64,000 nucleotides of DNA from Whitmania pigra (taxonomy: Eukaryota > Annelida > Clitellata > Hirudinida > Haemopidae). Location: positions 2,379,501 through 2,443,500 of the forward strand of contig JAJTWR010000251.1 in NCBI GenBank assembly GCA_021613335.1. Direction: 5' to 3'. Both the position numbers and the translations under genes were made by a program. Every line of letters begins with the position of its first letter. Positions within the stretch are counted from its first letter, which is position 1. The notes below the pieces were generated by a model. That model searched no databases. It saw only the letters and a program-made list of their open reading frames with translations, and was not told the origin of the DNA. Below, piece by piece: positions 1 to 64,000 of this stretch.

Positions 1-122
1 GTGGGTCTTATCTAATTTTAAAATAAAAAATATTATGAATTTAAACCTGAGTCGAACTTTTGTTTGCTCATCAGTACAATGTTTGGATGTAAATGCATTA
101 ATGAGATTGATTAATAATTAAG

Positions 123-1546
123 GCTCAAGATTACAAATGGCTTGCCTCACAAATGGCTGTTGATTACAAAGGCAAAGACTACGTTGCGACCGTCACGATG
201 AGCAACATCAATCCAATTACTGATTCGGGTAAGTGATGAGTCTCAATGCCATGGGTCAAGCCATACTTGCACAGTTAAATTTTAAGATAACAAAAACACG
301 GCCTCATTCCTTTCGTCGATCGATCCAGGTGTGTTTGTGCTTCAATACCTCCAGTCTATTACCAGGCGACTTGCTGCAGGAGTTGAACTCATCTATCATA
401 GGGATTCGACTGTTGTAGGAAAGCAATGTGCCATATTATCTGTAGGGAGCAGATACACAGGTGGGTCTTGAGCTTTGAGGCCTCGAGATAATGTTTCGCC
501 ATTGTCGATTTGTTTTGTGTCGAGACTTTCATGACCGAACGTTAGCATGCAATGCAGAGCCACATCACACTTCTTATTTTAGTAAATGTACTGGAAAATA
601 ATTGTCATGTAATGTTGATACATTAAATGTTCATACATTTATATATTTATTATTATTATCATATAAATTATCAGGAGACAACTGGCAAGTATCGGGTGCT
701 GTGAGTCCATTGGCTGGTTTATTAAAACTTTGCTATTATCAAAAAGCCACTGAAAATCTCCAGATTGGTGAGTAAACGAAATTTTAATGCTGGCTTTTAT
801 TGAAATCGAATTTTTATTGAAGTAGTACCAGTAGCTACAAATCAATGAATTTGGTTTAGAACTGGGTAAAACATATTTTATGCAACGTGATATTTTTTGA
901 ATACCAAATATTGATTTCTTAAATGGTGTTAATGATTATTATATTTAGATTACCAGTATATTATGAAGATGATGCTTATCATCAGTTTGTTGTGCTTTAT
1001 AAATAAACATTATTAGTAGTTTATAAATATTTGTATAAATAGCTTTGCCAATTCCTATTTCCAGGTGTTGAACTTGATGGCAGCTTGCAGTCTCAAGAAT
1101 GCACGACCACTGTTGGATACCAAATTGACCTGCCAAAGGCAGAATCTGTCTTTAAGGGTGAGTTTATTACGGAATGATCATGAAATAGCAAACTAAATGT
1201 TCAATTTATTAAATAGTTTGGCAGCTTTTAAATGCAGTTAATGTTTTGCATTCATTCTTCTCTAAGGAAAAGTTAATCACAAATTAATTGTTTATTACTC
1301 GTTACTTTGATATTACATGACATTTGTTTGCAAACTTAACCCAGGCATGATGAACAGGTTAAATTGTTCTGGTTATTTACAACTTGTAGTGACATTTAAT
1401 CAACAGGTCAAATAGACACCAATCTCTGTGTCTCAGCAACCATGGAGAAGAGGTTAACCCCGATGCCCTTCACCTTTACTCTCAGCGCTTATGCCAATCA
1501 CCTCAAGGGCATGTATAGGTTCGGCATCGGCATGATAATCGGTTGA
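123..1546 (+). CDS. TOMM40: TOMM40, mitochondrial import receptor subunit Tom40 (3' part)
   Basis: Tom40 is the 19-strand beta-barrel pore of the outer-membrane TOM complex through which nuclear-encoded precursors enter mitochondria. Five exons are visible: 123-228, 329-460, 675-767, 1065-1157 and 1407-1546 (TGA stop); all internal introns are phase 1 with GT-AG ends. The translation follows Tom40 collinearly: YKGKDYVATVT, then LQSITRRLAAGVELIYHR, NWQVSGAVSPLAG, VGYQIDLPKAES, and a C-terminal barrel strand ending YRFGIGMIIG. VDAC was considered but these strings are Tom40-specific in order. The N-terminal exons lie before the window, so the gene is cut by the window edge, not broken. No clear AATAAA follows closely. 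Identity is seen from sequence plus family knowledge. Confidence 0.93.
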
Positions 1547-3092
1547 GGGACGAATTGTGCTGACCCTGGGATTAGGATCAGGATTCCTCTGCGTATTTGT
1601 GTGCATGCCTCTCTCTCCCCGGAAGTTTTATAACTTTATCTTGTGATGACATTAAAAAATTATGATTCTCTGACTGGACTGTGCTCCACCATTGTGGTTT
1701 TAAATTCCTGCCCTGTACAGAGGTCAAAGGTTGCTGACTGTAACTTGATGCTGATGTCAGAATCTTATACATTTTGATAAGACTGTAGATTATGGTCGGC
1801 AGTTGTTTTGATTGTAATGTTTACCATAACTTAGTGGTTCCAAGTCACAAGCTCAAGGATGAAATTAGATGATAATTGTCATTGGTATAGGGTAGGATGT
1901 CTTTGGCTTCTAATAGTTTATTCAAAGGTTTCAAAATTGTCTCTGTTGTCTCAGATAATCGACACATGTCCGCCTTTTGAGCTATCATCAACTTAATTAG
2001 TCATGCCCAAGACCTCCCTTTTCTGGTTCAGTTGTTCGTTTCCAAAATCAATTCCTCTTTCTGTATGATCGATTGATAGTCTACCTGTGGATGGGTTTTT
2101 GCATGAGTCTCTGAGTGACTCAACATCATGATATGTATATCTAAAAGTTGATAAATGACTGTAGTGACTTCATGTTTATTTGTTTGAAGTGTGTTCTACC
2201 GAATTGTGTCCTTTTTTTGTCATGGGGAGTAATAACAAGGATTGAATACTGGCCTTCTATCTTTGCAACAGTAAGCTGAACTGAATGTGTTTGGGATTAA
2301 CATGGGTTGTTTTGACTTAAGGAAGCTTGATGATTGCAGTGATTTGAGTCAATACAACTTTTTGCCAAAAGTTGGGGTGCTTCTTGGCATCGGGGAATCG
2401 TTGAGAAGGAAGTGCCCAATTTTTTCAAATCACGACATTGCATTTACTATAGAACCCCAGATTGACATAACAGTGGTCCGTCTCCGACAATCTTTTCTGT
2501 TGATAACCTCGATAGTATCGGCCGAAGTTGTTTTAATCAATTATTCATGAGATGATTATCCAGGTTAAGAGTCGTGGTCTTGCCTACAGATGTTTTATTC
2601 GATGTTTTGAATTTCGGTTTCTGTGGAACACTGCGTTTGCATCGGGTTTGTTTGATATTAGTAAGGCTTCGTTTCGCTCGCTTTCCTTGCCAACGCTGTT
2701 TTGGTAACTTTTTGAATAACTTATTATCTGGGTTAGGGCTGGGGATAGGTTTAGGGATGTATAATATTTGGTTGTTTTCTAAAAGCTATTTTCTGTCATT
2801 ATAGGCGAGGCCACGCCTCTTAACCTGGATAATCATGAATAATTGGTGAGATGGGTTACTGCTTCAAAGAACCGCTGCCTTTAGTATCGCACTGTTGCGG
2901 CAAGCGTTTAAAAGTGGACTTTTAGTGCTCAAAATTGTTAATGAGTGACCGTTCGCTTTATGAGGTTTGGATGTTCAAGTACAACAAGGTATTCTAATAA
3001 AAAATCGTATGTTTTTTTTAAATAGTAGTAACAATTAAGCAATGCACGATGAAAAATGTTTGCGATTATACACTAGTCACATTATGATAGGA
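1547..3092. other. TOMM40/L1 convergent intergenic region
   Basis: No supported gene. Open frames at 2287-2550 and 2574-2804 have no recognisable domain, and the second lies inside the inverted-repeat element at 2538-2845. The remainder is AT-rich 3' flank shared by two convergent genes. Confidence 0.6.
2538..2845. mobile_element. MITE-like element with about 46-bp terminal inverted repeats
   Basis: Left arm 2538-2588 and right arm about 2800-2845 are near-perfect reverse complements; both begin CAATTATTCATGA and continue through ATTATCCAGGTTAAGAG towards CGTGG. The left arm carries one extra GATG. The 308-bp element has no coding capacity, as expected of a non-autonomous DNA transposon or foldback element. 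No superfamily assigned; a clean target-site duplication is not evident because the outermost bases are part of the palindrome. Confidence 0.75.
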
Positions 3093-10999
<7,907 letters not shown>

Positions 11000-12178
11000 T
11001 CCCACGAAGACTTTACATCTTCCCCACAAAATAATTACATATTTAATTATTAATTTTCCTTAAAATTCCAATAAAAAGGCAGTCAATTTCATTATGATTT
11101 ATGAAAGACTAAATCCTTGTGCAAGAGACAAATTCTTGAACTTAAATGAAATCAATCTTTGTCAGTTCCGCCAAAATGGAGTCTGCTTTTTTAATTAGAA
11201 GTTCGCAAATTATCCATTCTCCAAATCGAGGGAATTCCAAATCAAAATCTCTTGTGATACATTTCTCACAAAAGGTCCATATATACCGGTACCTCCTAAC
11301 ATCTAGACATTGATTATCCAAAAACTAGTTCTCATTTTTTATCAAGGTCAGTAATACTGTGCCAAGGCTATGGCTAGCCACCGCAACCCTCTCGAAAAAT
11401 GTAGCAGCACCTGAATTGTCGACAGGTGGCAACCGGGCCATCCAGGAAGGTAGAAGATGCTGAAAAATGTTGAAAAGGAGTAGAAAAATATATCTATGAA
11501 TGTAGAGCATCATACAAAATAAAAGCCGATTCAAATATATTGGCAACGGGCGTTTATACTGGGACGAAAATACTGAAAACTGAAAAGACTGGGACGGACA
11601 AGCACTGGTACGCAATTTCCGGCCCGTTGGTAGAACGGAATACATAATCAGAATGACTCGAGGCTAAGATGATGATTCCGTTCACTATGATTCACAAAAA
11701 AACTCCAACTCCACAATTTGTTGAATCAAGAATATTCTCAAGATTTGTGGGATTTTTAAATGCCGTTTTGGTGTCATAATTAAGTTAAGGAAACACACTT
11801 AAATGATTTCAGGAAGGGATCAAGAATTTGTGGTGATCTGTTAAAAAGTGAATAATGGACAAAAACCTACAAAAAAAAAACGTTAGATCAATTGTGAATC
11901 ACCTTATATCCGATTTGTATTAAATGATTTAAATATATTTATAAAATTGTAACTATAGTTATGTTAAAATAAATTAAATAATTTACTTTATTTAAACAAT
12001 TACTTCACTTATGCTTTCGATTATTAAGAGCTTTAAATATTAAAAGTGAACCGATGTAATGTAAATATTGCAGGTAATCGCATTATATGGACCGAAACTG
12101 GGAGGCATAGAGCGAACTTAGCTTGCAAAGTATTATATAAACTAAAGATATTAAAATACAGTTGGACCAGTTTAAGTC
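11000..12178. other. Divergent intergenic region between L1-family gene and EXOC2
   Basis: About 1.2 kb separating two divergently transcribed genes. It holds repeat copy 11095-11127 and a minus-strand open frame (11325-11645) without recognisable motifs. A TATATA string lies near 11279 on the L1 side, too far from the start to assign firmly. No other gene seen. Confidence 0.6.
11095..11127. repeat. 33-bp exact direct repeat, copy 2
   Basis: Identical to 10344-10376. The pair brackets the second exon (10730-10622) and the proposed signal-peptide exon (10999-10906) of the L1-family gene. Confidence 0.9.
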
Positions 12179-15100
12179 ATGGTTAAGCTTGCACCATTAG
12201 TCACCGGAATTTCTCCGAAAGAGGGCCCACCTGGTACGAGAGTTACCCTACGAGGAGAAAACTTGGGCAATGATTCGAGAGATCTTACAGGTTTGACGTT
12301 GTTTATAATTTTAAGTCTTGAATTTCAAGACTTTAGTTTAATGAAAAATTCATGTCTGTATTATCATAAGATATGAACATTTGAAATGAGGAAGCAGGTC
12401 TTTGCATTATACACTGTTACTGCTGAGTTATTGAGCTTAAACCGATGTTGTATTAAGGATTTTTCAGACTTAATTATTGAAAAGTATTTGTTACAAAGGT
12501 CTGACGATATGTGGTGTGGACTGCCTGTTGTCTGCAGTGTGGAAATCTCCAAAACAAATCATAGTAAGAACAGGTCAGATCAGAAAACGTGATTTTGAAA
12601 GTTACAACAAAAACTGATTTGTATGTATTCTATATCTATCTACAGTCTAACAGTTCTAATTTGTTTTAGCCATAATTTGTGACCCCTAATTTTATTGAAA
12701 GTAAAATAAGTAAATGTATTAGTGAAACTAGTAATGTTGACACAGATATAAAATAATACCATTATTAAGTGGTATAATTAAGTCTCTTTTTTTGAAGTTA
12801 CAGAAATGCAAAAATAACTTTATTTTAGAGGATTTGAAGTATGTTGATGAACTTACATCACATTAAAGATATCATTTGTGAATCAGTTTCTATTTGTATC
12901 TTTATTTGGCTAATCATTTGATATTTAACGTGAAGCTCATTTTGGATTTTTGGTGAACATGCCACGTAATAATGTCGTATAGTAAAGTCATTTATGTTCA
13001 GGTCAAGCCAAAGGCAAGGGCGACATTGTCGTCACTACTCGATCAGGGGGACAGGGAACTAGCACTGTGCAATTCAGAGGCTTCCAGATTCAAATAGGTC
13101 AATTCTTGTTTATTCTGTATGTGAATTAACTCTTCGAGTGTTAAGTTATTTAGTTTTTTCTTTATTTACACCTGTTAAATGCTTATCATAAACTGTCATC
13201 ATTCAAGTGATGCTGTGTTCTGGACCACTGTGCTATTGTATTTGACCACTTTAAATAATTGCTGTGTCATGTCATGTTCATCATCATCTGAACTGTGTCT
13301 ATTCCAATATTCAGGTCCACTCCAGGAGTCAGCCATATGGGTGGATGAGACACAGCTTTACAGTGCCATGGAGAACCGGGGCAAGTCTAACCCTGTGGAT
13401 CTTGAGTATTTGGATGACCCTCTTGGCATCTGCGACGAGTCGAACGAGTTGGTTTACATTTTTCTTTCATCCACTCGTTCACTCAACCACTTATTCAATC
13501 ACTATCTCATCAAACAACTCATATTCATTCATCCATCTTGCCACCAACCCATGAACTCACTCACTCACTCACTCACTCACTCACTCACTCACTCACTCAC
13601 TCACTCACTCACTCACTCACTCACTCACTCATCACTCACTCACTCACTCACTCACTCACTCACTCACTCATCACTCACTCACTCACTCACTCACTCACTC
13701 ACTCACTCACTCACTCACTCACTCACTCACTCACACTCACTCACTCACTCACTCACTCACTCACTCACTCACTCACTCACTCACTCACTCACTCACTCAC
13801 TCACTCACTCACTCACTCACTCACTCACTCACTCACTCACTCACTCACTCACTCACTCACTCACTCACTCACTCACTCACTCCCTCACTCACTCACTCAC
13901 TCACTCACTCACTTCTTGTTCCATACTTCCAGCAAGAAACCAACAGAGGAGGAATTACAAGACCTTCTCCAAGAAGGTTCAGACAAAACTGATGGGTCAT
14001 TCATTAGTAGCAGTCAGAAAAGTAACGCTTGCTTGCTTGCTTACTCTTCTTCATTTTTTGTGCCTTTATTGGTTGTCATGGCAACAATCTGTTTGCCCAA
14101 AGACCCATTGTTTAGGCTCTAAGCGCTAGACTTTAGGGTGCTGAGATTGGTCTCATTGGCATTTTTCTGGTCGACAAGGGACATTGGAATGGAACTCATT
14201 AATGTTATTATTGTTAATGTTACTGTTGGTAATATTGTTGTTAGTAATATATTATGTAATTATTTAGAATATTATTGTTATTGCTAAAATTATTACTGTT
14301 AAAAGGAAATATGTTGTGGTTGGTGAGTTTTCATCATAGGCTTTTGTTTATTGTCCATTGCCAAGGTTGTTATTTTAATATTATTGTTCACTTAAATTAT
14401 TATTAAGGTAATGTTATTGTACAAATGCATGAGGGATCATTATAATTTTATTATAAATCAGGAATATAACATATCCTTCAATACAGTACTTTAGATTTAA
14501 GTAATTGATTTTTTGAACCAGAAGAGATGATTCGTTAAGTTTGTTTACCTAAATCTCATTAGACGGGGCTCTTTTGGAACTGTGTCTTTGATGGGCTTGG
14601 TGATTTCACCACAAGTACTTAAGTAGCTCATGCTTAATCTGTTTTCATGGCCTTATGGTCAAATCTTATTGGTTCTCAGACATTTTCATGACTAATTAAT
14701 TAGGTAATTGGTGAATTAACAACAATTATCTAAAGGTGGAGGTTATTTTGATTTGTACTTAAATTCACTTTCAATGCTTGCTTGGGTCGTCTGTGCCATG
14801 TCATGAAACTGTCTACAGCTTGCAGTAATTTCCTGCTCTGAGCTTTTTCAAGAATACTATTGCTATCAAATAATGTTTACATTAATAGTTTATAGCCTCA
14901 ATATTATAATAACAATGCATTGAAATTAATATAATGAATATCAATGATAATTATAATAATTTATTCACCAAGGATCCGGTAACACGAACCAGGAAAACTT
15001 TGACCCTGCTTGGTTCCTGCTTGAGAACCACCAGAAGACAAGGTGATGATGATAATGATTTAAAATATATAAATGTAAAATATTTATATGATGATAATAC

Positions 15101-18100
15101 TAAACGTATTATAAATCTAGCATTGTTCACCAATTAAACATCACAAGTTTAGTACATAATGAGGATTTGCAGTAATTTGAAAATATTCAATTCATATGTT
15201 TTAAAATATTTTCTGCAAATGTCATTAAAATCATCATCACTAACATTTTGTAATCATCGTTGTCGTTGTCACTACCACTTTATCATCATCATCATCATCA
15301 TCACTTTTGCAGTTTTGAGGACCTGAAGAGTGGCCTTGCCCACCTGAAGCATCGTTCAGTGCAGCACGAGGAGGGCCCATTCGCATTCGCCAAAACCAAC
15401 CTCACAACTTTCCTTGACTGCTTCGACACGCTTACTGGTGAGACGATTGGCTGGTTATAAATAGCCAATCTTAAATATCTGTAACTAGTGACCTGCATTT
15501 TGATTGGCTGTCAGAGCTAAACTCGAGGCTGACCAATGACGAGAAGGAGAAAAGTGGAACTGCTTTCACATCCAAACTCGAGGGCATTCTGATCAGTAAG
15601 CAACTTTTATTCATCCTTAGGTTACCAATGATGATTATGATGTGATGTTGGTGGTGGTGATAATGATGATGATGATAACTATAGACATCAATTCGTTGAA
15701 GCCACTTAAATAGGCAAAGACTGGACCTAGCTATTATCATCTTAATAATCACTCTAATACATCATCACAATCATCATCACAATAATCATCATCCCTTTCA
15801 CCCCCGAACTTCAGAATCCAACCGAGCGGCAGAGGACGTGTTCCAGGTGGTCCTCGGCAGGAAGGACAGGGCAGATTCCACGAGGAATGCCCTCGGGGTC
15901 ATCAACAGGTTCAAGTTGCTGTTCTTCTTGCCAAGCACCATCGACAAGAACATTGAGAAGGTAAGTTCAAGAGATGTCAGGATATTTGAATAAGCTGTCA
16001 TCATGTGACATTGTCATCTTTCTTTTCTTTTTGGTCATTAGAGGCACTTTTAAAGCGTCCTTTGACCAAATTTTTGGAAATAAATAAATAATGGTTGCTG
16101 TCATCATCATCACCATCATTGTGGTAGTTGTTATCATCTTCGTTAGGGAGATTACGACCTCGTCATCACGGACTATACCAGGGCCAAGTCCTTGTCCTGG
16201 CTGACTGAGATCCCTGTTTTCAGCAAAGGTAATTTGTGACTTCAACATAATTACTAAGTTAATGAGAATAAATTAGTCATGAATTTATGCAGACTAATAT
16301 TTGATGAATTGAGGATTGCACATTAACTGTCAATCATTGTTTGAGGAAAAAATGTTAATGGATGTTTGTGTTAGGAAGAAATTGATTGAGTGAGTGTCAT
16401 TTAGATATTAAATTACATCACATAATTTCATATTATTGTTGATGTATGATGGTTGTTAAGAGCTACATGGTAATAAATTACATTACATAATTTCATATTA
16501 TTATTGATGTATGATGGTTGTTAAGAGCTACATGGGGAGTTGAGGTTGAGGTGATAGCATGTGGATTTTGACTATATATCATTTATGTATTTATGACATG
16601 CATCATTTGATGCGAGTTATTGAAGTGTGAAGCAAATCTTTACAACAAAGTAATCATTTCAATGAAACTATGTCTCCAGTGTTTGCTGAGATTGAGAGCA
16701 AGATGGCCGAGTTCCGGAAGATGCTTTATGAGCGACTCATGACATTACCAACGTCCATTGATGAGCAGAAGAAGTACATCAGGTATTTACCATTTATTAT
16801 TATTTTTATAAATTTAATTTCTTCAGTTACAACATGCTGTAAGAAACAAACTAAAGAAAGGATTAAGACCATTAGAAAGTCAACAGAAAATTTAAACATT
16901 CTGTTCATTTTTAATAGATTTAGATGTTTAATTAATTCATTTGTTCATCACCTACACTATCATCAATACAGGTACATCACTCACCTGGAGGCAGATGGTG
17001 ACCCTGCATGGGAGTGCATTGTCAACTATCAGAAGTGGATCATACAGCTCATGCACACTTGCAAACGTGATCATGTGGCCAAAGGTGATGACATTAATGA
17101 CTGTTTTGATGATGACAGTGATGAACAGCTCATGAGATGATTGTGGAAGTTTCTGTGTGACTGAATGTTGGCAATGATGATAAAGGTAGCACTGGTGATG
17201 ATAATGATATTAAAACTGCAGAACTCGAAGAGGAAACACAGAAAAACTCCCTCAATGCCTTGTTAGCATCGTCATTGTCATCAGCATCACTGATATCATC
17301 ATCATCATCATCACAAATGCAAGGCAAAGGAGATGGGTCAAACAAAGGTAAAAGAGTCAATGTTCCGACTGTCAATTAACATAAATTAGCATAATCAATT
17401 GATGCATGTTAAAAGCTTAAATCAGCTACGGCTTAGATGTATAAGCGCCTTTAAATTATTAATGACTTGTGTCCCAGTCCATCATCATGTCAGCCTACTA
17501 ATGATGGTTATTTAATCAAGGCTAATTAATTGTTAATCAGGTAGCTACCCCAGCAGGGTGATGTTTGTTGACTTCCTGACAAAGATCGTCTGCGAGAACT
17601 TTCCAAATCTGTGGAAACTCGGGCAGTCCTATGTCAATGGCAAGCTCATGAAGGAGGTGATCCTGGTTTTTGTGTTGATGATGATGATGATAACAATGTT
17701 TTTAATTTTGGGCACAATGAATTCAAGTTTTTATACATGGATTTGAAATCCCAGGTAAAGAGAGCTGGCAAGGCAGATTCAGAGAAGCAGACTAAATTTA
17801 TGGTAAGGCTTTTTTTTGTTCATATTAATACATACTTACTTTTAGTGCATTGAGCCATTCCAGGCAAAGAAATGATTTATTGATGTCCATTGACAGGTCA
17901 TGATGCAAGACATAATTGGTCTGTACCTGAGTCTCATTCGCTGTGCCTTTCTTCCCCACACGGTGGATCAATCCAAAATGGGGGAGGAGTTTTCAGGATG
18001 GACCAAGAGGAAAAATGATTCATTCAAGTCATGGCTTCCTGTTTGCGTGAAGCACGTTAGGTACAAAATCTTCATTGTGATGTCTTGCGACTGGACAGTC

Positions 18101-21100
18101 AACTTATAACCCCTTCTATTAATTATTCAGGGGAAAACGTCTTTCATTCATTATGATAATTACTTATGTGAGGTATTTTATTGGCAGGTACTGCATAACT
18201 AGTTTGACACCTATGGACCTCCCGTCAAACAGTTTGGAGCTTTTGCAAGCCACTGATTGGCTGTTGAGATCTAATGCTGTCGACAACGTCTTGAAGAAGG
18301 CCATTTCAGGTGAGGACTCAATTGATGAGCAAATAATGTTTTTGTGACATTGTCTTATTAATCCTAGCTAATTAATGATTCAAAATAATATTGGTGACTG
18401 TTGGTTTTGACGCATCAAATTTTTCTCTGTTTTATTTTTTAAATGTATAACATTTGGAGATCTTAGAAAACATATTTTCCAAACATTTTAAGATCAAACG
18501 AATTGAATCATCCTTCCTTTTAAACTAATAACACTAAATAAAGATGTCAAAGAGTTGAAGATGAGGGAAATTTGGACCTTGGAGACAGACGACAGACTTG
18601 GCTCAACAACTGTTCTGGTCAGCATTTGTTGCTTAAAAAAAAATTAAATTTGTTTTTTAAAAAAATCTTTTTTTTTAAATTTCTTTTTGTGTTACTTTAC
18701 AAGTTGGAAAAAAACAAACTCAATAAGTTTGGGATGTTGCATTTATTAGTTTAAATGTTAAACCAGTCATGAATAGTCTTGGAGGATATGATTCTCGATG
18801 AAATGAAAACTGGTCATTAGCACCAAAACAATGGTAATGTCTACTTAATTATTCATGAATACTTCTGCAGCCTGCCCTGTTTGAAGGACTGGTCAATGAG
18901 ATGGTTCATACACTGCAAGATGTTGTCAGCAACAGGCCAGGTGAAAAGCAGGTGAGTGGCTTCGTTAGGCATGGATGATAATGATGTTGATAACAACATC
19001 AAATAGCAACTGTTATTTAATTCAAATTCAAATATTATTTTTGATGTTTAAGTAAAGGGCTCACTAAAATAGTATTGTTTAATGTTGGTGTTGCTGATTT
19101 ACAAACCTTTCCATTTGCATTTCCATCACCACTTACATGTTATTAATATTTGTGTCACTAACTTCACATCATCATCATAATGCAATCATTATTATCTTCA
19201 CCAAGATATTAATAACTTATAAATATTGTCATCTAATAATAATAATAATGTTAATCATCATCATCAATATCACTATTAAGTATAAATAATAATCAAAATA
19301 ACAATTGTTGTTGATGTATTTTAGCTGTTCTTGAGTGATGCAAAGTCAGCCTCTCAGACAAAAGGTTCCTGCATCAAACTCCTCCAAGACTTTTCCTCCA
19401 CCCTGCTGAGCCTGGCTTCCTTGGAGGACCACCCTTCCAAGACACCAATACCGGCCAATCGGAGGTTAGTGCGCTACAAATGTACTGGCCTCATAGGATT
19501 TTTATTGTCATTGGAGCTTCTATGATCTTAACAATTTGATAAATCAAGATTTAAGATAATTTTAATTGTTTTGGGAAATTTCTGCAGGATTTGCAATTTA
19601 AAATTGATTTGTTTATTACAATTATTTTGAAAAAGCTAGCTGCTGGTCCAGTTCTTGTTTTTTTTTCCAAACAGGTCTTCAAAGTTTGGAGGAAAATCGA
19701 AAAATATTGATCCCGTTCCACCCATTGTGAGTTAGAATGGATGGTGTTCGAATTAGCAAAGAGGATTGCATTCTCACTTGTGACTTAAGGGAGCAATTTA
19801 ACCATTATAAGTTGTATTTGCAAGCAATTGCAATATTATATGTTGTGTTTAAGCACCTTTGGGAAGAAGCACTTTCTAAAAGGTTTACCAAAATTGCCTC
19901 TGAAACGATTTAAACTATTCATAGTAACAATACTACTATTAGTAATAACAGTAAAGGTTAGACAAGAGAGTAGATTGTATTCATCCTTGTCTACATAGGA
20001 CAAGAGGCTAATCATCATCATGAACAACTGCTCTCTCATGATGAACCTGATCATTCCCAGGCTGATTGAAGTCATGAACAAGCATGGCTACCCTGTGGAC
20101 AACAATTGCCTTCCAGTTAGGAAAATTCTTATTTTTTCATATTACTTCTCATTTCATTTTAATTAAATTGACAAATATGTGCATTTAAATATACGTCATT
20201 GGCACAAATTATGCAATTTAAGCCCAGTCCTATTGTAGGCAATTAACTTGTGGTTATGTTAAAAAATTATGCTAAACATCAAAACATGCACCTAACAAAT
20301 ATTTGATTTAGATTTATTTATAAGCCAATGATTTACATATGTCACTAGCATAATTTATCTAACCACCATCAATTTCATAAATTCTTATTTCCTCATCATC
20401 TTCATAGACAGTCACCAAGGTGTACAATGAACTGGATCAACAGTTGTTTACCAACTATGTGGAGGTCAAGTCAAACCCCATAATTGGGTCACTGGAGCAG
20501 AACATGCACTCTGGAAAGTTTACCTGGAACAACTGCCCTCCATCTCAAGGTTGCTGCTGGAAACAATACTATTATGTTATTGTCCCCACGACAAATGCAT
20601 ATCACTATTACTAATGCTAATTGTAGGAGTCAGAAATTACATCAAAGAAAGTATACTTGGAATTTTGGAGGTGCATGCAGAGGTGGGCATTATTAATTAC
20701 TATTCTTATAACGAGTATTTCAAGAATAATTCATTAAATTTAGAAATTCATCTTAAAAATACAATCTAATTATTATCAAGTGCTGTAATTTCCCAAACTC
20801 GTCTAAAACCCACTTTTCCCTTCAATCAACTAACAGGTTTACTCAATAGGCCCTGCCTTTTTGGACAGGGTTCTTTGCAACATCGTTGAGTCAACTGCCG
20901 AAGAACTTTCCAGACTCTTCCAATGTGCTTCGGAGTTCAATGACAATGGAGCACTCCAGGCAAGTTAATCTCAACATTTACTGCCTTTTGTCTGCACTGT
21001 CTTTGGCAATAATCATTCTGTTAATCATTGTCTCTTGTCATATTGATGGAAATAGGAGTTAATTTGAACAATTGACAGATTGCTCTAGTTATTAATTAAT

Positions 21101-21805
21101 TGGGGATGTTATGTTAATTATATAATAATAATAATGATTATTATCGTTATTAAAATTAAAGAGGATATTAATTATTATTATTCTTAATCATTCAACCCTT
21201 AAGTGCTGTGTTAATATTAACACTAATTCTTAAATGCACTTCTTTTGACTAATATTCATATCAGGCAAAACTTGACTTGGAGGCGTTTGAAGCTTCTGTT
21301 GGCATTTACAAGACCCAGAAGAGCAGGTGACCGACTCAAGTCTTGATCCCAATCCAATCTAGAATTGTGAACAGTGAATCATACTGTTGGAACCTTATAC
21401 AAATATAATTAGTTCTCTTTAATGCATTCAAAGTTAAATGTAGAAGTCAAATAATTTATTCTGTTTATAATTCAGCAACTTCATCAAAGAAGCCATGAAG
21501 TGTGTTCCAGAACTCTCTCCTGAGCAGAGAAGGTTACATTGTTATCCCCTTCTCTTCTTTTTACGTTTACCTTGCCAGTGTTTGGAATTTTACTTAAAAA
21601 GGACGTACATCTTTTCACTTTGAATCTCCTTGACTAAAAAGTTATGTAATAAAAATCATTAGGTTTACTATTATTTAAAAAAAAACACTAATAAACATCA
21701 TCATATTTAAGTTCAATTTTATACTTTTCCAGAACTAAGGATCAACTTCTGACCACATTTAAAAGTGAAATGAGGTTCTTTCTTCTCTGCTTTGAAGCTT
21801 CCTGA
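12179..21805 (+). CDS. EXOC2: EXOC2 (Sec5), exocyst complex component 2
   Basis: Subunit of the octameric exocyst that tethers secretory vesicles to the plasma membrane; its N-terminal IPT/TIG domain binds Ral GTPases. There are 28 exons: 12179-12290, 12499-12573, 13002-13097, 13315-13447, 13933-13976, 14973-15042, 15313-15437, 15515-15595, 15815-15960, 16147-16228, 16680-16782, 16972-17084, 17222-17347, 17541-17656, 17755-17802, 17897-18060, 18188-18309, 18544-18617, 18871-18951, 19325-19464, 19675-19726, 19999-20115, 20408-20549, 20627-20682, 20837-20959, 21265-21326, 21476-21532, 21733-21805. They give 910 codons in one frame (vertebrate protein about 924). Landmarks: [20 protein letters not shown] (IPT/TIG), [58 protein letters not shown]. 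Exon 17222-17347 is a Ser-rich linker. The intron after 20959 has a GC donor. AATAAA at 22172-22177 is a candidate polyadenylation signal. Confidence 0.96.
13551..13913. repeat. Long (ACTC)n tetranucleotide microsatellite
   Basis: About 360 bp of nearly pure ACTC repeats with a few one- to three-base interruptions, in the EXOC2 intron between 13315-13447 and 13933-13976. The repeating Leu-Thr-His-Ser frames through it are not genes. Confidence 0.97.
16410..16535. repeat. Two-copy tandem duplication, about 61-bp unit
   Basis: AAATTACATCACATAATTTC through GGTTGTTAAGAGCTACATGG appears at 16410-16470 and again at 16475-16535 with two or three mismatches. It is in the EXOC2 intron before exon 16680-16782. 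Confidence 0.85.
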
Positions 21806-22567
21806 AGGGAATTGGCTTAGAAGTTTTCAACACCATCATCATCAATGTCCATTCTCATCATAAAAGCAATTGTTACCTCTATTTACTTCTTTCCCCCTTT
21901 TTCGAGTATAGCTTATTTTGCTTAGGAGCTTGTACTTTCTTGGCAAAGAATCATTTTATGAGAACAAATAGCTTAATCTTATCAACAATTGAGGCAATTG
22001 ATGAATTAGTTTCAGTACTTAAGTTCATCTTATCTTGTAAGATATTTTGTGCATCTTAAGATTTTGTGCTATTCTATCTCTCCTTGCAGAATTTACGTAT
22101 GACCGAAGGACGCGTGATTAAGCCGAATTAATTATTATCAGATACGTTGATAGAAACGGCTGTTTCATGTGAATAAAGTAGCTTAACTGATGATTGGTTG
22201 TATTAAAGTACTTAAACGAATGCCGAGAACCAGTGTATAGCAAGTAGCAAGCGGACGACATCACGGCAAGGCAAAGTGGGCAATACGGAGCCTAGAGATA
22301 GAGAAAGAGAGCGGGTAACGCTAATGCCCGTTGAAGTTGGGGCGAGAGGTTTAGTTGGTAAGTCAGCCCACACTAAGTCAGTTCCTCACTAAAATAGGTT
22401 TATCAAGCGGGGAATGAGCCAAGGCTGTGATAAAAAATGTCGGAGGCTGTTGGATTTGGGAGATGAGAAGTTGTAAAAGTTGCTAAGAGAAGAGATTGTG
22501 GTTTGGTCATTGAGGTGATGGCGCGCGCATTCGCAAATGACTTAAAAACGCGAATGATGCTGCTTCT

Positions 22568-22813
22568 TCAATGCAATCCTTGCAACGCATGCAAAACAAG
22601 CTTGTTCTCCTCAACCCTATCCTCAATAGCACGGACTGTCTGAAGAAATTGAACTGGTTGCTGATTCATAGTCATATTACCTTCAAAATCGCCCTCATCA
22701 CACTCTAGCAACATCCACCCCGCCTTATCTCCATCAACTAATAGATCGCCGCCAAACACCTGGTCTTCGCTCATCGTCAGCCACTCAACTTCACCAACCG
22801 GTACATAAATCAT
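22568..22813 (-). CDS. Hypothetical 81-residue open frame
   Basis: Open frame from an ATG at 22813 to a stop at 22568, with no introns seen. It is acidic (many Asp, Glu, Gly) and its last 25 residues could form a helix (TVRAIEDRVEENKLVL). Composition looks more protein-like than neighbouring random frames, but no family is recognised, and it directly abuts a LINE fragment, so it may be a piece of a mobile element or chance. Confidence 0.25.
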   Translation of the reverse strand: MIYVPVGEVEWLTMSEDQVFGGDLLVDGDKAGWMLLECDEGDFEGNMTMNQQPVQFLQTVRAIEDRVEENKLVLHALQGLH

Positions 22814-22825
22814 CCCTCCCAAACA

Positions 22826-23039
22826 GAGGCTTCTCGTATGCTTCTCCAGCTATCTAGAACAGACTCCCTCCCACCGTCAGAGCCCAGCCATCCCCGGAGC
22901 TCTTCAAGCGTCACCTGAAGACCCATCCCTTCAGGGCTTCATGGGACAGCGAAGACACAAGGCACCTCTGACGCTATGCACATGGCACTTTATAAATTAA
23001 TTATTATTATTATGGTTATTATTATTATTATTATTATTA

Positions 23040-23100
<61 letters not shown>

Positions 23101-23150
23101 TATTATTATTATTATTATTATTCTTATTATATTATTATTATTGCAATATA
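22826..23150 (+). pseudogene. LINE reverse-transcriptase C-terminal fossil with (ATT)n tail
   Basis: The plus-strand frame reads FSYASPAI, a stop, NRLPPTVRAQPS, then FKRHLKTHPF and a stop at 22969-22971. This matches the familiar end of LINE polyproteins (pattern W-N-x-L-P-P ... F-K-x-x-L-K-T-H-x-F). The expected Trp before Asn-Arg-Leu-Pro is TAG, so the copy is dead. A long ATT repeat from about 22998 follows, as at many LINE 3' ends. The 5' part is missing. Confidence 0.8.
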
Positions 23151-24874
23151 AGCGTGCTCGGAGAGCATAATATCTAAGTGACGGCAGCTGCTCCAAAAAA
23201 ATTATAACAGCTCAGTTTGCAATATATGGAATCGATGCGCAAAGGTCTCAGTGAGCTTCATCGATAACCATATAACGTGCAGTGCATTACGGATAAGTAC
23301 TGTTTTCACCGTACAGGGACAACGGTCTGACCAACGGGTGTGGCCCACCTCTCGAAAACGTCAGGAGTTTGGGCCGAAACGTTCGATGACGGGGAACTCC
23401 TCTGATGATTCCTTGTCGGTTCGCTCCGAGTTAGGAGTTTCTAAGTTCTTCCTCACCGCAAAGCAAATTAGGCAATGTGGCGCCTAGAGCGACATCTTGC
23501 GACGATTTCCTGCTTTTTTTAAAAAGTCTCTTGAGATGTGTGAAAAAAATTAAACGTGGGCAGGCCTGTTCTTATTTAAAGTCATCCTCTTTCGCGCATA
23601 AGAATACACAACTGGGTACATTTTTGGAGAATTGATCTCTTGAACCGCGAAAAAGCGTTCTACAAAATGTCGATGGAATTCTTTGAAAAATAATTTCTGA
23701 AAGCACTTACTTATTCCTCTCATTTAAAAATTAATTTTTTGAAGCATTCAATCGTGTATCATCATCACTGCTGCGGATTTAAGGATGGCGGCTGATTGAT
23801 CTGCCGGGGTTGAGCAGCAGGTGTCGTCACTCAGGATCACTATCAATATCATGGTCGTATTCATTGCAATAACAATAAAATGATGTTAATAACAGTAAAT
23901 AATAATAATAATAATAACAATAATAATAATAACAAATTGATCAACACCTGTTGCTCATAGCTCTGAGGATGCCTCAGGTTGTTACGTGTGAGTCGAACTG
24001 AAAATTCAACTGCGTGTGCATTTGAAGATTTTTAACTTTTATCACAATATTTGTTATATCATTTGAGAAAAAACACTTCATCATCGATACGACCTGGTTC
24101 AATCGAAACACAGTGGAAAAGCTGAGGTGAGGTGACTATCGTTAAGTAAAGAATTATCGGTCGTCGCATAATAGCTAGCAATTAATTAATTAGGTGATAT
24201 GATTAAATACTCATTGTCACAATTGTTACAATGTTGTAAATAATGACAAATTTCTTAGAACATAATTATAACGAGTGTAGCCCGAATTTAAATAGTGCTG
24301 TCTTGCTGAAGTTATTGACATGTTATTAGTGTGCATAATTTCTGCATAAGCGATCTTGTAATGTGTCATAAAATATGTATTTTATCATCTAGCTGTCATT
24401 TGACTATCAAATTGCGTGTCAATGCCTTAAATGTCAAGAGAGTATTTGAAATACTCAATTGAAATCAGTATAGTCAGATGTTATTTGCATTCAGTACAAT
24501 GATAACATTGCTTTGGTTCGACATGCTGGCTGCTGAAATTCACAAATTTAATTTGTTAAATTTTCTGGACAATGATGGCATGCTCGTTAGCTTTTTAAAA
24601 GATTGTTTAATTAAATGAAGTTTCGACTTTTTTAGAATAGCCTTAAAACTTAAAATATTCTTTATATCGGCATTAGTTTTAAATTAGAAATCAAATTTCT
24701 GAGTTTTTAATTCTACTTTTAAAAATGTTATTATTTTATTTTGATGGCACAAACCATTGATTAGAGCCATCACTACCATCATCGCAACCATCATCCAATT
24801 ATTCTAAGGCTAATAAATTTCTAATTTAATCTAACTTTATTAATCTAAACTTAATTTACCAATCCCTCGTGTAG

Positions 24875-26380
24875 ATGCCCAGCAAAGTCGAGCATTCGAA
24901 AGTGTACGTGGGTGGTCTGGGCGAAGGTGCAGACGAAATGGAGATCGAACAGGCTTTCAGAACCTTCGGACGTCTGAGGCATGTCTGGGTTGCTAGGCAA
25001 CCGTCAGGGTTCGCTTTTGTGGTGTTTGAGGACAAGAGGGATGCCAGAGAGGCCATCAGGTGTCTTGACGGGACGTAGGTGTGATTATAATTATGATTAT
25101 GATTGTGATTAAAATATATAATGCATAATTAGTTATGCGTTGCGAAGCAACAGTCAAATTAAAGAATAAACGCAATTTGTTTATATCCATTATATCTTAT
25201 ATTATTAATATTATTATTTCATTAATATTATTGTTATTCTGGTTACTATTGTTATCATTATCATTATTATTGTTATTATTATTATTATTGTAACCTATTA
25301 AATTCTCAAACTAGGTTGATGAACGGCAGGCGAGTTAGGGTTGAACTTTCCACCGGCGAGTGCCGTTGGTCGAAGTGGAAGGTCGACCCTCCAATAGAAA
25401 AAAAAGGGGTCACAGTCAGACTAAGGGATTTGCTAGGAGGGAGTAGCCGAAACTCATCGAGGTGAGTGTGTTGTTACAACTTCATTCATAAATTCAGTCC
25501 GAGTTCATTCATGAAAATGATCTTCGAAATGTTCAGAACCTCACAACACTACTCCGCCCAATAGGTTTTCAGTTTTGTTATTTGTTTACTACCTTTACAA
25601 CAATTTGTTCGCAAAAAAATGTTTGGTTGTTGTTTAATATTGATTATTATTTTTTGTAATTACAAATTTATTTTTTCTCAAAGTTCAAGAGAATCCACGG
25701 GCAGACGAGGAAAACGTAGCAGATCGCTTTCTTCCTCATCTTCCTCGTCGTCGTCATCCAATAGAAAATCTAGGTCATTCCGTACGAGATCTAGGTCATC
25801 AGAAAGTTCAAATTTACTGCCGCTCAGAAGACGAACTAAATCTAAAAACAAGGTGGCTCGATTGACAAGTCCAAGAAGGTCTTCATCTTCATCCAGTACT
25901 TTAACTAGATCAAGTCAATCGAGAAATTCCAACGGATCTTCTGCGTCAGATCACAGCTCTAAATGTGGGTCAAGAAGTGGCAGCCAATCATGTCGAAGAA
26001 AACATAGAAGTGAGTCATCAAGTTTCTACAGGTCGAGATCGAGGTCAAGCAGTTACGTTTCCGGGGAGAATAGTTCGTCAGATGAATCGGGTGGATGGAA
26101 GAGTGGGAAAGGAATTCGAAAAGAGGAACATGTACTAAAAACTAAAACTAACGAAAATTGGGAAAATTTGTTGTCTAATAAACGAAATCCAGAAGAGAGA
26201 AAGCTTGAAAATTTACCGAGAACTAAAGTGACATTATCGGAAAACGATGATGAAAGACAAAGTCATTGTTCAAGCGATAACAGATTCACTGGCGAGGTAG
26301 ATAAAGAAAGCCTAGAACAGAAAACAAAGGGCTCGAAAATACCACCAAAGAAAAGATTGGCGAGCTCAAAAGACGACTAA
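24875..26380 (+). CDS. SR-family splicing factor (SRSF3/SRSF7-like)
   Basis: Nuclear SR protein with one RRM and an RS-rich region, expected to bind exonic enhancers and promote exon inclusion. Exons 24875-25074, 25315-25461 and 25684-26380 give 347 codons. RRM (about residues 6-77): RNP2-like VYVGGL and RNP1-like [10 protein letters not shown], followed by [10 protein letters not shown], the SRSF3/SRSF7 signature. No CCHC zinc knuckle is visible, which favours SRSF3 over SRSF7. The third exon has Ser runs and Arg-Ser stretches to about residue 215, then a charged Lys/Glu/Asn-rich tail of about 100 residues that typical SRSF3 proteins lack. The start follows an acceptor-like TAG immediately before ATG, suggesting a 5'-UTR intron or trans-splicing. 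AATAAA at 26453-26458. Confidence 0.88.
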
Positions 26381-26790
26381 GAGTAAATTTGGTGCAAGAA
26401 AAGTTTCAAAAATTTCTGTTCGTCAGATGAAAGATACATGCTTTCGGACTTTAATAAAATAAATTAATAATGGAAGACACAAAACTTACGCCTTGTCAAA
26501 CTTTAAAGCCTAAAAAAGCCAACAAGAATCCCAAAAGCCAAGCTGATTTTTTAAACTACTTTTTTGAAAATAGGAAAATGATTTAATCCGTTGTTTGAAT
26601 CTATAGCTGTTGAACCAATTTAATACTATTAATTGTATTTATTGCAAAAGAATCTACGAGTTCTTCCTTAGAATGTTGTAGAACTGTATGTTACGCTATT
26701 TAATCATGACGAACTGGTTAAAATAAGATGTTTCAAAAAGAAGTTGCATCAAGTTTTTTGTTGACTTTACGATTACTTCTTTTAAGGGCA

Positions 26791-26895
26791 CCCCGTCATA
26801 ATAGCCCGGCGATAAAATAGCCCCGTCAAAAGAACCCCGTCAAAACGGCCCCGTCAGAATAGCCCAGTCTCAAAATAGCCCAGGACAAAATAGCG
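26791..26895. repeat. Degenerate 14-16 bp tandem repeat (CCCCGTCAAAATAG)n
   Basis: Seven consecutive variants of CCCCGTCAAAATAG, ending AAAATAGCGGTTAAATTTG. A related array of about three units in reverse orientation occurs at 59848-59897, including the same AAAATAGCGGT end. Confidence 0.85.
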
Positions 26896-27352
26896 GTTAA
26901 ATTTGTTTATTGTGGATTTGTTACATGTCCACATGAAGTGATGATAAGGTGAGTCCTCTGAGGTGATTCACTTTGTGTGGCTCGAATATGTTGTACGTCA
27001 ATCGATAACATAGATTAAATTAAAATTCCAATTCAAACCCTTCATTGTACACATTGCAATTGGAACTCTGGGAAGGATTAAAAGAAATTAAACGATCAAA
27101 GGAACCTTCGTGACTTACTGAGTGTCTGGTAAATTCTTTTTGTGCGGATTCACATGTTGCTTGTCAATCGATAATTTATATTAAATATCAACTTGAAAAG
27201 TTCATGTAAAGTGAGGAAGTAGCCGGAATACTAATAATATTTTAGGACAAATCTTGCACATGATGAAATTCCCTGATACCAATTAAACTCAAAACAGTCA
27301 TAAAAGCATTCAGACAACTAAATTCGAATTAAATGTGGAATCAATTATCGAT

Positions 27353-27415
27353 TACAAACTTCTCATATCAACATTTTCTGGATCGTCATTGTTGATTTGA
27401 CATGGAATTAGCCAA
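27353..27415. repeat. 63-bp direct repeat, copy 1
   Basis: TACAAACTTCTCATATCA through TTTGACATGGAATTAGCCAA. Copy 2 at 27669-27731 differs at two positions. Confidence 0.9.
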
Positions 27416-27460
27416 ATCGTGTTTTTTCAATTACCGTCAAATAGCTTGCAATGCTTATAA

Positions 27461-27554
27461 TACCGTGTGTTCCCAAAAATAAGAGTGTCCTAAATTAATT
27501 TTTGCTCGAAAAGGCACGCTTAGGCTTATTTTTGGGGGATGTCTTATATTTTCA
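27461..27554. mobile_element. MITE-like fragment with AAAATAAG inverted motifs
   Basis: TACCGTGTGTTCCCAAAAAT, then TTAATTTTTGCTCGAAAAGG, then CTTATTTTTGGGGGATGTC. The inner TTCCCAAAAATAAG and CTTATTTTTGGGG are inverted. The string resembles, from memory, a widespread animal non-autonomous DNA transposon end; no database search was possible. It lies between the two 63-bp direct repeats. Confidence 0.55.
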
Positions 27555-27668
27555 TAATCAACAAACCCACTAGAACCTTTTTTCATGTTACACAAATTAT
27601 TATTATTTTACAACAATGTTCGAAAACCATTCAATTGTTAGAGTATTTTCTTTTTTAAATTAGTCAAA

Positions 27669-27731
27669 TACAAACTTCTCATATCAGCATCTTCTGGATC
27701 GTCATTGTTGATTTGACATGGAATTAGCCAA
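27669..27731. repeat. 63-bp direct repeat, copy 2
   Basis: Second copy of 27353-27415 (two mismatches); together they bracket the MITE-like fragment at 27461-27554. Confidence 0.9.
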
Positions 27732-28515
27732 TGGTAGTATTTCATTAATGACCTCAGCATACCTTGACGAGTTGAACAAAAGTAAAATAAATAATTTTGT
27801 TGCTAACAAGAACTTGAAAAATCACTTGAGGAGGAGCTATGCCTAAAAATCCTTGTTGTTCATAAAAAAAAGAGAGCAAATGTGGAACTAATAGTGATGG
27901 ATATCGAATTAATAATGTTAAGGTGGGGGAGCGAAATTATCAGTTTCGACTCTGCGCCGTAACCCCTAGCTATTCTTCTGGTTAGGGTACCAATCCCCTC
28001 TTCCCCATAGATGTCCATCATCTAAGTGGCTCTTAATTTTATTTTACGTTATTATTTTATGTTACAGTTATTAAATGACTAATGATCGCTTAGCTAATCT
28101 TAGCGTGTCTTGAAATATTTATAATTAGAATTGTTAATGTCGTCTATTATTTGATGAATTACTTAAAACAACAATTGGAAATTCCAAGAAAAATGAAAAA
28201 GATTGAAGTAATAGTTGTGTTTTATCTTTATGGTATCCAACGAAAACGTCATCATTTGTCTTCATTTTGGCGCGCACAATAATAAACTGAACGTTACAAA
28301 CGATGCTTACACAATCCAAATCATCATTCTATCGAGCTCATCAGTCCATGTTAATACATTTAAGGACGACGCAAGACCCGAAAATATTTGAAATTTGGTG
28401 ATGCAAATAACGGGCTATTTGCTTAGTTTCTTTCAAAATTGCTTAAATGCCCTCGATAAATGAGCATCAAACGTTATCGAAACAACTTCGAGGTAGAGTT
28501 GTGCATTATATGCAA

Positions 28516-28528
28516 TATATAAAAGCCG
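28516..28528 (+). promoter_or_regulatory. TATA box with GCCG extension, CAP gene 1
   Basis: TATATAAAAGCCG, about 55 bp upstream of the start codon at 28578. Followed by a T-rich tract and CAG shortly before the ATG. The TATA-GCCG combination recurs at two other CAP genes. Confidence 0.7.
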
Positions 28529-28577
28529 AAATATTATACGAAATGTTTCTTTTTATTGTCAGAACACAAACAAGAAG

Positions 28578-29456
28578 ATGAAGTTTTTGATCCTCCTCGC
28601 AGTGATTTTGTGCCATGCTTCGGGAAAGTTATTTACACCCGAAGAAGAACAGGCTCTTCTTGACATTCACAATCAACTCAGGAGACAAGAAGGTGCTAGT
28701 AACATGCTAGAAATGGTATGTGATATTTTACTTGTCATCAAAATATGAAAAAGATTAAGGTAAACAAATTGAAATTAAGAAAGTCTACTTTTGGTACGAC
28801 AGAAATGGGATCCAACTCTGGCTTTGCAAGCGAGCGCTTGGTCTGACCAATGCGTCTGGGAACACGGAAAACCGAAGAATATAACAACCAGGTTCGGTTA
28901 CGTCGGCCAGAATCTGTTCATGACCACCTCCAAAAAATTAAACTCAACTGGTGGAATCAGCGTCTTCTACAAGGAAAAGGACAACTATAACTACGATACC
29001 ATGGCTTGCGATAAAGTCTGCGGCCATTACACTCAGGTTAAAACACTGACATTTAATAACTTTTAACTTTTTGACATTTAGTCTAACTAAAACAGAAAAT
29101 GATACAATTTCGAACAATAGGTTGTCTGGGCCAAATCGGAATATCTCGGTTGCGCTGCAACATATTGTCCTGAACTCTATTTCCCAAAAAGTAACAGCAC
29201 CAGATCGGGAAGTTATTTGGTGTGCCATTACGGCCCAGGGTGAGACAAACTATTCATATAATGTGTTCTACCATTTGTGTTCGGTTGTAATCCATCAATT
29301 ACTGAAGATTAATGACGTGCGTGATTTCGCAAAAAAACTTCTTGTAATTTCGACAGTGGAAATATGGCAAGGAATCGTCCGTTCAAACAAGGACCTGCCT
29401 GTTCAGAATGCCCAGAAGGATATGAATGCAGGGACAGCTTGTGCTACAAACCATGA
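28578..29456 (+). CDS. Secreted CAP-domain protein 1 (CRISP/SCP/TAPS family)
   Basis: Small secreted CAP-superfamily protein of unknown ligand. Exons 28578-28715, 28803-29036, 29121-29239 and 29357-29456 give 196 codons. Residues 1-17 form a signal peptide (MKFLILLAVILCHASG). The CAP fold shows LLDIHNQLRR, CGHYTQVVWAKSEYLGC and VCHYGPGGN, with GQN at the position usually GEN, so one proposed tetrad acidic residue is Gln. A short Cys-rich tail (CSECPEGYECRD, ending LCYKP) follows. The same four-exon structure is found in the three minus-strand CAP genes 25 kb away. A strong TATA box lies upstream; AATAAA at 29488-29493. Confidence 0.92.
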
Positions 29457-29797
29457 AAATATTTAATTGTTTGAAATTATTTGGGTGAATAAATTGTTAT
29501 TTACAAAATATGGAAAGGGTCATTGACCAATTTTTACAATTTTGATATCGAAAATATCAGTATATTCAAGTTCATTAAAATGTGCTCAAATTTTAAAGTT
29601 AATTTAAATTAATTATTGTTCCGGTTGTGATGATGTGATGTATTATCAGCTTCATTTAGGGTTGAATTTATATTGGTTTTAGTTTTATATCGTTAAAGAT
29701 ATTTCCATTATTCTTTGTTTATGTTTTACCATAATTTTTCCATAAGTGGTGTTACAAAGTAAATCAGATCAGACTTGTATCGATAAGAAGCGCTAAC
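29457..29797. other. CAP1-ATPAF2 intergenic region
   Basis: About 340 bp, AT-rich. Contains the CAP-gene polyadenylation signal and the ATPAF2 promoter; no other element recognised. Confidence 0.6.
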
Positions 29798-32085
29798 ATG
29801 AGTTTCAAGCGTTCCGTGAATTTTTTGCATTGCATACGAAATTGCTTAAAGGCAAATCGGTCCTATTCTTCGAGTGGAAAAGGTGATGAACCATCAAATG
29901 GCTGTTTCTGAAGCTTTGAGTTATTTTAAATTTAATCCTAATGCTAAAGATATAATTTTACGATATGGTCTTGAACATAAAGTAAAGGTTTTTTAAAGCT
30001 AAGCAAGAAAATAAATGCTTGTTATTGTCCATCAGACATCAAGAGGTTTTATAAAGATGTCACATTGACTAAAAACAATGGTGAGAGACAAATATAATAT
30101 TTTAAAGTTTTACGAAACCTTTTTTTGAATATTTGTTTTTATTATTACTCTTACAAATTGATGATGGGATGTATTATTTGACACAAACCAGTATTTAAGA
30201 ATGTATGTAAAATAATGTGTGTCAACGATATCTAATAATGGCAACTGTTAGAAATAATACTATAGTACAATTCTTAACCATATCCTCCATAAATTGCCAT
30301 TGTTAACATAAAATTGTAAACCATTTGTTCTATTATTGCTTAACAAATTGCAATAATAAGATTAATATCGATTTATAAATCACGATCCTCACCATTCCAT
30401 GACAGGCACGTTCGAAATCAACCTTGACAGGCATAAACTCCGAACACCACTGGGAAATGTTGTTCAAATTCCAAGCGAACCGATCGCACTCGGTGTGGCA
30501 GAAGAGTGGAGGTCGCAGGACAAAGTCATAAACAGATTCAATATGCAGCTCGTTAGTGATGATGATGATTATTGTTTTTGTTATAATAATGATGGCGATG
30601 TTTTATCAATTTCGTTTAAAAACATATGTGTTTATGTTTTCTTATGCCTGATGATCTATAAATAACCCCTACCTTCAAGACGACCCTGACCAACATGTGC
30701 ATCGACAGGGGGGAGTTGAGAGACCAGGAGACTACGATCAATAAGATGCTCGAGTTTCTCAACACTGACACAGTCTGGTTAGTCATTTGGTTCCGTGTTC
30801 AAAACCCACCGCATTTCTGCCATTGGATCATTTGTCTGAAATGTGAGGCTAAGCGGCTGTTAATTAATTACTTGATCAGCATGATTTATGTTAATAGAAG
30901 GGGAGTGGGATTTACTTGATGTATTAATTATTCATGAAAGGTTTCAAAAAGTTTCAGAGCAGACAACCCACAGGAACTCATTCAGCTTCAGAAAGAGCAA
31001 TGGGATCCTCTCTTGGATTGGATGGAGAAGAGGCCAGTAGAATGATGATAATGATCAATAAATATTAAATAACTTAATTAGTTTATATATTTAAATAATA
31101 TTATTATTACATGACATAATGCATGTTTGATCAACTTTTTTTGAAAATTATCTGTCATAGAATTTTGGTGCTTGGCAGTCTAATAATTAAGAATACAAAA
31201 TATTATGTTTAAGATATAAGTACTCCTTTAGTTTTAAGTTCTGTTTGTCAATGATGGCAGGTTTGAAGTAAAGATTCCAATCACGTACGGCTTATCGGTG
31301 CCACACTTTCCCTCGGAGACGAGAGACAAGTTGATCACATACCTTAAGTCCTTCTCTGGTTGGGCGCTCGTGGGTGAGTTGATTTAGAGCTAGGTTGTGA
31401 TGATTTTTATGATGTGCATTTGTGCCTTTCAAAATGCATTGCTATTGCCAGAGTTGGTACCTTTCAAAATTTGATGTTGACATATATTTATTAGTAGAAT
31501 TATTGAATATTGCTACAATGGTAGCAATCATTATTATGCAGATTGTGCAAATGTATATGTATTTTTATTTCACATGGCACCTTAAATATTAACTTTTATT
31601 ATTGTGCAGGCTACGAGCAGGCCGTGGAGTGCCTCAAGTCCTTTGTCATTGGCACATCAGTTGTCAACAGAAAAGTTTCGGTGGAGGAGGCTGTACGACT
31701 CTCCTGTCTTGAGCTTGACTTTCAGGTTTAGAATGGATTCTATTTGATTGAAACCATAAATAGATTTTGGCTTAAGTATAAGATTTTTCATTAGGATTAT
31801 ATATTTTTTGAATTCCCTATGATTTGTTTTTACTATTATATGCTGTGTAAAGTTATTATATCTTAGTTAAAGATTGTTTGATTGCTTACATTATTTATTA
31901 TATTATTCTGTTGCTCAAATAAAAAATATCAATTCCAGACAAATGTTTGGGGAACAGTTGAATGGAAGCACACAATCGATGAAGTCGAGATGAAAGCACG
32001 TCTTGCTGCTGCCATGTTGTTCGTCCATTTCAACTCTACTCATTACAATATCACGGAGAAGGAAGATAATTATCGTGTCAAATGA
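29798..32085 (+). CDS. ATPAF2: ATPAF2 (ATP12), F1-ATPase assembly factor 2
   Basis: Mitochondrial matrix chaperone that binds free F1 alpha subunits during ATP-synthase assembly. Eight exons: 29798-29882, 30036-30080, 30406-30551, 30680-30777, 30952-31032, 31261-31373, 31610-31725, 31939-32085, giving 276 codons (vertebrate protein about 289). The N-terminus is basic and Ser/Asn-rich, fitting a targeting sequence. Family landmarks: KRFYKDVTL, FEINLDRHKLRTP, IPSEPIALGVAEEW, LQKEQWDPLLDWMEKR, YGLSVPHFPSE, VEEAVRLSCLE, WGTVEWKHTID. The intron after 31032 must use a GC donor (AG|GCCAGT); the GT three bases on gives a stop in the next exon. AATAAA at 32409-32414. Confidence 0.95.
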
Positions 32086-32690
32086 ATCAATAGTTTACTT
32101 TAGAAAATTATTAAAGTGATCTTTTTTCTCAATCCTGTGTTTTGTTATTTACTTATTAGTTGGGGAATGTAAGATGCTGCTAGCAACTTAGGAGTATGAT
32201 TTAAGTAATTGGGACATTTTGTAAAGCGCCTAAAGTAAGTCATTGCTCAAGTAAAGACAGATATCAGTTGTCCCATATTGAGAAGTCTGATGGCGCTTAT
32301 TTTTTGTAATGTGGCGGAATCACGAGGGGTGCCTTCGAAGAAGAGCGTTCAAAAGTCGTTGTCGAGTTTTCCGATGCGCTTATTAAAAGCATTGTGCTAT
32401 TACTATTGAATAAAACCATGTTTAGTTTTAAAATATTTATTATGACTTTTAAATGTATAACTTAATAAATTTAATTTGGTGCTCCAGGCTGTATGTATGC
32501 TTATTTATTTATTTGATTATAGTCCGTTGCATGACTGCGATGATTTGGACTTGTATGCATACTTGAAATTGTAACTTCATTTATATAGCGCCATATGCAA
32601 ATTGATCATCTTCTGCGGCTTTTATTAATACCTTAAAAACAACAATTATCACCTAGCTGTCTATCGATTGTTGTGTCTCGGTCCGCAAAT
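32086..32690. other. ATPAF2-DCTN2 intergenic region
   Basis: About 600 bp between two genes on the same strand: ATPAF2 3' UTR, then the presumed DCTN2 promoter. No TATA box or other gene recognised. Confidence 0.6.
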
Positions 32691-35600
32691 ATGGAGGAAA
32701 TTCAGAAGCCACAAAACATGATTAAAATAGTATGGTCACATTATGTTTTTTATTTAACGCCCTTTTCACAAATGCAATGGCTTTATTGGAAATGGGGAAA
32801 TGAGTATTGATTGTTGAGTTTAACAATTGTATTTCTAGGGTGTGACCATTACGGAGAGCGACGTTTTTGAGACTGATGATCTACCTGAAGATGACCAGCA
32901 ATTGGTTTCAGATTACATTTCTGTAGGTTTACATGTTTTAATTTGTTGGAACTAAGATATTTTCTTAAAATCCACCATATTTTATGATTCAATTAACTTC
33001 AATTTTTTTAATTTTATTTTTATGATAATCTCCTATAAAGCTTTCTAAATGTCATGTATTTGTTCGAGCAGTCGTCACTTGCAAAGGAGACCCATAGGAG
33101 CGACTGCATAGACTCATCAAGACTTGATGCCACTGAGGCATTCAAGGCTTTTGCAGACAAGTCTTTGGACTCCAAATGCGTTGGTGAGCTTTAAACGTTT
33201 GTTGGTGTGTTCATATTGACATTTACTGATGCAGTCAAATGTTTTGTGTCTGTAATTTGTTCATCAAAACACAAGAAGGCATCATAAAATTGATTTAAAA
33301 ACTTTACTAATTGGCTGCAATTCCCACAAAACAATACATTTTTTCCACAGACTTCTCGGACAGCATTGCCATTGCCAGAGTTGGTTATCCAATGACTAAG
33401 GTTGGTTCTTGATATTGATATTATTGTTCTTCACTTGCTGAGATTTTATAATCATTTTATCTTTGGCATTCAGAGGATCTGTTAAATAAAATTTTTTATT
33501 ATTATTTGTTGTGAAGACTGACAGAGTCAAAAAAGAGACTTTGGAGGAGAGGTACAATCGACTGGAGAAGGCAGTCAAGGATCTTGCACAGGAGATTGAC
33601 ATCGTCAAGGTGACGAGCTGTTTACAAATTTATCTCTGGGTACTAGTTCTCATACGCACAGACACAATGCTTGCTACTACCACATGAGATGTCTATATAA
33701 TCACATGGATGACTGAACGTGTTGTCACTCATCATCAACACCCTGTTATTCATTCATGCAGGCCAATGAGGGTGACAAAGGTGATGGAGACAAAGTGTTA
33801 TTATCAGCAACCTCGATGATGCAGAAACTCAACTTCCTTCAGAGGGAATTGTCGAGTGTCGGGGTGAAGGAAGAGCTCATTGAAAATGATCCACAGAGGT
33901 TCTATCACAGGTGGCAAAATCATTTTTGTTGGCATTATCATCATAGCTATTCTATTTATTAACCATCAATATAATTGTGGTTATTCTATTTTGTAATCAT
34001 CATTATCATTATTCTACTTCAAAACTATCATTATCATTATTCTACTTCAAAACCATCATTATCATCATTGTCACCCTTTTCTAATCATCTAATTGTTCAT
34101 GTGATCATCCTCACCAATGTCATTGAAATCCTGTTAATGTCTGCCACTCATTACATCAGCTAGGATTCTTAAACTGCACAGTGAATAAATGCATTCTTGA
34201 ATTTCATCAATTAATAATCATTATCACCAGGAAGCTGTTGAATGACCTCGACCTTTTCATATCCTCGTCATCATCATCAGCACCAACTGCAATGTCGCCA
34301 GCTGCAGATGGTGATGTCATCAGATATCAGATGCTTTGCTCTCCTGGAGAAACCTTGCATGCTGATGATGCTATTGTGGGTTATATTTTGATGTGATGAT
34401 GATAATGATGTTAAAGATGGTAGTAAGTCACTGACTAATTAACAGATGAATTGATTGCAGATTGAAGACCTCGAACAGAGAATAGAAAGGTGCGAGAACA
34501 TCATCGGATTGGAGGCTGACAAATCAGTGAGCTCTTTAACCAATCAATTAATTTACCAACTGACTAGTTAACTGCTTAATTATTAAATGGTTAATAAATT
34601 CATGGATTTATTAAATATTGGTAATTATTAAATGGTAATTCACTAATTTAAAGTTTAAAATGTTGCTTATTCAGGGATCTCTCTCTGGTGAAACTCCAAA
34701 CAAGACACTCATGGTTTGTAGCTGCTGAATGTTCTGTTTTTGACCTTAGTAAAGCAATTTAAAATCAAATAAGATTGCAACGTGTCTGAATTTTTTTAGT
34801 TATTTAATATATTGCTAATATTACATCGCTTTATGTTAATATGTATTATTCATTAAACAAACCTTATTATATACACGAAGCTGTTAAATAATTAATTAAC
34901 AGGGGGCTCTTTCAATGGTTGTTGCCAAGTTTGCACTGCTCGACCTCACACAGTTGACCCACTTTGAGAGCAGCTTATTGGCCATCCAGCAGAAGCAAAT
35001 AGCAGCCTCTACCAAAAGCGAAGCCAGCGACATTGCCGACAAGGTCGACAGGGTACAAAGAGAATCTTGTCATTTTGATATTTTTTATTTATGATAATTA
35101 TTTAAATGTTATTATTTGTAATTTTGATTGTTATAATTATCATTATAAAATGTTGATTTGAAGTGAGCATTTGATAAGTGACATCCTACTATTGTTTTGA
35201 ATCAAGCAATCTAGTTAACTGAATCAATATCAACGTCATAAAAATATCGTATCCTTAGTTTGAAAACGTTCCCCAGGTGGCAGGCTTATATGAGCTCCTC
35301 AAAAAGTGGGACTCTATGGCCAACGCCATACCTCATATTTTGGACAGGCTGAACGTAATGAAAGCCTGGCACTTGCAAGGTTTAAGTCTCCTGTGCCTAG
35401 ATGCAATTTGTTGTGCATGCAAATACCTGTATGTGTTCTGCTCCTGCATGTAGCTGTTCTTTGCATGCTAGACACTTCCAGTGCCCTTGATATCTTAGCA
35501 ACCTCATATTATGTGAACAGCTTTTGTTGGTTGCGCTAAAAATTTGTTACCTGACTGTGAACACTTCAAATGCATTTTGAATATTTCCATTGGCTGAGTT

Positions 35601-36720
35601 AGTTTTATTTGGTAACAACAGCCTTTCCAGGATTGTAGGGTTTCTTGTTATATTAATTAGCCATTTGTTCTCAAGTACCTGAATGTGAATGTTTTGCTTT
35701 CATTTGTGATTGGTTGCATCAGATCTCCTCCGTTTATGAGGCTGTCAAGAAAGCCAATCCAACAATGGAGAAGCTGGTTGGTGTTTCTGAGAGGTTGAAG
35801 ACTTTGTTAGAAGACCACCAATCAGGTTTATAAGAGATTTGATAAGCCATTAGGTGCACTGAAGCAACTCCAATTTATTGTATTTCTTTAGTGTAGTCTA
35901 AGTCTTATTTTTATTAGAATAACTGCAGTGAGGATGTGAAAAACACTACTAATCAATTTTGTTTAGTTTTGATTCTATTGTTAATCATTAGCATCTAGTG
36001 ACTTTTGACATTTTGGTTAAGTCTGGTAGAATTTATAGAAAAACCGAGCTAATTGATTGATGTCATTTCCCGGCAGTTACTTCATACTGAATCAAAAGTT
36101 ATTATAGTTACTTTTAGTGTTGTCATAGTTACCAATGCATGGCTTGATGCATGCATGTTTCTAGTCATATTGTTGCATGTTACTTGTGACCTTTGCCAAT
36201 AGTCTCCAGATTTGAAGCAGTTTTGTTGTTGCATGGTCACAATAAAGAATCACTGTATTATCATTATTGTATCTGCTCATCGCAATCAACTTTATTCATT
36301 TGATTCATTACTGCGACAGCTGCTCAGTTTAGCCTCACCTTGGCCCACGTGGATTCTTCTCAGAAGCGGATGATTGACACCTTGTCCACTCACACCGAGC
36401 ACCTCAAACAGGTATGCAATCGCCCAATCAATCCCAGATCAATGCAAATTAAATGACGACATTTTGAGAAGCACTTCTCAATATTTTCATTTAATTATTT
36501 AAAACTGCACTTTTCTGGGCACACCTGGCATTTGTTCAGAAAATCTTGCTAAATTACCTATTATGACTACCAGTAGATTTTATAAAACATTGTCAAACAA
36601 CTCCATACCAGCTGTGGTTGCTAACTAATTACATAATGACTTCAGATCCAAGCTCTATTGGGGCCTCAAATGGGACTCTTCGAGGCAAACTGCAAAGCTC
36701 TGGAGGAACTAGCATCCTAA
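32691..36720 (+). CDS. DCTN2: DCTN2 (dynamitin/p50), dynactin subunit 2, with mutually exclusive exons
   Basis: Coiled-coil subunit of the dynactin shoulder, which connects the p150 arm to the Arp1 filament and supports dynein-driven transport. Exons: 32691-32729, 32839-32922, 33072-33183, 33351-33400, 33517-33609, 33762-33910, 34231-34375, 34461-34526, 34675-34713, 34903-35052, then either 35277-35379 or 35723-35825, then 36320-36411 and 36646-36720. With one alternative the protein is 398 residues, matching about 401 in vertebrates. Landmarks: VFETDDLPEDDQ at the N-terminus, then long heptad-like helices (VKKETLEERYNRLEKAV, KLNFLQRELSSVGVKEEL), and AAQFSLTLAHVD near the end. Exon 34231-34375 contains a Ser run encoded by a TCA/TCG stretch. 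AATAAA at 36999-37004. Convergent with ST13. Confidence 0.95.
35277..35379 (+). other. DCTN2: DCTN2 mutually exclusive exon, version a
   Basis: 103 bp, enters phase 0 and leaves phase 1. Encodes 34 residues starting VAGLYELLKKWDSM, closer to the vertebrate dynamitin segment (LYETIQRW) than version b. Splices directly to 36320, giving HLQAAQFSL, which matches the family. Confidence 0.88.
35415..35467 (+). promoter_or_regulatory. Three TGCATG hexamers between the exclusive exons
   Basis: TGCATG at 35414-35419, 35445-35450 and 35462-35467, within 90 bases downstream of exon version a. UGCAUG is the RBFOX recognition element. Confidence 0.65.
35723..35825 (+). other. DCTN2: DCTN2 mutually exclusive exon, version b
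   Basis: 103 bp, same entry and exit phases as version a. Encodes 34 residues starting ISSVYEAVKKANPTM, alignable without gaps to version a (shared Y-E at positions 5-6, K-K at 9-10, R-L near 24-25). Joining a to b reads D-L-L-R-L then stop, so both cannot be used together. Confidence 0.85.
36136..36235 (+). promoter_or_regulatory. Five TGCATG hexamers downstream of exclusive exon b
   Basis: TGCATG at 36136-36141, 36148-36153, 36152-36157 (overlapping), 36174-36179 and 36230-36235, about 310-410 bases after exon b and before exon 36320. Typical spacing for RBFOX-responsive downstream elements. Confidence 0.65.
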
Positions 36721-37485
36721 AACTGTTAAAAAGCGAACACTGACGATGAGCCTCGCCAGCCAGTGTCGCCAACATCATACCATGCTCATCATATTTTCCT
36801 CTTATTTCAATATTATTCCCCCTTTTTTGCTGGTTCCTGATAGGCAATTCCCAGATGCCAATCCCCAACTTATTTGATACATTGGTTTCAGGTGATGGTG
36901 GTGGTTTGGTGAACACATATTTAGCCATTTATGCTGTTTAGAAGCTTTTTAAATGTGCTTTAAAAATCGATCTGCACATGATTTTGAGTCATTGGCAGAA
37001 TAAAAGTTTCTCTCCGACTTGGCTTTCCTTCTACTTACGAAAATGTCGTGAGAGCACCTTAATTTCCAGGCTACTACAAACTGAAATCTTGGAATAACAA
37101 AAACAAATGCAGGGAGGAAAATCAAAACTTCAAAAACGAAACATGACAGGCCCCCAAAATAGCAGGGGCACTCAACAAATCATTAGTTTACCAACATTGC
37201 CAGTTAGGATTCAATATGTTAACAGCTCCAAAAAGCAATGGATGGCCTGATATCTACCAACATCTGAGATAACGTAACTGTTAATAGCAATTTGCTCGAC
37301 TGTTATTTTGATTTTAGCTAGCAAAGGTGTTGGTCGTGATGGATTAGCGATCATTGCAGTGCTTTAACCAGAAAACGAAGGAAACTGAAAACATGAACAA
37401 AAAACGCAGCGTGAACTTCCATCTTATTTATTAGGAAAAGATCAACTTCTCGGCCGTGAGTGTGCCGACACCTTCCGCATCCTTC
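36721..37485. other. DCTN2-ST13 convergent intergenic region
   Basis: About 760 bp of 3' flanks. DCTN2 AATAAA at 36999-37004 and an ST13 signal (TTTATT on plus, AATAAA on minus) at 37427-37432. No gene supported; the 36629-36928 minus frame is antisense to UTR. Confidence 0.65.
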
Positions 37486-40400
37486 TCAGTCGATGTCAGG
37501 CTGAGGGGGAGCAGTGGGCTGAGTGGAGGACCTCCCGGACTCGGGGACACTGGAACCTGCATCGAACGCTCCACTTATGTCTGGACCTCCCTTGAAATTC
37601 TTGGCCATCCTCTCAAGTATCTTCTGAAACTTTGCATTGCTCTGGTACTTGGATATGTTAGCAGGGTTGGAAGCTATGTCCTCCATGGCTGTGGCTAATT
37701 CTGGGTCCTGTATGAATCCGATAAATATATATTAAACACCATGACAAGCATACTGATGATGTAATCGTCATTGACGTAATTTTAACAAGGGTGTCTCCTT
37801 ATTTCATTGTCACAAGCATAATTATGAGGCTGGAATGACTAAATGTTACATAACAAAAGCACTCATTAATGCATTCAAATGATATGCAATACCTCGTGTC
37901 TCACTCAGACATATCAGCATGAAGCTTATTTAATTTCACTCATAGATATTCAATGCAGGGGCTGTTTAATTTTGCTCATGAATATTTAATGAAGGTTACC
38001 TTGAAAGCTTCGAGAAGCTCAGGGTCACTCAGAAGACCTGCCATTCCAGGCATGTTGTTGAACATGTTGCCTAGAAATAGCAATAATAATAAATAATAAT
38101 ATTACAAAATTGGATTACTTCAGAACGTAGCATTAACCAATCCGTCAACCATGAAATAATCATCATAATTTAAGCTCACCAAAATGGAATGACTCTCCAG
38201 TGCCTGGAGTATCCTCCTCCTATAAATAGAAAAATATGCTTGTAAGTAATAAAGGTCATGAATAATTAATAGGTGATGGTACATGAATAACAAATGAAGA
38301 AATGTGAATAATGAATGTGGGACCAACCATCCTCATCCTCTCATTCTCCATCTTTGCCTTCCTGATTCTCTCCTTCCTCTGCCTGAGCTCTTTTTCTTCC
38401 TTCTTTCGTTCTTGCTTCCTCTTGTGCTCCAGGACTCTCTTGGCCTGTGGGGAACATGCAACAAATTATGCTAGGTTTGATTTTGATTAATTATGACATA
38501 TGCAATTATTTAATGCATCACAAAGTATCTAATCTCTCTTATCCATGTTGCACTATGCTAATTAGTTTGCTTGAATCTAAATTGATTTATCTGGACGTAT
38601 TGGCAGTCCAAAGAAGTATTAATCAAACTAACCAATCGGAAGTGCCCATGAACAAGTTAATACCGGTCTCACCTTAGGCTCAACCTCTCGCCTCGCCTCA
38701 TTGGTATCGTCATCGTAGTCCAATTGGCACGACTTGCTCAGATCCTTGTAGGCATTCTCCCACTGACCGAGAAGTCTGCGTTAACGAACAATCAACAAGA
38801 TTACCACCAAAACAAAAATTGATTGAATTTCTTTGCAAATTAAATAAATTATTCTGAGTAAGTTCATCAAAAATTAATTCTCAAAAACACTTCAGAATGA
38901 AGTGCGACGAACATCCCAAGAAATTAGAAACAAGTCCTAAGCATGAAAAGGTGCTCATTTCCATCACATCACTGACCTGTAGGCTTTTCCTCTCCACTTG
39001 TAAGGCTGTGCTGAGTCTGGATTCAATTCCAGAGCCTTATTGCAGTCCCTGATTGCTGCATTTGGTCTCTGGAGCTTGATGAAGATGCTGGAGAAATAAA
39101 TATAAATAAATAAATAAAGTATAAAAAGGTATTGCATGCTCCAAATAAAACATTTCACAAATAAATAGTGCCTCCCAGCATTTCCATTCCTGGCAAAGCT
39201 ATTCATTAAGGATTAATAAAAAATACCATGAACATAATGCCACAAACAGTATAGTAAAACATTCCAAAAGATTCATCAATTAAACAGCTTACCTGGCTCT
39301 CTTGGCGTAGAGGTTGGCTGAGGTCGGGTTCAATTTGATGGCGTCAGTGTAGTGCTGGATAGCCATTTCAAAGTTTCCTAACAAGCAGAAGATTTAATCC
39401 ATACACTCAGCACCACATAGAATACATGCATACACAAACATAACAGAGTATCACTGAACTGATTATAAAACATCCATTCCAAATTTCAAAGACCAACCTT
39501 CAGAAACTGCAGCCATAGCTTCATCTCTCCTGGCGGACGACTGCTCCATCATGTCATCGGTGACCTGATCAGTGTTAATTACCATATTATAATGAGTCAC
39601 ATCAAATCCACTAACAAGACCTAATAAGTGCAATATTAATAGGCAGCTGACACAAAACAATTATAATGACATAGATCACGAGCTACAGATCCCCCAATAA
39701 CTCATAATAATTGCATGGCAAAAGAATCGTAACCAATCAGCAATTACCATCTGGCTAACCTCTATAGTCTCATCACCCATTGGCTGAGCGACATCTGGGT
39801 CAGGTTCGATGACACCATCATTCTCAATGTCTGTTTAATGAAGTAGGTAGTTTGACTCATTACATGAAACCATGCAGAACCATATGAAGAAATGTGAGGC
39901 AGTTACTTGTATTGTAAAAAATGACCAGTAATACAACTATTAATATGATATCTCGATGCATTTGTACACTAAGTCACAATTTTAGCACTAAAATTAAGAT
40001 AATTAATAATATTAACTAGAATAAAAAATTATTAACAAAGAATTAAAAAATTGAAATTTGCTTGTAGTATAGCACAAGCTGCACAGTACAAACAGCCCTC
40101 AGCACAAACTGCACTTAAATCACTTGAACAGCCCACACAAAATAATGTGGTGCATATTCATTCAGGTTATGAATGCCAACCTAATTCACTTTCTGGACTA
40201 TCTTCAACTTCTGGCTCTTCTGGCTGAGGCTAAAAAAAGTGTTTGCAAATGAGTCATTTTCATAATTAAAATCAAGCTGTAATTGCAAGGATATCCCACC
40301 AATATCAAAAGAAAATTCTCTAACGACCCACTAGTCAAATACATTTCTAAAATTATCAATAAACAGTCTTATGTGCTCATTTCACCGATGTGAGAGGCCA

Positions 40401-40799
40401 TGAATATTAAAATGTGGTATTAGCACATTGTGGATGACAAACACTTACTGGGGGCTGCCAGGACTGACCCCGATCGTGACACGGTCCACCACTTCCACAA
40501 GTTCCCTGGCCGCACTTTTGCCCAAAGTCTTTACGACAAGGAGGAATCTTTGCTCCAAGTCTGACAAAGACATAAACGAAATAACATTTAAATTTACTCT
40601 GATTATGAAATTACTTACAAAATTAAGTACAAAAAATGGATTTGAGTGAATAATTCCTAGACTTCAACTAAATAAATTTTTAATCTTACTCCTCGAGCCA
40701 TTTCCTGTAAAAGTCAAGCTCCGGCATATGAAGAATGTCCGAGTTTGACTGGCACATCTTCACAAAGCCCTCAAGCAAGCGAATATCTGATGGATTCAT
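37486..40799 (-). CDS. ST13: ST13/Hip, Hsc70-interacting protein
   Basis: Cytosolic Hsp70 co-chaperone that stabilises the ADP-bound state. Minus-strand exons: 40799-40690, 40560-40449, 40229-40181, 39830-39760, 39564-39498, 39377-39293, 39087-38977, 38775-38673, 38444-38328, 38219-38180, 38070-38000, 37707-37486; 385 codons (vertebrate about 369). Order: N-terminal dimerisation helix ([12 protein letters not shown]), acidic linker ([15 protein letters not shown]), three TPRs (about residues 130-245: [36 protein letters not shown]), basic helix ([13 protein letters not shown]), and a C-terminal STI1/DP domain ([23 protein letters not shown]). GGMP repeats typical of mammals are missing. Exon 40560-40449 adds a Cys-rich segment. 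An acceptor CAG ends two bases before ATG. Confidence 0.95.
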
Positions 40800-42530
40800 T
40801 TCTGAAACAGTAAATTCATTAAATATTCAAATTTTGCAGCAAAATCAATAATTATTAGAAATTCAATAAAGGGCTTGTGCTAATTACAACACATGATAAA
40901 TCTGAAACCAAGGGCCCATAGGTTCTGAATTTGCACATTAACATCTTGCACATAAATCGTTCAGGCAAAAACGTGTTCAGAGTAAATAAGACAAAACGTA
41001 ATGACCTAGTGATTTGAAAGCAGTTCACCTAGTGATGAAAGTTACTTCATAATTACATGAATTCAGACAAAAGCATAGAAAACCAGTACAGTACAAATAA
41101 AATAAAAAGCCCCTCGACAAAATCAAACAGCTTGCAACTTCTGTATCGCGAAAAATGCGAATGCAGAATTCGCTAAGAAACCGATCTTCGACATCATGCC
41201 AGACAAAAAAAAGCGTCGCAATGCAAATATCTAAATTTCACCTGCAATTCGTTCAGCTTTAATCCCAAAAATCTTCGATACTTGGAAGCCCTACTTTGCC
41301 CCGAATAAAGCCTCTATACCAATTACTATGTCAGGCCGAAGACCGATGTCCAAACTAGAAAATTCTCTTGCGCAAAAGCAGAAGGGTTGTGTATTTCCGT
41401 TAGGTGGAGTTTGATTGTAAGATTAGTATAATTTAATGACCAATTTATTATAAACATATCTAAAATTAATTTGAAATTTGTGTATTGATTCGTAATAAAG
41501 TTAGGTTACTATTGTGAGATTAATAAAAAGTGATGTTTATTCGTAAAACTCTTGTTTTACTTGATATTCATGAATCAAATGTTTTTTGTAAAGCAAAGGT
41601 CGAGCTAATTATCTTAAAGCAATTTTACAAATAGTCGCTCTTTACGTTTTAATAAAACCACTCTCGACTATTAGACTATATAACAATAAATAAATAATGC
41701 GTTATTGTTAATTTACTAATATATTTTATTGCATTATTGTATGAGTTCTTAAGCAACTTAAGGATAAAATAAAAGTTTGTAATTATCAAAGCTTTGCCAT
41801 ATATAAATTTCTAGATAAAGTTCAAATTATAGTATTTAAATGTTTAACGTTCAGATTATTGTTTATAAATTTTATTTAAAATTGTCAATACCAAGCGAAC
41901 CAATGTTTATTGTATTGTTTAATAAAGGAAACTCAATTAAATAGGCGCTTACATGGTGCTAATAAAAAAATTATGTTAAATTATGTTTGAAAATTTCGTT
42001 TATAACGTCCTCAACATTATTATATCAGTGTTACTTCACATGAATTAGATTACACTTTGCAACGGGTACTGAATTTTCAACAATTTTTATTTAAAAAATT
42101 ACTATTGCAATAATTACAACCCAGGTTGATTTTAAATTTAATTTCGTGCTAAAATTTTACAATTTTGTTTACCGTAGCCTGTTACTTCGCGCCAAGAGGT
42201 GACCTATTACCGCACTTAACGGCTATCTCCATTCTCATTGGTTAGCCCTCTGCCTGTCGTGTTGTGGGCTTTTTAGCATCGGCGATAGTACCCTTTAAAG
42301 TCTATTGTTTTGTCCGTTAAATGGCGGATCTTTAGTGGAGAAAGACCATAGTTAGAGATCGGATACATTTTGTGAATCGTCGCTTCTTAATAAGTAGTCG
42401 GATCGGCCGTGATTCTACGAGAAAAGCGAATTGTGACAGATTGCATTTTATCATCTATACGAATTTTTCTTCGTTCGTATCCTGAAGTACGAATCTACAT
42501 CGTGTTTAGGAAAGCGTCAAAGATAGTAAG
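40800..42530. other. Divergent promoter region between ST13 and the pocket-protein gene
   Basis: About 1.7 kb, very AT-rich in the middle (41400-42160). Near 42170-42330 it becomes GC-richer and holds an E2F-like site and an inverted CCAAT box. No gene seen. Confidence 0.65.
42185..42196. promoter_or_regulatory. E2F-like site upstream of the pocket-protein gene
   Basis: CTTCGCGCCAAG; its reverse complement CTTGGCGCGAAG contains TTGGCGCGAA, one base from the classical TTTGGCGCGAA E2F element. It is about 335 bp before the start codon at 42531. An inverted CCAAT box (ATTGG) lies at 42237-42241. Confidence 0.6.
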
Positions 42531-45500
42531 ATGGGCATGCCAGAAGAAGGAGAGACCTCTGCGATCAGGCAGCGTTTCAGGGAGCTCTGCCTCGATCTGA
42601 ACATGGATTCAGAAACTGAGGAGGACGCCTGGGAAGCTTTTGAGAGAATTTCTCATCACTATACCCTCGAGGTTTTATTTTTTTATTTTTTCCATCAATC
42701 CTGAAAGTCATGTTGTTGCATTGAGCTTGATAGTAAACTTGTAGCAGCTTGTACAAACCCTGTTATGCAATTACAATTTTATGACATGATGTTTGTTGAA
42801 ATCAATTGAACTGTGAAGTTGGCACCTCATCGTGGGTGTGAATAGATGCCGATTTGTACCAGTAAGTTTGTGCGGGTCACAAGCGTGGTAGGGACCTCCT
42901 TCATGATTATCGTCCATTTCAGTGATTTTTCGATAAACAATTGTGATTAGCTTTTCTTGCAGCTAAACTCTTGTGATTATCTTTATACATTCTTGATTAT
43001 AAACATTTTAAGCTAAATTTTCACTGGATTAAATCTTGAATTAACAAAAGTTAGATCACAAATCAAGTTATTTGCATAAAAGTGCACCTCTCGTTGATTT
43101 GACCATTAATTGAAAACAGTACTTCTAACTCATGTGAGGGTGTGGTTGCTGCTCTCGTGACTAACGAGTTACTGGGTACCTGGTTCAGTCCATATTAGGA
43201 GCACGTGCTGGCCTCTTGACACTGTTATGTAAATGAAGTCTAACCATTGAGAAACTATGCCACTGGGCATAACAATGCCAATAATTATGTACAAGTCCAG
43301 GGAACTTTTCTTGTTTTGTTTTCCTTTGCATTTATGTATGTTTATGCAGTTAATCTTAAGTTTTGCATGCTGTGAGCATTTTTAATGTGGCTTTCAAAGT
43401 GGCTCTGTTTTTGGATTGATGTCTAGATACTGAGGGAGCTCAGATCAAAAGAGTTCAGTTCATCATAATTCTTAAAACTATTTTCAGCAAATATTAATTT
43501 TAAATGTTGATTTTTGATCACTCATTTAAATGAAAATTTATTTATTTTGCCTTTTCAAAGCTTTACCAAACTGATAACTAAAAACAAGCAAAAAATATTT
43601 GGGCATTGAACATTTGAACCATCATAATTTATTAAAACATACAACACTTGAGCACTATCATTAAGGTAATTAAACTTTCAATGCTCCAATATTGAAAATT
43701 TGAAAAAGTCGATTCTAATCTGACACTTGATTATTATTATTATTGTTACCATAATTAATTGTGCAAAACATTATATTATTATATAATAATTATTATTATT
43801 ATAACAATAATTTCAGGGAGAACCACAGCATTGGTTGGCCTGCTCTTTGTACGTGAGCTGCAGAAAGACTACGGTACCCACAGTATCAGGGCAGGATGAT
43901 GTAGAAGGTAACTGTGTCTCACTCACCAGACTCCTCAGGACAACCAAATTGAGGTGATGATGATGATCCTTGCTGGTGGATATTGATTATGATAATTACA
44001 ATGATAGTGATAATTGTGATTTTACCATTTTTGGTTTTACTTTGCTTTGTTAACTCATTTCTTTGCTTAAGTAGATGTCTGCTTATCAGTGTAAGTTTTC
44101 TTTAAGTGCAACGTTATTCAGCTGAAGTCATCACATTTAAATTTAGCTGAACCCAATGAGTGTTCGTGAGACTTGTGATTTGTTTTCAAATGTTAAGTTA
44201 GTAATAATGGCAGCATGGATTTTTTAATTTAACTGTTATTTAATGTCATTTTGACCTTATTAACAATTATTATTAAAATTCAGCTATTGCTTCATTCGAT
44301 TCTAGTAAATAAAATAAATCACTAACCTCTTAATAGAACAATTAATAATATATTCATGTAACATTATCGGGTTTCTGCTACTGGTGAACATTCCAAATTT
44401 ATATAATTTACATAATTTATTTTCCCATCACAGCCTCATAGACTTCTTCAAGAAGATGAAGAAATGGGCAGACATGGCCAGTCTGCCAGAGCTGTTCAGG
44501 GATAAAGTGGACAGACTTGAGAGGAACTTTGCAGTCTCTACTGTCATATTCAGCAAGTTCGAGCCCATTTTCACAGACATCTTCATCACGCCATCCCTGC
44601 CGCTCTCCCCGAACTACTCGGCATCTGCCGCGGACAACCCGCCTAAGGCTGCCAAGGGAAGGAAGCAAAAGTGGGTCTTTATTTGGAATTCTAGTATTTG
44701 TTTGTGCGTTTCTTTGCTTGCATTGAGTTGAATTTGTTGGGCTAGTCATTTATGTAGAGCCTCCTTAACAATGCTGCTGGTTAGGTCTGGAATTTAATTG
44801 GATAATCCTTCGTTATGGGTCCAACGTTGCACTGCTTGCTCTAAGTACAAGCCATTCCTTGGTACATTTGTGCATTATGCATTTGGCATATTATTCTTGT
44901 ACTGGTAAATGCAGATGTGCATGAATGTATGCACACTCCTACATGTAGATGCATTGCTTTGGAGTTTACCTGTCCTGCTTCATCTGTAATGCATTAATGC
45001 ACTTGATTATAATCAGTTGGAGAATAAATAATTGTCATGCTCTGTGATTCCAAATTCTACATGCGCCTAACTGTAAAGACATTAAAGCCACATGCACATG
45101 AACACACAAAGGAAGCTTCCATTTGTATCACATACTTTTTGTCCAAACATAAAACTGAAAATTGGTTGAAATGTTTTCACCATGTTTGCTTCTTATTTGT
45201 AGGAGAACTTCTATTACTGTGAATGAGGTTTTCTGCTTCTGTTGGACAACCTTTGTCCAGGTCAAAGGTGAGTTGAAATTAATTGTTGTTGTTTACTGAA
45301 ACCTGTTTATTAGCTGAGTGCAATATATTTTTATTATTATAATGCTGATAACTGCCATGTTGGTTTAAGTTGCTAATGCCACCCAGCACAAGGATCATTA
45401 CTTATTATCTTGACATTCCATTATTGAGTGGATTCAATATAAAAACATGAAGAGCAGTTAGCTGATTGAAGTTTAAAATTATTTATTTTATTTTATTTTA

Positions 45501-48500
45501 TTTTATTTCAAAACAAATTGCAGGGTCATCTATGACCTCTTACGCAATTATATACAATGGTTTTAGATGTTCGCGAGAACAGAGTGCAACGGTAAGAGGT
45601 TAAGTGATCACTTAATTAGGAGGTAATTATTGAGGTTAAAGAGCGACAGGCAGGATTTGAAGCGAGAAAATGTTGAGGAATAATGATGTCAGGGGGTAGA
45701 GAGTTCCAGGGTTTGACGACTCGGTTGATAAAGAAGTGTTGCCTGTGTTTGGTGGAACATTGTTCTTGTCGTAGACGAAGGAGATGACCGCGAGTTCTTG
45801 AAGTAAGAAACGAAGGGAATTCCGGAATTGTGCACTGAACAAGCCCGTGAACTATTTTATAGCAGAAGCATAGGTCGCTGATAAGCCGTCTATGTTCAAG
45901 AGTATTGAGTCTCAGCAGTCGTAATCTGGTATGGTAGGGCAGAGATCTAATATTGATTAGTATTCACTTCAATGTAATAATCAGCCTTAATATTTTCTTA
46001 ATGAAATCTTGTAGTTAAAGGTAGAATACTTGTATTGAAGACATCATAAAATGGTTAATGCAGGGCATTTTGAAATGGGTTTTGAGCTTCTTCAGCACAA
46101 ACCAACCTTTTTAATATGAATATTATTTTATATTAATAAATTCAAAATATAATAATAATTAATAATTTAATATGATAAGTTTTACTGCTTGATCTTCAAG
46201 CAACATTAGGCCAGAAGTTAACTGCAAATAGCACATCATATTTCATTCATTGACACTTTAGTTTCTGCGATCAGCTGGCACGTTCCCATTGGCATCTATT
46301 AATAGTGATTGACATTCCTGATTGATATTCTTATGTGATTGACAGGTAACTATCCACTGATCAGTGACAACCTGGTAAACTCCTACCACCTCCTCTTGTG
46401 TTGCATAGATTGGATCTTCGCCAACATCCTGCTCAGCAACAGACGAGAGCTGCTCAACTCGGAGTTTGCAGGTAAGTCCAGCATTGATTATGCTAATGTA
46501 CCGTGATGCTGGCCTGTGCCAATGCATTATGCAGATTCGTATCTTATGTAGATTATGATGATGAGATGCTGATTAATTTTTGGATATGCACACAGGTTGT
46601 TAAATTTGACTAATTAAGATCCAGGGTTCATAGTGATGAGTGGATATTTCAAATAATGGATCGATTAGAATCATTCAATCAACCATGAACTTGTCAATGA
46701 CATTGAAATAACTGCTTTGTCACTTTGTAATGCAAACAACAACCATTCTGTCTCTAGTATACCATTTCCAGTATTATTGTTATCATTATAACCAATGCCC
46801 CTCATTAATCCATTCTTCCATCTGCCCTTCATTACCTTAACCTTTAACTTTACAAGGTCTTCCAAGCAACTTCAGGTCAAGGGACTACAGGCCCCCGTCT
46901 GAACCCCCCTGCATAATCAACATCCTCTGCGACAAGCATGAAGGACTGCCCAAAGAGGCGAAATGCATCAAGGAGCACTATTGGAAGCCATACATCAAGA
47001 AACACTTTGAGAAAAAGGTATGGGAAATACCAGTAGTACATCATCATAATCTAAGTTGTCCCCTTACATATTTATATTATCATAATTATCTGTTAAAAAT
47101 TCAACTTTGAAAATTAAGTTTCCCCAACAGCATCTAATTGGCAACATGGACAGCCTTTCAAAGGTTCTGGATGTAGAACATTTTGACAAGAACTGGTTGG
47201 TCTCCATTAGATAAAAATTGTTAATGTTATTAATTAACATATTAATTGCCATTGCATTATGTGCTAATATGTTCAAATAATATGACATTTACAATACAAT
47301 AGTGTTATTTACATTCAATGAAGCTCAAAGTCATAGTAATAATATTAATAACACTAATCTTAACCAAAATGCGTTGCCGACAGCAAGTCTCTGAACAACA
47401 TGTACGAGGAGTACGTGCTGAACATCGGGGATTTTGATGAGAGGATCTTCTTGGGCGAGGACTCGGTGACCGAACTGGGCACTCCGGCAGCCTCCATGAG
47501 CCACCAGAACATTGACAACCTCACCGAGAAGATTAGGTCAAAGAAAGCTCTCTTCGAAGATATGATGGAGGTTGATAATACAAATGAAAATAAAAATTCT
47601 TCTGGGTAATAAATGTATTGTTATAGTAATATTATAATTTTATGTCTACCAGCCCTGCCCACTGCGCCAAGCCACGCCCCTGACAAATCGTCGCTACCTG
47701 GTGGCCAAAGAGGGCATATTCTCCCCTGTATCCACAGCAACTCAGAGTGTCAGCAGGCTCCACAAGATGCTGTCAGGGAGGAAGGCAGGTCCAAGCGAGG
47801 AGTTGATAAAGATGTTTAGGTGATAATTTCATAGTTATTATTAGGGCATTAAAGAAAATGTTAAATAATTGCCAATAAATATTAATAATGAAACACAAAT
47901 ATTCATAATTATTTATAAAGAAGTTGTAAATCACAATCAATTAGTAAAATTTAAACACAACTTTATCAATTCCATTTTCTCATCCCAACTTAAGCAACTG
48001 TCCCAAGAACCCTTCTGCCGCTGTCCAGAAGAGAATATCAGAGATGGGGAAAGCTTTCTGCGAGAAGTATTCTCAGGTCTGTCGATCAATGGATTGATGA
48101 TGCTAATTCGTCATTCATCAATGCTCGTTGTATGACCAACAATTCTTCTTTCTATTTCCAGTCTTCTGAAATCCCAGAAGAAAATGGTGAAAAAGAGGGG
48201 AATTCCAACTTTGCCAAGCGCATACTCCAGTTGGCAGAGAGTTTGTACTACTTGACCCTGGAGAACATCATAATCAGTGAACTCCGCAACCCCGTCATAC
48301 CTGTCGATTCTAGGATCTCTGTGGCTGCTGTGAGTGTTTTGGGATGTTGTTGTCATTATCATCGACATTATTGCTATTATTATTTCTTAGCAGAAATTGT
48401 TTTGTGACAATAATTGCTATGCTAAATATGAATAAGTTGTAATTTTGATGATTAACATACATTTAGGCAATATTTTAATGAAATTAACTTTTAACCAGTA

Positions 48501-51500
48501 AAACATTATTATACGATAAAATTCCGAATAAATTCTGAAATTTAATTAAAAAATAATTTCTTTTCCTCTGCAGACGATTTTCCAACAGGACGAGCTCCAT
48601 CGCTCCTTGTTCGCCATCGCCCTCGAGGTCGTGAACTTCTCCTACAACTCGCAGAAGTTGGTGAACTTTGACCTACAAAAATTAGATTTAGCTATAGCAA
48701 CGATGATGTATTTATTTCCAAACGGTCATAATCCACAATTGTGGACACACTTTGCTAATGATGGCGTTGATGATTAGGATAATGATGACGATGATGATCT
48801 GATTTTAGAGTTTTCCCATGGATAGTGGAGGTCTTGGAGATTCCGGTCTTCTGCTTCTACAAGGTGATCGAGATTGTTAACAGGGTGGAAAAGGGACTCT
48901 CAAGGGATGTCGTCAAGCACCTCAACCATGTAAGCAGTGATGATGATTATGATGATGTTTGTGGCATAATGGTGACGGTAACAAATAATATCTGTAGTGT
49001 TTTACTTAATTTCAAAATACATAATGCATGTTTAAATAAATTTGAATACATATTATACATAGTCCAAACTAAATTAATTTGCGATTAATTTTAATTTGTC
49101 ATTTTGACAAAAATTATAACCTTATGAATGCCATGACTTCATGACAGGTTGAGGAAATGATATTGGACAACCTGGTTTGGAGATCAGATTCAGCGCTGTG
49201 GGAAGTACTGAAGAAGTATGGAAATGTGCCAACAGTAGAAGAGGTGATTATGATAATAATGGCCCTGTTGCTACTGGTGATGGTGATGACGTTGATGATA
49301 ATGGTGATGATGTGGTAAAGGCTCTGAGTTCTTCCAGTGCAATCATTGCTGTCCTTGACATGACTTGCATGGTCAGATGTCGTTGTTAAGTATCAGTATA
49401 AATGATTGTGAAAGTCGTTAAGCATATGTGCAATCATCAAATTCATGATGGATTGAATTAATTTTTATGATTATGTTTATTGGTGATTCTATGCTCTCAT
49501 TATTTTTTTTTCACATAGGTTCTTCTCCCAAGCCAGTTCAGCCACGACTCAAACTCCCACAACAATAACATCAGCAACAACTTCAGCATCACCACAAATG
49601 GCCTCTCAACGACCACCATCATGCCCAACTCTTCCATCTCCGGAAGCATCAATAACGGCCACAATACCATCATGATCTACAATGCTGTTGGAGGAGGTCT
49701 GACCAATGGGAATGCTAGCTTGATTGTCATGTTGTTGTAAGCATGTTTGCTGTGTGATATTGTATGTTATTGTAAGTATGTTGTCTGAAGCACATACACT
49801 GTGTTGTTGTATGGGTGTTTGATGTCTTGTTCTTGCTTGGTCATTTGGATGGCAGCAACTTTGAATTGCAACTTCCAGTTACAATCATTGAGTAATAGAG
49901 TTAATCTAATAAGTAACTAATTCCTTGCTTTGCATTAATGAATATTTATGTTGTTATGAATTGCAATTGTAACGTTTGGGCGACTATTTTCCCTCTATAG
50001 CATCCCCTATGACTCGCCCCATCCATGAAACCTTCACTTCACCCGTGCCGGTCAGGAGGAGGCTCTTCGAAGTTGGTCCTGCCCACACTCCCTTGCCCAA
50101 CAACCAGGAAAACATTATTTCCATCAGGACTAAGACCATCGTAGCGAAACATGTGGGTTTTTCATTGATTCTCTTGCTTGGGTTATGATTGATGGTAGGA
50201 AGTTAGGTGGCTAGGAATGACATGCGTTAGTTGGAATTAATTATGTTTATTACAATAACACATTCAATTGTAATAAATTGTTAGAATTTATTGTGTTAAT
50301 TATAATTGATTGTATTGACCAGAGTTGATTGGATGTTAGATAGGTAGATTGCATCCACAATGCTTTACATTCACAATAACATTAGCATTATCGACTCCCA
50401 TAATCCCAAACGGCAATCAAATGATGTTGCACCATCGCATAGTCAAGTTGACCTTTTATCTGACCTAGATTACTGTTCAGCTGAGCCCCACAAAGAGGAA
50501 GAATGAGGACCGCCTAGATAACCTCCCAGGAGTACCCCCTGCCAAAATGGCCAACAAACCCAAGAAGACAGGATCAGTGCCCATTTTCTTCAGGAAGGTT
50601 TGTGACTTTTGGTCATTTATTACATTGACCTTTTAATTGACTCAATTGTGACATTGTTTCATAAATTATGTTAATATTAGTTACTCATTAATAATTTATT
50701 AGGCAACCTTTTTCTAATTTCATTTCAGTTTTTAGTTAATATATATTCTTGAAAGCGGGGTAATATGATCACATTTTTACTTCAATAATGTCAATCAGTT
50801 CAACCAATAATTCCTCTTACATATATCCTTTAAAAATCGTTCGTCCAATTAGGTTTACTACCTGGCTAGTGTTAGACTGAGGGACCTTTGCGATAGGCTG
50901 AGCATAGACCAATTGCTGTGCACCCAGATCTGGACATGTATTGAGCACGTCTTCATAAAACACATTGAGCTACTCAAAGACAGACATCTGGATCAGATCA
51001 TCATGTGCTGCATCTATGCCATCTGTAGGGTGAGTCATGCATCTCTATGTACTTAACTTATATTTGGATGTAATTCAATTATATTTTGCCATATGCATGG
51101 TGTCAAAGGTGCTTTCTGTAAAGCGTTTATATAGCAATCCTTCCCAATGGTGCTAGTGGCAGTGCAAATTGCACAAATGGTCATTTGCAAAATATATTTT
51201 AATAATATTTAATTACACTACTTTCATTCATGAACTGATTGATTGAAGTTAATGCCTCATTAATTTAATAATTAATTGTTAAGGTGACTGGCAAGGAAAA
51301 GACTTTCCATGACATAATGAGATGCTACAGACAACAGCCACAGGCCAACAGCTATGTTAGTTGATGATGATGACGACGACGACGATGACGATGATGCTGT
51401 TCTTAGAGCACTAATTTAAGATATTGATGTGCAACCAAAATGGCAGTAATAACAATGAAAGATATTTTCATTTTTTTCAGTGATTTTTAAAGTTGTGCCA

Positions 51501-52924
51501 TAATAGTGATTATGATATTTTAAGTTAAAGTAAATCTTTTTTTGAATAAGTACTTATTAAGTATCATCTTCATACTGCAATCTTTTCCTTTTGGCTTAAC
51601 AGGTGTACAGGAGCGTGCTATTGGAAAGCCATGCCAATGAGCCCACCAATCAGGCTGCGGCTTCCCGGCCCAACCAGTCGTACGCAGCCACATCTGCAAG
51701 AGACGAGCGCAGGCTTAGGAGGGAGAGGGAAGCAGAAGCAAATGTCCGTTCGAACTTGGTCCCTCAGACCAGTTCCCCGACCAGGGCAGCTGGGGCGAGC
51801 CTGTCGTTTGCCTCAGAAGATAGGGGGGACCTTGTCAAGTTCTATAATGCGGTGGGTGGCCGAGGATGGCTTTGTTCACCAGAATGATGGTGATAATGTT
51901 GATGATGGTAGTGATGATAATGTTGATGTATGTTTGAAATTGCTCCTAATTTATTGCACTATATGTCCAGATGATGTAGCTTCTATGTGATTTGCATTAT
52001 TATTATTGTTGTTATTGTTTTTGTTGTTCCTGCTGTAGTTATAATTATAAGTTATTATTTATTGGTCTTTGATAACTATTAATTTATTTTGTTCAAACCA
52101 GATATTCCTAAAGGTCATAAAATCCTTTGCTTTCAAGTTCCATCCTGAGGGCGATGGGGACAAGGTAGGCGCATATGTTATATGTTATATGTTACTTTGT
52201 GCACATAAAATGAATATTATAATATAATATATATGTAATATAATGACGAGTAATGGTTTGTCTTAAAACAAGCAGTGCTTATATATTTAATATTTATTAG
52301 GACAACATCCCTGTCATTCTCTCCCCTTTGCCAGCCATTCGAGGACAGCCTCTAAGCCCGAGAAGGGTGACACCAAACATCTATGTGTCACCAATAAACA
52401 GTCCAAGGGGTGGAGCTATTGCAAAGGGAAACAACTCGACCACGCCCCTGAGCACAAATTCGAGTCGTCTCCTGTACTGCTTCAACAAGAGCCCGTCCAG
52501 GGTTTGTAAATCTGTTTTGTGATTGGTTACTTTGCTGGATGGTTATATATACAGTGTGTATATGTGTTTGAGCTCTGCATATTCTTTTGGATTAGCATAA
52601 ATTATCATCATTGCATCTCTTCCTGAAATGGTAGAAATGGCTAATCCTAAGAAAATTGTCAGCATTGAAATATTTTTGATTGGTTCATGGTGCATTTGAT
52701 ATGTTTATCGCCAGCAGGATCTGCAAGCTATCAACAGCATGATAAGAAGCAGCTGTACAGCCAATGGAATTCCTACAACCGAGGGCAATGGAACAAACAA
52801 CTCGACCCGACTAAACATTGCCAATGACCAACAGTCAGCCGACCAATCAGGAGACACAAGAGCTTTTAGGAGAAGGCTTCATCAGGTCGTGACTGAGAGG
52901 CATGCAGCCAATGGCAATGCTTGA
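42531..52924 (+). CDS. Pocket protein of the p107/p130 type (RBL1/RBL2-like)
   Basis: Retinoblastoma-family repressor that binds E2F-DP and chromatin regulators to hold cell-cycle genes off. 23 exons: 42531-42671, 43817-43953, 44434-44670, 45203-45267, 46346-46471, 46857-47017, 47131-47195, 47384-47570, 47653-47819, 47995-48076, 48162-48329, 48574-48656, 48809-48929, 49148-49243, 49519-49696, 50001-50152, 50481-50597, 50853-51029, 51284-51355, 51603-51851, 52102-52164, 52301-52501, 52718-52924; 1,083 codons. N-domain: HWLACSLYVSCRK, LERNFAVSTVIF, GDFDERIFLG; pocket A about 430-612 (FPWIVEVLE, KGLSRDVVKHLN); Asn/Ser-rich spacer; pocket B about 722-1010 (RLRDLC, IWTCIEH, DRHLDQIIMCCIYAICR, YRSVLLE). 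GNCVSLTR and the long spacer favour p107/p130 over Rb1; p107 versus p130 not resolved. Last exon has a NAGNAG acceptor (CAGCAG). Confidence 0.95.
45483..45960 (-). pseudogene. 5'-truncated LINE with reverse-transcriptase C-terminus and (AAAAT)n tail
   Basis: In the pocket-protein intron between 45267 and 46346, antisense to the gene. Minus strand from about 45960 reads LRLLRLNTLEHRRLISDLCF, then TSRTRGH, then RVVKPWNSLPPDI, the hallmark end of LINE reverse-transcriptase ORFs (CR1/L2/Jockey-like). A one-base shift is then needed to reach FKSCLSLFNLNNY and the stop. The tail on the minus strand is (AAAAT)n (45481-45510 on plus). 5'-truncated and frameshifted. Confidence 0.85.
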
Positions 52925-54376
52925 TTGACACCAAGGATGATTTCATTGGTTGTTTTACAAAATAATTGGCATCTATAAAAAGTTTTATTGGATGGTTTTA
53001 GAGTTCGGTGTTTCTGCTTCGAGGGGCTTTCTCTTCATTAGATTGCATGCTAATTTGCATGTGCTATTATAGATTATGTTATTGAGGATGGCCTTTCTGA
53101 TTATATTCGGTGGAAAAACTATATTTGTTGAAACATTGTGAGAATATATTTGGAGTTTTTATTTTATCATTACTAGTGCTACTATTATTACAATGCTAGA
53201 TATGGTGATTACGTTATGTGTATACTTGATAGTGATGGCCATGTTGATGATATCGGTGCTGTTTTATTTACATATGATGATGATGATGGTATTTGTGAGA
53301 TGTTGCTACTTGGTTATTAAGTTACAGAAATGTCTTGGTCCAGAAAGTAAAAACCTTTCTGATTACATACTTCATTCATTTTATTTAAAATAAGAGCGTA
53401 TTTTATTTATTTAAACATTTTTCAACCTTCTAAAATGTTTTCTGTTATTTTTTTAATTAATATTTGAAAACAGGTAAGCCTCACAATCATGCCTGTTCTC
53501 GACTCTTAAGGAGCACCTTTGTTGTTGTCGTTGTTGTTGTTGTTTATGTTTTGCTGTCCTTTCTATTGTTTCTTTGTCTCTCAGACATTCTCTTTTGCTT
53601 GCTCTTAAAACAAACTTCCTTTGTGTGATTATCTCTGTGTTCTTGTAAATAACCTGTTGCATATACCTAGTGATCATGTTACATAGGATCGTCGTCACCG
53701 TCGAATTTACAGTTGTCTTTCCCTTGGTGATGATAATGGTAATTATAATTATGATAATAATAGCGATAATGATAGTGGAGATGACGATTGTGATGATTAC
53801 GGCGATTGAGATGAGGTGAGGCGAGACAACCGAAAGCTACTGTTATTATCCCCGCCGTTTAAGCACATTGACAACCTTGGATCATTGCGTCATTGTTAAT
53901 GTTGTCATCTAAAGTTGTTATCGCCGTTATTAATATTTTAGATATTTTCATCGATCTTGCTTATAACCAATGGCTTTTTATCACCTCTCACCTCGCGCAA
54001 CAGACGAAGTTCGTGCGTTCTACTTTCTTAAATTATTTTGCTTGGCGGTCACTCGCCTTTCTGGGAATTTGGAAGTCTGACTAAACATCAGATGAAAGTG
54101 AAAATTTCTTTTATTCGCTTTTGTATATTTCTGTTTTACGAAACATGATTACGTGAAAATGTTCAACCTTTTGTTTTTGGTGGCAATGAACTCTGGAAAC
54201 AGTCTTAAATTCGGGGTTGGGGAGGAGAGGGACTGAAGAATTCCTTAAAGGGTCAGATAGTACAAAGGTAAAAGATGACGTCGACAGTCTACTTTTTATA
54301 AAAGCTTAATTTAACTTGAAAACAATAGCCATTTACAATGTTTCCTCGATATGCTAATTGTTAGGTCGTCGGTTTG
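52925..54376. other. Pocket protein-CAP2 intergenic region
   Basis: About 1.45 kb of 3' flank of two convergent genes, with ATG/GTT microsatellites and a segment (53541-53735) shared with 59013-59155. No gene supported. Confidence 0.6.
53541..53735. repeat. Dispersed segment shared between CAP-gene 3' flanks, copy 1
   Basis: TTGTTTCTT, GCTCTTAAAACAAAC, CTTGTAAATA and CAGTTGTCTTTCCCTTGGTG occur in the same order at 59013-59155 with intervening gaps. Copy 1 is about 0.65-0.85 kb beyond the 3' end of the CAP gene at 54377-55289. Confidence 0.65.
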
Positions 54377-55289
54377 TTATGGCTTGTGGCAGAGACCATC
54401 GTTGCAACTGTATCCTTTAGGACATTCAGAACACTCCTTTCCTTTGTTGTAAGGCTTCTTACCGAGATAATTTCCACTGTTTTGAAGCATGAGGTTTATG
54501 TGATTGTAATTTGAATTGAAATTTTGAAATGTTCTCACCCTGGACCATAGTTGCACACCATAATGGTTCCTCTCAGCCTCTTTGTGGCACAACGTGCTGA
54601 AGCACAGCCGAGGTATTCCGAGTCAGCCCACACAACCTGCCCAATAGTAATTCAATCAATTATTTGTCAGCTATCATATAGGATTGTCACAAGATTATGT
54701 AATTTCCATACATGTTTATAGCAAATTTTTTTTGAAAATAAGATTTAGCAAGGTCAATTAAGAAAACACATAAGTTTGACACTTGACTACGATGAAATAA
54801 CCTGAGTATAGTGGCCGCATACTTTACGGCAGGCCATGCTGTCAATGTTATAGTGAGCCTTTTCGTCGAACCAAGTCTGTACAGCTTTCGTGGCGTCTAA
54901 CTCACCGGTGGTCATATACAAGTTTTGTCCCACTACTCTGAAATTGGGTTTTATACCTTTTGGCTGTCCGTGCCTAAAAACGCATTGGTCTGCCCATGCG
55001 CTCGCTGCTTGTGCCAAAATAGGATCCCATTTCTAATAACAAAAAGAATATGTGAGAATATGAACTCACTTTGAAAAGCATTTGCAAAGTGTTTGGGCTG
55101 CAATCTAAAATAAGTTGTACGTAGGATCGAGTACAGAACGACAATTACCATTTGCTTCATATTGCTGGCACCCTCTCCTCTCCTGAGCTTGTTGTGATGA
55201 TCAAGAACTGCATTTTCTACATCAGAAGTCCACAACTTCCCTGATGCGTGACACAAAAGCATAGACAAAAAGAAAAACGTCTTTGTCAT
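54377..55289 (-). CDS. Secreted CAP-domain protein 2
   Basis: Member of the local CAP family. Exons 55289-55149, 55032-54802, 54636-54539 and 54476-54377 give 189 codons. A signal peptide (MTKTFFFLSMLLCHASG) is followed by VLDHHNKLRRGEG, GQNLY, CGHYTQVVWADSEYLGC, a shortened third-exon loop (about seven residues fewer than genes 1, 3 and 4), VCNYGPG and a Cys-rich tail CSECPKGYSC ending LCHKP. It is the most diverged of the minus-strand trio. A TATA-GCCG motif lies about 120-134 bp upstream. Confidence 0.92.
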
Positions 55290-55407
55290 ATTGACGCTCT
55301 GTGGGTTCTTAAGAACTTTATTTAAAAGTAATTAAAGAATTAATGCAATAAAAAAGATAGGGCGCTGTCTGACCTCGCTACGGTCAGCTTGCATTATCAC
55401 ATTTTCA

Positions 55408-55422
55408 TCGGCTCTATTTAAG
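55408..55422 (-). promoter_or_regulatory. TATA-like motif with GCCG extension, CAP gene 2
   Basis: Minus strand CTTAAATAGAGCCGA, about 120-130 bp upstream of the start at 55289. Shares TA-rich core plus AGAGCCG with CAP gene 4 and AAGCCG with CAP gene 1. Confidence 0.55.
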
Positions 55423-55996
55423 CATTTCAAAGTCCATTTACCTTTTAAATATCACGAACCATTTATTTTTTTATGCAACGATATCGATATTGAACTTTGC
55501 TGTCATTTAGAAATGGCCGTAATGTTCGACGTGCGTGCAAGTAGATATTCAAGATAATAAATGCTGTTTTCATCGACTTATGACAATAATGACAAATGAG
55601 ATTTTCAGAAACGCAATTATTGAGTTAATACCGAGTCAGCAAATCGATGAAAAAATCTAAAACAGATGTCCAATCTCTGTTAGATTGTATGAATAAGTAT
55701 TCAGAAGTACAAGAATTATATGTACTCCATGATTCATTGCACTCGCTTAAGCATTTGTTATTTGGTCTATCTAACGTTTGTCTTATGTCATAGTTTTTTT
55801 TTAAATTAATCATAAGCTATATGAAAATGTATTTCTTGCTAATATTTATACATGGACGATAACTATGAGACTCAGTTTCTGGACCGACAGTCATTCTTTT
55901 AAATAAGTAAAAAAAAGTATATCGACATCAATTTGAATCAAGATGCAAGTTAAAATGTCATAATTCCCATTCTTAAATTTCAAGAAATGTAATAAG

Positions 55997-57058
55997 CAGG
56001 GTTGCCAGTGTTGGGATTATAAGCCAAGATCTTGGCTTTTTTTTTAATTTGGACCTAATCTGGATTTCTAGGTCTGGAAAGTTGGATGTTTTGGGAAAAA
56101 AATAATTTTTAGGGTAAAAATAATATTCTGTAAGGTTTTTTTGGTTTATCTCTTCAATAAAGAACTTTCCTCATTACCTTCTTTTCCGCCATCTTTGCAC
56201 GCTCATACTCTATTGAATTTTGATTTTTGAACAATGGACGGTGACGCAGTTGCTCCAGTTGCTAGCAGTGTTGCGCAACCTCGTACAAAAGCTAAGATGT
56301 GGATGATTTGACAGGCATAGAACGAAATGATTGTATACACCCAGATCCCAACAATTGCTTTGGAGTGAAATGTAAAGTTTGTTCATGTTTACTGATTAAC
56401 ACCAATAAATCGCATCTGCTGGCAAGAACTGAATACAATACTCCGTTTTCGCAAAAGAATTATTTTCAGGTGAAGTTGAAAATTGGCCATTTTGGCTAAC
56501 AAACTTTTGTTTGGGACGGTTAACCAAACAAGCAATTGCCATGGATAGATACTGTTCCAAGTTCATTCCTGGCAAGAGTTTAGTTGATGATGCGACGCAA
56601 GGACATTGTTGGTAGAGATTTGACAGCAATAGGAAACAAGACTCAAATTAAATTTTGCTAATTTGCATCAGTTTGCGACTCTGTATAAATTTTGTATTAA
56701 AATAAAATTATGTTTGACTTATGTCATTAATGATCTAATCTTTAATTTTGATATTTTTGATGACGCAATTTCTGACCGACTGTTGAATTTTTGAATTAAA
56801 ATAAAATTGTCTTTGATTTGTTTCATTAATAATCTGATTGGTATTTAATTGGGAACCCATGGCTATGTATAATAATATGACACGCAAATTCGTGAAGCGT
56901 TCCATATTAAAAAAATAAAAATATAAAAATAATAATAACATGAATAGTAACTAAAAATTATAATTGACATTAAAAGCTGGTTTAACTTGATCTGGGCTTT
57001 TCTTGGTTTTATGGTCTGGCGATATGGGATTTTATCAAAAATCTCACTGGCAACTCTG
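55997..57058. mobile_element. Decayed hAT-type DNA transposon with 8-bp target duplication
   Basis: The left end CAGGGTTGCCAGTG (55997) and right end CACTGGCAACTCTG (to 57058) are terminal inverted repeats of hAT type. Both are flanked by the perfect 8-bp duplication GTAATAAG (55989-55996 and 57059-57066), the hAT hallmark. Near 56234 a frame opens MDGDAVAPVASSVAQPRTKA, then needs a frame change to reach a Cys/His segment (CKVCSCLLINTNKSHLL) that looks like a damaged BED-type zinc finger. The element has no intact transposase and contains an internal pair of roughly 42-bp direct repeats near 56698 and 56798. Confidence 0.88.
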
Positions 57059-57203
57059 GTAATAAGAATAGGTTAAAAATTATGATAGTAATAATATTAA
57101 ATGTTAGGTTATTCCTGGTGTGTGGTTCGAAAGCCATGGAATTAGACTAGTCTGGTGTATCTCGGCGTCAAAGGTTCAAGAAAAGTAAGTTTGCAAAGTT
57201 TCA

Positions 57204-57208
57204 CACAT

Positions 57209-57249
<41 letters not shown>

Positions 57250-57250
57250 C
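57204..57250. repeat. (AC)n(AT)n dinucleotide microsatellite
   Basis: ACACAC run passing directly into ATATAT, in the CAP2-CAP3 interval. Confidence 0.9.
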
Positions 57251-57946
57251 ATATGCATGTATTCAACATCAAACTAAAAGGTCCTATTGTTTGCCTTCTA
57301 GTTTTTAAATGTACGTTAACAAAATACACAGACATTATTGTCCACTATTTGTGCTCCACTTCACTATTTTGCTAATCATTGATTAATCTTTTAATCTCAT
57401 TGCGAGACTCTAAACATCTTTTTTTTGCCGGGTCACAGGTTTGTTTATCAGGATAGAATCCAAAGGCACTTCTTAATCGATTCACCACTTACAAAGTGAC
57501 CCTTCCTGACACGACACATAACGACTGTTGAAAACCCGTCGCTTGCAGGAACGCCACAACGCCATTCGGCCAACCTGCACGTCTACAGTTCTTTGACTTC
57601 AAAGATTTTTCTTTAAGAAGTTTGAATATTTTATCCATAATAACTCACTGTTTCTAACTTTAACCATTTTCTAATTTTTATGGTCTTACAAATAAGCATT
57701 TAATTTGAAGCAATTTGAGGCCTTGAATAAAATAATACGAAAACTTTTTGTAAGAGCATTTATTCTTTACGAGAAAAGTGGGTTAAGGATTTGGAGAACT
57801 ATTATACAATAACTTCAATATTAAATTTTTTTCGATCTTTTGCTTATGTTTCTTCAAGCAACGCCAGAATATAATCATGTGATGTGAAACATGCTTTATT
57901 GATCAAAAGAAAGTTTGACGTTTAAATTTCAAATCGAAGAATATTT

Positions 57947-58787
57947 TCAGGGCTTGTAGCACAAGTTATCCCTGCAAATGTATCCGGTCTCGCATTCGGA
58001 ACATGCACGTCCAACTTTGAAAGGCTTGGCACCGCGATAATTTCCACTGCAATAATAGTGTACGAATGAATATTTCACAATTAACATATCGCTACAAATC
58101 TCAAATGATTGAAATGTCCATCTTACCCTGGACCGTAGTTGCAAACCATAAAGGTTCCACTGACTTTTCCTTCTTCCTTCTTTCCGGAGCAGACGGCTGC
58201 AGCGCAACCAACGAATTCTGAAGCTGCCCAGACAACCTGGCAGATAGAATGTTTAGTTTTTATTATTACTGTCGATTTATAAACGTCTGCCAGATCAACG
58301 AAAAATTAATTAATTATACCTGAGTGTAATGTTCGCAAACTGCCTTTTCTCTGCATTTGGTTTCAGCGTAGTTATAATCCTTCTTTTCGTTAAAGAAACT
58401 TTGGATTCCAGTGACAGCATCGACTGACTTGGAGCTGCTCCAGAACATGTTTTGGCCGACGTATCCGTAGTTGGTCTTGACATCAGTCGGATGTCCGTGT
58501 TTGAAGACGCAGCCGTCAGCCCACATGCTTGCAGTCTGAGCCAAACTTGGATCCCATTTCTGTCGATGAAAATTTCGGTTTAGTTTCATTATCTCATATT
58601 TAAAAAACAAGATATTTTCAGAAAGGAAAAGCAAATGTTCAGTTACCATTTCCTTCATGTTACTTGAACCCTCTCCTCTTCTAAGCTTGTTGTGATGATC
58701 AAGAACTCGGTGTTCATTTTCTGGAGACAACAACGTTCCAGACGCGAAGCACAAAGTCGCAGTAATGAGGATCAAGGTCTTCATCAT
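57947..58787 (-). CDS. Secreted CAP-domain protein 3 (tandem duplicate)
   Basis: Exons 58787-58647, 58559-58320, 58236-58127 and 58046-57947 give 196 codons with a signal peptide (MMKTLILITATLCFASG). CAP landmarks: VLDHHNKLRRGEG, YVGQNMFW, VVWAASEFVGC, FMVCNYGPG, tail CSECETGYICRDNLCYKP. It differs from the neighbour at 59990-60830 at about 14 of 196 residues, and introns and 3' flank also match, so this is a recent tandem duplication. One difference is in the core motif: CEHYTQ here, CGHYTQ in all three relatives. No TATA-GCCG motif is visible upstream; similarity to gene 4 stops about 15-20 bp before the ATG. Confidence 0.93.
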
Positions 58788-59012
58788 CTCGATGTTCTGA
58801 AGGTTCAGAGATGTGTTTGAAATTGCTGCGTCGCAACTTGTACACGTTGGCTAGGCGGTAACTTTCGTTCCGTTGTTTTCGTTTTAAATTCCCTAAGATA
58901 CAGGTGTTCTTGTATCTCGATTAAGTATTCGATAAAGGTAGTATGAATTATTCATCTTTTTCTTCGACTTAAGAAAAACAATTTAATCGTTTTCTTCAAA
59001 TCGATTTGCTCT

Positions 59013-59155
59013 CCTCTCTGTTGTTTCTTCGTAGATTTGACTGGCTCTTTTGTGCTTGCTATTAAAACAAACCTTTTTTTTATGGATGTTTCCTTGTAAA
59101 TAGCACGTTTCGTCAAACTCACAGTTGTCTTTTCCTTTGGTGATGATGATGATGA
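59013..59155. repeat. Dispersed segment shared between CAP-gene 3' flanks, copy 2
   Basis: Collinear with 53541-53735 (GCTATTAAAACAAAC, CTTGTAAATA, CAGTTGTCTTTTCCTTTGGTG). It lies about 0.85 kb beyond the 3' end of CAP4, mirroring copy 1 beyond CAP2. Confidence 0.65.
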
Positions 59156-59710
59156 TGATAATAATAATATTAATAATATCTTTAATATTTTGAAACTTTT
59201 ATTTAAAATTCATTTTCGACAAGATGTCGCTCTTCGATATTGGCATTACATAAATTCGGCCATGATCTGAAAATTGTTAGATTATTTTACACAAATGCAT
59301 ATTTATTAATTGTAATTAAATTATTCCCACTTTAACCTCACAAACACAAATACATAAATTCATAAATGTCTCCTTTTGAATAATAATTCGCTACCCTCTG
59401 GGCCCCACTTAGTTACTGGTCAAAAGACGAACATTTTACAAATTTTTAGCGCTAGATCCAGGTAATTCTCTGAATTGTATAAATCGTTTCACTGCATCGT
59501 CTTCTTCTGTTACAAATCATAAAGATAAAAAAAATTGATCGAGTATGCTGATATCGATAGCAGAGTCAGCAATCACTACTTAACTACTTAACCACTTTGA
59601 TTTCATCAACAACTTTTGGTAGAATCTCAGATGACCACATCATATTATATGTCTGGACTGAAATATTTTGCATTTTGCATCAATTGACAATGCGACAGTA
59701 CTATTTATGT

Positions 59711-59711
59711 A

Positions 59712-59790
<79 letters not shown>

Positions 59791-59798
59791 CGATGGTG
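59711..59798. repeat. (ATG)n trinucleotide microsatellite
   Basis: Nearly pure ATG repeat of about 85 bp between CAP3 and CAP4. Confidence 0.95.
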
Positions 59799-59847
59799 AT
59801 GATGTGTTTGTCATGTGGACATGCAACAAATCCACAATAAACCAATT

Positions 59848-59897
59848 TTACCGCTATTTTGACGGGGCTATTTCGTTCTGAGCTATTTTGTCGCAAA
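59848..59897. repeat. CCCCGTCAAAATAG-type array, inverted short copy
   Basis: CGCTATTTTGACGGGGCTAT and following bases; reverse complement gives three units of the motif found at 26791-26895, with the same AAAATAGCGGT border. Confidence 0.75.
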
Positions 59898-59989
59898 AAT
59901 AATCATGTCATGTGAAACAAGTTTTATTGATCGAATGAAGGTCCTCATTAGCATCCAAAAACGTTTAAATTTCCAATCGAAAAATATTT

Positions 59990-60830
59990 TCAGGGCTTGT
60001 AGCACAAATCATCCCTGCAAATGTATCCGGTCTCGCATTCGGAACAAGCAGGTCCAACTTTGAAAGGCTTGGCACCGCGATAATTTCCACTGCAATAATA
60101 GTGTACGAATTATTATTTCACAATTAACATATCGCAACAAATCTCATGTGATTGAAATGCCCGTCTTACCCTGGACCGTAGTTGCAAACCATAAAGGTTC
60201 CACTGACTTTTCCTTCTTCTTTCTTTCCGGAGCAGACGGTTGCAGCGCAACCAACGTAGTCTGAAGTTGCCCAGACAACCTGCCAGATAGAATGTTTACT
60301 TTTTAATATTACAGTCAATTTATAAACGTCTGCCAGATCAACGAAAATTTAATTAATTATACCTGAGTGTAATGTCCGCAAACTGCCTTTTCTCTGCATT
60401 TGGTTTCAGTGTAGTTATAATCCTTCTTTTCGTCAAAGAACATTTGGATTCCAACGACGGCATCGACTGACTTCGAGCTGCTCCAGAACATGTTTTGGCC
60501 GACGTATCCGTAGTTGGTCTTGACATCAGTTGGATGTCCGTGTTTGAAGACGCAGCCGTCAGCCCACATGCTTGCAGTCTGAGCCAAAGTTGGATCCCAT
60601 TTCTGTCGATGAACATTTCGGTTTAGTTTCAATATATCATATTAATAAAACAAGATATTTTCAGAAAGGAAAAGTAAATGTTCAGTTACCATTTCCTTCA
60701 TGTTACTTGAACCCTCTCCTCTCCTAAGCTTGTTGTGATGATCAAGAACTCGGTGTTCATTTTCTGGAGACAACAACGTTCCAGATGCGAGGCACAAAGT
60801 CGCAGCAATGAGGATCAAGGTCTTCATCAT
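59990..60830 (-). CDS. Secreted CAP-domain protein 4 (tandem duplicate)
   Basis: Exons 60830-60690, 60602-60363, 60279-60170 and 60089-59990 give 196 codons. Signal peptide (MMKTLILIAATLCLASG), CAP motifs (VLDHHNKLRRGEG, YVGQNMFW, CGHYTQVVWATSDYVGC, FMVCNYGPG) and the short Cys-rich tail (CSECETGYICRDDLCYKP). An in-frame ATG seven codons upstream (60851) exists, but the start at 60830 is preferred because it matches gene 3 and follows an acceptor-like CAG nine bases upstream. A TATA-GCCG motif lies about 115-125 bp upstream. Confidence 0.93.
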
Positions 60831-61407
60831 CTCGATGTTCTGAATGTTCATAGAATGCTGCTAAAAATTGTGATTGAAATGTTTCAATTTTAACCACAAC
60901 CTCACCTCGAATGCAATTCGATCACGTTTTGACGTTGTAAACGGCTCTATATAAACATTCTAGGATTATCATTTCATGTAAAGTATAAATATTTGTTATT
61001 TATTTGACCTGGTAATTGTTCTTATGTCAGCTGTTTTGTTTTCTACATCATTTTCATGACTGATGAAATCATGATCTTATTCATCTTAACTATTATTTAT
61101 TTATAGATTTATATATGATGTAGGGTACATTTCTTTATTTCGCAGTAATCTATTTGAGTCAATTTGACATATTATGTTCCAAACATTGTATGCATAGTTA
61201 ATGTTCCTTGTCCATTTCAGTTATTCCACATTATTGATGTTACAATTAATAAAATTTTATTAAATAGCTTAACTTCTTAAAAATTTTATTGTAATTTTGT
61301 AATTAATTTAAATTATATTTCCACTTTTATTATTTTTATTCACTTTTAATCTCATCTTTGATAGCCGTCAATTCTTCAGATTTTTTTGTTTGTTTTTGCG
61401 CATAATT
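60831..61407. other. CAP4-MARCHF6 divergent intergenic region
   Basis: About 580 bp, AT-rich, containing the CAP4 TATA motif and the presumed MARCHF6 promoter. An acceptor-like TTCTTCAG ends about 30 bases before the MARCHF6 start. Confidence 0.6.
60942..60955 (-). promoter_or_regulatory. TATA box with GCCG extension, CAP gene 4
   Basis: Minus strand TTTATATAGAGCCG, about 115-125 bp before the start at 60830. Confidence 0.65.
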
Positions 61408-63826
61408 ATGGAAGACCGTCAGAATGGTCGGTTGATTTCGAGAAAGCAATTGACTTAGAAATTCTAAATGTTATGCTGCTTGACATCTGGAATTGTGTTA
61501 ATCATATATTTCGTCTAAAATAAAATAATTGATAAGCTGTGCCGGATCTCAGTCTGCACTGCGTTCCTGATTCATACTATCATCAGTGCCTAAAATAGAG
61601 AAATCGTGTTTTCCCTTATACCTTGTTACGGATTTTTAAGTTTTATCGATTTTAATTTTAACCTAGCAATAGTTGGATCGATAATTAAGACTTGCCATAT
61701 AGCTAGCTCTAGTCCATATGTTTTCAGGTTATCGACACTTGATACTTTATTTGCACTTGCTATTTCATCCAGCTGACGTCTGCCGTGTATGTCGGTGCGA
61801 AGCCAGCCACGACAAACCCTTATTCTATCCATGCCTTTGCACAGGAAGCATCAAGTATATACACCAAGAATGGTAAGGATGTTCTGATAAAATCATTTGA
61901 ATAAATTAGGTTTAATAATTGCACATAATCAACAATTTAGATGCTTGAAAATCATAATGATAGAATTGTATTAAATGTCATGTTGCTGAGATTCCATAAT
62001 TACATCATGCCAAATTTTAAATCTGGCTAAAGCTGTAGAATTTTATTTTGTTGTATAATTGTACAGAAATATGCATTAAATTTATTATATATCATTATTT
62101 GGTATTTGTTCATAAATTGCATGTTACCTCACAATAATCATGAAAAGTCTTAATTCCATCAAATAATACCTATTAAGTAATTTATTAATATTGCTAATTA
62201 AAATTGATGTTATCCTAAAATATTTAACTTCTGTTTGACTTAAATTCTGCATTAAACACGATTGTAGCTTGGTACAGTGGCTCAAGTACAGCAAGAAAGA
62301 ATACTGTGAATTATGCAAGCACAAGTTCATCTTTACCCCAAGTGAGTTCCAAAACTGATGACAACTCAGTTACCCAATAATAAGATGTTCCATTTCTGGA
62401 TGCCCTACTTTTTAGTCTATGCCCCGGATATGCCAAAGAGGCTGCCTATCAGGGACATCATTTCTGGCCTGCTCAGGAGCGTCAGCAGAGCAGTGAGGTA
62501 CTGGCTCCATTACACCCTTGTCACCATTGCATGGCTGGGGGTGGTTCCAATAGCAGCAGGTATGTGGAGCAGCATGTGTTCGACTGGTGTGAATGCATCT
62601 TAATGCAGTGTTTAAGTCGACTTATTGCTTCGGATGCTCTGTAATTATGCCAAATTGTATTCGATGATGTGGGACGATATTTCCTTTCCTCTTATTCCAG
62701 GCCGCATATACAGGTGTCTCTTTTCGGGTTCTCTCCTCAACTTTTCTCTGGACATTTTCTCGTCGTGAGTGCCTTTGATTTGACACGACCATCCACACTT
62801 TGCTTGTTGTCATGTGTTCGATCACATATAGAAACTGTTTATTTGAATTAGCAACAGATTATTTGTGATTTGTTGGTTTTAGTGTCTTTGTTTTATGCCA
62901 GTGAATTAAGGGCATTGATCTTATATTATTTATGGTTCACCGATACAATTCTTGCCTGTTCATGCTAATTTATGAAAAATATCATTATTCCTTGATCTTT
63001 ACATTTATTCTTTGTTGCCTTTTTGACATTTCATTATCATTTGCATTCACAATTCTCCGTTATCACAGACCCATTTTTAAGCAATTTCTTCCAATACTTG
63101 ATTACCTAATAATACACATATCCAAATATATATTTGATGTCATTATCAGCATCATCATTTCAGTGACAACCTTCTTTCCGATTCTCTACTTGGATGCGTG
63201 GTGATGGCTTGCACCCTTTGCACCTTCGTGGGCCTAGTGTGGCTCAGGGAGCAGATTCTCCATGGCAACGGGGGTGTCGAGTGGCTTGACAATGTATTCT
63301 GGGGAAACAACAACGACAATAACAACAACGTGAGTGAGGTTCTCTTTGAATGCACAAAGAGAACCCAGTAAGAGATGAATATGATGATGATAATGATATT
63401 AAAACTTATAAACTTATGCTTTGAAAATGCCATTAGTAATCAAACTCATGATTCATTCACAGTTAAATTATTCAAAAATTGGATAAAACATAAATAACAT
63501 CAATAGATAAGGTATCATTAATAATAGCAACTGAATTGTAAGTAATATTTGAATAAAAAATTATTCATAAAAACATCTCAATCTAAAATACAGGTTCAGA
63601 ATGTTGGGGTGCCGGCTCCACAGGGAGAGCCTATCGAGGCCGGTCCATTGGTGCCAGTGGAAAACGTGGTGGAGGAGCAGGAACAGAACAACCAGGCCCC
63701 TGGTGTGATGATGATATTATGGGTTAACTAATCATAATATTAATATTCTAATGTTACACATCTTCAGATGAGAATTGGAATCCCATGGACTGGGACAGAG
63801 GACCTGAGGAACTAACCTGGGAGAGG
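61408..63826 (+). CDS. MARCHF6: MARCHF6 (TEB4/Doa10), ER membrane RING-CH ubiquitin ligase, 5' part
   Basis: Multi-spanning ER E3 ligase of ER-associated degradation. Exons in the window: 61408-61426, 61773-61872, 62268-62341, 62416-62559, 62701-62764, 63164-63329, 63594-63702, 63768-63826; phases agree throughout. The RING-CH domain (C4HC3) is complete: CRVCR, PCLCTGS, HQEC, YCELCKH. Then [31 protein letters not shown] (membrane segment), [26 protein letters not shown] (second segment), an Asn-rich/acidic loop shorter than in vertebrates, and PEELTWER. The 19-bp first exon (MEDRQN) is inferred from phase and start context. The remaining membrane domains lie past the window; TTTCAG at 63966-63971 may begin the next exon but its sequence is not recognisable. 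Confidence 0.92.
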
Positions 63827-64000
63827 GTAAGAGTCCTTACTGATTATAATTAATAATATTATTATTTATAACATTGGCCTTTTTTAATTATTGCTATTAC
63901 TAATCGCTATTGAGTTCTGTCATTGCATGTTTTATTCCTTGCTAGAAATTTATTGTAATATTATGTTTCAGTTTGACTCGCTTGCACTTTTAAGTTTATA

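Follow-up and report, generated by a model that had tools for sequence, protein, structure and literature searches.

Does the dynamitin gene of Whitmania pigra encode one of its protein segments twice, in two exons of which each message would carry only one? The question is raised by two 103-base exons, here called A and B, that follow one another in DCTN2 (dynamitin/p50) within the window, the 64,000-nucleotide stretch of DNA analyzed here. We find that they are two diverged copies, each of which alone gives an intact 398-residue dynamitin, and we think it likely that they are spliced in a mutually exclusive manner under predicted RBFOX control.

The exon pair and its reading frame

The window has a G+C content of 36% and reads as animal-like genomic DNA. 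DCTN2 lies on the plus strand and runs from its start codon to its stop at 32691..36721. The gene is intact and complete: 14 exons with AG/GT borders were rebuilt, and the spliced model is open over 398 residues. The 5' part consists of exons at 32691-32729, 32839-32922, 33072-33183, 33351-33400, and 33517-33609, and the middle part of exons at 33762-33910, 34231-34375, 34461-34526, and 34675-34713. These are followed by the exon directly upstream of the pair (34903..35052), exon A (35277..35379), exon B (35723..35825), the exon directly downstream of the pair, which is entered in phase 1 (36320..36411), and the last exon, which ends at the stop (36646-36721). With either A or B used, a DCTN2 message has 12 introns. 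The product matches the Pfam family Dynamitin (PF04912) over residues 20-395, with 222.5 bits for isoform A and 198 bits for isoform B, both above the gathering cut-off of 31.8 bits.

Several other genes were recognized in the window. An exon of ATP12, a mitochondrial ATP synthase assembly factor, lies upstream of DCTN2 at 30366-30665 (+; Pfam, 49.4 bits), and a gene at 37430-41250 (-), arranged tail to tail with DCTN2, shows by eye a likeness to ST13/HIP. Genes with a CAP domain (cysteine-rich secretory protein) form an array at 28779-29066 (+), 54951-55331 (-), 58314-58850 (-), and 60357-60641 (-); Pfam CAP scores above its cut-off at 28779-29066 and 58314-58850, and the members at 54951-55331 and 60357-60641 were assigned by resemblance. 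A likely retinoblastoma-family pocket gene at 47994-48407 and 51600-51887 (+) scores just below the Pfam cut-offs (RB_A, 24.9 bits with a cut-off of 25; RB_B, 23.9 bits with a cut-off of 26.9). The region 6195-8229 (-), with an fn3 match above cut-off (27.1 bits) and an Ig-like match below cut-off, is probably a cell-surface protein gene. A long simple repeat at 13555-13992 (+) has all three forward frames open (THSLTHSL-like).

The sequence-only reading had described A and B as exons of 103 bp each that are entered in phase 0 and left in phase 1. This is exact for 35277-35379 and 35723-35825, both of which have AG/GT borders. The spliced models with A and with B both come to 398 residues, the length that had been claimed for the product with either exon. 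When A is joined to B, translation reads DLLRL and then stops, which reproduces the claimed stop after five codons, and a message with neither exon also has a broken reading frame and an early stop. A gap-free fit to one segment of vertebrate dynamitin had been proposed as well, and both exons align there without gaps to a solved p50 chain, 9b7j_P, to which isoform A aligns with 124.9 bits and isoform B with 111.6 bits. A and B are adjacent, equal in length and phase, and encode homologous peptides for the same protein segment; both have functional-looking splice sites, and their joint inclusion or joint omission is incompatible with the protein, as is characteristic of mutually exclusive tandem-duplicated exons. 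The proposal of a diverged duplicated exon thus corresponds to the pair that is found, whose frame permits one copy per message. What the sequence directly shows is that an exon was duplicated, that the phases match, and that an open message contains exactly one copy; judging from this, each DCTN2 message likely uses only A or only B.

The donor of exon A, AAG/GTTTAA, is weak and matches the consensus at 4 of 9 positions, and that of exon B, CAG/GTTTAT, at 6 of 9. U12-type splicing of the pair was considered and rejected, as GTTTAA and GTTTAT are not U12-like. The length of the intron between A and B (343 bases) and the ordinary GT-AG type of both donors leave no steric obstacle to joining A with B.

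Relatedness of the two exons and age of the duplication

Since A and B share no more than 44 of their 103 bases and 7 of their 34 residues, their likeness was tested in three ways. Scored against the corresponding segments of 9b7j_P and thrips dynamitin, A ranked first (127) and B second (77) among 58 open 103-base segments bounded by AG and GT on both strands, and the third scored -9. When the window's 34-codon stretches with an open frame (19,593 in all) were scored against the same segments, the two exons again took ranks 1 and 2. The next-best open stretch (score 58) lies at 12149 on the opposite strand, outside DCTN2, and no third copy of the exon was seen in the window. The rank order of A and B was unchanged when P0001, the relative described below, was added to the reference segments. 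Shuffling the residues of A or B never reached the observed score (0 of 20,000 shuffles in each of eight comparisons). In a reference-free ranking, A/B was number 8 among 19,074 nearby equal-length exon-like pairs in the window; five pairs scored higher and two listed ahead of it tied with it, and all seven come from a single Ser/Arg-rich, low-complexity ORF near 25.7-26.0 kb. By codon-use log-odds, A stood at rank 4,544 of 19,593, a weak result that we do not count in its favour, and B at rank 1,070, a modest one.

A protein search with isoform A gave one match, P0001, a protein of 384 residues whose coding sequence runs without interruption on a contig of 1,230 bases. P0001 is probably derived from cDNA, because its coding sequence is uninterrupted, whereas the window gene has introns. 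Beyond P0001, a profile search, which scored the 7,995 candidates with the most words in common in a collection that yielded few animal dynamitins and one close relative, found two thrips and seven fungal-type proteins (10 matches in all). A search for transcript fragments containing either exon, made with a 115-residue C-terminal alignment, yielded 136 candidates, none of them at E <= 1.

Overall identity to P0001 is 41-47%. Over the exchanged segment, P0001 scores 58 with B and 32 with A, and the order is the opposite for 9b7j_P (A, 67; B, 44) and for the thrips p50 P0002 (A, 60; B, 33). In a segment tree of six sequences and 35 columns, in which B and P0001 are long branches, these two were joined in 93% of 200 bootstraps (LG+G4). 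Among the four topologies compared, the one with A and B as sisters had AU p values of 0.006-0.036 under four models and SH p values of 0.0325-0.0517; under WAG+G4, the SH test does not exclude the sister tree. Segment position 19, a nearly invariant column (at least 90%) across ten aligned proteins, holds a proline in exon A, 9b7j_P, thrips, and Aspergillus that is absent from B and P0001. The segment of B has a proline at position 13, as does 9b7j_P. Judged by its residues, exon A keeps the ancestral-like form common to mammal, thrips, and Aspergillus dynamitins, and B would represent a derived form. B groups with P0001, whose coding sequence lacks introns, so that expression of a B-type segment elsewhere is probable, and the simplest reading is that the A/B duplication probably predates the split from the species of P0001, with both copies retained. 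The likeness of B, and not of A, to P0001 is a new observation beyond the sequence-only reading, as are the UGCAUG clusters described in the next section.

The small number of residues common to A and B (7/34) and the weak donor of A (4/9) would suit a gene in which one exon is used and the other is a duplicated copy no longer spliced in, with a residual open frame, but we regard this explanation as unlikely. Both exons keep their frame, their splice sites, and dynamitin-specific residues. Moreover, A fits the mammal and thrips proteins and B fits P0001, so both exon lines look constrained; given the identity of 41-47% to P0001, a copy out of use should by now show decay.

We consider it quite unlikely that the pair is alternative without being strictly exclusive, common messages with both A and B then acting as a decay-based off-switch that sets the level of dynamitin. 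Such a switch would work through the stop that joint use creates five codons past the A junction, and neither a steric nor a U12 barrier to joint use was seen. It also has a human precedent: 20 of 28 human genes (validated pairs, Drosophila comparison) are frame-incompatible, and joining reads occur in 18 of 20 clusters (PMC5740500). However, an off-switch does not need exon B to stay dynamitin-like and P0001-like.

UGCAUG clusters and the choice between A and B

For the exclusive use of A or B, the reading that we prefer, the two introns that follow these exons contain candidate regulatory sites. UGCAUG, a predicted RBFOX site, occurs on the plus strand three times in the intron after A, at 35414..35419, 35445..35450, and 35462..35467, and five times in the intron after B, at 36136..36141, twice with overlap in 36148..36157 (starts at 36148 and 36152), at 36174..36179, and at 36230..36235. 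The three sites after A start at bases 35-83 of their intron (the first at base 35), and the five after B start at bases 311-405 (the first at base 311), with the last one beginning 90 bases upstream of the next exon. There is no UGCAUG in the other 11 introns of DCTN2, i.e., the intron before A and ten more.

Of the 2,730 bases of intron in the gene, the two introns that carry all eight UGCAUG motifs account for 837 (p 7.8e-5). Among hexamers present at least three times in the three introns around the pair, TGCATG showed the strongest enrichment, with 8 observed and 0.41 expected (p 1.3e-8, uncorrected); the next hexamer had p 1.7e-4. When the overlapping two were counted as one, the comparison with the rest of the plus strand gave p 5e-8. 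Other non-overlapping 940-base stretches contain at most two UGCAUG on the plus strand, and the maximum on the minus strand is three. Dinucleotide shuffles of the intron after A reached three UGCAUG in 36 of 2,000 cases, a moderate result, and those of the intron after B reached five in 0 of 2,000. The locus thus shows one feature expected of RBFOX-type regulation, a (U)GCAUG cluster beyond chance near alternative exons.

We propose that the choice between A and B is mutually exclusive and under predicted RBFOX control. B would be the default exon and A the RBFOX-dependent form; this assignment is suggested by the better donor of B and by the B-type coding sequence of P0001. In RBFOX-rich cells, e.g., neurons or muscle, RBFOX bound 3' of A and 5' of B would increase the use of A and reduce that of B, a direction that we predict because the layout resembles those of unc-32 7a/7b and FGFR2, discussed below. 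Messages containing both A and B would be removed by nonsense-mediated decay.

Exclusion could instead be achieved by competing intron-intron RNA pairing between docking and selector sites, as in Dscam, and not by RBFOX. A few short complementary stretches exist, for example, 36085-36096 with 36299-36310, but the best duplex energies among the three introns around the pair were reached by 52, 34, and 65 of 100 shuffles, and competing pairings above chance were not found among these introns. We hold this mechanism to be very improbable. The stretches at 36085-36096 and 36299-36310 form 12-base near-complementary arms (92%) in the intron after B, the second lying just 5' of the next exon, and they likely reflect chance.

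The exchanged segment and known systems

According to PMC8047447, the C-terminal portions of p50 (helices H4-H8) sit in the long arm of the dynactin shoulder, a three-helix bundle to which two p50 and one p24 contribute and along which part of p150 runs. The same paper describes a break of this bundle at the p50 loop 243-260 and two shoulder subdomains that each hold two p50, four per complex. Alignments to 9b7j_P place the exchanged segment at p50 residues around 309-347, depending on chain numbering, so the exchanged 34 residues would belong to the C-terminal helical part of p50, in the long arm of the shoulder. Predicted structures, which were poor overall (mean pLDDT 52.8 and pTM 0.22 for P0001; 55.4 and 0.23 for the thrips p50), have the segment within a long C-terminal helix, at 287-383 in P0001 (block pLDDT 59-67) and at 310-407 in the thrips p50 (block pLDDT 66-72). 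Because the exchanged residues appear to lie in the helical part of the shoulder arm, the exon switch may tune p50-p50, p50-p24, or p50-p150 packing. Complexes of mixed isoforms would be possible, since each dynactin contains four p50.

If the proposal is correct, a cell could assemble dynactin, which partners the dynein motor, with one or the other of two different helix segments. The subunits of dynactin are almost invariable, and adaptors and p150 isoforms are the usual explanation for differences between tissues. The swap of a p50 helix would give the shoulder a second, built-in means of adjustment, and the candidate RBFOX link would tie a core transport machine to the neuron/muscle splicing programme. 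In its broadest form, the proposal is that of an animal lineage with two versions of the dynactin shoulder, in which an old RBFOX-switched pair swaps an arm helix with or without the conserved proline and the dynactin of neurons or muscle differs from that of other cells; we see this as an even call.

As a type of system, A/B is a regular mutually exclusive exon pair, and what is new is the gene, which is unexpected, and the apparent age. The sequence-only reading knew of no description of such a pair in DCTN2, and we found none among the matches listed from the open-access literature on dynamitin or dynactin splicing or exon duplication. A 2012 survey of dynactin genes from 478 organisms gives alternative splicing of dynactin2 for vertebrates only, in two tiny exons of the N-terminal region (PMC3583065). 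These exons, 3 and 4, are like A and B in being alternatively spliced parts of the same gene. Unlike A and B, they encode residues 36-38 and 39-40 near the N terminus, are included independently, and are reported only from vertebrates (PMC3583065).

The frame logic of A and B has counterparts in human exclusive exons that depend on frame shift and decay, where same-phase homologous neighbours also shift the frame when used jointly (PMC5740500). Dynactin appears in that paper only in the reference list, and DCTN is absent from its main text (PMC5740500).

For the predicted regulation, C. elegans unc-32 resembles DCTN2 in having two adjacent alternative exons, 7a and 7b, with UGCAUG in the intron after the second. 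Exon 7a is described as having weak splice sites, and RBFOX proteins help to select it in neurons by way of UGCAUG in the intron that follows 7b (PMC3585155). Features that belong to unc-32 only are that it is a V-ATPase a subunit gene and that its first intron contains a CELF-protein site, UUGUUGUGUUGU, which is required as well (PMC3585155). DCTN2 differs in carrying UGCAUG in both introns, after A and after B, and RBFOX is its predicted regulator.

Mammalian FGFR2 and nematode egl-15 (exons 5A/5B) differ from DCTN2 in being receptor genes, in using ESRP (FGFR2) or SUP-12 (egl-15) as a partner, and in exchanging no dynactin helix (PMC2880598). Like DCTN2, however, both have UGCAUG in an intron adjoining mutually exclusive exons, and for FGFR2 exons 8 and 9 the paper describes UGCAUG in the intervening intron and repression of the downstream exon by Fox, so that the upstream exon is selected (PMC2880598).
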